DNA of 64,000 nt from Brachypterus glaber (Eukaryota > Arthropoda > Insecta > Coleoptera > Kateretidae). The notes under the pieces were generated by a model. That model saw only the letters and a list, made by a program, of their open reading frames with translations. It did no database searches and was not told where the DNA came from. The stretch lies in NCBI GenBank assembly GCA_958510825.1, contig OY294050.1:43661249-43725248 (forward strand). Direction: 5' to 3'. Below are positions 1 to 64,000 of this stretch, one piece after another (the stretch's first letter is position 1; each line of letters begins with the position of its first letter). The position numbers were made by a program, and so were the translations under genes.

Positions 1-589
1 CCATTATTTCCTCTTCCATGTAGCATCCTCTACAGATGGGGTCGACTGGCTTCCCCATGATGTTAAGATGCTTATTTAGTTTGCAGTGACCTGTTACGAT
101 GCTTGCAAACTGTCTTAGGTTATCCCTTTTTAGTTGCATACAAAAGCGTGCTGTCTTTTCACACGGAGTGGGAAGGGCTGCTCTTGCATGTTTACAGTCG
201 TTTCTCGTAATCCAATTACGGGTGTGTTTTATGTGGGTTTCTTGATTAATGAGAGCTGTTTTAAAAGCGACAGATACAGGGATTATGGGCTCTGGACCAA
301 TAGTTACAGAGCCTGAGCCTGCTCATGCCAATCTATCAGCTTCTTCATTGCCTACATTTCCATTATGCCCCTTTACCCATGAGAGAGTAACAGTATTAGA
401 AACTGCCGCTTCCTCCAGGGATTGGTGACATTCCAAAACTAGCTTTGAAGTAATTTTGAAAGACTTGATTGCTAGTATGGAAGCTTTGCTATCCGTAAGA
501 ATAGTTATTCTTCTATTACTGATTTCCCTTTCAGAAATAGTTCTCGCAGCATTTGTTATGCCCACCCTAGTGTATATACATAGGATCAT
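1..589 (-). pseudogene. RNase H domain and C-terminus of a non-LTR retrotransposon ORF2, cut by the window edge
   Basis: Read on the minus strand from 589 to 323, the frame contains ILTDSKASILAI and then WVKGHNGNVGNEEADRLA, the second and last catalytic segments of an RNase H fold (the TDS aspartate near residue 33, the GH histidine and the ADRLA aspartate). The first catalytic strand is missing, so the 5' part is lost. A TGA follows DRLA, but the same frame then stays open to base 1 and reads VTIGPEP, then GHCKLNKHLNIMG, then ICRGCYMEEE. That GHC...H...CRxC pattern is usual after the RNase H of Jockey/R1-like elements. The single stop and the missing N-terminus make this a dead copy. It would have degraded RNA in RNA:DNA hybrids during reverse transcription. 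Confidence 0.8.
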
Positions 590-612
590 TAAATGATCCT
601 ATGTATATACAC
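570..612. repeat. Perfect 21-bp palindrome with a 1-nt centre
   Basis: Bases 570-590 are the exact reverse complement of 592-612, with a single A between. The palindrome lies where RNase H homology stops. A second short palindrome follows directly (CGCTAAA, T, TTTAGCG, about 612-626). It could be an inverted junction left by retrotransposon insertion or the tip of a TIR element. Confidence 0.75.
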
Positions 613-626
613 GCTAAATTTTAGCG

Positions 627-1050
627 TAATTTAAATGTTTTTTAAAGGACAAAGGACAGAAGTAGGAAATAAACGACTATCCTTTAAAATAAAGGACGAC
701 TCTCAACCCTAGTTGTTAGTGTCAGGTCTGGAAGTAAAGCTAGCGACGATTTTAGTTATTAAAATTAAGCAAAACCTATTTCTACTAACGATACCGTTTG
801 CAACTATTGCGTATTGCAAGCGAGAGTAGAATTTATGCAAAAGACAGCATTCTGGATTTATAGGGGTTATTTCCACGTGCCTGAATGTCTCAGCCGTCTT
901 AAACGTCGTCAAAAGAAAAACTCTTTTGATAAACGGAGCGTGTTAGCACACCAGTAAGCATTCTATGTGTACGAACCTCGTTATTTTACTCTTTACAGCA
1001 CCTAGTGCTAGAAGAGTAAAGTTATTTAAGTATTAAGGACATATTATATA
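627..1050. other. Unassigned spacer
   Basis: AT-rich sequence between two retrotransposon fragments. It holds a few AAAGGAC repeats near 644-695. I see no domain, RNA gene or clear repeat boundary. Confidence 0.4.
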
Positions 1051-2385
1051 GCAAAAATTTGTCCTATCTACAAAAAGGGTCCCACTGATTCTCCGAATAA
1101 TTTTAGACCTATTGCTCTTTTGCCAGTTATCTCTAAAATTTTTGAAACCGTATTGAAAAATCAAATTTTAGAGCATATTGAATTGCACAATCTCCTTTAC
1201 AAGCATCAATACGGTTTCAGAAAAAATAAAACAACGGTTAACGCATTGGAACACATATTAGAATTCATCGTGAATGGAATGGAGAGTGGGGACATTGTCT
1301 GTGCCAGGCTCTATGACTTGCAGAAGGCCTTTGACTGTGTGCCACATGACGTTCTTCTGAATAAGCTTGGTTCATTCTACCATTTTGATGAACTGAGTTT
1401 ATCTTTGTTGAAGTCATTTTTGGAAAACAGGCGTCAGTTTACTACCATTAATGGTTCTCAGTCAAGAGAAGGCTTTGTTGGTGTGGGCGTGCCACAGGGT
1501 AGTGTCCTCGGTCCCATTCTATTCCTCCTGTTCATTAATGACCTAATAAACTCTGTGCCCAATGAGGATCTTACTTTATTTGCTGACGATACCACCTTCC
1601 TTAAGTCATTAAATAATTTAAACACCCTAAAGACAGAGGTTCTAAGAAACGAAGCTAAGTTACTTGATTGGTTCTCAGCCAACTCACTTAGCTTAAACAC
1701 AAATAAGACGTCAACAATTTATTTTTCTCATAGAGATATATCTGACGAAAACGTTGAAAACCCAAAACTGTTGGGCATATATCTTGATCAGAAGTTAAGC
1801 TGGGAACCTCATATCGATCAATTGGCTACGAAATTAAATAAATCACTTTTCCTATTACGATACCTTCGTGATATAGTGCCATTTAAGGTTTTATTAAGTG
1901 CTTACTACGCTTTGTTTATGTCTCACCTAAGGTACGGGTTAACCATTTGGGGCTTTAGTTGTCACGCGGGTCGTATTTTTGGTCTTCAAAGGCGTGCATT
2001 GAGAATCATAACTGGAAGCAGGTATCGTGATGATGTTAGAGACAAATTTAAATCCCTAAACATACTAACGATGCCTTCTTTACTGGTCTATGAGTCAATA
2101 TGTGCCACTAGAGCTAGACTTTCTCACTACACGACGCGTGCCAATGACGGCCCTACTACACGTAATAGAGATAAAATTAAACTTCCGTTTTTAAGACTGC
2201 ATTCTAGTAGACATTGCTTTAATTATTTTGGTCCCTCTTTTTACAACAGTTTACCCATTGAAATAACTCAATTGGGTGACAATACGTTCAAAAAAAGGCT
2301 GAAACATTACCTTTTGGTTCATGCATTTTATTCCACGGACGAATTCACTAATTCTCTTAGAAATGTTAATATAAACGAATTCTAA
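1051..2385 (+). CDS. Reverse transcriptase and C-terminal domain of a non-LTR retrotransposon, 5' partial
   Basis: The frame is open from about 1030; homology begins at about 1051 with AKICPIYKKG and NNFRPIALLPVISKIFE, the usual first RT block. Counting from the TTG at 1120 (421 residues), motif A is ARLYDLQKAFDCV (62-74), motif B is GVPQGSVLGPILFLLFINDL (123-142) and the catalytic motif C is LFADD (153-157). A thumb/C-terminal region follows with FSANSLSLNTNKT, LGIYLDQKLSWEPHI, LQRRALRIITGS and a final FYNSLPIEI...FKKRLKHYLL. All catalytic aspartates seen in the family are present. No endonuclease domain is left, so it cannot be autonomous. No initiator ATG is expected at a truncation. It would copy RNA into DNA at a nicked target. 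Confidence 0.85.
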   Translation, partial: AKICPIYKKGPTDSPNNFRPIALLPVISKIFETVLKNQILEHIELHNLLYKHQYGFRKNKTTVNALEHILEFIVNGMESGDIVCARLYDLQKAFDCVPHDVLLNKLGSFYHFDELSLSLLKSFLENRRQFTTINGSQSREGFVGVGVPQGSVLGPILFLLFINDLINSVPNEDLTLFADDTTFLKSLNNLNTLKTEVLRNEAKLLDWFSANSLSLNTNKTSTIYFSHRDISDENVENPKLLGIYLDQKLSWEPHIDQLATKLNKSLFLLRYLRDIVPFKVLLSAYYALFMSHLRYGLTIWGFSCHAGRIFGLQRRALRIITGSRYRDDVRDKFKSLNILTMPSLLVYESICATRARLSHYTTRANDGPTTRNRDKIKLPFLRLHSSRHCFNYFGPSFYNSLPIEITQLGDNTFKKRLKHYLLVHAFYSTDEFTNSLRNVNINEF

Positions 2386-2531
2386 TTTTTGTGATATCTG
2401 TGTTTGTTATGTTGTTATTTATTTTATTATGTTTAGTTATTTAGTTACATTTTCAAATACCATCCTGACGATTGCAAACTTGTAAAAACTTGTATTTAGC
2501 ATAAATAAAATCTATTCTATTCTATTCTATT
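1051..2531 (+). mobile_element. 5'-truncated non-LTR retrotransposon (Jockey/CR1-like)
   Basis: RT coding sequence begins abruptly at about 1051, mid-domain, and runs to the stop at 2385. A 3' UTR of about 125 bp follows, ending in ATAAATAAAA and then a (TCTAT)n tail at about 2511-2531. A short tandem tail rather than poly(A) is usual for CR1-type and some Jockey-superfamily elements. The abrupt 5' end is the standard result of incomplete reverse transcription. I saw no clear target-site duplication. The open frame over 1.3 kb suggests a fairly young copy. Confidence 0.85.
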
Positions 2532-2603
2532 ACCGGTTGAGGATTATTTTGGAAATTGAGACGAAGTCTCTGTATAATCATGACGTTTCCAGTGCGCATG
2601 TAC

Positions 2604-2884
2604 TTTACATTACATTACATTTTATTTAACCTCGTACTATTCTACTTAATTAAGCATCCCCTAAGTCCAGGACTTGTGTGGGCTAGTAGTAGAGGGAACC
2701 ACCGGCTTTAATTGACTTTCGAACCAATTTATAGGGAGTGTCCGCTTCACTTACGCCTTCAACAAATTTCAATTATTAATTAACTGAAAAAGGCAAATCG
2801 GCGCCGGTGAGAATCGAACTCACGCTATTTTGGGTAGTAAACTCGTCAAGTACGACGCGGTAGTCCACTACACCAATCCTCCCA
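2604..2884 (-). mobile_element. tRNA-derived SINE
   Basis: Read on the minus strand, the element starts at about 2883 with a tRNA-like head. It has an A-box-like TTGGTGTAGTGG, a B-box GAGTTCGATTCTC and a good T stem (GTGAG / CTCAC). The acceptor ends (GGAGGAT and CGGCGCC) do not pair, so this is not a working tRNA. A unique body of about 190 bp follows and ends near 2605-2622 in TGTAA repeats, the usual SINE tail. The head would supply an internal RNA polymerase III promoter; movement would need a partner LINE. Confidence 0.7.
2802..2883 (-). promoter_or_regulatory. Internal Pol III promoter (A and B boxes) of the SINE head
   Basis: A and B boxes about 40 bp apart in the tRNA-like head, with a 5-bp T stem closing a TTCGATT loop. 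Confidence 0.6.
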
Positions 2885-3640
2885 ATATAACTGTACTAAT
2901 CGGATATGTATCCTGACTTGCGCACTATCACTGATAAATTACGGTTGTAGTAACTTCCACGCTAATATAAAAAGTTATCATTAAAAACACACAAAAAAAA
3001 ACTTGAAACTCCCATTATTATCAATTTAAAATTCAATAGTTCACACGATTAATAACCATATCTATGGTACACTTTAACTTGTACATAAAACATTAATATA
3101 AAAATACTCTAGGCACATCATAAAAGATGGCACGACAAAAATACACAAGGCACATCATAAAAGATGGCGGATTCGATGCACTGAATTCAAGTACCAAGAA
3201 GGCTACATCCGTCCCTTTGAAAGGCCACGCTGTGACTGAATTTTTTTGTGTATACAAATTCCTTAAAATTGGGAGAAATGACATGAGAATAATGTAAAAC
3301 ACGTAACTTTTAAACTACTACGAAAATAGCTGTAGAAGGCCATTTTGAAGAATCGTCCTTGGTTTTACTTCTTTATGGATTTTGCTTGAAAATAAATTAG
3401 CTACAAGCCTAGGCTTATTTTGGACACCCTATGATACTGCACTAATAGAAAAATCTGAAAATATTAATAAAAAATGTTGTCGTGTTAATTTTTAGGTATA
3501 GAATTAAAATTTTATACGATTATTGTTATAAAGAGTTGCTTTTTTGTCTATTTTTAATTCAAGATTAATATTTTATTGAAAAAATGTAAAAAAATCTACG
3601 AATAAAAAACTTTGATGCAAAAAAGTGACATCGCCCGTCC
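2885..3640. other. Unassigned AT-rich stretch with one short duplication
   Basis: No coding or RNA gene recognised. A 21-bp segment AGGCACATCATAAAAGATGG(C) occurs at 3111-3131 and again at 3148-3168. It includes AAAGATGGC, one of the ATGGC-type motifs common in this window. Confidence 0.4.
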
Positions 3641-3649
3641 ATTTTGCAC

Positions 3650-3903
3650 GTCCCTGGTTAAAATTACCAATTAAAAATTACATAAAATGATAACCTTTAT
3701 CAATTTTAAAGCATGTACAAAAATTTGTTACTGTGGCTTATAGGGTTCCAGAAATATTAACTAAAAACTACTTTTTAGATGTATTCTTAGGAGGGGCGTA
3801 GGTCCCTTAAGGCTCATTTCCGGACCAAACTTCAAAGACCTGTTTTTCATATTTTTTAACGTATAAATTACATGTCTCGAACTTATTTCTGAATAACCCT
3901 GTA
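3650..3903 (-). repeat. Probable end of a TA-flanked CAGGG element
   Basis: The segment ends at 3903 with AATAACCCTGTA, which on the minus strand reads TA then CAGGGTTATTCAG, like other TA-CAGGG ends in this window. I could not place the opposite terminus. Confidence 0.35.
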
Positions 3904-4147
3904 TATACTAAACAACTTCAAATCAGCTGATTTTACAAAAATTTTGAAAGTAGGCATTTTGGGCTGAAATTTCCATGTTCGTAAGTATACCTAACGATAA
4001 GCATATACATATCACATACATGTATAATTACATGTGATATGTAGATTTTATGTGCACATACATGTAATATGTGAAAATACAATAAAATGCGTACAATTTG
4101 TTGCTGTAAAATGAACAACTGCACTCGTTTGTAAATAGTGAAATTAC

Positions 4148-4262
4148 GCAAAAATCGTAAAAAATCGTTAAAAATGGACTGTACTTTTTCTATCAGTGGA
4201 AAATTTAAAAGCCTTGAAATCTTAATTTGTTGTGTACAAAATTAGGTGCCAAATTTTAAAAT
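4148..4262 (+). repeat. Dispersed repeat, copy 1 of 3
   Basis: A stretch reading ATCGTAAAAA, TCGTTAAAAA, AGTGGAAAATTTAAAA, CTTGAAATC and ACAAAATTAGGTGCCAA matches, in the same order and with scattered changes, 41660-41800 (plus) and about 34220-34400 (minus). Non-coding. Confidence 0.55.
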
Positions 4263-4267
4263 GATCA

Positions 4268-5322
4268 AAAGATTAATGAAATGAAGTAGCTCTACAGAAA
4301 AATCTGATCATGGTAGCAGAAGGTCTACACATTACAGAACCATTTTCAGCTAAATCCAGAAAACTTGTTTTGGTAAATAATGGTAAATAATCTTCTGCAG
4401 AAAAATTCTGACAATAAATTGCATATTTTGTTGAACTATTCCGATAGTATTTTTTTACCTGATTCCAAATATCTTTAAAGTAAATCTCTATATTTTTCCG
4501 TTTTCGAGAAAAATGCTCTTGAAAATATTTTTTTCCGTTTTTCAAGTGCTTGTAGAAAAATTATCATAGTACCTGAAAGCTTTTATCCAGGCTTTAATTA
4601 GAGAGGGGTTCTTACTCTATAAAATCGTAAAAGAAAAACTTAACACAATGTTTAGTGGTAAATTTGAAAACAGTTTTAAAATACTGCTGATAACACATTT
4701 TATGCAAACTATATTTTTCTTTGTTACATAGTGTCATTAAGTTTTTACCCCTAAAAATCTCAAATACAGAACGTGTATGATACTACAATAATTAGCAATT
4801 ACTGTCAAAAACGAAAGTTGTACAAAAACCGAGCAAACTTGGCAAAATTCGGCAAAAACACTACGTAGCAAGGATAAATGTAATAAAACGTGGTTTCAGA
4901 GGTATTTTAAAACTGTTTTTAAATTTACCACTTAACATTGTGTTAAGGTTTTCTTGTATGATTTTATAGAGTAAGAACCCCGCTTTAATTGAAGCCAGGT
5001 TAAAAGCTTTCAGGTACTTTCATAATTTTTCTACAAGCATTTGAAAAGCGGAAAAAAATATATTCAAGAGCATTTTTCTCGAAAACGGAAAAATATAGAG
5101 ATTTACTTTAAAGATATTCGGAATCAGGTAAAAAAATACTACCAGAATAGTTACAAAATATGCAATTTATTGTCAGAATTATTCTGCAGAAGATTATTTA
5201 CCATTATTTACCAAAACAAGTTTTCTGGATTTAGCTGAAAATGGTTCTGTAATGTGTAGACCTTCTGCTACCATGATCCGTAATAAGATTTTTCTGCAGA
5301 GCTACTTCATATCATTAATCCT
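4268..5322. mobile_element. Foldback (long inverted-repeat) element, about 1.05 kb
   Basis: Arm 4268-4684 is an imperfect reverse complement of 4901-5322, around a unique centre of about 216 bp. Matching landmarks are AGTAGCTCT, CATGGTAGCAGAAGGTCTAC and TCTCGAAAACGG on each arm. The similar 90- and 65-residue frames on opposite strands (both containing EHFSRKRKNIEIYFKDI) are only the two arms read outward. No transposase is present, so this is a non-autonomous foldback/MITE-like element. Confidence 0.8.
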
Positions 5323-5565
5323 TGAGGAATTCCGTTAGTGGTTGGCGCATATACAACTATTTATTGTTGTATTCTATAACCTAATTAATAGGATAAATTT
5401 AAATCTGGAATTTCAAAACGCAATTCCCGCCAAAATATGCCTTCTAATATGCGTAATGTGTGTGCAAAAGCAGAATCAGATTAAAGGTCATCTTGAGCCC
5501 TCTACAAAGCATTTAATATTAATGAAAATATCGTATTTTTTCACATTTATAATGTATACACAGCG

Positions 5566-5785
5566 TATCAAAAGTCCGCCTTAAGTTTTGAACGGCTTAA
5601 GATATCAACTTGAAATTTGGAACACATTAATAACATAGCCCAAATATTTTTTTGGTATATATTTGGTGTACTTAGGGGGTACGATGGCGACAGGTGGCAG
5701 AAACGGGGGTCGTGTGGTACATCATTTTAAAGCTTATAAAATTCTCTATTTGCCCACATATTTTTTTATTTTTTCAGAGCAATTT
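5566..5785 (+). repeat. Solo terminal segment related to the 51-52 kb foldback
   Basis: After a TA, CACAGCGTATCAAAAGTC is followed by a segment matching the ends of the 51169-52372 element: TTTTGAACGGCTTAAGATA, CAACTTGAAATTTGGAAC, a G-rich tract, GTCGTGTGGTACATCATTTT and AAGCTTATAAAATTCTC. Only one arm is present. Confidence 0.6.
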
Positions 5786-7050
5786 TTGGGGTTATTCGCG
5801 TAAGAGTTAAATCACGTGAAATAACGCCTCACTTACACCACAAAGCAGAATATAGAGTGGCTTAAAATATGGCCTATGATGTTTGTAAAACGGTTGTAAA
5901 ACTTATTTGTTTTTGCAATAAAACAGTTTTTGAATTTTTAAGTTTTCTTATTTTTTTTTTTAACATTTTTTCTAAAAGTTACAAAATGTACACCTTTGTA
6001 GAGGGAACAAAAATTGAATATATAAATAAAACAAAATATAGGCTTTTTTTCTCTTTCCAAGACTCAGCTTTCCCCCCCTATTGGATTTTCAAATTAAAAA
6101 AAAATAAATAAAACACCTATATAGGCACGGCCCACGCTACTAATTAAGCTATTGATTACGATAGTGTTCTATCAGTATGTACTGTAACCAATGATACAAA
6201 AATAAATAAATAAAATATCAACTGTGAAGAGGATACAGTGGAATACGAAGCATTACATAACTTCACGGCTCGTTTTCATCATCTAGTCCTGCGAGGTGAA
6301 AACGGCGTTTTTCACAACGTTTCATACTTGCATAGTTGGAATTTTATACTTACAATGTTCTTTTCGACATGCCTATGCGAGTAAACGAGCTATATTTTTC
6401 GAGGACAGTATAATATGCAGCTAGCTTCTAATTCGTAACTGCAACATATTTTCTCGCTATTAAGCTATTGAGCAATAAAATTTACTTACAGCTTTTTAAA
6501 TGATTATTTTATAACGTTTTTATCAACCAATCTTTTAACAATATTTCTGACCACGTGTTTATTTCTGTCCAATCATAATACAGTAATATTGGGAATTTTC
6601 TACTGTAGACAATTCTAGTGAGAATCGCTGTAGTATTTTGTTTTTTAGTATTTCTCTTTTTCAACAATATTTCATACCTAAAACTAATTAATAATTAAAT
6701 ATAAATATATTACTATTTATATTTATTGCTATTACTTTATTATTTAACAAAAAATACCTCAAAATATTCTTTTTATAAAATGTAATGACAGTTTTTATAG
6801 GTTGACTTTTATGAACATGCTTGCAAGCCTAGCGCAGTACCGCGCTAGTCAGTACTGCAGTAAGTGACTAAACTATTGACAGAACTATAATTTGCAATTT
6901 AAAAATGGACAAAAAATGTTTTAGTTTAGCAATTGAGAATGGAATAAAATTAACCAAATCAAAGAATATGCCTGTAAAAATATTAAGATAATTAATAAAA
7001 CAATTTATATCATTTTGCAATGAAAAAAAAATATAAAAATAGGTTTGACA
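5786..7050. other. Unassigned AT-rich stretch
   Basis: No gene recognised. (AAATA)-type runs at about 6097-6115 and 6200-6215 look like retroposon tails, without an identifiable body. The sequence from 6225 to 6850 is the least repetitive part of the first 20 kb. Confidence 0.35.
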
Positions 7051-7052
7051 TA

Positions 7053-8221
7053 CAGGGTGTATTTGAAATAGCGTAGGTAATTTTAACAGGTGATTTTGCA
7101 TGATAAAATATGACAAAAAGTTCCTATAAACATATGTATAAAAATGCGTCATAAGGGAGCTACCCCCCTTTGAAATTGGCTAAAAAATTGGTTTTATTTA
7201 ATAACTCAGGAACCCTTTAAGATATATTATCGAGGTTTTTCATGTGAATTAATCCTAATAAGGCCCATCTTTGTATGTCATTTTCACGTACTTATTTAAA
7301 CCAGGGGTGTGCGAAACGGGGGGGCCTTATGAGTTTTTTGTCCCAAACTTTTTTCTGTGTAACTTTTTTGCAATTTTATTTTTTAAATATGATTCCTCAG
7401 GTCAAAATACATAAAAAATGTACTCTTGTTGTAACACTGTAGGATTAACCGTTTTCGAGAAAAGTTCATTTAAAGGTGAAATTTCACGGTTCGAGGACGA
7501 AAAATTAAATACTAAAATGTCGAAAACCTAAATTTTAATGATGCAATGTTATTCTACATTAAAAACTAAGAAAAAAAGTTTCCATACATGTAGGTCGAAA
7601 AAACGCTTTTAAAGCTACCATAGCCCTTTAAAAATGGTGCATATTTAGGAGACCATAGCTCCATTAGGATTGATTTTTGGAAGTACCTGTATATGAGGTT
7701 TTTTTTTAGTTTTAAATGTACATTCGCCCTGCATCATTAAAATTTTGGTTTTCAACATTTTAGTATTTAATTTTTCGTCCTCGAACCGTGCAATTTCACC
7801 TTCAAATGAATTTTTCTCGAAAACGGTTAATCCTACAGTATTACAACAAGAGTACCTTTTTATGTATTTTGACCTGAGGAATCATATTTCAAAAATAAAA
7901 TTGCAAAAAAGTTAAACAGAAAAAAGTTTGGGACAAAAAACTGATAAGCCCCCCCCGTTTCTCACAACCCTGGTTGAAATAAGTACATGAAAATAACATA
8001 TAAAAACGGTCCTTGGTAGGATTAGTTGACGTGCAAAACCTCGTTGATATATCTCAAAGGGTTCCTGAGTTATTAAATAAAAACCGATTTTTTAGCCACT
8101 TTCAAAGGGGTGTAGCTTCCTTATGACGAATTTTTAGACATATGTTTATAGGAACTTTTTGTCATATTTTATGATGTAGAATCATCTGTTAAAATTGCCT
8201 ACGCTATTTCAAATACACGTG
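7053..8221. mobile_element. Foldback element with CAGGGTGTATTTGAAATAG ends, full-length copy
   Basis: Left end TA then CAGGGTGTATTTGAAATAG (7051 on) and right end CTATTTCAAATACACGTG then TA (8223). Arms of more than 500 bp are inverted copies of one another and meet near 7610-7700. Shared landmarks are AAAGTTCCTATAAACATATG, GGAACCCTTT, TCTCGAAAACGGTTAATCC and GAACCGTG. No coding capacity. Partial copies lie at 17828-18152 and 45185-46148. The TA flanks fit a Tc1/mariner-like or Maverick-like target preference; that assignment is inference. Confidence 0.85.
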
Positions 8222-8223
8222 TA

Positions 8224-8625
8224 TATGAAAATAATACCGTTTTAATAGGAAATTTTGGGCTAAATGACAAAAAATGAATTTTTGTATAGAAAAGTAAAAA
8301 TGATAAAAAAACTGATTTTATCCGCGGCCGTGATTAATAGGCCTGTAAATCACGGGTTTGTAAACATGAACCGTTTAAACTTTTAAACGGCCGTGAATAA
8401 AGTATAGTATTCTACTAGCGTATAATAGCTATAAATCATTCGGGTGATTACGCCATCGTCTACTGCAAGTTGAATAATACTGTCAATTACTGTCATGTCA
8501 AAATTTTTGTAAAAGTTTTCAACCGATTTTTCGGTACAATATTGGAAAATAATTATGGAGATCTTCTTTATTATATACAAGAACTGGCTAGGCACCTCAT
8601 ATACTGCAGATGATGCATTTACATA
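8224..8625. other. Unassigned stretch
   Basis: AT-rich. A small imperfect palindrome with CGGCCGTG near 8325-8395 is the only structure seen. The minus-strand 70-residue frame here has no recognisable domain. Confidence 0.35.
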
Positions 8626-8629
8626 AAGA

Positions 8630-8805
8630 TATTTGAATAAAATTAGAAGAAATGTCCTGGTTATATGTCAAATGGATTTAAAATTATATCATTTAAATTT
8701 TTTGTAGCATGATACAGTGTTAGGTATAAACTACCTTCAAATGAAGGTCCCTGTATCACTATAAAATAAATAAATAAATAAATAAAATAAATAAATAAAT
8801 AATAT
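8630..8805 (+). mobile_element. Retroposon 3' end with (AAATA)n tail
   Basis: GTAGCATGATACAGTG and TCCCTGTATCAC can form a terminal hairpin just before a long (AAATA)n run at 8761-8803. Hairpin plus A-rich microsatellite is the usual 3' end of LINE/SINE-type retroposons. No coding part remains. Confidence 0.5.
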
Positions 8806-9473
8806 ACTATTTACAGTGATGCACTTTTTGAGGTTATCTCCTAAACTAATTGGAAGAGGTGCTGTTTTGACCTCAGACTTGAGTTCAGCGCCTCAAAATA
8901 CATAGGTATACAATTTATTTTCTTGCGTGTTTACCGAAAATCCCATGCACTTCCAATTTTTAACCTTTTTATGTGTTAATAAAATCTTGTAAAAAAATTT
9001 CTCAAAATTAAAAATATAAAATAAAAACTGTAAAAAAAATTTTGAAGGCAGACTTTGCAAATTTTTCTCGGTATCACAATGTTTTTAGGCTTTAACTAAA
9101 ATTAAAATAGCAGCCAACGTAAACATAAAAATATAAAAAGTTTTAAACGTTTCCGTTTCGGATATTTTTATTATACTTTTGAGATAGAGAACGACTTAGA
9201 TATCATGTTTGTGTTTTTAGTGTACAACGTTTTAGGCTTGTTCTGTAGTGGGAGCAACGGCATAGATGAGGGGGTAATGGGGGTAATTACCCCCCATAGG
9301 ACAAATATGTTTTATTGCTTTATCCTGTAAAAAAATATAAATAAGCCTTTTTTTATCCCCGGAAAAAATATCCAAGATCTTGTTTTTTTCATTTATTAGG
9401 TACATGAGTAAAAAAAAATGAAAATGGGTACCTTGAATTAATACAACCCAAAACAAAAATCACGAACAAAAAA
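8806..9473. other. Unassigned stretch containing a G/C-run repeat
   Basis: Mostly featureless. At 9262-9310, TAGATGAGGG, GTAATTACCCCCC and TAGGACAAA match 10770-10824 in the same orientation, so a short dispersed repeat is present on both sides of the 9.5-10.4 kb foldback. Confidence 0.4.
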
Positions 9474-10397
9474 AAATGCCTCCATTTTGTCTGATATATA
9501 ATTTTCGATGTACTTTTAGATGCTGAACACGAATTTGACCTCCATTTGTTAAGTTTGGTTTTTTGAAAAAAAAGTTAAATATCGTTGTTTTTGGTCCTAA
9601 TTTTTTTTTCCACAAACATTATACATCTATAAGAGGCAGTTTTTTACGCCGATTATAAAAATATTTTGTTTTTTTAGATATCTTTAACGGTTTTCGAGAA
9701 AATTTCAAAAAACTTAAAATAAGGATTAAGCTTATTAACAAAGTCTGGATTCATACTTGAAATAAATGGTATTAAATCTGTAAGGGCTTTCTGGTCATTA
9801 ACAAACATCGGATTAGCTTTATTTTAGTGAGTTTTGTTTTTTTTTTTGTTTTTTTTTTTCGTAAGGGGTAATATTTGAAAAGAAAGTTAGGGGTAGTTTT
9901 ATTTCAATTGTTTTTTGCTCATGTTTTTATTATTGCACTCATTACTTTTTAAAAAAGCATAAGAAAAGCATATTTTTCCAAACAAGGTTGTGGTTTTTCC
10001 CTTATATCTCAGAACAGAAAATTTTAATCTCAAATCTTTCACATAATTAATGTGTATTAAAAAATGAACAAATTAAAATCTTTAGTAATAACTGAGAAAT
10101 AGGCATTTAGAAAACGTTTAACTTTTTTTAGGTTTTTTGAACTTTTCTCGAAAACCGTTAAAGATATCTAAAAAAACAAAATATTTTTAAAATCTGCGTA
10201 AAAAACTGCCTCTTATAGATGTATAATGTTAGTGGAAAAAAAATTTTAGGGCCGAAAACAACGATATTTAACTTTTTTTTCAAAAAAGCAGTAGCATTTA
10301 TCTCAGAATCTCGAACCAAACAACAAATGGAGGTCAAATTCGTGTTCAGTATCAAAAAGTACATCGAAAATGATATATCAGACAAAATGGAGGCATG
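9474..10397. mobile_element. Foldback element with ATGCCTCCATTTTGTCTGATA ends
   Basis: Arms 9474-9722 and about 10130-10397 are reverse complements with scattered changes. Each carries CTCCATTTTGTCTGATATA, ATGCTGAACACGAATTTGAC or its relative, AAGAGGCAGTTTTTTACG and TTAACGGTTTTCGAGAA. The centre of about 400 bp is unique. Two overlapping opposite-strand frames near 10158-10542 are by-products of the arm. Confidence 0.8.
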
Positions 10398-10835
10398 TGT
10401 TTTTTTTTGTCGACCAGTGTTAGTATTTTCACAAGCCATTTTAAAATTAAAGATAACGAATGTAAAACTAAATAGACAACCAAAATATAATACATTCAAA
10501 GGATATTTTAAGCTTTTATGTGGAGAATATGTATTTTCATGACATAAATATGCATACGTGTTATACGTTATTTAACTTACATATATAAATTATTAATAAA
10601 AACTTCCGGGCCTAGTGATAAAATAAATTATATACTGACCTATATATTTTCTTTCAATTCAAGAGGTCTCTTTGATGTGACTACCTGACCATACCATTCA
10701 AGATATATAAATTAATAAAATTTTAAATTGTTTTTTACATTTATTTATTACTCCTCGCAGCCAAGGGCTTAGATGAGGGCATAATAGGGATAATTACCCC
10801 CCCCCCCTATAGGACAAAAATATATGTTTTTTATT
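10398..10835. other. Unassigned stretch with the G/C-run repeat copy
   Basis: Featureless to about 10740. Bases 10770-10824 are the second copy of the short repeat seen at 9262-9310, here with a longer C run. Confidence 0.35.
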
Positions 10836-11577
10836 GCATGTAAAATAATGTAAAAATACATGAATTTACATAGTACGGAATAGTAAATTTACTATTCTGG
10901 ACTATGCATATATCATGAATTTATGTAAAAGAATGTAAAAGAATGTAAAAAAATGTAAAAGAATATAAAATAATGTAAAAGAGTGTAAAATAAAGTAAAA
11001 AAATATATTTACATTGATTTACATATTTTTACATGATTTTACAATGTAGGGCTATGTTATTTTAAGACGCGCCTGCGCCTTGGACAATAACCAAGAAGGC
11101 GTCGCATCATGAGAGAGATAGCGACGCATGCTGCTAGGTTAAAGTGTTAAAAGTGTAAAAAAGGTAAATATTATTTATATACGATATTTAAATGCTTTAT
11201 TTGGGGCCTAAAATTTACGTTCATTATAAATTACGATCTTTATCAACCATTAGATCTTTAAAGAAAGATGTAAGCAGTTTATACTCGTATTAAGGGTGCA
11301 AATCGTTTGGTTTATTAAACCAAATGAACTTTACGCTACGATATTTAAAAAAAGCTTTGACACAGAGACTTGTAATTTGGAACAAACATTTTCTAAGTAG
11401 TAAATATTTTTTTTCAAATTTCAAGTCCAAACCATTCTGGACTATGTAATTTTTAGCGTTCCGGTCTATGCAAAATATTACCATTCTGGACTATGTAATT
11501 TTTACCGTTCCGGTCTATGGCAAAATATTACCATTTACGGACTATGTAATTTAATGTAATTTATTTTTACCGTGCAG
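10836..11577 (+). mobile_element. TIR element with internal minisatellite, copy 1
   Basis: Begins TGCATGTAAAATAATG and ends TTTTTACCGTGCA; the two ends are imperfect inverted copies (both include TTACATAGT then CGG). Near the left end is a TGTAAAAGAA-type array, and near the right end about three units of a roughly 49-bp repeat containing GGACTATGTAATTTTTACCG and TTCCGGTCTATGCAAAATAT. Non-coding. Copies at 14858-15523 (cut by the N gap) and 46149-46577 (3' half). Confidence 0.7.
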
Positions 11578-11649
11578 AGGATTTTTCCTATAAAGCCCAG
11601 TAAGAAATAAAAGAAAAGGGAAAAATATAAATCTAAAGTTAATAATTAC
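11578..11649. other. Short spacer
   Basis: Unremarkable AT-rich sequence between two elements. Confidence 0.3.
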
Positions 11650-12490
11650 ACAGGCCTACAAAAGAAAAAAAGTGGGCTGTGCTGGGGTTGAGACCTAACT
11701 ATTCTTATGTATTTTGGGATGCTGAATACGAATCTGGCACTTCGTCTGCTTATTTTGTTTCTACACTGAAAAAACTGTCTGGACCCACAAAAAAAAAGTG
11801 GTCTGTGCTGTGGTTAAGACCCACGGATTCTTATGTATTTTGGGATGCTGAACACGAATCTGCCATAAAAAAAGGCACTTCATGGGCTTATTTTGTATCT
11901 ACACTAAAAAAACTGTCTGGGCCCACAAAAAAAAGTGGTCTGTGCTGGGGTTGAGATCCACTTATTCTTATGTATTTTGGGATGCTGAACACGAATCTGT
12001 CATAAAAAAGGCACTTTATCGGCTCATTTTTTTTCTACACTGAAAAAACATTATGGGCCCACAAAAAAAATAGTCGTCTGTGCCGGGGTTGAGACCCACC
12101 TATTCTTATGTATTTTGGGATGCTGAACACAAATCTGTCATAAAAAAGGCACTTCATAGGCTCATTTTTTTCTACACTGGAAAAACTGTCTGGGGCCACA
12201 AAAAAAAGAGTGGTCTGTGCTGGGGTTTAGACCCACCTATTCTTATGTATTTTGAGATGGTGAACAAGAATCTGTCATAAAAATGCACTTCAATGGCTCA
12301 TTTTTTTGTTACACTGAAATAATATGAGATTTTTACCATTTTAGACAGATTTTCAGTGTAGCAAAGAAATGAGCCCATGAAGTTTTTTTTATGACAGATT
12401 CGTGTTCAGCATCCCAAAATACATAAGAGTAGGTGGGTCTCAACCCCAGCACAGACCACTTTTTTTATTTTGTTGGCCTGTGTTATTATA
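11650..12490. mobile_element. TIR element containing a five-unit tandem array
   Basis: Left end ACACAGGCCTACAAAA and right end TTTTGTTGGCCTGTGT are inverted. Inside, a unit of about 132-138 bp starting GTGGTCTGTGCTGGGGTTG repeats five times (starts near 11671, 11799, 11935, 12073, 12211). A final copy at about 12350-12465 is inverted and supplies the right arm. Each unit carries GGGATGCTGAACACGAATCT and ACACTGAAAAAACTGTCTGG. The open frames here are repeat artefacts. Confidence 0.8.
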
Positions 12491-12764
12491 TTAATTATAA
12501 TTAAACTAAAGTAAACGTCTTCTTATTCTGTCGTATTGGTTTTTGAAACTTTTCATTGAAGGAGCAAATCGGACATCTCTTGGTAGATTATTCCAGGCAC
12601 AAAACATTATTACTAAAAAAATATTGTCGAACTCTCGTGCGAAAATCCATTTTTAGTTTAAGTCCATTAAATTTGTACAATAGTACACAAAAAGTCCAGT
12701 CAAAATATTTAAAATTAAAATGTTTAAAGAACCAAGTAAGAATATTTGTTAAAAAGTAAATTTT

Positions 12765-13196
12765 ATGTGGCCCATAGTAAATTTAAAACCTATTGTTTCA
12801 AATGTTACACTTGAGGACCTTAAGGTTACACAAAAAATGTTGTTAGAAATCATGCTCTTTAAAGTTCGGACATTTTCTACTGCTCAACTTTTTGAAACTA
12901 CAGGTCTCTTAACAATTAAAAAACTTTTTATTTACCATGTTTCCCTCTGGATGTTTAAGCCAAATATTATTTTAGAAAAACCAAATCACAATCACTGTAC
13001 CCGGTTGTCGACAAGCAAAGCAGTTAGTCTACCTCTTTGCCACTCTACTCATCTACAAAAAAGCTTATTTTATTATGCTCGCAAATGGTTTAATATGATC
13101 CCTGAAAATATAAAGAATTTACATGTAAAAAGACAAAAGTATGAACTAAAGAAGTACGTTTTACGAAGCAATAAGAATCTTTCTTTGATATTTTAG
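12765..13196 (+). pseudogene. C-terminal part of a non-LTR retrotransposon RT protein
   Basis: The 143-residue frame reads VTQKMLLEIMLF, then TAQLFETTGLLTIKKLFIYH, then LQKSLFYYARKWFNMIPENI and a final QKYELKKYVLRSN. Segment by segment it matches the C-terminal part of the retrotransposon at 37-40 kb (VTQKTLLKIIFN, LFHETHLFSVRQLFIYH, APKFYNKIP, FKSELKKNYL), so both belong to one lineage. The catalytic RT core and endonuclease are absent. The family uses this region after the thumb; its exact role is unclear. The first ATG is internal to the former protein. Confidence 0.7.
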
Positions 13197-13227
13197 TATA
13201 AGTTTTTTCTATTTTGCGACTCTTATA

Positions 13228-13690
13228 AGCTCATAATCACACGATATTTGCGTGTTCTTATAGACCCATAAGAGGTCTCTACTTTTTTTTCTGTTGGGTT
13301 GGCAATATACAAAAGCCTATCTCTTAACGTTTTGCGTGCAAATGTCAATGTCGATTTAAAGTTTAATTTTTTACAAAATTTTGTGTTTGGGTTATTTTTT
13401 ACAGTGTTAAAATTCGGGACTGGTTAATTGCAGTGAAAAAAGATGAGATGACTGTAAAATATATCAAAATATCATTTGTTCTTAGAATCTTTTTAGTGTA
13501 AACTGTAATGCCAACCCATAACAAAAATCCCTAAATCAGTCATCAATTTAAATGTAAGTTTTTTAAATTTTAGAGCAAAATAGAAAAAATTGTATAAAGC
13601 ACTCGTTTCATAACACGTTTCTAGAGCACTAGTACTTTAGAAAACTCGCTAAAAACGTATGTTATGAAACTAGTACTTTAATATACTATT
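13228..13690 (+). mobile_element. Small non-coding element, copy 1
   Basis: Shares TAAGCTCATAATCACACG, CCATAAGAGGTCTCTAC, TTTTTTTCTGTTGGGTT, CATCAATTTAAATGTAAG and GAAACTAGTACTTTAATATA, in that order, with 57590-58067. Subterminal GTTTCATAACACG and GTTATGAAAC are inverted. The second copy interrupts a known repeat unit, which defines the ends. Confidence 0.7.
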
Positions 13691-13986
13691 TTAATTGTTG
13701 TGCGGAAGATTTGTATTAAGAATTGCTCTTTGTACTTCTGGGAAATATTTTTACATGTGTGTAATTGTATTTATTTGGTTTAAAATTGCATATATAAGTC
13801 AATGTTTGTTTGTGTAGTATCAAGTGCGTTTACTTTATCTATAATTTAACTATAATTTATATCTAATTTGTGTTTAGTTTTAGGTTTAGGTTTTCAAACC
13901 GTAACACAAATCTTACGGGTTTAGGCGGTCAATGTTTTTAATACTGTATTACTTTATTACTGAATAAATTGAATTGAATTTAAATA

Positions 13987-14423
13987 GATGTTACGGCGAC
14001 AAATTTTTGACAATGGAAACTTGGCGGGTGCTTAATTGTTTCTTGTATATGAAAAAAATATGACGCTTATCCCACGACCTCACCCTTATCTATTGAATGT
14101 ACAATATGAAATATATATCTCCATTATGGTTAATGGTTTTCCTTTTTTAAATAACATTTCCTCTCCCCAGTTCAATTTGTTACAGGACGTTTGGTACATA
14201 AATAGAAAAGACTTAATAAATTGGAAATCATTGTCCCTTGTATCGCGTAACATTTCGTACCTAAATATATAACCATTAAGAATTAGCAAAACTTGTGCGA
14301 GATCCCTCTTTATGTCAAAAGTTCCAACTTTCGTATTTCACGATTTACTTTGCTCTGGGGTGATGAAATAGAGCCTGCTACACGGTAGTCCTGAAGTCAA
14401 TTTAAGTTTCAAAGAATGGTCAA
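13987..14423. other. Unassigned stretch
   Basis: Two overlapping frames of about 70 residues lie on opposite strands here, without recognisable motifs. No repeat found. Confidence 0.3.
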
Positions 14424-14666
14424 AAGATTCATTGAACCAAGGACACGTGTCTTTCGATTTGTTTAAAGCCATATTGTCTTGTTTCAAGGCTAGAATTTCT
14501 TTAAACCAAAGTCAATGTTCCTGAATGAAGAGCCAGCATCTTCATTCAAAAATCCGTGCTGTTCATTCAAGGACATTGAGTTTGGTTTAAAGAAATTCTA
14601 GCCTTGAAACAATATGGCTTTGAGCATATCAAAAGACACGTGTCCTTGGTTCAAGGAATCATTTTG
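14424..14666. mobile_element. Short foldback/hairpin element
   Basis: Two arms of about 100 bp pair around a centre near 14545: CCAAGGACACGTGTCTTT with AAAGACACGTGTCCTTGG, and GCTAGAATTTCTTTAAACC with its reverse complement. Mismatches are few. It resembles a MITE; I cannot assign a superfamily. Confidence 0.7.
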
Positions 14667-14857
14667 TTTGTATGGATATTGGTAGAAGGGGTCTAGGCAA
14701 TTTATAACCATCAACAGAAAAATCGCAGCAGATCTTTTCGGAAGATACTGTTAAAAGTTATTGGTTATAGCCTTGTTTCTTTACAACTTTAGTATTATTT
14801 GGGAATTTATAAAATAATTCTAGTAAAATTTATCCCGTAGAATCCGAAGTAAAAATA
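14667..14857. other. Unassigned spacer
   Basis: No feature seen. Confidence 0.3.
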
Positions 14858-15523
14858 CACTGTAAAAACTGCATGTAAAATAATGTAAAAATTAACATTA
14901 ATTTACATAGTACGGAATAGTAAATTTACTATTCTGGACTATGCATAATTCATGAATTTATGTAAAATAATGTAAAAAGAATGTAAAAGAATGTAAAAGA
15001 ATGTAAAATAATGTAAATATATTTACATTGATTTACATAATTTTTCCATGATTTTACTATGTCAGGTCATTTTAGGACGCGCGTGCGCTTTGGACAATAA
15101 CGAAGAAGGGCGTCGCATCATGAGACGGACCGTTTAATATTGTTATTGTTAGAGGGATAGCGACGCATGCTGCTAGGTTAAAGTGTTAAAAGTGTAAAAA
15201 AAGGTAAAATATTATTTATGTACGATATTTAAATGCTTTATTTGTGGCCTAAAATTTACATTCATTATAAATTACGATCTTTATCAACCAATAGATCTTT
15301 AAAGAAAGATGTAAGCAGTTATACTCGTTATTAAGGGTGCAAATCGTTTGGTTTATTAAACCAAATGAACTTTACGCTACGCTATTTCAAAAAAGCTTTG
15401 ACACAGAGACTTGTAATTTGGAACAAACATTTTCTAAGTAGTAAATATTTTTTTTTTCAAATTTTAAGTCTATGCAAAATATTACCATTCTGTGTAATTT
15501 TTACCGTTCCGGTCTATGCAAAA
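14858..15523 (+). mobile_element. Minisatellite-bearing TIR element, copy 2, cut by the gap
   Basis: Matches 10836-11577 from ACTGCATGTAAAATAATG through the TGTAAAA array, GCGACGCATGCTGCTAGG and CTTTATCAACCAATAGATC, to one minisatellite unit before the N gap. It starts with CACTGTAAAAACTGCATG, so the true terminus may be this CACTGTAAAAA. Confidence 0.7.
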
Positions 15524-15723
15524 NNNNNNNNNNNNNNNNNNNNNNNNNNNNNNNNNNNNNNNNNNNNNNNNNNNNNNNNNNNNNNNNNNNNNNNNNNNNN
15601 NNNNNNNNNNNNNNNNNNNNNNNNNNNNNNNNNNNNNNNNNNNNNNNNNNNNNNNNNNNNNNNNNNNNNNNNNNNNNNNNNNNNNNNNNNNNNNNNNNNN
15701 NNNNNNNNNNNNNNNNNNNNNNN
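15524..15723. other. Assembly gap, 200 N
   Basis: Exactly 200 unspecified bases between two repeats, likely a scaffold join of assumed size. Frames reported across it are meaningless. Confidence 0.99.
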
Positions 15724-16325
15724 TTTGATTTTAAATTCTGTATCTTTAAAACATTATATTCTAGCAAAAAACTGTATATAACATTTTTTATAGGGCTTAA
15801 AAAGAGCTTTTATTTAAAATATAATTTTTTGAAATCGGGTTATAAATATGTGAGATATGCTAAAAAAACCTTTTACTGCTTTAAACGCCAATATCTCGAA
15901 AACAATGCGTTTTAGGAAAACGTTGTTTATAACATTTTTTGACCAATTTAAAATTCTTTTATATAAGTGCTAAATTAACCAAATACAATAATAATTGCCT
16001 TAATTATAAACAAAAAATGCTAAAAATAGGAGTTTTACCCTATTTTTACCCCCTTACCCCCAATCGTTTAACCCCAAAAACTAATCAGCTCTTCGGAATA
16101 CGATAAGAAACAATATGCAAAGAACCGCAAGTCGATATCTCATGTAGAAATGGAGTTAGAGAGTTTACACCCAGACAGACAGACAGACAGACGGACGGAC
16201 TGATTTCGACTCAGAATGATCAAAAACGTCGAGAAATGTGAAAACAACGTGGTCAAAGATTTTGACTTTTCGGCGAAGATTTCAATACATGGGCACTCTT
16301 AGTAGCACTAAGTGCCGATGTAATT
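15724..16325 (+). repeat. Repeat family Q, right part
   Basis: Matches part of each 1.48-kb unit at 52.8-57.2 kb and the copy at 61264-61972. Landmarks are AACGCCAATATCTCGAAAAC, AGTCGATATCTCATGTAGAA, a CAGA microsatellite with GACGGAC, ATTTCGACTCAGAATG and a terminal stem pairing GGCACT with AGTGCC. The left part is lost in the gap. Confidence 0.75.
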
Positions 16326-16439
16326 CGTTAAAAATATCGTTGTTATGACTACTTTAAGTTAAAATTTCATTTTTTTTTCAAAAAATTAATTTTTGATGGT
16401 CGTTTACTATGCATTCTATTTAAATAGTATTCTATTTAA
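16326..16439. other. Short spacer
   Basis: AT-rich, with a small duplication of TATTCTATTTAAATAG. Confidence 0.3.
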
Positions 16440-16545
16440 ATAGTTTTTTGTTTATTTATTTATTTATTTATTTTTAATATACTACAAAGTCATGGAGAGC
16501 CCCAAATAAGCTTCATTGCTTTTGCTAGAGGCTCTCCATTAATTT
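16440..16545 (-). mobile_element. Retroposon 3' end with (TAAA)n tail
   Basis: On the minus strand, GGAGAGCCTC and GGGGCTCTCC can pair as a terminal hairpin, followed by TATTAAAAATAAATAAATAA. Same architecture as 8630-8805, on the opposite strand. No coding part remains. Confidence 0.5.
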
Positions 16546-17094
16546 AAAAAAAAAAATATCCAAAAAGTTCAGTTGACAGTACTTAAAATTTTGAATTCTT
16601 GAAGCTGGATGCTATTCGTTGCAGCTATCTTCAGCTTGCAAATTTCCATACTGGTTGCATTTCGTTTAACTTGTTCATACGATTTTCTTCCAGCTTTTTA
16701 CGTTTAATTTTGACCAAACTAAAATTCTAAAAAGTTCGACATTGACATATTGACATATATTTGTGCACTTACAAATCAAAATAAGCCTAAAATCTGCAAA
16801 AGTTGGACTTTATAATATTAACATATATAAATTTATTATTTTATATCAAAATTTAATAAATTTTAGTGTATTGTCTTGCCTTTGAATTTAAGATTCCCCG
16901 AGATTACCCAGCCATTCAAACTTTTTTTTACATAATATTGTTTAATATGAATTGTATTAAAATATACATATCCACCTTTTTCCACCTTTTTAGATTTCAA
17001 AAAGTTATTAAACAAAATCCATGGTGGCGCATAGCGTAAGGAAAACCTAAGTATATTATACATCGGCAAACAAAAATCAGTTTTTGGTGGTATT
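16546..17094. other. Unassigned stretch
   Basis: No gene or repeat boundary recognised. A 68-residue minus-strand frame here has no motif. Confidence 0.3.
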
Positions 17095-17815
17095 TTTGTA
17101 AAATTTGGTATCTGGGGGTTTTCAAGGATTCTGGAACTAAATCCATTTTTTTAAATTAAAAATTCAAAATGGCGGGCCCAAGATGGCGCCAAAATTTTAG
17201 AATTTTAATGGATTTTGGATCTAAAAGTTTTCGGGGATGCTCAAGCTAAATTTATTATTAAAAAAAAATCAAACTCAAAATGGCGAATCCAATATGGCGG
17301 CAAAATTAAGTGTATTTTAATAAAAATTTACATCTAGGGATTTTTGAGGATTCTAAAACCGAGTCCATTATTGAAATTTAAAAACCAATATGGCGACAAA
17401 CTGAATATATAGCATTAAAACAAGAAATTTGGCCTTTTTTAAGTGTTCCATGATCCATAGTGCACCAGCTTAATTTTTCCATAAATAAATTTGGAATTTT
17501 TATTTATTATTAAAATTTATTAAAATTTGGTTTAAATGACTTCAAAAACACAATTATTAACTTTTTTTTTTAAATCCATCAATATTGTTCAAAATTTGCG
17601 ACATTTTGAATTTTGAATTTTTAAAAACAGATTCGGTTTCAGCATCCTCAAAAACCCCTGAATACCAATTTTCATTTGGACTTGAAACCCTTGAATACAA
17701 ATTTTCATCAGATTCCAATAAAATCTAACAGATTTGGCCGCCATATTGGATCCGTCATTTTGAATTTTTAAAAGCAGATTCGGTTTCAGCATCCTCAAAT
17801 TTTTGATAAAGAATA
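17095..17815. mobile_element. ATGGCG-rich foldback
   Basis: Left half: about three degenerate units of about 125 bp (17100-17410), each with GGTTTTCAAGGATTCTGGAA or a relative followed by an ATGGCG pair (AAAATGGCGGGCCC and AAGATGGCGCC; AAAATGGCGAATCC and ATATGGCGGC). Right half (17585-17815): the same motifs inverted (CAGATTCGGTTTCAGCATCC twice). Non-coding. Confidence 0.65.
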
Positions 17816-17827
17816 ACCCTTATTTGA

Positions 17828-18152
17828 ATTTTCGTTTTCAACATTTTAGTATTTAATTTTTCGTCTCCGAAAAAGATTGAAACAAAAAACTGATAAGGCC
17901 CCCAGTTGCGCACACCCCTGGTTAAAATAAGTACAAGAAATAGCTTATGAAGTTGGGTTTTATTAATATTAGTTCACTTGTAAATCCTCGTTCCTGTATC
18001 TAAAGAGTTCCTGAGTTATTAAATAAAAACCGAATTTTTTAGCCACTTTTAAAGGCTTAGCTTCCTTACGACACATTTTTAGACATACGTTTATGGGAAC
18101 TTTTTGTCATATTTTAAAATTTCAGAGTCCATTTCAAATACACCTTGTATTG
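17828..18152 (+). repeat. Partial copy of the CAGGGTG foldback (right arm only)
   Basis: Follows the order of 7745-8221: ACATTTTAGTATTTAATTTT, TGCGCACACCCCTGG, AGTTCCTGAGTTATTAAATA, TTTTTAGCCACTTT, CATTTTTAGACATACG and finally CATTTCAAATACACCTTGTA. More diverged than the copy at 45 kb. Confidence 0.75.
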
Positions 18153-19888
18153 GCCTTTCCCCGCAGATTGCTTTGTGTCCCTTGAAAGCTCACATGATGA
18201 TCCATCTAAAACCATCAGTGGTTTTAAAGTTGTAACTTCAACCTGATTCGATTAAAAAAGTCGTCAATAAGAACCTATGTAGTTCTTATTGAATTTTAGA
18301 CCCTATGTTAACCATGTTCCCATCATCCTATGGAATTAAATTAAAATTAAGTACATACTAATCAGTTTAAAGTGTAGTTTAATCCACCACAACGTCGTGC
18401 TTATCCTCCTACAGGCCGCTCCCTATAGGGATCCCGGTAATCCCCTTTCACTTTTTTGTTCCGGGACCCCTACGTCACACTATCGTCTTCAACTTTTTCG
18501 TCTTAAAATTTGGTGATAAGAAAAATCTAAGAAGAAAAATTTATTCACGTGCAAGGAGGAGAAGTACGAAAGAATTATAAGCTCCCAAAAAGCAAATTCA
18601 ATTTAAGCCTGTGTTATTTAAAAAAAAAAATATCATTAAACAAATGTTGGATGTAAAACACTTTAAAAACTTATTATTGCCGTCTTTAATGGGCAATATG
18701 AATAAAAAGAAGGGTATCGTTTTAAATAGGAGTTTTGGGCTAGATAAGAAAAATATGTTTTTGTTTAAAAAATTGCAAAATGATAAAAAGAAATGATAAA
18801 AAACTGTGTTGTTATATAATAAAGAACAAAATGAAACAAAAATTAAAAACTCAGGAATTATTTGTTATCGAAAACCCGACAACATCGCATTATTCTCGCG
18901 CTAAATGTGACTATCATATTGAAAAAAAGCAATATTTTTTGTTATCTATAAACTAACATAAATACATTTAGGTAGAATGTATAATAAAAACACTGCACAA
19001 TATTAATTAAATATATTTATTTTTAAATAAATATATTTAATTATTATTAAAAGTTAAAAGTATATGTGTAACTTTTTCATAATCTAGTTAAATCATATCA
19101 TGGAAATAAACTAATTTGACATGTTGAAAGCCACATTAAATTACTCGTCTTGGGTAACACTGTCCTATGGAACTACATGCTTTGGTTTATCGTTGAAACT
19201 GCCGGTTTGCTTAAAATGTTATTATAGTATAAATACCTCAAAAATAACTCCATAATCGTACTGAAACCTAAGAAACTAGTCACATAAGTCTGATTACACA
19301 CTGAGTTAAAGTATATTAAATCCGTAAAAACTACTAAAACCAACAAAATATTTTAATATTATAGTCAAGAGCAGTGAACACAACACAGGCTCTTTCTTTT
19401 GGGCCCACTGTAGTAGTTAATGTGCAAAGTTATTTTTATTTTGACGAGATGACATTTGACACTTGAAGTTTAGTGCAATATTGCCAAATCGTACATTGGC
19501 ATATGTCAAAATTCTTAATTAAAATAATTAATTAAAGTATGTTCCGGGATGTAAAAAGGGCTGAAATTTTGGCTAAGTATTTATTTTTTATCTATAAGCA
19601 TGTAAAGTCTTATCGTTGCAGCTTTTTCTTTAAATTTTTAAGTGAAACTTTTGGTATAATACGTTTAATGTACCAAAACTAGATATAGGTCGTGACAGCG
19701 ATTTTGAGAAAATAGAGAAAGATGTCCGTCCTTAAATATTAAAGTACGCGACTTTAGAAATATAGTGTTTTTAACAAAACTTAAAGTACATTTGTATAGG
19801 ATCATTATTTACTATCCATTTGTAACCAAATTTTCAGGACGGACATGAAATGTTGCGTGTTTTTAACACAAATTAAAGTACAATTGTA
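18153..19888. other. Largely unassigned stretch
   Basis: No coding domain seen; the 61-residue frame at 18611-18796 has no motif. Near the right end, TTAAAGTACATTTGTATA (about 19782) and TTAAAGTACAATTGTATA (about 19872) are direct repeats, and GATGTCCGTCC / GGACGGACAT are inverted, so a small repeat lies at 19725-19888. Confidence 0.4.
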
Positions 19889-20495
19889 TACACTGTAAAT
19901 GAAAATATGGTAATTTCACAGCAAATAAAGTAGGTCATATGTTACCAGCAAAGAAAGTGGTAAATTTAAATCGGTACTGTAAATTTACTGTTATCTGTAA
20001 AAATGTGAATTTTTATTTTGGTAATTTTACTGCTATCTTTTGTAGAATGTAAGCTATAGCCTATGATTATGGTAATAGCCTATAGCCTATAATTATGGTA
20101 ATTTTCAACCAATATTGTAAAAGTGCCGGGTTTTTGGACCACATTCATGAATTTTAATGCAAAATTATTGTACCGACAGGAAAAGAGCTGGGATTTTACT
20201 AAACCGAGAAATATTGAGGTTAATTTAATAAATATTGTAAATTCCCATTCTGACATGGTGAATTTGCTTTAATTATTACAGTACCATTGAAAGATTGACG
20301 TAAAATTTAGAGTGCGACAGGAAAAGAGATGAGATGTTACTAAACCGAGTAATATTGAGGTGACATGGTGAATTTTCTTTAATTATTACAGTTAATACTA
20401 TTGAAAGATCGACGGACAAATTTAGAGTGTAGGATAATAACTTCCGATTTCCTATCCAATTGTAACTGAATATTCAGTTTACTTTTTACAGTGTA
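19889..20495. mobile_element. TIR element with CACTGTAAA ends and an internal duplication
   Basis: Left end CACTGTAAATGAAAA and right end GTTTACTTTTTACAGTG are inverted, with TA outside the left end and TA outside the right. Inside, about 125 bp are duplicated (GCGACAGGAAAAGAGATGAG and CCGACAGGAAAAGAGCTGGG; GACATGGTGAATTTGCTTTA and GACATGGTGAATTTTCTTTA). Non-coding. Confidence 0.6.
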
Positions 20496-20966
20496 GTGCT
20501 AAATAAATCTTTGAATGTTAGTTTTCCTCCTTGATATATCTTTATCGAAGGTTATGTATCCTTAAAATTAATATGGCAGTAAAAATCAATACCCTTTAGA
20601 TAGATTAAAGTTACTTATCACCAGCATGTACTTAACGGCAAGTACTTTATGGCTGAGGATAAAAATTAATCCGTAACATAATTTGATTAAGTTATAAATC
20701 AAAGGCAGACGTAGAATTGGGGTAATTTAATGAAAGTGGGACGGGGTGGGGGTGTTTGGGGGTGTGGGGGAGTGACGGTATCCAACGGAGTAAATCATGG
20801 TCGCGATATACAAAGGCGGCAGGTTGCGTTAACCGTATATAAGCAGACTTTCGGTAATTTATTAGCAGTTAATTTTAAGGAGTGTTCAATTTTACGAGTT
20901 TAGTTTTCTTTGTCAGCATTGCCTGCTTGTTTGGTATCCCGGTTGTAGTATATTAAAGCTGGAAAA
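20496..20966. other. Unassigned stretch with a G-rich tract and TATA-like site
   Basis: A G-rich plus strand runs at about 20735-20775. TATATAAG lies at about 20838, but no exon or long frame follows within 600 bp. A promoter is possible but unsupported. Confidence 0.3.
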
Positions 20967-21030
20967 AAATATTTACATCGGCACTTAGTTCTGCTATGTA
21001 GAGAGCCGATGGATTGAAATCATTGCCGAC
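20967..21030 (-). repeat. Terminal fragment of repeat family Q
   Basis: ACATCGGCACTTAGTTCTGC, then GCCGATGGATTGAAATC and GCCGAC, matches the reverse complement of the family Q right end. Confidence 0.5.
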
Positions 21031-22004
21031 AAGTTATCATGTCAATGTCAAAACACTTTTAAATTTTGTTTTCGTCTTAATTATTTGTAAACAAACTGGA
21101 AGAAAATCATATAAGCTTGGTTAATGAAGACCAAGGCATTATGGAATTTCCCAAGATTTTGAAAACATGTTACTATGGCCCAGTTTTAAGATTTCAACAT
21201 TTTAAGTAATGTCAGCTCAAAAAGTACTAAATCAGCAGAGTTTTTTTATTTGAAGCTCATGTTTTTTACTTCTTCTACGCTCATGTTTTTTACTTCTTCT
21301 TTTACAGTTTCTTCATCCCGGGGCAACTTTTTATTGCCGTCTGACGGAGGCTTAACGGTGATTTCGCAGAACTGCCGCCGGATGGAGTGACCCTATCTTT
21401 TCTTCTACTCTAGTTTTTCAAACCCAATTTATGTTTTTGATAAACTTGATTAGAAGAAAAACGTAACTCGGTTAAGCTTCAAATTTAAAGAACAGAATCA
21501 ATCAAATTCCTGTAGTACTTTTTAAGTTAACTGAAAAAATGACAACTTTCAGGAAAATCCTGATATCTCCTAAACCAGAAGTAAAAATTTAAAAAAATAA
21601 AAAAGAAAATATTGATTAAAACTGCGGCAATAAGAAAGACTTTAATAATTTGATAAACAGTTGCAGTGGCGTACCATGCAAGTCCTAGAAGATGGGGGTA
21701 AAAAACATAGTTGTACATTATTTGTTGCTGTTAATACGAAAAAAAAAAAATAATCATTCTTAAAACAATCAAAAGTAGAGAATGTTTAAGCTTTAAAACT
21801 AAAAAAGAATCAGTCAAATCCATTAATTAGTTTTCGAAATATTTGAATTTTTTAGGTGCCCGGAATTTAATGTGCGGCAGTGTATACATAGTGTATAATA
21901 AATTCATGGGTTAATACATAAATAAATAAAATAAATAAGTTTTTTTTAGCATAACTTATTTATTATCCAATTAAAAATATATATACTTCAAATAATAGTT
22001 ATTT
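21031..22004. other. Unassigned stretch with a 22-bp tandem duplication
   Basis: GCTCATGTTTTTTACTTCTT occurs twice in a row at 21255-21300. The sequence around 21330-21400 (CCGTCTGACGGAGG, TGCCGCCGGATGGAGTG) is unusually GC-rich for the window but shows no frame. Otherwise nothing recognised. Confidence 0.35.
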
Positions 22005-22121
22005 ATAATACAAGGACAAAAAGTTAAATTTTTCTATTGAGTAGGTTTTTAGGAGCCGAGGGCCGGCTCAAGGGTAATAAACCTACGAAATCGAAATTTA
22101 ACTTTTTGCCCGTGTATTATA
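22005..22121. repeat. Short palindromic element
   Basis: TATAATACAAGGACAAAAAG at the left pairs with CTTTTTGCCCGTGTATTATA at the right. Inner halves around GTAGGTTTTT / AAACCTAC also pair. Centre GAGCCGAGGGCCGGCTC. About 117 bp. Confidence 0.6.
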
Positions 22122-24654
22122 CAATATTTTTTATTCGATTGTTACTAATTATAATAAATTATTAAAATATACTTTTAAATTGCAAAAAATATTTCTTTTT
22201 ACTGTCTTTTACTTATCTAGTTATCTATGAAAAATTGCTATCCAATCAAATCGCTAAAAAAACAATTGAATCGTTTCTTTTGCGTGCGGTTTCATTTTCA
22301 AAATAAAAAAGCTTGGTGATTAATTTCTGTTAAATTGTGTCTATTATGAAAATAATACTTTTAAAACCGTTCTATGAATATTATAAATATTGAAATTGAT
22401 TTTACAATTGAAGTTTTGTGTTTTAAATTGTACCGTAATTAATACGTTCACTGCCAACGGCTAGTTTTGACAGCGGAGCAATGGGTATGGGCAAGGGAAA
22501 AATAGAAAGAATTGATTAATGTTGTTAGGGGCGCCAGTTACTTTAGCTTTTACTCCTTTAGGTAAGTAACAACCTAGTGTAAATACTTAAGCTTTTCAGT
22601 TTGAGAAAATATAACTCTTAAATAAAATAAGATAATTCATTTGAGAAATTTATTATAAATAAACTTAATGAAAGCACATCAAGTAATGTATTAATATATA
22701 TAAAAAATATGTGTAATTATATTAAGATATAATTAAAGAAATCTTAATAAAAATTACTAAATTCAGAAATCATTCGACTTAAATGTATAAAGAAAACATG
22801 AAGTTCAGCAAGCACCAAGAAATGTATGTAAACAGCAATCATTTCTTGCAGTGTATAAAAGTCATGCTTAAATTAGAAATCATTTAATCAAAAGTATGAT
22901 ATTTAATAATTAATAAATGAGATTAAATGTTTTAAAAAAAAATAAGTACCTAAAAATGAACAAAAGCCAGAAGGGCATATAGTATTAAACAATACTATAT
23001 CAGATCTGATAAAGTTTACAGTTATAAGAATATTGAAATAAAAGAATTTTAAATATGAAATATTGCTTTCAAAAGTTTTCAGAATGAGTACTTAGCTGGT
23101 TTCTGCAAAATCCATGAGGTATGAATTCCATCGTCTCCATCTGTACAAGTCTCCCCTATGCTGATGAATTCATTTCTCAAATGAAAGAAAAAAAATATAG
23201 GCTGTCCCATCTACTTTGGAAAAATCATCTTCCAGGATAAAATGTATTATTGAAAATGTTGTCCGGGATAAAATATACTTTTGAAAATTATGTCCAATAT
23301 AAAATTGTCTGCTAGACGGTTACATAGAATTTATCTATGCCGAAAATTACAGAACCATGTTCCAACAGAACATCACTCCATGCGGAGAACTTGTATATCA
23401 AATATACCAAAATAAACTTCAACTTAAATTAATGTAATTCCATATTAATGGTATAGAAATGGTGAGTAATGGTGTAGTAATGGTAATTAATGGTAATTAA
23501 TGGTACTTAATGGTGCTTAATGGTGCTTAATGGTGCTTAATGGTGATGTCATACTAAGTCTTCGATGTCCATCGAAACGTTATAAATGCGTAATTGTAGA
23601 AAATAACAGTTACAATATCTTCCGCATTGTTTAAATATTCATTTTCACTAACTTTAAATAAAAATACATGAAGGATTACTTCGATGATTACAGAAAATAA
23701 ACACTCGTCAGTACGACACCACCATTTTGTAACAAAGTTGCTTCAAGAAGAACGAAAATCGACCTTATTAACCGGTATGAACCCTTCAGGTAAATAAAAT
23801 ACTATTTCTGAACTATTAGCGACATCTATGCAAGTCATTATCAACTACAGTTTTACCGTATAGGATTCCTAATAAAGGTAACGGAAACGACACCAAAAAT
23901 AATAACCAAAAAGAATATTTCCTAATAAATCCGTATTAGTGATATCTAACCTCAAAATATTACTCTAAGAAACAAATATAAACAATATTTATTGTTTATC
24001 AGCAAAACTAATAAAAATACGAACAGAATACTAAGTGTCCTGTGAACTAAGTATAAACAAAATACTGAATCTAAGTGAGCAGTTCCAGCAAACTATTTTC
24101 AACAAATTCTAGATTATCCCGAAGGAATAAGCATACGAAACTTTCCAGGAGAGACAAGCTACAGATGAAAGCCAGTGAAATCCAACCCTCAATAGACTCT
24201 GAAACATATAAAAACCAGGTAAGTCCATAGACAAATGTATTATAGAGAAATAAGTCATATGATTCTTTATTATTAAAAATCATATTCTAATTATGTTTTA
24301 TTTATGTTATTTTCAGGTAGAACTATGGAATAGAGACTTATATGGTTAGAATTCAGTTCCTGCTACAAAATAGTCCCAGATACAAAATAGTTCTGTACGT
24401 ACGTAACTATTTATATACAAAATAAACATAAATTATAACGTAAGTAAACGAATAGTTTAATTAACCCTTGCTATATTACAAAGTGACGATTTATATCGTT
24501 ACAAAATTTATTTTAGTGGATGAATACAGATTAAACAGTTAATCTGGTCAAAAAAACAGTTAGTTCAAGACCAGAAGTGACCAAAAGGTCATATTTCTTT
24601 ATAAATGTTACAGTTAATGTAAAGCATATTCTTTTAAAAAGCTTAAAAATAACA
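22122..24654. other. Long stretch without recognised genes; one minisatellite
   Basis: About 2.5 kb of AT-rich sequence. The only clear feature is a 10-bp repeat (AATGGTGCTT and variants) at about 23460-23552. GATGTCCATCGAAACGTT at 23566-23583 resembles the GAAACG end of Penelope-type terminal repeats but is too short to call. Possibly real intergenic or intronic DNA; no splice or coding evidence seen. Confidence 0.4.
23460..23552 (+). repeat. 10-bp minisatellite
   Basis: Roughly nine units related to AATGGTGCTT; the last four are identical or nearly so. Confidence 0.8.
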
Positions 24655-24724
24655 AGTTTTAGTTAGCGGGCGAAAAAAACTTTTTGGCCCTAGGGCCACA
24701 AAGTTCAACTTTTCGCCCGTAAAA
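24655..24724. repeat. Short palindromic element
   Basis: GTTTTAGTTAGCGGGCGAAA pairs with TTTTCGCCCGTAAAAC around GGCCCTAGGGCC. Same general design as 22005-22121. Confidence 0.6.
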
Positions 24725-25097
24725 CATGAACAAAAAGTGTCGCTTTTAGAATCAATCAAATAAAAAAGTTTTTTTAAGCCCTATAAAAATATAATTTACA
24801 GTTTTTTTGTTAGAATAAAGCGTTTTGGAGATACATACTTTTAAACTTTAATAAATTATGCAACACGCAGGTGTGTCGATCTATTGATACCATGCCTGCA
24901 ACTGTTCATCTAGTTCCAAATTAAGTTTAAAACAATCCTCAATTTGCGAAGTTTTTTTCCATTCACATACTGAAATATACATTGGGCATTTGTTTTTTAG
25001 AAATATTTGTTACCAATATTGTTTTGTTTTTCCCAAACTTTTCAGTTATTTTTACAATATACACATTCTTTATTTCATTAGGCTTTATATAGTATAT
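24725..25097. other. Unassigned spacer
   Basis: No feature recognised; overlapping short frames on both strands near 24963-25226 have no motifs. Confidence 0.3.
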
Positions 25098-25186
25098 TAC
25101 ATAACTAGTGTGAAAAATGACATATTTCACGCGAGTGGGAAGGTTTGGACTTTTCCAAACCCCACGAAAGTCCAACGAGTTATGTA
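25098..25186. repeat. Short palindromic element
   Basis: TACATAACTAG at the left and AACGAGTTATGTA at the right are inverted. The inner AAGGTTTGGACTTTTCC is a GC-richer hairpin. About 89 bp. Confidence 0.5.
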
Positions 25187-25334
25187 CACTATTCTTCCTA
25201 CGATCCAGAAAAAATATAAAGTTTAAACTTTAAGAATTCTTACTTTAATATTTTCAAATTTGTATTACTTATTCCGCGAATTTTTGAGAAAAGCCAAACA
25301 CAAAACAGCATACAAATTTATATTTATTTATTTA

Positions 25335-25960
25335 TATTGTATGTATGTCAACAGGAAATATGTTTTTTATTTACCTTTAGTTTTCTTGCTTTTATATTTA
25401 ATACAACATATATTGGAAGCTCAACACTGTTTAATGGGTTGCCTAACCGCAAGCATCTTTTAAATCAAGGAAATTTTGACAGTTTACTAATTAAATTTGA
25501 TTTCTGTGGATATGCTATCACATAAGACTGTAAAATTCTACAATGTTTTACATTTCATGAGGAAATATTGATGTTTTTTATAAAATGTAAGGTAACTAAA
25601 TCACAAATTTTTATAAAATTTAGACATTAATAAAACATATTAAGTTATATTGACCTGTGTCAAGTCAAGTAAGGTTATAACTATAGCTTTTATTTTTGAC
25701 ATGAAAAACAGAAATATTTGGATTGAAAAACATAAAAGACATCAAAAAAGTAAATAATGAAAGGTGGAAAATGGCTTATAAAACGAGGTGACCAAACAAA
25801 ACTAGGCAAACCTACACACATAAATATCAAACTAGGGTGATATGAAAATATCAAACAAGTGCGATATAAGGCGTTTTCTAAAAAACAAAAGAGTGTGCTA
25901 ATTGTCATTTCCATAGAGCATCGTAGAAAATAGTTATTTTCCTAACAAGTGCGGAAAATG
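25335..25960 (-). repeat. Repeat family P, minus copy
   Basis: Reverse complement of 50525-51166 over at least 600 bp: GTATGTCAACAGGAAAT, GGTTGCCTAACCGCAAGCAT, TACATTTCATGAGGAAATAT, TTTTTGACATGAAAAACAGA and GGCGTTTTCTAAAAAACAA. Part of this family also forms the first portion of each 1.48-kb unit at 52.8-57.2 kb. Confidence 0.75.
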
Positions 25961-26490
25961 GTACTTTTCCACACGCGACCATTAAATGTTTAAAATGATA
26001 TGTAATAAGGCGTATCTCAGATTTTCCAATAGCTGATTTTACTGAAAAATTTAATATATGACTATAATTACAATTATATAAAGTCAAATATTTCGAGAAC
26101 GGTTACAAAATTTACCATCATCATAATCGGCATAAAAAGTGCTTTTAAATAATCTATTACATGTCCTATATTGCTTTTTTCTGAATGCCTATTTTCGCAA
26201 AATTACAAATTTTAAAATAATTTAACTATTTGTTCCCCATTATCTCCAGATTCAGTGAACCAATTTTCAATTGCGTATCACTATTGCATTAAGCATGAAA
26301 AAACCTTTAAAATGACATGTACATGTCTTATTTTCTTTGGTCCTTAACAACGCCAGCATAGATATTTCGAATGTATACGTTTAAAACATTAAATCCTATA
26401 TACATAGATGCGCCTGGAGTCCACGTCAAACCGAAATGTTTTCATTACTATATCCAGGTAGATTTCACCTTCCCGCTTCTGGTCACCACC
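25961..26490. other. Unassigned stretch
   Basis: No gene recognised. ATTTCGAGAACGGTTAC at 26088 is one of the recurrent CTCGAAAACGGTT-type motifs. Confidence 0.3.
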
Positions 26491-26917
26491 CACCGCTATA
26501 GTGGTTTGTTAACAAATATGTTATACTTTTTCTTCTGTAGTTTGTTTGGGTCTTTAAGAGACAGGCTCAGTGCCTATGGCTCATTTATCTAAAATTTGAA
26601 TTAGTTTGATAATTGGGGGAGTGAGTCTCTGCTCACTGATGCTGATTTGCATCTGTCATGAAATTTTGGGTGTGACGAGGAAGGTGGGAGGGGGATTCGG
26701 GGGGATGGAGTAGGGATTGGAGGGAGGTGTGGGGGGAGTGAAACTAGTTCACTGGTGCTGGAGATGCACCTGTCCTGTGTTTGTGGGCACCATTACTGGT
26801 TGAGGACATTTTTGATCTTTTTGTAAGTGTAGTGGATTTCGTGATCGTAATCTAGAAAATTTGAGATGAGATGTTATACTTTACCTCCTCGCAACCTCAC
26901 CGCTATAGTGGTTTGTT
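26491..26917 (+). repeat. G-rich block between two 20-bp direct repeats
   Basis: CACCGCTATAGTGGTTTGTT occurs at 26491-26510 and 26898-26917. The block between includes a strongly G-rich plus strand at 26670-26745 and the similar phrases GATGCTGATTTGCATCTGTC and GGTGCTGGAGATGCACCTGTC. Nature unknown. Confidence 0.5.
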
Positions 26918-27669
26918 TACAATTGGCTTTGTATATGTTCTACATAAAACAAATCAACATTAATGCCATATTATAAAAAAATAGATAAATTATTTAATTT
27001 TGACTCAAAATGTTCCTAGGGGTATGCCCAATCTGATAAAAAAGATTGGTTTGTCGAAAACAAAATTAAAACGCTAAAAACCTATAGTGTAGAGGAAGAG
27101 TCCCATTGTTTTTAAAAATAATTTCCGCAAAAAAAAATTATTGGAGGTTTAACTTTAAGAAATCGAAAAAACTATCTATGTATCATGACTTATTTATCAT
27201 TTAAAAGAACACCAAGTTGTTAGCAGGTTATATTGATTTTGTGAGTTAAATTATTTATCATTTTTCATTTCTTTAATGAGACTTTATATTCTACTTTATA
27301 ATTAAATTGCTGGGAATATTGACTTTAATAAATTGAAATATTGACTTTAATAAGCTGTTTACTGATTTTATGTTTTTAACAATTGCCTGTAAGATAAAGT
27401 TCAATAATCTGATTAAAAATTATTTAAAGTGATTTATTTTAGTGCTATTTTTTCACTTTATCATGTCCAAACCCATTTTTGCTTTTTGACCGTTGCATTT
27501 ACATACATTTACATACATTTATCTTTTATGAATTTGTGTGATCACCACGGATCGAATCGAAGTAGGCATTACCGGGGGCATGCAAAAAATAGAATTAAAA
27601 AAACTCTTTAAACTATTGTTCACCAAGCGTAATGTCATGTCGACGCTGTTAATACTCATGGTCCATGAC
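26918..27669. other. Unassigned stretch
   Basis: AT-rich, no gene recognised. Confidence 0.3.
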
Positions 27670-28059
27670 CAGTAATCGGCGTAAACTCGGTTATTACTCA
27701 TCAACGTTGAAAATAAACACAGAGACAGAGGCTTACGGAATAATTTTTCTGAATTATGAGGAAAATTTTTATAAAGGTCATTAAATCGAAACATTTGACG
27801 ACTAATTTGTTACACACAACAATATTGACTATACATATGTATATATATATCGGTGTTTTTCGAAGAAGAAACCAATATTCGGTTTTTATCTTTTAAGAAT
27901 ACGAAAGCTTTTAATTTTTATTTATCAATAACTTTTTTCCCACCTAACTCGTTTAAATGGAATCATTAAAAAAAATCAAGATATAAAGAAATAAAAATGT
28001 AAATATTTAAAACCTCGAGTCAACGCTAGAATCGACGCGGCGCCTATGCGAGCACTGGA
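27670..28059 (+). mobile_element. Small TIR element family R, copy 1
   Basis: Left end CAGTAATCGGCGTAAACTC. The right part carries AACCTCGAGTCAACGCTAGA and CGACGCGGCGCCTATGCGAG, ending ACTGG. In copy 3 the right end continues to CGCCGACTACTG, the inverse of the left end. Copies at 48958-49230 (minus) and 58778-59080 (plus). Non-coding. Confidence 0.65.
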
Positions 28060-28856
28060 ATAAATAACTTTATTGCCCAGCAGACAAGTCAATTAAAGGA
28101 CAAAAGTATGATATAGTAATATAAAAAATACATATATATGATATAAGTTACAAATTAAATTAATTAATTAGATGGCCAAAGAACCATAATTGAGGCTTAT
28201 AGTGCAAGAGTGGCCCATATGTGTTTTCTTGAGATTTGCATTTTTTTTATAAATGTAATAAGGACATCTATCTTTCATTACATACCACCTTCATAACAGA
28301 GGGTTTTCTTTTTGACACGATACAAGCATTTAAAGCACTATTGCATTATTAAAATTATCGCTGTTATCAGTGCAAGAGGTTTAGGCTATATATAATTTTG
28401 AAAGTTACATACCATTTAAAACGCAGCGAAACGTTTTAAACAAATTCGCCCTCCCCCCTAGAGCGTTACGTGATACTAGAATGTTCCCTTATGGGTTGAT
28501 AGTGGTGTTCGCTGGGTTATATTATTGGGGATGTTGAAAAAGCCAACTGCATCATTAAAAATGTCAATTTTATTCTTAAAAAAGCTAACAAGGCAAGTTT
28601 ACCAAGGATTTATAAAGATATTTTTAGAAAGATTCTTAAAAAAGCCAAAATTTGTTTTATCGAGAAAGTTATTTGTTCGCCCCAAAACAAATAATTTTCT
28701 GCACAAATGCAGGAGCGTTATTTTACCAATTTTGTACATTTTGCTTTATTAATAAAAAATAATTACAACTTACCTTAAACTTTGAGATCATAGGAACTGA
28801 AATCCATTTAGGTACTTAAACAATGTTTATGCATGAGTTATTCTTCATTTTTAAAG
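28060..28856. other. Unassigned stretch with two repeat fragments
   Basis: 28185-28222 (GAGGCTTATAGTGCAAGAGT then GGCCCAT) is an inverted piece of the neighbouring tandem unit. 28447-28491 is a decayed end of the GGGAACGTTCAAGTATTACG element seen at 59084 and 60955. The rest is unrecognised. Confidence 0.45.
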
Positions 28857-29139
28857 GTAATTACTCCAAGAACAGTAATAAAACGTTTATTTAACTATTT
28901 CAGAGCATAATTATTGGTATTTTGACTATTCTGATATTAAATAACAAACATTTCTTTCACATGTAAAAATTATTAAAATTTCAATGTAAAATGTGAGGTT
29001 AGATCTACTCAAAAAAGAACGTGTTATTGAAGGTCAGATCTCGTTCGTAATGCAATAGTGGCCCAAAATGAACACAATGTATAGTGCAATAGTGACCCAC
29101 CAATTTTTTTTCTAAGAAAGTAAAGAAAGTAAAATAATT

Positions 29140-29475
29140 TTATTTTTCATACATTACCTTAATGTTGGTTGAGTCCAAAAACCCTAACAGAAAAATTTTA
29201 AATAAAATAATGCGTCCTAGATCAAAGATAAAAAAATCGGAGAAATTTAAATAGACATTATCTCGATATTTCCATAAAGTGAGATGGGCCACTCTTGCAC
29301 TATAGGCCTCAATTAAAGTGTCTATTAATGAACTGAGCGAGTCGAAATGAATATCTTGAGTGTTACAATACGAGTTATAATTATACATCATATTAAATAT
29401 TGGACTGCTACGAATTACATTAGTACTTGATACTTGATTGTAAAATGATATTCGTGTTCTTGTGCTATAAGGCAC
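29140..29475 (-). pseudogene. RT C-terminus-like frame in tandem unit 1
   Basis: The 111-residue frame begins at a GTG or TTG-type codon (PYSTRTRISF) and reads SSPIFNMMYNYNSYC, then DIHFDSLSSLIDTL. The spacing and residues resemble the retrotransposon C-terminus at 39267-40197 (YRTRTNFLF, HSPLNRMMQLSNLNP, ITGISLGQLKYRL), where RTR...SPxxRM...DxxxxSLxxLK is typical. I infer a captured fragment of retrotransposon ORF2 and not a host gene. The second half (FSDFFIFDLGRIILFKIF) has no match that I recognise. The near-identical frame in unit 2 is kept by duplication, so its conservation is not evidence of function. Confidence 0.45.
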
Positions 29476-29782
29476 GCAAAAGTTTAGTTTAGGTTTAAGT
29501 AATTACTCCAAGAACAGTAATAAAACGTTTATTTAACTATTTCAGAGCATAATTATTGGTATTTTGACTATTCTGTTATTAAATAACAAACATTTCTTTC
29601 ACATGTAAAAATTATTAAATATTCAAAGTAAAATATGAGGTTAGATCTACTCAAAAAAGAACGTGTTATTGAAGGTCAGATCTCGTTCGTAATGCAATAG
29701 TGGCCCAAAATGAACACAATGTATAGTGCAATAGTGACCCACCAATTTTTTTCTCTAAGAAAGTAAAGAAAGTAAAATAATT

Positions 29783-30118
29783 TTATTTTTCATACATTAC
29801 CTTAATGTTGGTTGAGTCTAAAAACCCTAACAGAAAAATTTTAAATAAAATAATGCGTCCTAGATCAAAGATAAAAAAATCGGAGAAATTTAAATAGACA
29901 TTATCTCGATATTTCCATAAAGTGAGATGGGCCACTCTTGCAATATAGGCCTCAATCAAAGTGTCTATTAATGAACTGAGCGAGTCGAAATGAATATCTC
30001 GAGTGTTACAATACGAGTTATAATTATGCATCATGTTGAATATTGGACTGCTACGAATTACATTAGTTGTTGATACTTGATTGTCAAATGTTATTCGTGT
30101 TCTTGTGCTATAAGGCAC
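29783..30118 (-). pseudogene. RT C-terminus-like frame in tandem unit 2
   Basis: Same 111-residue frame as in unit 1 with a few substitutions (RITFDNQVSTTNV, NMMHNYNSYC). Units 3 and 4 (30560-30760 and 31201-31401) stop after RVAHLT. Unit 5 (31709-31954) lacks the middle. The progressive breakage argues against selection on a protein. Confidence 0.45.
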
Positions 30119-32494
30119 GCAAAAGTTTAGTTTAGGTTTAGGTAATTACTCCAAGAACAGTAATAAATCGTTTATTTAACTATTTCAGAGCATAATTATT
30201 GGTATTTTGACTATTATGTTATTAAATAACAAACATTTCTTTCACATGTAAGAATTATTAAAATTTCAAAGTAAAATGTGAGGTTAGATCTACTCAAAAA
30301 AGAACGTGTTATTGAAGGTCAGATCTCGTTCGTAATGCAATAGTGGCCCAAAATGAACACAATGTATAGTGCAATAGTGACCCACCAATTTTTTTCTCTA
30401 AGAAAGTAAAGAAAGTAAAATAATTTTATTTTTCATACATTACCTTAATGTTGGTTGAGTCTAAAAACCCTAACAGAAAAATTTTAAATAAAATAATGCG
30501 TCCTAGATCAAAGATAAAAAAACGGAGAAATTTAAATAGACATTATCTCGATATTTCCATTAAGTGAGATGGGCCACTCTTGCACTATAGGCCTCAATTA
30601 AAGTGTCTATTAATGAACTGAGCGGGTCGAAATGAATATCTTGAGTGTTACAATACGAGTTATAATTATACATCATATTAAATATTGGAGTGCTACAAAT
30701 TACATTAGTTCTTGTTACTTGATTGTCAAATGTTATTCGTGTTCTTGTGCTATAAGGCACGCAAAAGTTTAGTTTAGGTTTAGGTAATTACTCCAAGAAC
30801 AGTAATAAAACGTTTATTTAACTATTTCAGAGCATAATTATTGGTATTTTGACTATTATGTTATTAAATAACAAACATTTCTTTCACATGTAAAAATTAT
30901 TAAAATTTCAAAGTAAAATGTGAGTTAGATCTACTCAAAAAAGAACGTGTTATTGAAGGTCAGATCTCGTTCGTAATGCAATAGTGGCCCAAATTGAACA
31001 CAATGTATAGTGCAATAGTGACCCACCAATTTTTTTCTCTAAGAAAGTAAAGAAAGTAAAATAATTTTATTTTTCATACATTACCTTAATGTTGGTTGAG
31101 TCTAAAAACCCTAACAGAAAAATTTTAAATAAAATAATGCGTCCTAGATCAAAGATAAAAAAACGGAGAAATTTAAATAGACATTATCTCGATATTTCCA
31201 TTAAGTGAGATGGGCCACTCTTGCACTATAGGCCTCAATCAAAGTGTCTATTAATGAACTGAGCGAGTCGAAATGAATATCTCGAGTGTTACAATACGAG
31301 TTATAATTATGCATCATGTTGAATATTGGACTGCTACGAATTACATTAGTTGTTGATACTTGATTGTCAAATGTTATTCGTGTTCTTGTGCTATAAGGCA
31401 CGCAAAAGTTTAGTTTAGGTTTAGGTAATTACTCCAAGAACAGTAATAAAACGTTTATTTAACTATTTCAGAGCATAATTATTGGTATTTTGACTATTAT
31501 GTTATTAAATAACAAACATTTCTTTCACATGTAAAAATTATTAAAATTTCAAAGTAAAATGTGAGGTTAGATCTACTCAAAAAAGAACGTGTTATTGAAG
31601 GTCAGATCTCGTTCGTAATGCAATAGTGGCCCAAAATGAACACAATGTATAGTGCAATAGTGACCCACCAATTTTTTTCTTTAAGAAAGTAAAGAAAGTA
31701 AAATAATTTTATTTTTCATACATTACCTTAATGTTGGTTGAGTCCAAAAACCCTAACAGAAAAATTTTAAATAAAATAATGCGTCCTAGATCAAAGATAA
31801 AAAAATCGGAGAAATCGAAATCGAAATGAATATCTCGAGTGTTACAATACGAGTTATAATTATAGATCATATTAAATATTGGACTGCTACGAATTACATT
31901 AGTTCTTGTTACTTGATTGTCAAATGTTATTCGTGTTCTTGTGCTATAAGGCACGCAAAAGTTTAGTTTAGGTTTAGGTAATTACTCCAAGAACAGTAAT
32001 AAAATGTTTATTTAACTATTTCAGAGCATAATTATTGGTATTTTGACTATTATGTTATTAAATAACAAACATTTCTTTCACATGTAAAAATTATTAAAAT
32101 TTCAAAGTAAAATGTGAGGTTAGATCTACTCAAAAAAGAACGTGTTATTGAAGGTCAGATCTCGTTCGTAATGCAATAGTGGCCCAAAATGAACACAATG
32201 TATAGTGCAATAGTGACCCACCAATTTTTTTCTTTAAGAAAGTAAAGAAAGTAAAATAATTTTATTTTTCATACATTACCTTAATGTTGGTTGAGTCCAA
32301 AAACCCTAACAGAAAAATTTTAAATAAAATAATGCGTCCTAGATCAAAGATAAAAAAATCGGAGAAATCGAAATCGAAATGAATATCTCGAGTGTTACAA
32401 TACGAGTTATAATTATAGATCATATTAAATATTGGACTGCTACGAATTACATTAGTACTTGATACTTGATTGTCAAATGTTATTCGTGTTCTTG

Positions 32495-34051
32495 TAAGTA
32501 AACGTTTATTAGCAAATTGCTATTTTTACAATCTAAAATAATGGTACATAAAATAATTACATAAATATAAAAAATTATAATTTAACTTATGATATAACAT
32601 TTCTTTTTATATAAGCAGCTAATAAATGTTTAAACTTGTTGTAGTTATCACAGTTTTTTAACATCACAGGTAGTTCATTGTAGTATATTATGCCTTTACA
32701 GAAAAAAGTATTATATATTTTTGTTGATGAAGGTGTTTCTACATAAAAATCGTTTCTTCGTCTTGTATTATGTTCGTGTACTTCGTTTACAAAAGTAAGT
32801 TTATTGTGTAAATAATTTGGAGCCATTTGATTTTTAATTTTGCAAACCATATCCAAAGCCTTATACCTTATTCTTTGTTCAACAGACATGAAATTTAGAA
32901 AATCTAACATAGTTTTTATTGGAGTGTGTATACTACATACTAATAGAATTCTCATGGCCTTATTTTGAATCTTTTGAAATTCTTCAGTGGTTGTTTTATT
33001 CATAGTGAGAAAAATGGTAGAGCAAAATTCTAAATGAGGACTTATTATAGATTTATACAATAAAACTTTAGTTGACATACACATGCTGCGTGATATTCTT
33101 CTTAAAAAAAAAAACTTTTTGGGACATTTTTTTCATTATATAGTTAAAGTGGCTTTCAAAACTTAAGTTTTCATCTAAAATTACACCCAGATATTTAATT
33201 TCATTTACCCTGTCCAAAATTTTATTATTTATGTAAACATTTAAGTTAGTTAAGTCTTTACCGTTTAAAATATTTTTTTTTGCCGAAAATAATGTATTTA
33301 GATTTTTTTATGTTTAAACTTAAACTGTTATTACACAAAAACTTTAAAAAATTTTCTAGATCACTATTTAGTTTTTGAAATAAATCTTTAATGTCCGTTC
33401 TCGAAATATAAATCATAGTATCATCTACAAACATTTTGATTTTACAGTGAGTTAGGTAACTTACGATGTCGTTTATGTAAAGAGCAAAAATGTCAGGTCC
33501 CAGAACCGTCCCTTGCGGCACACCATATTTGGTAAACAGCTCTTCACTTACGCTATTTTTAAATTTAACTTTTTGTTTTCTTTCACTTAAATAGTCTTCG
33601 AACCACTTTATCACCGCATTACTAACACCCATTTTTTTCAGTTTTTTTTTATAAAAAGTTTCCTATTTATGGTTTCGAAAGCACGTTTAAAGTCTAAAAA
33701 TACTGCAAGAGTTATTTCGTTTTCATCTATAGACTTTATCCACTCACTACAGCAGTACAAAATTACCGACTCACATGAGTGAAATCTTCTAAAGCCAGAT
33801 TGGTGTGGCACAATTAAATTGTTTTTATCACAGAACTGTTTTAACTGGTCCTTTACTTCTGTTTCTAAAATTTTTTCATATAGGGGCACCATGTTTATTG
33901 GGCGATGTTCCTCACTTAACTTGGAGTTTGTTACCTTAGGTACTGGCACAATACATGATGTTTTCCAGTTTTTGGGAAAAATGCCATTTTTTAATGAGTA
34001 ATTTATAACATTTAAAAAGTAACCACCTACTACTTCAAATGAGTCTTCTTC
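32495..34051 (-). mobile_element. 5'-truncated non-LTR retrotransposon inside tandem unit 6
   Basis: The array sequence ...GTGTTCTTG is broken at 32494 and resumes with TTCTTGTGCTATAAGG at 34052, so TTCTTG (32489-32494 and 34052-34057) is a target-site duplication. The insert is wholly on the minus strand: RT begins mid-domain at 34051 and the 3' end at 32495 has only a short AT-rich tail. Because the insertion splits the last unit only, it is younger than the array. Confidence 0.85.
32587..34051 (-). pseudogene. Reverse transcriptase ORF2 fragment with two frameshifts
   Basis: On the minus strand from 34051 the protein reads EEDSFEVVGGYF, then NWKTSCIVPVPK, SEEHRPINMVPLYEKILE, and motif A AVFLDFKRAFETINR (33638-33949). 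A frameshift in an A-rich run near 33633-33638 leads to MGVSNAVIKWFEDYL with motif B YGVPQGTVLGP and motif C MFVDDTMIYI (33258-33632). A second shift near 33258 leads through LGVILDENLSFESHF to the C-terminal domain STKVLLYKSIISPHLEFCST...NKAMRILL (32587-33084). FVDD instead of FADD keeps both catalytic aspartates. Both breaks lie in homopolymers and could be sequencing errors. No endonuclease remains. Confidence 0.85.
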
Positions 34052-34094
34052 TTCTTGTGCTATAAGGCACGCAAAAGTTTAGTTTTGACATAAT

Positions 34095-34189
34095 AAACTG
34101 AGAATCTATTCTTCCATGTAAAGTACAAGAACTTTATACTGGCCAATAGTCTACGTAGCTCCAATGACTGAAAATCAAACAGCACGTTA
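34095..34189. other. Short spacer after the array
   Basis: Nothing recognised. Confidence 0.3.
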
Positions 34190-34470
34190 TAACTGTACTC
34201 CCTTGGAGGATAGACACCAGATAACTTTAAATATAGGTATTTTAGGAGCTTTCTTTGTACTCTTTATACTTGCGGGCACAAAATTGTAAGTTTCCTCAAA
34301 AGGAAAAAAAAATAAGATTTCAAGCCATTTAAATTTTTCACTTTTACAAAAATTACAGACAATTTTCAACGAGTTTTTACGATATATGGGTAATTTTACG
34401 AATTAAGGCCCTTATATTTTTAGAAATTTCTAGTTAAACCTACTGAAAATTTTAAGACAATAAAACAATA
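34190..34470 (-). repeat. Dispersed repeat, copy 2 of 3
   Basis: The minus strand reads CGTAAAAACTCGTTGAAAAT, then TGTAATTTTTGTAAAAGTG, then GGCTTGAAATCTTATTTTTT, matching 41660-41800 and 4148-4262. Confidence 0.55.
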
Positions 34471-34487
34471 TGAGGTTCTCCCTACCC

Positions 34488-34848
34488 TTGCGACTTTACA
34501 ATCACGCTGAAAAAACTCTGGAAACATTCTAATAACATTTTGTAATCATGCTGTTACCAGAGTATTTCCAGAGTGTATTTGTGCCCTTTATCCATAACGT
34601 TCCCAGAGTAAAATCAGAGCGTTTTCAGAGTGTTTTCGTTTGGACTTTTTTTTTTTTTTTTTTGAAAAAAAAAAAAAAAAAGTCCAAACCCACTTTGGAT
34701 CTACTGTAAATCAAGCCTGGAACCACTCTGATTCAACTCTGACAAAATGGCACAAAACCACTCTGGAAACACGTTGGCAGCAGAATGTTTTCACTCTGAC
34801 TCTGTTTCCAGAGTGTTTCCAGAGTAAGTTGAAGGTCGCAAGGGTAAT
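34488..34848. mobile_element. Foldback element studded with CTCTGGAAA motifs
   Basis: Ends ACCCTTGCGAC (34489) and GTCGCAAGGGT (34836) are inverted. Between them ACTCTGGAAAC or its complement GTTTCCAGAGT occurs about ten times in both orientations. The centre is a T-run/A-run hairpin flanked by GGACTTT and AAAGTCC (34641-34687). Non-coding; about 360 bp. Confidence 0.75.
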
Positions 34849-35003
34849 ATTGCATACGTGAAAAAATCACATTAGTTCTTAAATATAAGAAGCCGTGAAA
34901 ATTCGCATTCAATCCATTCCATTTCAATTAAATTTAACCGCACCGTGATTAAAATTTGAAGAAAGAAGAAAATTTACTTGTAGCTACAGGCCATCAAATA
35001 ATT

Positions 35004-35450
35004 GTTATTTATGGTACTAGTGGGTAAAGTAAAATATTGCCCATGAGAAAATTAACCTGCGAGGCGTCAGCCAAGCAGGTTAATTTTCGAGAGGGCAATA
35101 TTGGTTTACCCATGAGTGCCATGAAAGGTTTTATCCAATAAATAGCTTAAGACAATTACCAGCTTTATTTTAAATAGATAAACTCAATAATAACCCCCGC
35201 GTGGCTTTTACTTTATTGAGTGGATAATTATTTATTTTACCCACTTAACTGTTACTTGTCAAATTATTTTCTTGTAAATGTCATTAAAATTTTTAATAAA
35301 AATATGAATTCCTAAGCTATTTATTGGATAAAACCTTGCATGGCACTCATGGGTAAACCGATATTGCCCCCTCGAAAATTAACCTGCTTGGCTGACGGTT
35401 AATTTTCTCATGGGCACTATCTTACTTTACCCACTAGTACCATAAATAAC
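35004..35450. mobile_element. MITE-like element with about 145-bp TIRs
   Basis: GTTATTTATGGTACTAGTGG at the left is the complement of CCACTAGTACCATAAATAAC at the right. The arms also share GGGTAAAGTAA, TGCCCATGAGAAAATTAACC and TTATCCAATAAATAGCTTA. Within each arm GTTAATTTTC and its complement form a smaller hairpin. The centre is unique. Non-coding. Confidence 0.8.
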
Positions 35451-36041
35451 TATTATGTGCCTGTCTTTTAGCGGTTTTTCCAGCTATAAATTTCAAAATT
35501 AATACAAGAATAAACGCATATATTTTGCCATTTCCAGGAAAATCATTGCATTTTAATTTCACAAAACAAAAACGCATTCCGTCCGTCAGGTCGAGTGACA
35601 TTTCAATTTGATTTTGTTGAGTGATTTTCGTTTTAATTTCAAAATATAAAAATCCTAAAATGATATTAGTTTCAACATTTGAGGGATTTAGGATCAAAAG
35701 TCAAAGTTTTTCAAAAATGAGATTTTTATACCATTAAATACATATTCCAATAGGTAACAAAATAAAATATACAGGGCGATTCACCTAACAGAAATCACTC
35801 GAATTATGACGTTATTAACTTATCCAAATAAAATTTATACCAATTAATAATAGACCCAATAAGCTAGAAGTGTGCTCAAAAAAAAGTTTGCTACTAGCTT
35901 TTGTTTTCGAGAGTCATTAATAAAATATCAATACAATATTTTACTAAAGTAATAGTTGTTTAAAAAATATTTAATAATTTTAAATTATTTAATTTAGTTA
36001 GATAATTTTTTCCCTTATAATAATATAATATAATAATAATA
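35451..36041. other. Unassigned stretch with one TA-CAGGG end
   Basis: TA then CAGGGCGATTCACCTAACAG at 35771 looks like the left end of a TA-flanked element whose right end I could not find. The 87-residue minus-strand frame at 35434-35697 has no motif. Confidence 0.35.
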
Positions 36042-36838
36042 TTGTAGGTTAGTTTTTTGGGGTATTCAATTAAAAAACTTCTTTTCTCTAAATTGTGACG
36101 TTTCAATAGGGCTTTTCTATCGTTTTCGAACCTTTAATTAATAAATACTGAATTAGCATAATTAACAACAATAAATTAAGGTATGAGCAAAATATTTTCT
36201 GCCACTATACTTACAAATTAAAATTCAACACATCTACAAACATTTTACCATAAAGTTTGACGTTATACATCCTATTTTAAATACATAAATACAGTTTTCT
36301 ACATAAATTACAGATACAAACATTGACAGGTTAAAAAATTTCTTCTTCTTCTTCTTCTTCTACTACTATTTGGCATGGCTGAACACACAGAACTAGAAAC
36401 AAAGAGGGAACCTAAGTACCTTTTGGGAAGTATGTCATTTTTGTATTTGTACCAAATTAAAGTAGACTCCACTTAACCCCTCAACATCTGATTTTTTATT
36501 TATCGAGTCTTTTTCTTTTTTTATAAAAATCATTTCTACAATTTCTCTTTTTCTCTTATGTTTTTCATTATACAGAATATCCACGTTTTCTAGATCTTCT
36601 GTATGGCCAAAATCTACAGTATGTTGTGTTAGGGCCGTGCTCTTTCTCTGTTTCCAGATTTCATAGAGCTTTCTTTAGACTTTCTGGACACTTAATTTAT
36701 TGTTGTTAATTATGCTAATTCAGTATTTATTAATTAAAGGTTCGAAAACGATAAGAAGGCCCTATCGAAACGTCACAATTTAGAGAAAAGAAGTTTTTTA
36801 ATTGAATACCTCCGATACCCCAAAACCCTAACCTACAA
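36042..36838 (-). mobile_element. Penelope-like element remnant with inverted terminal arms
   Basis: Arms 36042-36180 and 36691-36838 are inverted copies (landmarks TTGTAGGTTAG, TTTTTTAATTGAATACC, AATTGTGACGTTTC, TTTCGAACCTTTAATTAATA). Between them, on the minus strand, lies a fragment that reads like a Penelope GIY-YIG endonuclease C-terminus. Penelope-like elements are known for terminal repeats in direct or inverted arrangement and for ribozyme-like motifs there. Each arm has a CCCTAT-type segment followed by GAAACGTC, compatible with a decayed hammerhead. A (CTT)n run lies at about 36343-36360. Confidence 0.6.
36435..36674 (-). pseudogene. Penelope-type GIY-YIG endonuclease C-terminal fragment
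   Basis: An open frame of about 79 residues reads RKLYEIWKQRKSTALTQHT, then VDFGHTEDLENVDILYNEK, then HKRKREIVEMIFIKKEKDSI and NKKSDVEGLSGVYFNLV. The pattern ALxQHxxxxGHxxxxxxVxIL followed by KRxxxExxxIKK...SxNxKxDxxxLSxxY is what I know from the C-terminal end of Penelope-like endonucleases (nicking, target-primed integration). The catalytic GIY-YIG start and the RT are missing, and an in-frame stop precedes the fragment. No initiation codon is expected. The strand agrees with the flanking arm that carries the 3' features. Identification is from residue pattern alone. Confidence 0.6.
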
Positions 36839-37064
36839 AATTATTTAATTTTTAAATTTATTAATAAAATTTACATATAAGGATTACTTAGTAAGAATCC
36901 TGTGAATTTTTATCCATTTTCATCTCCATTTAGATTTTCAAGATGAGACTTTAAATGTCATAAGAGTTATATAAATTGTCAAACTTAAATATTCTTTAAA
37001 TTGGATAAACAAACTTTAATATTTTAAAAGGAGACATTTTTAATATGCGGCTATCGTCAAATGA
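36839..37064. other. Short spacer
   Basis: AT-rich, nothing recognised. Confidence 0.3.
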
Positions 37065-37773
37065 ACATTAGGAGGGACAAAAAGGTAACAACTTCCTTCT
37101 TTATTCAGATTAAAATATAATGCTGTATCGCAACTTATAAAATTAGTTCTCGAAGGTATGGATGGTAACAAAAAATGTTTGACTATAGTTCTAGATCTCG
37201 CCAAGGCATTTGACACTGTTGACCATGGGCTGCTTCTTAGGAGGCTGGAAGATATTGGCATTCGCGGCATAACGTTAAATCTCTTTAAAAATTACATTTC
37301 AAACAGACGTCAAAGAGTTAAAATAAATAATGTTTTCAGTGACCCATTGACTGTAACCAGAGGCGTGCCTCAGGGTACAGTCATGGGCCCTATTTTATTC
37401 CTAATTTACATTAACTCAATTTTTGACCTAAAAAATTTTAAAGGACAGATTTTCTCATATGCCGACGATACCGCCATTGTCTTCATAGCAAATTCCTGGG
37501 AGTAAGTCTATGGTCTTGCTGAGGATGGACTAAAGGAAGTAAAGCATTGGCTCGACTCAAGTCTTCTCAGTCTAAATGTTGAAAAAACTAATTTTGTTAC
37601 CTTCACTCTAACAAATGCTGGCCGACCAGTTAATAATAAACTGAAAATTCATAATTTAAACTGTTCTGATAACTGTAATTGTCCTTTTATAATACGCAAA
37701 ATAACAGTTAAATACTTGGGCGTACTCGTCGATCAGCATCTAAAGTGGAGGGAACACGCAAACTATTTAAGTA
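37065..37773 (+). pseudogene. Retrotransposon A, RT part upstream of the 898-bp insertion
   Basis: RT homology starts mid-domain near 37065 (GRDKKVTTSFF, then after a shift FRLKYNAVSQLIKLVLEGMD). The frame at 37158-37505 (115 residues) has motif A VLDLAKAFDTVDH (11-23), motif B GVPQGTVMGPILFLIYIN (69-86) and motif C SYADDTAIV (100-108). A frameshift at the TAA near 37503 leads into VYGLAEDGLKEVKHWL, DSSLLSLNVEKTNFVTF and VKYLGVLVDQHLKWREHANYLS, ending exactly at the inserted element. The sequence resumes at 38674. The same lineage as 12765-13196, judged by the C-terminal part. Confidence 0.85.
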
Positions 37774-38671
37774 GAGGAAAGTCGCCTAATTTCGGATACC
37801 ATTTACAATGTATTCAATATTTAATACTCGGTATTACTTTTTGATATTTTTTTTATATAACCAGATACAACTTATTATAGCGAACCATGATTTATTATAA
37901 AAGCAATTTTATTACAGTTTTTCCAAAAAACACGGTTAAAAAAAATCAGCGCATTTTTGTGCATTTGAAAAAGGGCTCCTAATTTCGGACATATCCGAAA
38001 AAATTTTTTCAAGAGTAGATCTGGATCCCATTGCTTATGTTTCTTGTTATTCCTTCACATTTAAGACGTAATTTAATCATTAAGCGATTTTCTACGAAAT
38101 ACTATAGGAACTATAATTTTAGATTCCCAATTTCGAATATCTTAGTATCTTAGGTAATTTTCGTTTTTTCAAAATTGTTTATCTTAGTTTGTTGTATCAT
38201 TATAAAAATAATAATTAATGGTTGGTTATCCTGAATAAAAATTAACTTGCGGATATCCGAAATTGGGAATCAAATGCACAAAAATGGTCTATCCGAAATT
38301 AGGCAACTTTCTGCTTTTTAGATTAGAAATTTGTAGCATGTTTACGTTTTCAAATTGCTTAATTATGAATAGTGGATCAACTTAACTAACATCATAACTT
38401 ACCCAAGACAGAATCACGAACTTTTATAACGATTATTTCTAAAATAAACAAGCATAATAATGCAACTGAGCACAAAACTGCCATTTGCAATATAAACGAT
38501 TTGTGCTGCCATTTAAAGGGGAGAAGCTCTACCGTTATCATATTACAGGACGGATTTAGTTTGACTTTTGGCTTCACATAAAAGTAGGTTTCTGTTTACC
38601 TTTGCAGACAGTACCTTAAATACACCACTATCCGAAATTTGGAAACCATCCGAAATTAGGCGCATTTCCTC
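37774..38671. mobile_element. 898-bp TIR element with TA target duplication, inserted in retrotransposon A
   Basis: Left end GAGGAAAGTCGCCTAATTTC and right end GAAATTAGGCGCATTTCCTC are inverted, each next to TA (37772-37773 and 38672-38673). Removing the element with one TA rejoins the RT frame as NYLS followed by TRLRRLIYKF, which fixes the ends. About seven copies of CCTAATTTCGGAT or its complement are scattered through it in both orientations. No transposase is encoded. The TA duplication fits Tc1/mariner-type mobilisation. Confidence 0.85.
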
Positions 38672-38673
38672 TA

Positions 38674-39054
38674 CTAGGCTGAGGAGACTGATATACAAGT
38701 TTTATCAACTTAGATCCATTTTGTCTCGTCAGCTTCTGTATTTAGTGTATAGTGCTTTGGCGGAATCTGTGATTAGATACTGCATTCGTATCTGGGGTTC
38801 CATGTTTGACAATTCAATCAATGGCTTAGAGGTCACGCAAAAAACTTTGTTAAAAATAATATTTAATAAAACTCGTTTGTACTCTACCGATCTACTGTTT
38901 CATGAAACTCACTTATTTTCAGTCAGGCAACTTTTTATTTACCACACAGTCTTTTGGACACACCAAAATATTAAAGAATTTCCAGTTAGTTGACATTTTG
39001 AGAATAATCTTAGTGTCCCATTATATAAAAAAAATGGTACACAAAAGTCCTTTT
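38674..39054 (+). pseudogene. Retrotransposon A, middle of the C-terminal region
   Basis: It continues the protein after the TA element: RLRRLIYKFYQLRSILSRQL, LYLVYSALAESVIRYCIRIW, VTQKTLLKIIFNKTRLYST, LFHETHLFSVRQLFIYHTVF. A stop at 38991-38993 is followed, in a shifted frame, by HFENNLSVPLYKKNGTQKSF, and the sequence is then cut by retrotransposon B near 39055. The ATG at 38568 belongs to the inserted element and is not a real start. Confidence 0.8.
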
Positions 39055-40198
39055 ATTATTTTTTTTTTTATTTATTTACGGGATACCCCCTTTTTTAAAT
39101 ATTACAAAAATGTTTTCACATTAAATATGTTAAAATAAATTAATAATTAATAATAATTAAGTTAGAAATATATGAAATAATTATTAAATACATAAAAATC
39201 AGATTACATAATAGAATGTAGGAAAATAAAATAAAATACATATCTTCTAACGGGGAGTGACTGAAACTATTGAATGACTAGCTCAGTACGTTTTAACCTA
39301 TATTTCAACTGACCCAATGATATTCCAGTTATATTAACCATCGGATTCAAATTTGATAGTTGCATCATTCTGTTCAATGGGCTATGGTATGTATAATTGG
39401 AGTTATGAAAACCTATATAAAATAAAAAATTTGTTCGCGTCCTGTAATTTGTGTTAAAATTGATTTTAGCCAAAATAGTGGGACATTCTAGTTTTCCAGA
39501 CAGTACTGAGTTAAGAATGCAAAGATCAGATTTATAACGACACTGAAGTAGAGTGTCAACCTTTATCCGATCGTTAATAGCTGCATAGTTATAAACAAAG
39601 TTTTCTCTTGTTATACCAAGTCTATATCCTGCAATCCTCATAAAGCGACGTTGGACAGATTCTATTAAATCGATATTGATTTGGTAGCATGGTGACCATA
39701 TTACTGCTGCGTATTCAAGGTTAGGTCTTACTATAGTGCAGTAAAGGTGTTTATAGGTCTCAACTGTGAATTCACCACTCATTCTTGTAACATAGCCTAG
39801 AATTTGTAGGGTTTTTATGATACAACCCCGTATGTGACTGTTGAAGTTTAACTGTTTGTCGAAGACAACTCCTAAATCTTTAATTTCTTCAACTATTTGT
39901 AGTTGGGTACCATTCATTTCATAATAGCTTTCTAAAGGTCTTAAGATTCTATGAAACGTAATTGAGTAGCATTTACTTATGTTTAAGGTCATACCATGTT
40001 TTTTAAACCAAATAATTAAATTATCCATGTCACACTGAACAAGATACTGATCACAGATTGACCGCACCATCTTATATAACTTTAGGTCATCTGCAAACAG
40101 TAGTATTTCACAATATTTTATTACCAAAACAATATCGTTTATAAATAAAAGAAAAAGGAGAGGTCCAATATGTGAGCCCTGAGATACTCCAGAGGTTA
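39055..40198 (-). mobile_element. Retrotransposon B, 5'-truncated, inserted in retrotransposon A
   Basis: Minus-strand element with its A-rich tail at the left (plus-strand T run at about 39058-39068) and a 5' truncation at about 40198 within RT motif B. Retrotransposon A sequence resumes at once with KYAPKFYNKIP, which completes the C-terminus begun at 38674. B is therefore younger than A. Exact ends and target duplication are unclear by a few bases. Confidence 0.85.
39267..40197 (-). CDS. Reverse transcriptase and C-terminal domain of retrotransposon B, 5' partial
   Basis: The frame opens at the truncation with VTSGVSQGSHIGPLLFLLFI (motif B) and is unbroken to the stop at 39267, about 309 residues. 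Motif C is LLFADDLKLY, followed by IWFKKHGMTLNISKC, DLGVVFDKQLNFNSHI, TIVRPNLEYAAVIWSP, LIESVQRRFMRIAGYR and a C-terminal RTRTNFLF...SPLNRMMQL...GISLGQLKYRL. Motif A and the endonuclease are lost, so no activity is expected. The intact frame marks it as the youngest retrotransposon here. A predicted internal ATG at 40127 is not a true start. Confidence 0.85.
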
Positions 40199-40305
40199 CA
40201 AGTATGCTCCTAAATTCTATAATAAAATTCCTGTTTGTTTAAAAAAGGTTGCAAATCAACAAAAGTTTAAATCAGAATTAAAAAAAAATTATTTATCTAG
40301 GGGCT
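40199..40305 (+). pseudogene. Retrotransposon A, C-terminal end
   Basis: Reads KYAPKFYNKIPVCLKKVANQ, then QKFKSELKKNYLSRG and a TAG at 40303-40305. It matches the end of the 12765-13196 frame (YARKWFNMIPENIKN, QKYELKKYVL) and so completes the split protein. Confidence 0.75.
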
Positions 40306-40499
40306 AGTTTAAATACTTGACGTCACATACTTGAGTACTTTTTTACTGATATACGAGGACTGTTAAAAATATTAAATATCTTATTCTTCAAATATGGATT
40401 TAGGTTGCAAAAACATTGCTTTCCCATTTTGAAAATTTTCAAAATTTCGGAAAGCCTTGTATTCGTGCAAAAATTTTCAAATTATTTTTTGTGTATTTT
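40306..40499. other. Probable 3' UTR of retrotransposon A and spacer
   Basis: AT-rich. No poly(A) or tandem tail could be fixed. Confidence 0.3.
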
Positions 40500-41165
40500 T
40501 GCGTTTTATGACGTTTATATAAATCAATTACGAGCAAAAATAAAATATATCGATCGGTCGGTCGGTCGGTCGGTCGATCGGTCTGTCCGGGAAATCTTGT
40601 GGGCACGATAACTTAAGAACGCTTTAAGCTAGAGACTTGAAATTTGGCATACACTGTATTACAGGTATGTTACCAAAAGTTCTAGCTCGGGATTGTTTTT
40701 GGTAAACATTGGTGTGCGGCAAAAATTTGAAAATTAATGTATGGGGGTTTTCAAGGATGCTGAAATTGAATCTGATAATAATTTCTTTTTAACTCCACCT
40801 CCACGGGGGTCGGGGGGTAAATATTTTTAAATATTTTCAATATTTCCGTGAAGATTGGTATATAGGGGTTTTGTGGTCGATGAATATAAATCTGATAATA
40901 TTTTTTTCCTAATTTCACCCCTGAGGGGTGGGGGATAGTTTTCGTGAAAACTGGTGTATTGGGGTTTTTGAGGTTGCTGAAAGTGAATATGATAATACAA
41001 ATATTCTAAATCCACCCCCTGAGGGGTGAGGGGTAGTTGTGAAAGGGAATCTGATTATAACAAAATTCTAACTTCACCCCCAAAGGGACAGAGGGTAGTT
41101 TTCGTGAAAATTGGTATACTAAGGTTTTTAGGGTTGCTAAAAGTGAATCTGATAATAAAAAAATC
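40500..41165 (+). repeat. GGTC-microsatellite repeat family with degenerate internal units, copy 1
   Basis: GACGTTTATATAAATCAATT and ACGAGCAAAAATAAA lead to (GGTC)n at 40555-40583 and CTGTCCGGGAAAT, then CACGATAACTTAAGAACGCT and TTAAGCTAGAGACTTGAAAT. It continues with about four degenerate units of about 105 bp (40740-41165) containing CACCCCTGAGGGGTG, TTTTCGTGAAAA and TTTTTGAGGTTGCTGAAAGT. A shorter copy lies at 60700-60950. Non-coding. Confidence 0.65.
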
Positions 41166-41639
41166 CATTTTACGAGCGGATGTGAAAAATGGGAAAGCTC
41201 TTTTACTGGGCAGTGTATTAAAATTGGTTTGAAAAATGAATTTACTATAAGGAAAAATAAATGAATTTTCGAAATTGTGCATTTTCAGTTAGTTATGTTT
41301 AAAATTTAGATAAGTATAACTGCAGCTCAAAAACAAAAGCTAGTGGAAAACTTTTGTTTAGGCGAACTTGTAACTTGTTGGGTTTGGACTTTTTATATTT
41401 AAATGAGAAGAAAATCCGAAAACCAGCAACACAGGGAAATAAATACGAGAATAAAAATATTATGTACATAGTTTTGATATATAACCCTTCCCTACCTCCG
41501 AAAGAAAAATATTAAAAATTTGACGGTATTCAAACGCATTGGCGATGACATACCTTATATTTTTTTATTACCTTAAAATTTTCATTGAGATGTTACTAGA
41601 AAATTTTGAAAATATAAGAGTTATCACACCTCTCTAAGG
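41166..41639. other. Unassigned stretch
   Basis: No gene or repeat recognised. Confidence 0.3.
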
Positions 41640-41810
41640 GTGGGCCCTTGAAATTCCTAAAATAACCCATAAATCGTAAAAAGTCGTTGAAAATTGTTTG
41701 TAATTTTTATATGAGTGGAAAATTAAAATTGAAATCCTATTTTTTCCTTTTAAGCATACAAAATTAGGTACCAATTTTCAAAAGAATCAATAGATTCTAA
41801 CCCGTGCCGA
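41640..41810 (+). repeat. Dispersed repeat, copy 3 of 3
   Basis: AATCGTAAAAAGTCGTTGAA, then GAGTGGAAAATTAAAATTG, then CAAAATTAGGTACCAATTTT follow the order of 4148-4262. Confidence 0.55.
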
Positions 41811-42023
41811 AACTCCGCCAAAGTTGCCCCTAAAACACTAAAATTTACGAATTTCTGCCATAAATGTGAGCCAAACGGTAAATAAATATTTTAAGAACGT
41901 ATCAGATCGGACTGAATTTATTTTTAATCAAGCATTCTAATAATTATAATTATTCATAATATTAAAAACACTGGAACAATGTCACTGGTATCATAAATGT
42001 ATTATAAAATATTGTAGGTAAAT

Positions 42024-42035
42024 ACCATATGGGTT
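42024..42035. repeat. Left 12-bp target-site duplication
   Basis: ACCATATGGGTT, repeated exactly at 42478-42489, brackets the ribozyme-bearing element. Confidence 0.75.
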
Positions 42036-42125
42036 AGGACAGAAATTTTTAATTTTAAACAAAATTATAAAAATATTAATTTATTATTCCATCAATCTAT
42101 TTTCTAATCATCGTACAGAGTGATA

Positions 42126-42170
42126 TTGGTAGACTGACAGTTTCGGGCTGCTGGCCCTCTTCAGTACCAA
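42126..42170 (-). ncRNA. Hammerhead ribozyme, minus strand
   Basis: Exact reverse complement of the plus-strand ribozyme at 42382-42426, with the same core, stems and predicted cleavage site. On the minus strand it runs from 42170 to 42126, with cleavage expected between 42132 and 42131. Confidence 0.75.
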
Positions 42171-42381
42171 GAGTCAACTCTGCACGCTGATTAAGAAAAC
42201 GTTTTTAGACTTTACTCGCAAAAGGAATATAGCCATTCAAAGTCTCCAGATTAGGAGAGGTATGAGTAGTTGTCTACATCTAGAAATAGATGGCGCACAA
42301 ATCTCCATCAATCTAATGGCTATATTCCTTTTGCGAGTAAAGTCTAAAAACGTTTTCTTAATCAGCGTGCAGAGTTGACTC

Positions 42382-42426
42382 TTGGTACTGAAGAGGGCCA
42401 GCAGCCCGAAACTGTCAGTCTACCAA
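42382..42426 (+). ncRNA. Hammerhead ribozyme, plus strand
   Basis: Complete fold by inspection. Stem I is TTGGTA (42382-42387) with TACCAA (42421-42426), 6 bp. Core box 1 is CTGAAGA (42388-42394), matching CUGANGA. Stem II is GGGC with GCCC around loop CAGCA (42395-42407). Core box 2 is GAA (42408-42410). Stem III is ACT with AGT around GTC (42411-42419), with the A-U pair next to the cleavage base C at 42420. Cleavage would fall between 42420 and 42421. The very short stem III is known from hammerheads of Penelope-like elements and similar retroelements. Activity is not proven; tertiary loop contacts cannot be judged. Confidence 0.8.
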
Positions 42427-42477
42427 TATCACTCTGTACGATGATTAGAAAATAGATTGATGGAATAATAAATTAAA

Positions 42478-42489
42478 ACCATATGGGTT
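42478..42489. repeat. Right 12-bp target-site duplication
   Basis: Exact repeat of 42024-42035. Confidence 0.75.
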
Positions 42490-42863
42490 GCCAAACTTCG
42501 AATGTAATTTTCTGATTTGTAATAAAACTTGGATTTTTGGGCAGGTTTTAATGCGGGGGGGTGGGATACGTACCTGTTGGCCAATGTTACCACAGAGAAT
42601 TGACTTATGCTGGATTCGACCCACAAAAATAAACATGTTACATGTTTTTCACTGCGAACGACGCTTTTAACCTACAAATTTTCGACATGGTGTCCAAACC
42701 AATTTTTATATTTTAATGTATTATTTATTGTTTTTATGTTTGTAAAATGTTCCTTGTCCGTAATATGTTCAATTTAATAATAAATATGACTACGCTCACA
42801 AAATTTTAGGTAAGAAATTTACATATTTTATCTGAAAATGAGATTCAATACAGTCAAAAATAG
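42490..42863. other. Unassigned stretch
   Basis: Short frames on both strands near 42429-42670 have no motif. No repeat recognised. Confidence 0.3.
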
Positions 42864-42990
42864 TATATTATTTACCAAGTGAGAGAAGTTTAACATTTTT
42901 GACCTGCGTCAAATTGCAGGATGAGCGCGCTAGCGCGAAGCCCGCAAGACGCGGTCTAAAATGTTAAATCTTCACTCACGTGGAAAATAT
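42864..42990. repeat. Short palindromic element
   Basis: TATATTATTTACCAAGTGAG pairs imperfectly with CTCACGTGGAAAATATA, and AAGTTTAACATTTT with AAAATGTTAAATCTT, around a GC-rich centre (GAGCGCGCTAGCGCG). About 127 bp. Confidence 0.55.
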
Positions 42991-43020
42991 AGCATTTTTT
43001 TCACTACCAGTACAATTAAT

Positions 43021-43053
43021 TAGCTATTTATTTATTTATTTATTTATTTATTT
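43021..43053. repeat. (TTTA)n microsatellite
   Basis: About eight TTTA units; could be a retroposon tail on the minus strand, but no body was found. Confidence 0.8.
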
Positions 43054-43223
43054 TACTAAAATTAATAAAAAAGCTTATAAATTTAAAATATCACGCTAGC
43101 CGTTTGCGGCCATTAAAAAAACAAATGAATAACTTGACATTTCTGGCAGAAATTTTCTGGTGATCTGCTAAAATTATTAAGTTAGAAAGTGTTTCCGTGT
43201 TAAGTGTAATAAAATATATAAAA

Positions 43224-43352
43224 ATGGAAAGTAAAATGCAAAGTGATGATTCTGGTACTCCCCCAGAAATAAGGAGAGAGGCGAAAACTGTGAGGGAGAA
43301 TCTATTGCCTCAAAAATCAATATATGGGGGTTGTACCTCTAGTAATATATGA
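43224..43352 (+). CDS. Short frame starting MESKMQSDDSGTPPEIRREA, possibly the 5' end of a larger protein
   Basis: A 42-residue frame starts at an ATG in an A-rich context (AAAAATGG) after a plausible leader and reads MESKMQSDDSGTPPEIRREA, then KTVRENLLPQKS, then IYGGCTSSNI and TGA. Its composition (charged, no low complexity) looks more like real coding sequence than other short frames here. The LLPQKS segment reminds me of the N-terminus of tyrosine-recombinase-like (Crypton-type) proteins in insects, but that is recollection only. The frame is cut after QKS, where such proteins would continue, so this is either a truncated copy or a first exon; no good GT donor is visible. Confidence 0.3.
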   Translation: MESKMQSDDSGTPPEIRREAKTVRENLLPQKSIYGGCTSSNI

Positions 43353-43746
43353 TCCTTAAGGTAATATATGGGTTATATATGATGGACCAATGATTTTCAC
43401 TTTTCGAAGTGTTTTTCGTATAACATGTTTTATAGGTACTAATTTAGTTAATATTTTTTAATTTATCATGCAATAAATAAATTTGGTGCCTAAAGACACT
43501 TGTAAGTAGCAATGTGATTTAATAATTAAGTGAAACGTCAGATGCCAAAACAGCTGAAAAAAAATTCATTATTAACCATGGTGCAATATCATTATTTTTA
43601 GAACCTCTGACGTCATAGGTAGAGAAATAATATTTGTACCAATGAAAAGAACAGTAATAAAGATGCGCTTTTAGGCTGGTGGTGAAAAAATATTTTTGTT
43701 ATATATTATCATTATTATTATATTATTAACAATAGTTGTTATCTTT
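43353..43746. other. Unassigned stretch
   Basis: No feature recognised beyond short AT repeats. Confidence 0.3.
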
Positions 43747-43860
43747 CAGCTTTGATAAAGCCCCCAAGAGGGGAGAAACGTTAGCGATAAAATAAAGTGA
43801 CGCATTAAAACCTGCCAAAAAATCCGAGTTTTATTACAAACCAAAAAATTATATTACAAA
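43747..43860 (+). repeat. Possible decayed Penelope-type terminal repeat
   Basis: TTTGATAAAGCCCCCAAGAG then GGGAGAAACGTTAGCG has the order of a hammerhead (core, C/G stem, GAAAC), but core bases differ (TTGATAA for CUGANGA), so it cannot be active. It is followed by GATAAAATAAAG. Confidence 0.35.
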
Positions 43861-45184
43861 ATATGATTTTAAATTTGTTTGCTTTAATGAAAACAGATAA
43901 GAAATCGAGTTCCACTATAAGCTTTTGACTAAGAAAACTACGAAAAAATAATAAAAGAATCAATTTTCATAAAGTAAAAAATGTATAAGCGAATACTCAG
44001 CATTGCCCAATATTTGGACGCCAATACTTAATGATGAATTATCACGCGATAAGTTAACTTTACCCTCGTTCCAATAAAAAATCTAAGTTTAATTCCTTTT
44101 CTTTTAATTGTTGCGGGTTTTCCTGTTTTTCGATCGATTTATCATAATTTTGAAATTGGTCATATTTTAACTGATATAATACATAGACAAGGAAAGACCT
44201 CCAAAGCCGTTGCGGAATACTGTTGTTTTTGACGAGTATTTTTTAACCTTAGTTTTGTGTCAAATAAAAATTGTAAAAAATTCAACATAAAAAACAATAA
44301 TTATCTACGAAGAAACGTCGAAATTATTTCGACGAAATAGTTTTTTTTAAATTATTTTATATGAATTTTTGAGTTGTGTTTGAGTTTCGGGATTTTGTAC
44401 ACCTACTTTGAGTACACCCTTTGACCCTTTGCTCTTCATAAAGCAACAATACAGGTTAAGTTTAAAGTTATAAACAAATGCAGCAAAAAAACAGTTAAAA
44501 CACAGTAGAAGTCGAAAAATGAACAGACACAAACGACGATCTGACAGTATAAACAAACTACTAATAATTCGTCACCCCAGTATTGGTTTTCCATATCTCT
44601 ATTTTTGGACATTTTAAGATTTTTACTGGGGGATTTTTGGAGATAAGACAAATGAATACTGGGGTGATGAGTTCTTTTACGACCGACAGCATTTCACAGC
44701 TGATAGAGATGCGTACTGCGCAAGGTCAGATGCAGACGCACTTTTCATGTATGTATCTATTACAATCACATATCGGCCTGGCGATAAAAAGCTGAACCAA
44801 GCTTCAGAACTCTCTGATTTTTTTGTTACTTTCTCTTCTTGTTGTTTTTTGTTTTTGTCATTTTTTTTGGTCAACTACTTCGCATGGCAATATTAGAAAC
44901 ACAGCTACTCAGATAGCAATCTCAAAAAATTACCTTTTCCCACGACCTAGTTAGTAGTTAGTGCGTATTTCCCACCCGTTGCCTATGACAACGGTCGGGA
45001 AGTAAAAAGCAGCTGATTTTACATATCTGCTGTCAGAAAATTAGCAAACGTCAAACAAATAACCTCAAATTGACAAACTAAATTTAAGATAATTTTTGCG
45101 TTTTTAGGATGTTTACGTGTTAGGTCGTAGAAAAAAATAGTATAGGCACCTCGACGCAAACCATTTCAGTGCACATCGGTAATA
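43861..45184. other. Unassigned stretch with a short palindrome
   Basis: TCACCCCAGTATTGG (44570) and AATACTGGGGTGATGAG (44652) are inverted and bound a hairpin of about 100 bp. Other short frames have no motif. AAGGTAGTAGTTAGTGCG-type sequence near 44950 is unremarkable. Confidence 0.35.
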
Positions 45185-46148
45185 CACGGTGTATTTGAAA
45201 TAGGGTCGGAAATTTTAACAGATGATTCTACATCATAAAATATGACAAAAAGTTCCTATAAACATATGTCTAAAAATGCGTCATAAGGGAGCTACGCCCC
45301 TTTGAAAGTGGCTAAAAAAATCGGTTTTTATTTAATAACTCAGGAACCCTTTGAGATATATCAACGAGGTTTTGCACGTCAACTAATTCTACCAAGTCCC
45401 GTTTTTATGTGTTATTTTCGTGTACTTATTTCAACCAGGGGTGTGCGAAACGGGGGGGGCTTATCAGTTTTTTGTCCCAAACTTTTTTCTGTGTAACTTT
45501 TTTGCAATTTTATTTTTGAAATATGATTCCTCAGGTCAAAATACATAAAAAAGTTACTATTGTTGTAATACTGTAGGATTAACCGTTTTCGAGAAAAATT
45601 CATTTGAAGGTGAAATTCCACGGTTCGAGGACGAAAAATTAAATACTAAAATGTTGAAAACCAAAATTTTAATGATGCAGGGCGAATGTACATTAAAAAC
45701 TAAGAAAAAAACCTCATATACAGGTACTTCCAAAAATCAATCCTAATGGAGCTATGGTCTCCTAAATATGCACCATTTTTAAAGGGCTATGGTAGCTTTA
45801 AAAGCGTTTTTTCGACCTACATGTATTGAAACTTTTTTTCTTAGTTTTTGATGTAGAATAACATTGCATCATTAAAATTTTGGTTTTCGACATTTTAGTA
45901 TTTAATTTTTCGTCCTCAAACCGTGAAATTTCACCTTCAAATTAACTTTTCTCGAAAACGGTTAATCCTACAGTATTACAACAAGAGTACCTTTTTTATG
46001 TATTTTGACCTGAGGAATCATATTTCAAAAATAAAATGGCAAAAAAGTTACACAGAAAAAAGTTTGGGACAAAAAACTGATAAGCCCCCCCCCGTTTCGC
46101 ACACCCCTGGTTTAAAAAAGTACGTGAAAATAACATACAAAGATGGGC
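45185..46148 (+). mobile_element. CAGGGTG foldback, copy truncated at its right end
   Basis: Follows the full copy at 7053-8221 closely from the left terminus (CACGGTGTATTTGAAATAG) through both arms, but stops at AAGATGGGC (46148), about 250 bp before the expected right end. The next base begins the minisatellite TIR element family, so the two are fused at one junction. Confidence 0.8.
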
Positions 46149-46577
46149 TTTACATTCATTATAAATTACGATCTTTATCAACCAATAGATCTTTAAAGAA
46201 AGATTTAAGCAGTTTATACTCGTATTAAGGGTGCAAATCGTTTGGTTTATTAAATCAAATGAACTTTACGCTACGATATTTCAAAAAACCTTTGACACAG
46301 AGACTTTTTGGACAATTTGGAACAAAAATTTTCTAAGTAGTAAATATTTTTTTTCAAATTTCAAGTCTATGCAAAATATTACCATTCTGGACTATGTAAT
46401 TTTTACCGTTCCGGTCTATGCAAAATATTACCATTATGGACTATGTAATTTTTACTGTTCCGGTCTATGCAAAACATTACCATTACGGACTATGTAATTT
46501 TTACCATTCCGGTCTATGGCAACATATTACCATTTACGAACTATGTAATTTAATGTAATTTATTTCTTCCGTGCAGA
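46149..46577 (+). mobile_element. Minisatellite TIR element, copy 3 (right part)
   Basis: Starts inside the family at TTTACATTCATTATAAATTA and continues through TCAACCAATAGATCTTTAAA to about four units of the 49-bp minisatellite (46370-46560) and the terminus TTCTTCCGTGCA. The left third is missing. Confidence 0.7.
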
Positions 46578-47049
46578 TTAAAATTAACCAAATTTAGGTC
46601 TGAGTTATGAATCACTTTTGATTGGTCAAACACTATTAATTTGAATTAAGCTGGTTGGTGAAACTGGACCTTATTAGGGTGCAGTTAATTTTTAGTCCCC
46701 ATTTTTATTTATTTTATTATTTGCTCGAGTGACTGGTAATTTAATTTTGTCCAGTCCGGTTAGGGCGATTCAAAGTTCCCCCAATGGATTACATACCTCG
46801 ACAATAGTAATAGAAAAAATCTCAGTAACTTTTCAGTCTCATTGTTGGTTTCAAATTAAGATCTATTTAAGTTTTCACGTAAATGGACGCTAGACGTCGT
46901 AACGCGTCTACAAAACTTTTATGTTTTTTATGTACTGATTTTTTTCTGAACTTAAATGCCCCAAAAAAGCTCGAATATGTTCGGCGATCATGTTGGTAGG
47001 TCCTCGTCAAGAACAATAGATCCCTATCTTAACGATAATACTTTTAGGT
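46578..47049. other. Unassigned stretch
   Basis: No gene or repeat recognised. Confidence 0.3.
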
Positions 47050-48940
47050 AATGAAACGCCCTTTGACTAATCGTAAGGTACTCACGGAGAGCTTTGACCT
47101 ACTTTTAATCCGAAATGTAATAACTCTTAGTTTTTCTTCAGAAATTGATTTGGGGCATCCCCTTATTTTAGGGACAAAAAAACCGTTGGGGCACTTCTTA
47201 AGAAAATCGATTTTTATTTGTTTTTATATTTTTTTTCTGTGTATGTTGAATTATTATTAATGACATCGAAACAGTTTTTTTTAAAGCAATTTTGTACAAT
47301 TTCTTTTTTTTTTTTGTTTTTCATTTGTTTCTGAGATATTTAAAATCAAAATTGACAAAACTCATTTTTTAATCAAATCATCCAGTTTTATGGAAATATT
47401 TTAAATAGTTGGATAATATGGAATGATCTTAACACAATTTGCAAATATTTTAATAAAAATGGCTCTAACCAACGCCAACTTAATTTTATCGTATTTTGTG
47501 GTGATTTTCTAACATAAAAATTGTAGATGGCGTTAAGCTAATTTCAGATTATTTTAAAATTTTTAAATATCTCAACAGGTTACAATGGCAGACTTGATTG
47601 AAAAATGAGTTTTGTCAAATTTGATTTTAAATATCTCAGAAACAAATGAAAAACAAAAAACAGAAATTATACAAAATTGCTTAAAAAAATAAACCCTTTC
47701 GATATCAGTAATAAAAATTATACATACATTAAAAAAATATAACAACAAATGAAAATCGATTTTCTTAAAAAGCGCCCGAGGATTTTTTTGTTTTACTCCT
47801 AAAATAACACTAGGCAACACGGTATCTTGCCCTGATTGGAGTCATATGTTTTTTTAACTAATTTTGGGTCGCTGAGACAGAATCTGGCCTCAGAATATTT
47901 CGATTACCTAAGGTTTCTGAGAAAAATGAGACAAAAGTGGTAACAAATCATTATTTTAGCCCTTTTTTTCTTCTAAAATCGTGGGAGATATTCTGAGGAT
48001 AAATTTAGATTCGGCGACTCAATATTAGTTAAAAAATACCCAAATTGGAACATGGAAACTTTAAATACATAGGTAAAATAAATAGGGATATTATGGAAAA
48101 AAAAATATTTAAAAAAAATGGATCCTGTACAAAACTAAGTAGGGGTGTAGGGTAAGAAGAAGGGGACAAGCTTATCGCCACGTACTCATGCTAAAAATCG
48201 TCAAAAATCATAACTAGGGGATCAAAATGAACTAAAAATATGTTATGTAATACGGTTCTTATGTAATAAAGTAAAATTTTTATGATGTAAAACCTTTAAA
48301 AAATTATTTTTAAATTGGCATAATTTCCTGTACTAAAATTTAAAAATTAAGACGTGCTGGATTTTTTTTAAGGTCAAATTCAGATTCTGCGCCTTTAAGT
48401 TGACAAGAAAAATATATTTTTTGGGCTCGGGAAAAAAGTTTACACTGTGTGCTGTAATTTTATTTCTTTTTCATTTATTTACTTTTTACGAACAAACTAA
48501 GCAAAATAAAAAAATATTTGTATAAATATTTTTGTAGAGAATTTTATAATCTACAAATTAAGTTCTAAAATTTCTTAAATTTTATACAAATTTGATAGTT
48601 TTGCTACAAATGAGCATATAGATTTTTAAATTCCTCCTATTTTTTTAATATACCCTAAAATTTTCAAAAACCTACTCTTTTTTTTTAAAGATTTTGAAAA
48701 AAATCGTCATTATTTCCTTGACTTATATCTCAAAAATTTTAGGTGCTGGAATTGTTCTAATGTCAGATTCGCATTCTACGCCCTCGAATTAGTAAGAAAA
48801 ATTTACTTTTCGATCGGGGCAAAAAAAAAGTTGCGATTTGTTGCCTAGAGTAATCAGGGGGTGTCCCCAAATCAATTTCTGAAAAAAAAAATTAAGAGTT
48901 ATTATATTTCTGATTAAAAGTAGGCCCAAGTTTGCCGTGC
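47050..48940. mobile_element. Composite foldback element of about 1.9 kb
   Basis: The left end (ACTTTTAATCCGAAATGTAA, TCAGAAATTGATTTGGGGCA at 47101-47158) is inverted at the right end (48855-48925: CCCAAATCAATTTCTGA, ATTAAAAGTAGG). A further inverted copy of 47160-47390 lies inside at 47570-47820 (AAAATCGATTTT, TATCTCAGAAACAAATG, GAGTTTTGTCAAATTT). The stretch 47860-48800 holds several CTGAGACAGAATCTGG-type motifs. Non-coding. Confidence 0.6.
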
Positions 48941-48957
48941 ACTAATATCCAAGGTTA

Positions 48958-49230
48958 TTAACAGTCATCGGCGAATTGCCAGCGCTCGCATAGTCGCCGC
49001 GTCGATTCTATCGTTGACGCGAGGTTTTAAATATTTACATTTTTATTTTCTTCGAAAAACACCGATATATTTACATATTTATAGTTAATATGTATATTCA
49101 ATATTGTTGTGTGTAACAAATTAGTCGTCAAATGTTTCGATTTAGTGACCTTTATAAAAATTTCCATCATAATTCGGCAAAATTATTCCGTAAGCCTATG
49201 TTTCTGTGTTTATTTTCAACGTTGATGTTT
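48958..49230 (-). mobile_element. Small TIR element family R, copy 2
   Basis: Right terminus first: CAGTCATCGGCGAATTGCCA, then CGCATAGTCGCCGCGTCG and TTGACGCGAGGTTTTAAAT, running into TTTCGATTTAGTGACCTTTA and TTCAACGTTGATG, the complement of 27708-28059. The flank TTAA lies directly before CAGTC. Confidence 0.65.
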
Positions 49231-49912
49231 TTATTTAAAAAAAAAAAACACATTTATATTTTTAAAAACCAAATATCTTATGTTATTTATTTGGTTGTAT
49301 TTAAAAGTTATTTACATATTTTTTTCAAATTATTATTGTTTTAGTAAGTGTTAAGGGTAAAAGAAAAATGATATACAATTCTAACATATATTTTACATCT
49401 GTACGGTAATTTGTAAAAAAAAATAAAAATAACTTAAAAACTTTCTAAAACTAAAACATTTGTTTTTTTTTTTAACATGTACGATTATAAAAAAATAAAA
49501 AACACCTAAATTAAAAGAAAAAAATATTATAAAATTTTACTCCAAATCATGCAATATTTTAGTAACTCATGCGCCTTGTACATGTGCTCTTTGCAATCGT
49601 AGTTATGATATTTTGAGTTTTTTTTTCGATTTATTTTCCCTTCTTAGGCACATTTAGTGTCCAGAGTAATTTTTAGTTTTATAGAACAGAAAATTGCCAT
49701 ATTTATCAAAAACATTACGTATGAGCTCTTTCAATCCCAAAAAGACTCGTGCCAGTGTCTTCCTATAAACCGCTATTTTTTTTTGGTGGTAAAGACATAT
49801 TGTATCTTTAATTTATCTTTAAACTAATAAACTAACTTTGAAAAACAATATTCACAAAAAGCAACCATAAAAACTTACACAAAATAAAAAAATGCAAAAT
49901 TAAAAAAGGTAA
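49231..49912. other. Unassigned AT-rich stretch
   Basis: Very T/A-rich. No gene recognised. Confidence 0.3.
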
Positions 49913-50131
49913 CGTGGTTAGTCGCGCGGTCTACAATTGTAGACCAGGCAGGTTTCAGTATGAATAAAAACAATATTATACCCATTCAAAGTGTGAATTA
50001 TTACTGATCTAATAGATTGATGTATAATGCACAGCTACTCGAAGGGGCGCTCGCGTAAAAACTCCGTGTAAAAATTTACCCATCTAAAAAAAGCATGGTC
50101 TACGATCGTAGACCGCGCGCCTAACGAAGGG
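49913..50131. mobile_element. piggyBac-like MITE with GGTCTAC palindromes
   Basis: The right end reads, on the minus strand, TTAA then CCCTTCGTTAGGCGCGCGGT. The left end GTGGTTAGTCGCGCGGTC is its inverted partner after GTAA. Next to each end is a perfect palindrome (GGTCTACAATTGTAGACC and GGTCTACGATCGTAGACC). TTAA plus a CCCTT start is the piggyBac signature. The left target copy has one base different (GTAA). About 219 bp, non-coding. Confidence 0.65.
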
Positions 50132-50524
50132 TTAATATCGCAAGTAAAGTATTAAATACCGCGATATAAAAAATATGTATTTACAAATAACATTCTGTAT
50201 TAAAAGTAAAATAACATTTTCTGAGTGTATTATTATTTAGTTGGCAGCAGTGTGTTGAATTGGGCTTGTACTAACTTGCAAATTAATGCACCTAATATTA
50301 CGAACCTCCTCAGGGATATAGATCCTCTTAGAAGACTTAGATAATTTGACGTGATTGGGATATCCGGTTACCTGCACTTATGTTGTGCAAGAATTAACCC
50401 ATGTGTGTAATTAAGTGTCAAAGTTTGTTTCAAATTCTATACTTCATTATCAAATAACTTTGCATCTTCCTTATTGATTTCCTTCCCGTTGGAGGTATTT
50501 AACTTAATTCTCTTCTGTAATTAA
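50132..50524. other. Unassigned spacer
   Basis: No feature recognised. Confidence 0.3.
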
Positions 50525-51168
50525 ATAATTGAATTTTTTTCCTATGATCCCCTATGAAAATGACATTTACCACACTCTCTTGTTCTTTAGAAAACGCCTT
50601 ATATCACCCTTGTTTGATATTTTCATATCACCCTAGTTTGATATATATGTATGTAGATTTGCCTAATTTTGTTTAGATATTTACGTTGTAAATTCTACAA
50701 ATTTTACTCATCTCGTTTTATATGCCATTTTCCACCTTTCATTACAGACTTTTCTTTATGTCTTTTGTCTTTTTCAATCCAAATATTTCTGTGTTTCATG
50801 TCAAAAATAAAACTATAGTTAAAACCTTACTATTTTGACCCATGTCAATATAACTTAATATGTTTTATTAATGTCTAGATTTTATAAAAATTATTTAATT
50901 TGTGATTTAAGTTAGTTACCTTACATTTTATATAAAACATCAATATTTCCTCATGAAATGTAAAACATTGTAGAATTTTAGTCTAATATGGTAGCGTATC
51001 AACAGAAATCAAATTTAATTAGAAAACTGTCGAATTTTCCTTGATTAAAAGATGCTTGCGGTTAGGCAACCCATTAAACAGTGTTGAGCTTCCATAATAT
51101 CTTGTATTAAATATAAAACCAAGAAAACTAAATGTAAATAAAAAACGTATTTCCTGTTGACATACATA
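50525..51168 (+). repeat. Repeat family P, plus copy
   Basis: TGAAAATGACATTTACCACA, CTAGTTTGATATATATG, CATTTTCCACCTTTCATTAC, CATTGTAGAATTTTAGTC and GATGCTTGCGGTTAGGCAAC match 25335-25960 inverted and the first third of each 52.8-57.2 kb unit. It is cut at 51168 by the TA-bounded foldback. Confidence 0.75.
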
Positions 51169-52372
51169 CAGAGCGGTCCAAAAGTCACCCCCCCCCTCTT
51201 AACTTTTGAACCAGTTGAGATATCGACTTCAAATTTGGAACTTTTAAATAAGACAACTTAAACTATCTTTTAGCATATATTTAATACTTTCAGCTCTTAA
51301 AATGTGGGCAGGGGGGCATGGGGGCTCATTTTTTTAAATGGAGAGGGGAGTCGTGTAATACATTATTTTAAAGCTTATAAAATTCTCCATTTAACTCCAT
51401 ATTTTTAAATTAAAAAAAAATTTTGGGTTTAAAATGGCGTTGAAAATGGGAATTAATGTCAAAATTCCTCTAAAAAAAAAACAAATAATTTTTTAAAAAT
51501 ACCTAATTTCATCATAAAAAAATGTTAATTATACTTTTAAACTAATTTTAGTTGACATAAATAAAAATTTATAAAAAAAACTTAAAAAATCGAATGTTTT
51601 AGCACAAAAATTGAAAAATCAAAACCTTAAAAAACATTTTTAAAAAATTTAAAAATGTTAATTTAAATAGAGAATTTTATAAGCTTTAAAAGGATGTATT
51701 ACACGACCCCCTTTTCTATTTAAAAAAATGTCCCCCCATGCCCCCCTGCCCACATTTTAAGAGCTGAAAATATCAAATATATGCTAAAAGATAGTTTAAG
51801 TTGTCTTATTTAAGAGTTATAAATTTGAAGTCGATATCTCAACTCGTTCAAAAGTTAAAGGGGGGGGGGGCGGTGACTTTTTAAACATTTTTAAATTTTT
51901 TAAAAATGTTTTTTAAGGTTTTTATTTTTCAATTTTTTGTGGTAAAACATTTGATTTTTCAAGTTTTTTTTTATAAATTTTTATTTATGTCAACTAAAAT
52001 TAGTTTAAAAGAATAATTAACATTTTTTTATGATGAAATTAGGCATTTTTAAAAAAATATTTGTTTTTTTTAGAGGAATTTTGATATTAATACCCATTTT
52101 CAACCCGATTTTAAACCCAATTTTTTTTTAATTTAAAAATATGGAGTTAAATGGTGAATTTTATAAACTTTAAAATGTTGTATTACACGACCCCCCTTTC
52201 CATTTAAAAAAATGTGCCCACATGCCCCCCTGCCCACATATTAAGAGCTGAAAGTATTAAATATATGCTAAAAGATAGTTTAAGTTGTCTTATTTAAAAG
52301 TTCCAAATTTTAAGTCGATATCTCAACTGGTTCAAAAGTTAAGAGGGGGGGGGTGACTTTTGGATCGCTCTG
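51169..52372. mobile_element. 1.2-kb composite foldback bounded by TA
   Basis: Ends CAGAGCGGTCCAAAAGTCAC and GTGACTTTTGGATCGCTCTG are inverted, with TA outside both. The terminal module A (about 230 bp: AACTTTTGAACCAGTTGAG, TGGGCAGGGGGGCATGG, GTCGTGTAATACATTATTTT) occurs three times: at the left, inverted at the right, and inverted again in the middle (51660-51880). A second module B lies between (51410-51655 and, inverted, 51885-52130). Order: A, B, A inverted, B inverted, A inverted. Non-coding. Confidence 0.8.
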
Positions 52373-52780
52373 TATAATCCTTGTGCACTCCGAGGTTATA
52401 TTGTTAAATAACTGAAGTTTGAGGAATTGGTAACATTTCAAAGGAATTTTAATATTCCGCATAACATTATCTGCGAGTATAGTTTTATTTTCATAACATC
52501 TGACAAAATAATTCTTTGTAAGGCATATAAAAGTTTGTATTCATGTAAGTAAGATCGGTCTATCATAAATAATATACATATAACCAACGGGTAAAATTTT
52601 ATAATATTTCTATTTATATGCAAATTTAATATGGACCAAATAAACCCTCAAGTTATTTTCTAAATTAGATTCCAGCGACAAACTTCATTTGCCATAATTG
52701 CCTCTCTGATGTTTCACTTTTCTGCATATTTATGTTTGCTGATATAATAAAAAATAATTAAGCTTTAATATAGTGTAAAA
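52373..52780. other. Unassigned spacer
   Basis: The segment AAACTTCATTTGCCATAATT and GCCTCTCTGATGTTTCAC at 52680-52725 is the same as the junction segment inside the following tandem units, so the array may begin nearer 52670. Otherwise nothing recognised. Confidence 0.4.
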
Positions 52781-55700
52781 ATTTGTCTACCTACTTAAGC
52801 CAGAAAAGTGCGTTTTCCTACGATCCTCTATGAAAATGACATTTAGCACACTCTTTTGTTCTTTAGAAAACGCCTCCTATCGCACTAGTTTGATATTTTT
52901 ATATCACACTCGTGTGATATTTATGTATGGAGGTTTGCCTAATTTTATTTAGATATTTACCTCGTAGATTCTACGAATTTTATTCACCTTGTTTTATAAA
53001 CCATTTTCCACCTTTCACCACAGCCTTTTATATATTTTAAGTGTTTTAATCCGAATATTTCTGTTTTTCATGTCAAAAATAGAAACTACCAATAGTAATA
53101 ACATTACTATTTTGACCATTACTGTCTAGTCTAGATCTTATGAAAGTTACTTCATTTTTTATTTAGTTACCTTACATTGCTCAAAAAAACATAAAAAGTC
53201 CAAACTTCATTTGCCATAATTGCCTCTCTGATGTTTCACTTTTCTGCATATTTATGTTTGCTGATATAATAAAAAATAATTAAGCTTTAATATAGTGTAA
53301 AAACTAGATGAAACGTTGCAAGCACCCTGTCAAAACATCGGCACTATTGGGAAAGCTAATAACATGCTATTAGAACAGGGTAGCATAACATAATTACAAT
53401 TTTACTACTACTCCTCACTGCACAAACTAACTTGTATAATATTTATATTAAACTTTAGCTTTTCTTGTACACTTAATATATAATTAAAATTAATAATAAA
53501 AATATGTTTTTACTTGGATGCAAGTTGAACTTATTAATTACAATTTTTGATTGATTTTAAAAACAAATAAATGGAAGCTTAAAATTTGTCACTAGAGCCA
53601 TCTAGTTTGGAAAATTTCAAACTATGTGTTTTGTTTGATTTTAAATTATGTATCTTTAAAACATTATATTCTAGCAAAAAACTGTATATAACATTTTTTA
53701 TAGGGCTTAAAAATGAAATATAATTTTTTGAAATAGGGTTATAAATATGTGAGATATGCTAAAAAAACCTTTTACCGCTTTAAACGCCAATATCTCGAAA
53801 ACAATGCGTTTTAGGAAAACGTTGTTTATAAAATTTTTGGACCAATTTAAAATTATCTTTTATATAAGCGCTAAATTAACCAAATACAATAATAATTGCC
53901 TTAATTATAAACAAAAAACGCTAAAAATAGGAGTTTTACCCTATTTTTACCCCCTTACCCCTAATCGTTTACCCCCAAAATCTAATCAGCTCTTCGGAAT
54001 ACGATAAGAAACAATATGCAAACAACCGCAAGTCGATATCTCATGTAGAAGTGGAGTTAGAGAGTTTACACCCTGACAGACAGAAAGACAGACAGACGGA
54101 CTCAAAAATTTTTTTTACTGATTTCGACTCAGAATGGTCTAAAACGTCGAGAAATGTGAAAACAACGTGGTCAAAGATTTTGACTTTTCGGCGAAGATTT
54201 CAATACATCGGCACTCTTAGTAGCACTAAGTGCCGATGTAATTTTGTCTACCTACTTAAGCCAGAAAAGTGCGTTTTCCTACGATCCTCTATGAAAATGA
54301 CATTTAGCACACTCTTTTGTTCTTTAGAAAACGCCTCATATCACACTAGTTTGATATTTTTATATCACACTCGTGTGATATTTATGTATGGAGGTTTGCC
54401 TAATTTTATTTAGATATTTACCTAGTAGATTCTACGAATTTTATTCACCTTGTTTTATAAACCATTTTCCACCTTTCACCACAGCCTTTTATATATTTTA
54501 AGTGTTTTAATCCGAATATTTCTGTTTTTCATGTCAAAAATAGAAACTACCAATAGTAATAACATTACTATTTTGACCATTACTGTCTAGTCTAGACAGT
54601 CTAGATCTTATGAAAGTTACTTCATTTTTTATTTAGTTACCTTACATTGCTCAAAAAAACATAAAAAGTCCAAACTTCATTTGCCATAATTGCCTCTCTG
54701 ATGTTTCACTTTTCTGCATATTTATGTTTGCTGATATAATAAAAAATAATTAAGCTTTAAAATAGTGTAAAAACTAGATGAAACGTTGCTAGCACCCTGT
54801 CAAAACATCGGCACTATTGGGAAAGCTAATAACATGCTATTAGAACAGGGTAGCATAACATAATTACAATTTCACTACTACTCCTCACTGCACAAACTAA
54901 CTTGTATAATATTTATATTAAACTTTAGCTTTTCTTGTACACTTAATATATAATTAAAATTAATAATAAAAATATGTTTTTACTTGGATGCAAGTTGAAC
55001 TTATTAATTACAATTTTTGATTGATTTTAAAAACAAATAAATGGAAGCTTAAAATTTGTCACTAGAGCCATCTAGTTTGGAAAATTTCAAACTATGTGTT
55101 TTGTTTGATTTTAAATTATGTATCTTTAAAACATTATATTCTAGCAAAAAACTGTATATAACATTTTTTATAGGGCTTAAAAAGAGCTTTCATTTGAAAT
55201 ATAATTTTTTGAAATAGGGTTATAAATATGTGAGATATGCTAAAAAACCTTTTACTGCTTTAAACGCCAATATCTCGAAAACAATGCGTTTTAGGAAAAC
55301 GTTGTTTATAAAATTTTTGGACCAATTTAAAATTATCTTTTATATAAGTGCTAAATTAACCAAATACAATAATAATTGCCTTAATTATAAACAAAAAACG
55401 CTAAAAATAGGAGTTTTACCCTATTTTTACCCCCTTACCCCTAATCGTTTACCCCCAAAATCTAATCAGCTCTTCGGAATACGATAAGAAACAATATGCA
55501 AACAACGGCAAGTCGATATTTCATGTAGAAATGGAGTTAGAGAGTTTACACCCAGACAGACAGAAAGACAGACAGACGGACTCAAAAATTTTTTTTACTG
55601 ATTTCGACTCAGAATGGTCTAAAACGTCGAGAAATGTGAAAACAACGTGGTCAAAGATTTTGACTTTTCGGCGAAGATTTCAATACATCGGCACTCTTAG

Positions 55701-58320
55701 TAGCACTAAGTGCCGATGTAATTTTGTCTACCTACTTAAGCCAGAAAAGTGCGTTTTCCTACGATCCTCTATGAAAATGACATTTAGCACACTCTTTTGT
55801 TCTTTAGAAAACGCCTCATATCGCAATAGTTTGATATTTTTATATCACACTCGTGTGATATTTATGTATGGAGGTTTGCCTAATTTTATTTAGATATTTA
55901 CATAGTAGATTCTACGAATTTTATTCACCTTGTTTTATAAACCATTTTCCACCTTTCACCACAGCCTTTTATATATTTTAAGTGTTTTAATCCGAATATT
56001 TCTGTTTTTCATGTCAAAAATAGAAACTACCAATAGTAATAACATTACTATTTTGACCATTACTGTCTAGTCTAGACAGTCTAGATCTTATGAAAGTTAC
56101 TTCATTTTTTATTTAGTTACCTTACATTGCTCAAAAAAACATAAAAAGTCCAAACTTCATTTGCCATAATTGCCTCTCTGATGTTTCACTTTTCTGCATA
56201 TTTATGTTTGCTGATATAATAAAAAATAATTAAGCTTTAAAATAGTGTAAAAACTAGATGAAACGTTGCTAGCACCCTGTCAAAACATCGGCACTATTGG
56301 GAAAGCTAATAACATGCTATTAGAACAGGGTAGCATAACATAATTACAATTTCACTACTACTCCTCACTGCACAAACTAACTTGTATAATATTTATATTA
56401 AACTTTAGCTTTTCTTGTACACTTAATATATAATTAAAATTAATAATAAAAATATGTTTTTACTTGGATGCAAGTTGAACTTATTAATTACAATTTTTGA
56501 TTGATTTTAAAAACAAATAAATGGAAGCTTAAAATTTGTCACTGGAGCCATCTAGTTTGGAAAATTTCAAACTATGTGTTTTGTTTGATTTTAAATTATG
56601 TATCTTTAAAACATTATATTCTAGCAAAAAACTGTATATAACATTTTTTATAGGGCTTAAAAAGAGCTTTCATTTGAAATATAATTTTTTGAAATAGGGT
56701 TATAAATATGTGAGATATGCTAAAAAACCTTTTACTGCTTTAAACGCCAATATCTCGAAAACAATGCGTTTTAGGAAAACGTTGTTTATAAAATTTTTGG
56801 ACCAATTTAAAATTATCTTTTATATAAGTGCTAAATTAACCAAATACAATAATAATTGCCTTAATTATAAACAAAAAACGCTAAAAATAGGAGTTTTACC
56901 CTATTTTTACCCCCTTACCCCTAATCGTTTACCCCCAAAATCTAATCAGCTCTTCGGAATACGATAAGAAACAATATGCAAACAACGGCAAGTCGATATT
57001 TCATGTAGAAATGGAGTTAGAGAGTTTACACCCAGACAGACAGAAAGACAGACAGACGGACTCAAAAATTTTTTTTACTGATTTCGACTCAGAATGGTCT
57101 AAAACGTCGAGAAATGTGAAAACAACGTGGTCAAAGATTTTGACTTTTCGGCGAAGATTTCAATACATCGGCACTCTTAGTAGCACTAAGTGCCGATGTA
57201 ATTTTGTCTACCTACTTAAGCCAGAAAAGTGCGTTTTCCTACGATCCTCTATGAAAATGACATTTAGCACACTCTTTTGTTCTTTAGAAAACGCCTCATA
57301 TCGCAATAGTTTGATATTTTTATATCACACTCGTGTGATATTTATGTATGGAGGTTTGCCTAATTTTATTTAGATATTTACATAGTAGATTCTACGAATT
57401 TTATTCACCTTGTTTTATAAACCATTTTCCACCTTTCACCACAGCCTTTTATATATTTTAAGTGTTTTAATCCAAATATTTCTGTTTTCCATGTCAAAAA
57501 TAGAAACTATAGTTATAACTTTACTATTTTGACCATTACTCTCTAGTCTAGACAGTCTAGATCTTATAAAAGTTACTTATTTTTTTTTCTTGTAAGCTCA
57601 TAATCACACGCATTTTGCGTGTTCTTATAGGCCCATAAGAGGTCTCTACTTTTTTTTCTGTTGGGTTAGCAACATACAAAAGCCTATCTCTTGACGTTTT
57701 GCGTGGAAATATCAATGCCGATTTTAATTTTAATTGTTTACAAAATTTTGTGTTTGGGTTATTTTTTTACCGTGTTAAAATTGTGGACTGGTTAATTGCA
57801 ATGAAAAAAGAAGAGATGACGGTAAAATATATCAAAATATCATTTGTTCTTAGAATTTTAAACATAGTGTAAACTGTAATGCCAACCCAAAACAAAAATC
57901 CCTAAATCAGTCATCAATTTAAATGTAAGTTTTTTAAATTTTAGAGCAAAATAGAAAAAATTGTATAAAGCACTCGTTTCATAACACGTTTTTAGAGCAC
58001 TAGTACTTTAGAAACTTGTACTCGTGTGCTAAAAATGTATATTATGAAACTAGTACTTTAATATACTAATTTAGTTACCTTACATTGCATAAAAAACATA
58101 AAAATACACAGTATTTTTCTTATGAAATGTAAAACAGTACAATTTTACTGTCTTATAACATAAGACATAAGCAGCATAACCACAGAAATCTAATTTAATA
58201 AGTAAACTCAAGTTCGCACCACAATGCAGTTTTATTACGTTTTTCTTAATTTTTTCAATAGCAATTTTTGATATTTTTAATTTGACATACAATTTTTTGA
58301 CACATGTCAAATCTACTTTT
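52781..58320 (+). repeat. Tandem array of 1.46-1.48 kb units (families P + Q), three full and a fourth interrupted
   Basis: TTTGTCTACCTACTTAAGCC recurs at about 52783, 54244, 55724 and 57204 (spacings 1461, 1480, 1480). Each unit is a P part (TATCACACTCGTGTGATATT), a junction part (AAACTTCATTTGCCATAATT) and a Q part ending in a GGCACT/AGTGCC stem. Units 2 and 3 are nearly identical; unit 1 is about 20 bp shorter. Unit 4 is split by the 57590-58067 element. Frames of 85 and 120 residues recur only because the DNA does. Confidence 0.9.
57590..58067 (+). mobile_element. Small non-coding element, copy 2
   Basis: Inserted in the fourth tandem unit between TTACTTATTTTT and ATTTAGTTACCTTACATTGC, which are adjacent in the other units. 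Same family as 13228-13690. Subterminal GTTTCATAACACG and TATTATGAAAC are inverted. Confidence 0.8.
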
Positions 58321-58777
58321 AGATAACCGCCTACTTAATCAATTTTTTTAAGCTAAAATTTCATTTAACGCTATCTGTAGCCTTTCGGAATAATAATTAT
58401 AAAAAATAAATTACAATTTTAAATTAAAAGGTAAACACATACAACTATTGAAGGAAGACCATTTAACGTAATGCAGACGAAAAGTTATCATTTTGTACAT
58501 TTTGCTCTAATCCCCATGCCTTAAAATAACCCCTTTAAAGGTTTCTTACTAACAAAATTGATAATAATTTAAATAAATCAAATTATCAACCGAATCTTAC
58601 ATGTTTTGAGCCTATTCATTTCAAAATAAGTAAAGATCGCTCAAAGGACAAAAAAGTTATGAAGGTTCAAAAAGTGTCCGGTTTTTTTGGGCCACCCTGT
58701 ACATTAAGGCATATATAAAATACAGCCGGGAAAAAATAATGAAATAAAAATGGTCACCAGCTGTCAACTCTTATTAG
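58321..58777. other. Unassigned spacer with one CCCTG-TA end
   Basis: GGTTTTTTTGGGCCACCCTG followed by TA at about 58679-58700 looks like a right end of the TA-CAGGG class. The partner end was not found. Confidence 0.4.
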
Positions 58778-59080
58778 CAGTATTCGGCGTAAACTCAGTT
58801 ATGACTAATTTGTTACCCACAACAATATTAACTATACATATTAACTATGCATACGTATATATATCGGTGTTTTTCAAAGAAAAAAACGACATTCGACATT
58901 TTTATCTTAGTTTTTAATTTTTATTAGTCGATAACTTTTTTCCCACCTTACTCGTTTAAGTGGAATCATTAAAAAAAAATCAAGATAAAAAGAAATAAAA
59001 ATGTAAATACTTAAAACCTCGCGTCAACGCTAGAGTCGACGCGGCGCCTATGCGAGTACTGGAAATTCGCCGACTACTGC
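58778..59080 (+). mobile_element. Small TIR element family R, copy 3 (most complete ends)
   Basis: Left CAGTATTCGGCGTAAACTCA, right ACTGGAAATTCGCCGACTAC then TGC. TTAG stands on both sides, a possible 4-bp duplication. The body matches 27670-28059 and 48958-49230 (ACAACAATATTAACTATACA, TTTTTTCCCACCTTACTCGT, CGACGCGGCGCCTATGCGAG). Confidence 0.7.
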
Positions 59081-59083
59081 TTA

Positions 59084-59249
59084 GGAAACGTTCAAGTATT
59101 ACGTAACGCTCCTAGGGGGGGTGGGGGTCATTTTGGAGTGTTACGCCCATTGTTAATGGTATAGGAAAATAGTGTAACAGGGGGGGGGGGGGGTAGGTGG
59201 GGGTGCCAAAATGATCATAATTTGCGTTACGTAATACTTGAACGTTCCC
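59084..59249. mobile_element. MITE with GGAACGTTCAAGTATTACGT ends
   Basis: GGAAACGTTCAAGTATTACG at the left is inverted at the right (CGTAATACTTGAACGTTCC). Inside are long G runs (14 G at about 59180). Related ends lie at 60955 and, decayed, at 28447-28491. Non-coding. Confidence 0.75.
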
Positions 59250-59256
59250 TTATTAG

Positions 59257-60349
59257 TATTACCCGGATATTTGGTATTGATTACGAGGGGCGCGCTGAAG
59301 TTTATTTTTTTATGAACATTCTGACATGGGTGACACTTACTGAGTATTATGACACAAATTTGTAATTTATTATAAATAAGTTTTGAAATCTTTAAAATGG
59401 CTTGTGAGCGTCCTCAACCTGCTACCGTAGGATCTTGGATTCAAAATATTCCCGAGCTGCAATTTAATCGTGAGTTACTTTATTGTTGAACGTGTGAAAA
59501 AGATATAGGTTCGTCTTAGAAATGCAATGTTTCAAAGCACTTATCATCAAAATCCCATAATAATGGTACACAAGAATGTTTTATTTTAATTTACTAAGCC
59601 AGTTGTAATATTTCGTCGATGAAAATTGAAAATGCTCAGGGTTTATAGAAAATTGGAAGATGTAAAGTTGCCAAGCGAGCTCACAAAGAGAAAAAACTAA
59701 TTACCAAAGGATATAAAATCCAAAATTTTACTACAAGACAAAAATATTTTTAGCATAAATGAAACCAAAAATGCTTCTGGTTTAAAGATTGCGCATGTTA
59801 TGTTATTCCGAATTTTCCACAATGTTCAATAGTAGACCTTTTTAATGGCAAAGAAGTTGACTTTTCTAAAAAAAATCTAAATACTAATAAATGCATTAAG
59901 AAATCATGCATTCTTTAATTATGCTCTACTATGTACTTAGGTAGACATAGAACGTTTATTTTCAGATTATAAATATACTTTTGGTAAAAGAAGGCGAAGC
60001 TTAATAGCCGAAAACATGGAGAAAATCTTGATGATATATTTTTATTTTCAACAATAATATTAATTATATTTAAAAATATGGGTATATTTAGTTTTAGAAC
60101 ACTCAAATGTAAATATTTTGTAAAATATACATAATATAGTTTTTTGTTGTTTTACCTTTGATATTTATATAGTTATGAATTATAGTTGTCATAATATTGA
60201 TAAACCTGTGTAACATAGTAGTCAAGTTACGAAATGAATAATAACTATAACGGAATGGTTAAGAAAGGGTGCCATTAATCTTTAAAAACTTTTTTTTATA
60301 AGTAACATTTGCGCGACCCCCGTAATCAATACCAAATATCCGGGGTCTG
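59257..60349 (+). mobile_element. hAT transposon remnant with 8-bp target duplication
   Basis: CTTATTAG stands directly outside both ends (59249-59256 and 60350-60357), the 8-bp duplication of the hAT superfamily. The right TIR on the minus strand is CAGACCCCGGATATTTGGTA; the left is TATTACCCGGATATTTGGTA, so the outermost bases of the left end have decayed. Both TIRs continue with TTGATTACG and a GCGCGC-type segment. The element keeps pieces of a transposase but is only 1.09 kb. Confidence 0.85.
59397..60057 (+). pseudogene. Broken hAT transposase (zinc-finger start and C-terminal dimerisation end)
   Basis: From the ATG at 59397 the frame reads MACERPQPATVGSWIQNIPE, LQFNRELLYC, a stop, TCEKDIGSS, a stop and KCNVSKHLSSKSHNN. 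The C..C....H....H layout fits an N-terminal DNA-binding finger. After a central part with many stops and shifts, 59941-60057 reads VDIERLFSDYKYTFGKRRRS, LIAENMEKILMIYFYFQQ and TAA, the hAT C-terminal dimerisation motif (VExxFSxYKxxxxxRRxxLxxEN). The length is far below the usual 500-700 residues and there are several stops, so it is inactive. Confidence 0.7.
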
Positions 60350-60357
60350 CTTATTAG

Positions 60358-60699
60358 GTAATATAATTTTTTGCTTACATCAGCAATAAATTACTAGAAC
60401 ATAAAGTCAAACTTTTCGATTTCGATTAATAATAAATGGTAATGTTCCACCGCACTGACTTTCTCAATCAACCTTACGAAATTGAGTACCATATATTAAG
60501 GGATCTTATACAAAGAGGGCTTAGACTTAGATTTGGTCTGCCAACGTGAATTATAGTTTAGCAAAAAACAAGTAATTTTTTTCGAAGACAGGTCTATTTA
60601 ATTTGATCATATTTAATAATATAGGTATAGGGGAAGAGATACATGAATGGGACACTTTTTTTTAAACGACTGCCAAAATTAAATTTTTAATCTTTTATA
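60358..60699. other. Unassigned spacer
   Basis: No feature recognised. Confidence 0.3.
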
Positions 60700-60950
60700 T
60701 AAATTTTCAAATTGACGTTTTATGTCGATATAAATCAATTCCGAGCAAAAAAAAATTGTCAGTCGATCGGTCGATTGGTCGATCCTACTGTCCGGGAAAT
60801 TTTGTGTGCACGATAACTTAAGAACGCTTTAAGCTAAAGACTTGAAACTTGGCGTACAGATATGTTACCAAAAGGGGTTGTTTTTGGTGAACATTGGGGT
60901 ACAGAAAGGGGGGAAAAATATTTTTTTTAGAAAAATTTTAAAATTGCTAT
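60700..60950 (+). repeat. GGTC-microsatellite repeat family, copy 2
   Basis: GTCGATATAAATCAATTCCG, GAGCAAAAAAAAATTG, GATCGGTCGATTGGTCGATC, CTGTCCGGGAAATTTTGTG and ATAACTTAAGAACGCTTTAA match the start of 40500-41165. The internal 105-bp units are missing. Confidence 0.65.
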
Positions 60951-60954
60951 GGGA

Positions 60955-61060
60955 GCGTTCAAGTATTACGTAACGCGCTAGGGGGGGGTCTCGAAAACGT
61001 TACGCCGCGTTGTTACAGAGGGGGGGGTGTCAGTAAAAATGTTACCTAACACTTAAAAAA
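60955..61060 (+). repeat. End of a GGAGCGTTCAAGTATTACGT element
   Basis: GGGAGCGTTCAAGTATTACG, TAACGCGCTAGGGGGGGGTC, then ACGTTACGCCGCGTTGTTAC. Related to the MITE at 59084-59249. I could not find the right end. Confidence 0.55.
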
Positions 61061-61263
61061 TTATAAACTTATAAAATGTTTATTGGATCACGTTTTTAAC
61101 AATGATCTGGGCTTAAAGAGACGTATTCCTTGCAAATTTTATTGCACACGGCGTCGTTAACAGTTCACTAAATCCTCTAAACAAAAACAATTAGAGATGG
61201 AAAACCATAGCCAATAACCGGTTTGAACTTTTTAAAAAGTCCAAACGAAAAATTTATAAACTA

Positions 61264-61972
61264 ACTAGATGAAACGTTGCAAGCACCCTGTCAAAACATT
61301 GGAACTATTGTACACTAGAGCCATCTAGTTTGCAAATTTCAAACTAGGTGTTTTGTTTGATTTTAAATTCTGTATCTTTAAAACATTATATTCTAGCAAA
61401 AAACTGCATATAACATTTTTTATAGGGCTTAAAAAGAACTTTTATTTAAAATATAATTTTTTGAAATCGGTTTATAAATATGTGAGATATGCTATAAAAA
61501 CCTTTTACTGCTTTAAACGCCAATATCTCGAAAACAATGCGTTTTAGGAAAACGTTGTTTATAACATTTTTTGACCAATTTAAAATTATCTTTTATATAA
61601 GTGCTAAATTAACCAAATACAATAATAATTGCCTTAATTATAAACAAAAAACGCTAAAAATAGCAGTTTTACCATATTTTTACCCCCTTAACCCCAATCG
61701 TTTACCCCCAAAATCTAATCAGCTCTTCGGAATACGATAAGAAACAATATGCAAAAAACCGCAACTCGATATCTCATGTAGAAATGGAGTTGGAGAGTTT
61801 ACACCCAGACAGACAGACAGACAGACGGACGTAATTTTTTTTTTACTGATTTTGACTCAGAATGGTCTAAAACGTCGAGAAATATGAAAAAAAACATGGT
61901 CAAAGATTTTGACTTTTTGGCAAAAATTTCAATACATCGGCACTCTTAGTAGAACTAAGTGCCCATGTAATT
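61264..61972 (+). repeat. Repeat family Q, stand-alone copy
   Basis: Starts AACTAGATGAAACGTTGCAA, lacks about 250 bp present in the array copies (AACTATTG joins directly to TACACTAGAGCCATCTAG), and continues to the terminal GGCACT...AGTGCC stem (here partly mutated). It contains CAGACAGACAGACAGACGGA. Confidence 0.75.
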
Positions 61973-62805
61973 TGACAGTACTTTTAATAAATGTCAGTTA
62001 TTTAATTTAGAGCACTGGATAGGCAGATTTGTTAGGGCAGAAGAGAGTACCGACATACACAAAATCTCAGACCGAATATGGCGGACGGAAGTGCGTCATC
62101 AAGAGGATAATTTAAACGAAATTATTTTTTATATCAATGTTTATTCTATTTGTAGTTAAACTTTGACAATAATATAAAATAATTTAGGAAAGTTTGAATT
62201 AATTTTCTTAATATTTTCAAATAAACGCATGAATTAACTTGGTGCATTCTGATAACAATTTGTTGCTTTGGTTTAAGAATAAAATTTGTGTATTTATTTT
62301 AGGTAAAAAAAAAACTTTCCTTTATTTTCTTTTTAAACTAAAAGAAATATTCCCTAAAATCAGAGTCTGGGTAACAATAAGGTTTAAATTAAATTATTAT
62401 GAACAATCTAACAAGTTACCTAAAACTGCATCAAAGATTTATCTTCCGAAATATTACAAAGATTTAAATTATCAATTGGTAGCCCTAATGTATATTCAGC
62501 ATTGATAAAACATTACACGCTGTGGTGGTGCGATGGTTTAAATCAACTTCAAATTACCCCATTTCTGTTTCTATACGACGATTCTATGAGACGTTAGTAT
62601 GATTTTAACCAAAAATAAAAAAAATCTATCGAGCACATTTTTTTTTATTAAGCAAAAACCCCGTATGTTGGACACTTACCTTGTATTTGACTATTCACTA
62701 AATATTTACTCAAACTATTATTATTTTTGTTTTGTTTTATTTTGTTCAATATACGTGAACTGCAAAATAATTTTCATAAAAAAAATAATTAATTATAAAA
62801 AACCT
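61973..62805. other. Unassigned stretch
   Basis: An 88-residue frame at 62239-62505 (GKKKTFLYFLFKLKEIFPKI) has no recognised domain. GACCGAATATGGCGGACGGA at 62081 holds another ATGGCGG motif. Otherwise nothing. Confidence 0.3.
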
Positions 62806-63990
62806 CTTATAACGGATGATACAAGAAGTATTGCCTACGAATTATCTCCGTAACTATAAAAGATAACAGATAACTTTTTGAAATTTACAGAGCTTGTATG
62901 AACCGTAAATGCCCCCATTTTATCATGGTCATTATAAAAAAATCATTTCTCTCTTAGCGGAAGTGATACCAACTTTTGATTTTTAAATGGAACCCTATAT
63001 GTTTGCTTACATTTATAGATGCGTATTTAAATTATCTTTTTGCATTAAAGATGGCGCCACAGGATCCATTTTTCATAAACACAACATGGCGGTCCGATGA
63101 CGTCCATATTGGAATATTTCTGAAACTTAACATTTTAAATCTTTTAATAGTAGGCTAAAAATTTACTGTTGATCTGAAACTGATTTCCTTTTGTTTTTAT
63201 GGATATGACGCTATTTTGAAGTTTTTTTTTTTCAAATCATCAACTTAAACGCCATTTTGTGCTAAATTTTTTAAAGGAAACGACCTTTTTTTGATTTCGC
63301 TAAATTAAAAACTCAGGTATACTCTACAAGAAAAAAGTACAAACACCCTAATAGGGTTGGAAATTGTTTGGGAAAATGGCCATATTCCGTTGGGAGCTTA
63401 TTAAATCCCAAGGGAATATGGACATTTTCCCCGAAAAGGGCCAACGCTATTAGAGTATTTCTACGTTTTTCTTGAGTATACCTGAGTTTTTGATCTAGTG
63501 AAATCAATAATAGGTCGATTCATTTAAAAAATTAGCACAGAATGGCGTTAAAGTTGATGATTAAAAAAATTAACATAACGCCATTTTCAAAAAAAAACAA
63601 AAGACAATCAGTTTCAGATAAACAGAAAATTTTTAGCCTACTATTAAAAGATTTGAAATGAAAAGTTTCAAAAATATTCCAATATGGAAGTCATAGGACC
63701 GCCATGTTGTTTTTATGTAAAATGTCTCCTGTGGCGCCATATTTAACACAAATATTGAGAATGAAAATAGAATTTAAATACGAATCTAAATATGTAAGCA
63801 AATGTAAAGGGTTCCATTTAAAAATCAAAGTTGGTATCACTTCCGCTTAGACCGGAAGTGATATTTTTATAATGACCATGCTAAAATGGGGGTATTTACG
63901 GTTCATACAAGTTCTGTAAATTTCAAAAAGTTATCTTTTATAGTTACGGAGATAATTCGTAGGCAATACTTCTTGTGTCACCCAGTATAA
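62806..63990. mobile_element. 1.2-kb near-palindromic foldback element at the window end
   Basis: Left arm 62806-63395 is an imperfect reverse complement of 63410-63990, meeting at GTTGGGAGCTTATTAAATCC. Outer ends GATGATACAAGAAGTATTGC and GCAATACTTCTTGTGTCACC are inverted; TA-like flanks (TTATA and AGTATAA) adjoin. Arms share TATCTCCGTAACTATAAAAG, GATGGCGCCA or GTGGCGCCAT, ACATGGCGGTCC or GGACCGCCATGTT, and ACTCAGGTATACTC. The loop is only about 15 bases. Non-coding. Confidence 0.85.
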
Positions 63991-64000
63991 TGGTTTTTTT

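Follow-up and report, generated by a model that had tools for sequence, protein, structure and literature searches.

Non-LTR retrozymes of Metazoa, as described in excerpts of Cervera and de la Pena (2020, PMC7229834), are protein-less repeats of low GC content with monomers of 170 to 400 nt, which carry a type I hammerhead ribozyme with a closed stem III, form tandem arrays, and share their genomes with Penelope-like elements (PLEs). According to the same excerpts, transcription, hammerhead cutting, and circularization of retrozymes have been shown in other animals, while their helper was only proposed. The portions of a 2020 review used here (PMC7761336) state that no motif in metazoan retrozymes reveals the helper and name PLEs or Terminons as likely. 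For PLEs, inverted terminal repeats (pLTRs) with a tail and a target duplication have been described (Arkhipova et al. 2013, PMC3846280, in part), and purified PLE protein from Anolis initiates reverse transcription at two neighboring sites that match the tail, with both target strands being cut and extended by it (Frangieh et al. 2024, PMC11167929, in part).

We analyzed a 64,000-nt stretch of the Brachypterus glaber genome (the window), which holds an inverted-repeat element at 42036-42477 with a hammerhead motif on each strand. The family to which it belongs resembles the metazoan retrozymes of the PMC7229834 excerpts in its type I hammerhead with closed stem III, tandem arrays, a 354-nt monomer within the published range, low GC, lack of protein, and the occurrence of PLEs in the same genome, whereas those excerpts contain no description of inverted head-to-head insertions, of an alternative 40-nt tail, or of target duplications. 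With PLEs, as far as the excerpts of PMC3846280 and PMC11167929 extend, it has in common head-to-head inverted copies, an optional 30-40-bp tail at one end, a short target duplication, and a hammerhead in the repeated part; unlike PLEs, it has no RT/GIY-YIG reading frame. Its hammerhead also has a 3-bp stem III with a triloop, whereas PLE hammerheads are reported to be minimal and usually without helix III (PMC6155905, in part). Like plant LTR retrozymes (PMC4918200, in part), the family is nonautonomous, with a hammerhead and a predicted processing to RNA units, but the plant elements carry a type III hammerhead in direct LTRs together with a primer-binding site and a polypurine tract (PMC11722881, in part).

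On sequence grounds, the window element is very probably a single insertion of a nonautonomous metazoan retrozyme that was moved in trans by PLE enzymes. The original prediction considered that an inverted ribozyme pair might be undescribed. For PLEs, inverted repeats accompanied by a tail and a duplication are known (PMC3846280), yet no description of inverted retrozyme pairs was found in the literature searched (including PMC7229834, PMC7761336, PMC11722881, PMC8490949, PMC3088659, PMC6155905, PMC6431247, and PMC8969392), which was covered in part, so that a prior description is possible. Each component has precedents, namely retrozymes, the hammerheads of PLEs, and PLE insertions with inverted copies plus a tail; the same partial coverage showed no retrozyme copies with the PLE signature. 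The structural evidence presented here bears directly on the open question of the retrozyme helper.

Layout of the window copy

Positions within the family unit are given as monomer coordinates, with m1 at window position 42238. The hammerhead core spans m145-189, with predicted cleavage after m183 and the motif CGAAAC at m170. The window copy comprises the following features.

42024..42035, no strand: target site duplication, left copy, 12-bp ACCATATGGGTT, direct repeat flanking 42036-42477
42036..42237, minus: left retrozyme unit, 5'-truncated, sense on the minus strand (m78-279)
42036..42075, minus: AT-rich 40-bp tail (m240-279), present at the left unit's 3' end and absent from the right unit; in tandem copies the monomer runs on through it
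42100..42199, minus: hammerhead of the left unit in full, distal stem I included, mirroring that of the right unit
42126..42170, minus: type I hammerhead core, left unit, from a descriptor match, with predicted cleavage after 42132
42233..42237, no strand: head-to-head junction with 5-nt microhomology CCATT, the overlap of left and right units in the monomer mapping
42233..42476, plus: right retrozyme unit with plus-strand sense (m350-354, then m1-239), ending without the tail
42353..42452, plus: whole hammerhead with distal stem I, right unit, containing the distal-stem duplex
42382..42426, plus: type I hammerhead core, right unit, from a descriptor match and the Rfam register, with predicted cleavage after 42420
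42478..42489, no strand: target site duplication, right copy, 12-bp ACCATATGGGTT, direct repeat flanking 42036-42477

The identical inverted arms of the original prediction were recovered at 42076-42237 and 42315-42476, each 162 nt long, with 100% complementarity and a gap of 77 nt, and so was its 12-bp flanking direct repeat; chance flank repeats of at least 12 occurred at 3 of 1,500 random places. The apparent 77-bp spacer (42238-42314) belongs to the right-hand unit as its upstream portion, and in direct monomers it runs into the arm without a break. The element is asymmetric, with 40 AT-rich bases that separate the left arm from its duplication and have no right-hand partner, a layout unexpected for a DNA transposon with terminal inverted repeats. 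Its outer ends correspond to m279 (with tail) and m239 (without tail).

GC content of the retrozyme unit is 0.35-0.39. No ORF of at least 100 aa lies over the element, the RT/GIY-YIG frame of an autonomous PLE is absent from it, and no Pol III boxes were reported within it. A six-frame Pfam scan of window positions 34001-48999 returned one RT stretch only (~37158-37724), and a search for the empty site by joined flanks had no match within the window. A transcript of the whole element would probably form one long hairpin in which its own ribozyme is silenced. A 12-nt match between the spacer and an arm end was dropped as a possible junction trace; the monomer places this match inside the unit, where pairing in the RNA is possible.

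A family of direct 354-bp monomers

The genome (648 Mb in 842 contigs) was searched with the whole element (148 candidates, 40 scored, 128 matches) and with a single direct monomer (863 candidates, 40 scored, at least 179 matches). For the whole-element set, 45 loci were fetched and five same-place duplicates removed, leaving 40. The family unit is a direct 354-bp monomer (consensus of nine copies) in which the 77-bp spacer, the arm, the tail, and 75 further bases are continuous. Tandem arrays reached at least seven direct units in L023 and at least eight full units at C11:44896307-44899476. Full hammerhead regions, 60 in number and 49 of them distinct, were distributed across 39 of the 40 mapped loci. 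The size and composition of the unit of this large family, together with its type I hammerhead and the absence of a protein, identify the family as a metazoan non-LTR retrozyme. The original prediction had named as an adverse outcome that the arms might be parts of a longer unrelated element; they do derive from a longer monomer, yet this monomer carries the hammerhead too.

Head-to-head pairs and their junctions

Inverted pairs were present in 26 of the 40 whole-element loci and, from a table read by eye, in 16 of the 40 direct-monomer loci. The whole-element query is itself inverted and favors inverted loci, whereas the monomer query carries no such bias. Two loci occurred in both sets (L015 and L023, the latter inverted only in a wider view), and across the union an inverted pair was found in 41 of 78 loci. 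All 41 ran minus-then-plus, which places the two units head-to-head with both 3' ends facing outward; there were no tail-to-tail pairs among the 78 loci examined, and in the other 37 no inverted pair was detected. Junctions of the 26 mapped inverted loci fell at 25 coordinate pairs, and this variability indicates that the inversion arises at insertion rather than being inherited. Taken together, the monomer, the direct tandem arrays, and the variable inverted pairs speak against the inverted pair being the unit that moves. The original prediction of a minimal mobile ribozyme unit thus stood as regards a mobile, protein-less element with a hammerhead and a target duplication, but not as regards the inverted pair being that unit.

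The one recurring junction, m78|m350 with the microhomology CCATT, was common to the window copy (L001) and L003, which occupy different sites with different duplications and have their tails on opposite sides; either recurrence or inheritance could account for it. Zero overlap was seen at 2 of 16 gapless junctions compared with 124 of at most 300 simulated ones, while mean overlap was 2.38 observed versus 3.07 simulated, and microhomology at the junctions is suggestive only. When the edges of the 14 direct-only loci were checked for short inverted pieces, there was one doubtful 15-nt match, in L022. This inverted hammerhead piece (m146-160, at positions 1148-1162) lies where a tandem retrozyme copy is truncated on its 5' side and is perhaps a very short head-to-head partner.

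Outer ends, tail, and target duplications

Among the 52 outer ends of the 26 inverted loci, 23 mapped to m277-295 (with tail) and 15 to m230-248 (without tail), giving two preferred end sites ~40 nt apart. These clusters lie 70 and ~110-116 nt from CGAAAC (m170). One end of each class was found in 13 of the 26 loci and two ends of the same class in none; the other 13 had at least one end outside both clusters and thus no clear tail/no-tail pair. In the direct-monomer set, 7 of 16 inverted loci showed a clear tail/no-tail pair, and exceptions to the end rule there were C4:56262 (ends 300/280) and C1:54484 (ends 233/243).

Comparing the flanks of other genomic copies, as had been suggested for the 12-bp repeat, supported target duplication. 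Flanking duplications of at least 9 bp were present at 14 of 40 loci versus 4 of 400 control pairs, and those of at least 11 bp at 10 of 40 versus 1 of 400. Duplications of 5-8 bp only, at 21 of 40 loci, were at control level, and none of at least 5 bp was found at the remaining 5 of 40. Duplication lengths differed between copies, and some of the longer duplications were of low complexity.

The hammerhead motif

Each arm holds the parts of a type I hammerhead: stem I (TTGGTA/TACCAA), CTGAAGA, stem II (GGGC/GCCC), GAA, and a stem III (ACT/AGT) of 3 bp closed by the triloop GTC. The core residues are all canonical in the window copy and in the family consensus, in line with the full hammerhead per arm of the original prediction, and the predicted ribozymes have their cleavage C at 42420 (plus) and 42132 (minus). 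Stem I is long and collinear and extends past an internal loop into a distal stem, whose duplex (-27.4 kcal/mol) was reached by none of 2,000 shuffles. A loose hammerhead descriptor gave seven matches on 100 Markov-shuffled windows, one of them equal to the observed match; hammerhead descriptors matched no other inverted-repeat element of the window.

The Rfam search that had been proposed as a check gave a divided answer. There were no gathering-level matches in the window, and a permissive search of 701 bases returned seven matches at E<=10, none of them a hammerhead. On 96 bases, however, RAGATH-1-hammerhead (RF03152) ranked top of 4,227 families in the right register (21.3 bits, E 0.072), a score far below the gathering threshold of 56.3 bits, so that by the Rfam rule the motif is not a member. 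Exact motif scans of prokaryote and viral collections gave no match, as expected for a eukaryotic element.

The hammerhead helices had no support from covariation, with 94.8% paired against a shuffled mean of 94.8%. Core positions mutated at 2.3-4.1% versus 2.6-7.5% elsewhere in the motif, and the hammerhead-constrained fold (-36.1) was 6.3 kcal/mol weaker than the unconstrained one (-42.4), tertiary contacts being left out of both values. Cleavage by the ribozyme would be expected from the motif.

Insertion signature of PLEs in the same genome

Searching the genome for GIY-YIG (419 candidates, 150 scored, 31 matches) yielded 30 PLE-type loci for analysis. L071 encodes RT and GIY-YIG within one 610-aa frame, the PLE hallmark, and L056 combines an RT end (below the Pfam cut-off) with GIY-YIG. 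The 47 database relatives of L056 were mostly assigned to PF26215 and partly to PF00078, the named ones coming from sea urchins, a coral, Lepidoptera, and Hydra.

A strict PLE hammerhead descriptor matched none of the 30 loci, while a looser minimal hammerhead pattern matched 15. The PLEs of this genome have CGAAACGTT in place of the 3-bp stem III with triloop. In 5 of the 30 loci the hammerhead occurred on both strands, and all five were head-to-head. The outer flanks of four of these shared 11, 14, 14, and 15 bp, and the same four had ends 73-77 nt and 103-108 nt from the start of CGAAACGTT (CGAAAC); the fifth, L057, had no clear flank repeat or end spacing. Mismatched PLE flank pairs (n=20) shared 6-12 bp, none reaching 14, so that three of the flank repeats (14, 14, 15) exceed all controls and the 11 bp of L074 lies within the control range.

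Among the matches listed, none established sequence homology between the end regions of the PLEs and those of the retrozyme. The best of these matches (3.6e-6) was a diverged retrozyme-like fragment in L049 (~318-393), 73% identical over m173-252, ~1.1 kb from a PLE GIY-YIG domain and on the opposite strand. This fragment hints at a second, older retrozyme family. In their insertions, PLE and retrozyme follow one strand rule, duplicate the target, use two end sites, and place these at roughly similar distances from the hammerhead, as measured at four PLE loci.

Proposed integration mechanism and alternatives

The tail, the head-to-head pairs, and the duplication are like those of PLEs of the same genome, the only retroelements of this genome with which the signature was compared, and point to PLEs as the source of the helper enzyme; we infer a dependence of the retrozyme on PLEs from this likeness. 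Under the proposed mechanism, tandem copies would be transcribed and their hammerheads would cut the RNA into 354-nt units, perhaps circularized as in other animals (PMC7229834, excerpts). A PLE GIY-YIG/RT protein would then nick both target strands, each 3' end priming a cDNA, with cDNA starting at m~280 (tail) on one strand and m~239 (no tail) on the other. Both cDNAs would run inward and be joined head-to-head, perhaps at short microhomology (CCATT in the window copy), repair would duplicate ~9-14 bp of the target, and long cDNAs would leave tandem units. The inverted ribozyme pair would be the footprint of integration.

A broader proposal, for which we see the chances as even, is that animal retrozymes are parasites of PLEs that mimic the PLE 3' module by geometry and not by sequence, with a hammerhead followed by RT start sites ~70 and ~110 nt from CGAAAC; every insertion would be begun by two cDNAs, one per target strand, and head-to-head joining would be a normal PLE-type step. 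If this holds, each retrozyme copy is a record of PLE integration down to the nucleotide. With many copies showing the PLE signature of their own genome, the helper question can be put to a direct test by combining a single PLE protein with a single retrozyme RNA, and the family would supply many small natural records of two-cDNA joining.

Several other origins of the window element deserve consideration. Copying of the inverted pair as a whole could give the same junction in the window copy and L003, yet the tails of these two lie on opposite sides and a 5-nt microhomology at their junction makes independent recurrence possible; together with the 25 junction coordinate pairs across 26 inverted loci, the presence of direct tandem arrays, and the 37 loci with no inverted pair detected, this leaves an inverted mobile unit largely refuted and very improbable. 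Less credible still is a foldback or MITE-type DNA transposon with a chance hammerhead: the window is rich in inverted-repeat elements and its copy has both a duplication and inverted arms, but 40 nt separate one arm from the duplication, many family loci are direct only, and duplication length, arms, and junctions differ between copies. We also consider it improbable, if slightly less so than whole-unit copying, that a LINE-type enzyme moved the family and that the inversions stem from twin priming. Other reverse transcriptase genes do lie within the window, and twin priming also yields inversions inside a target duplication; however, it inverts the 5' segment without repeating the 3' end, whereas both retrozyme units end at the same 3' region, and the tail, head-to-head rule, and end spacing are like those of the PLEs of this genome.

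The main doubt about the mechanism is whether the hammerhead is active or needed, because covariation is lacking, mutation is near-even, a competing fold is more stable, and cleavage was dispensable in Anolis in vitro. The hammerhead could be a decayed or inactive relic with no role in mobility, the end region alone sufficing, a reading compatible with mobilization by PLEs and one we regard as unlikely but clearly more plausible than the three above. The near-uniform mutation over the motif, the missing covariation, and the competing fold fit it, as does the insertion of an Anolis PLE in vitro without need for hammerhead cleavage (PMC11167929, in part). On the other side, the core residues are canonical in the window copy and the family consensus, the 354-nt tandem organization is what hammerhead processing would use, and copies decay after insertion, so that uniform mutation is expected either way.

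Other features of the window

RVT_1 reverse transcriptase frames or remnants were located at 1120-2385 (plus), 33258-33632 (minus), and 37158-37724 (plus). The named relatives nearest to the first of these come from insects (Callosobruchus, Homalodisca, Photinus, and Cryptotermes). Inverted-repeat elements are dense in the window (25 overlapping rows), including 4268-5323, 7044-8230, 45398-46147, 51166-52375, and 62797-63999, among others. Large direct repeats ~1,480 bp apart at ~52814-57525 (ORFs at 54051, 55531, and 57011) are probably a long-period satellite or array. At ~29194-32333, a short match recurs every ~642 bp (29194, 29837, 30480, 31121, and 31763, the next at 32316), which suggests a second tandem repeat.
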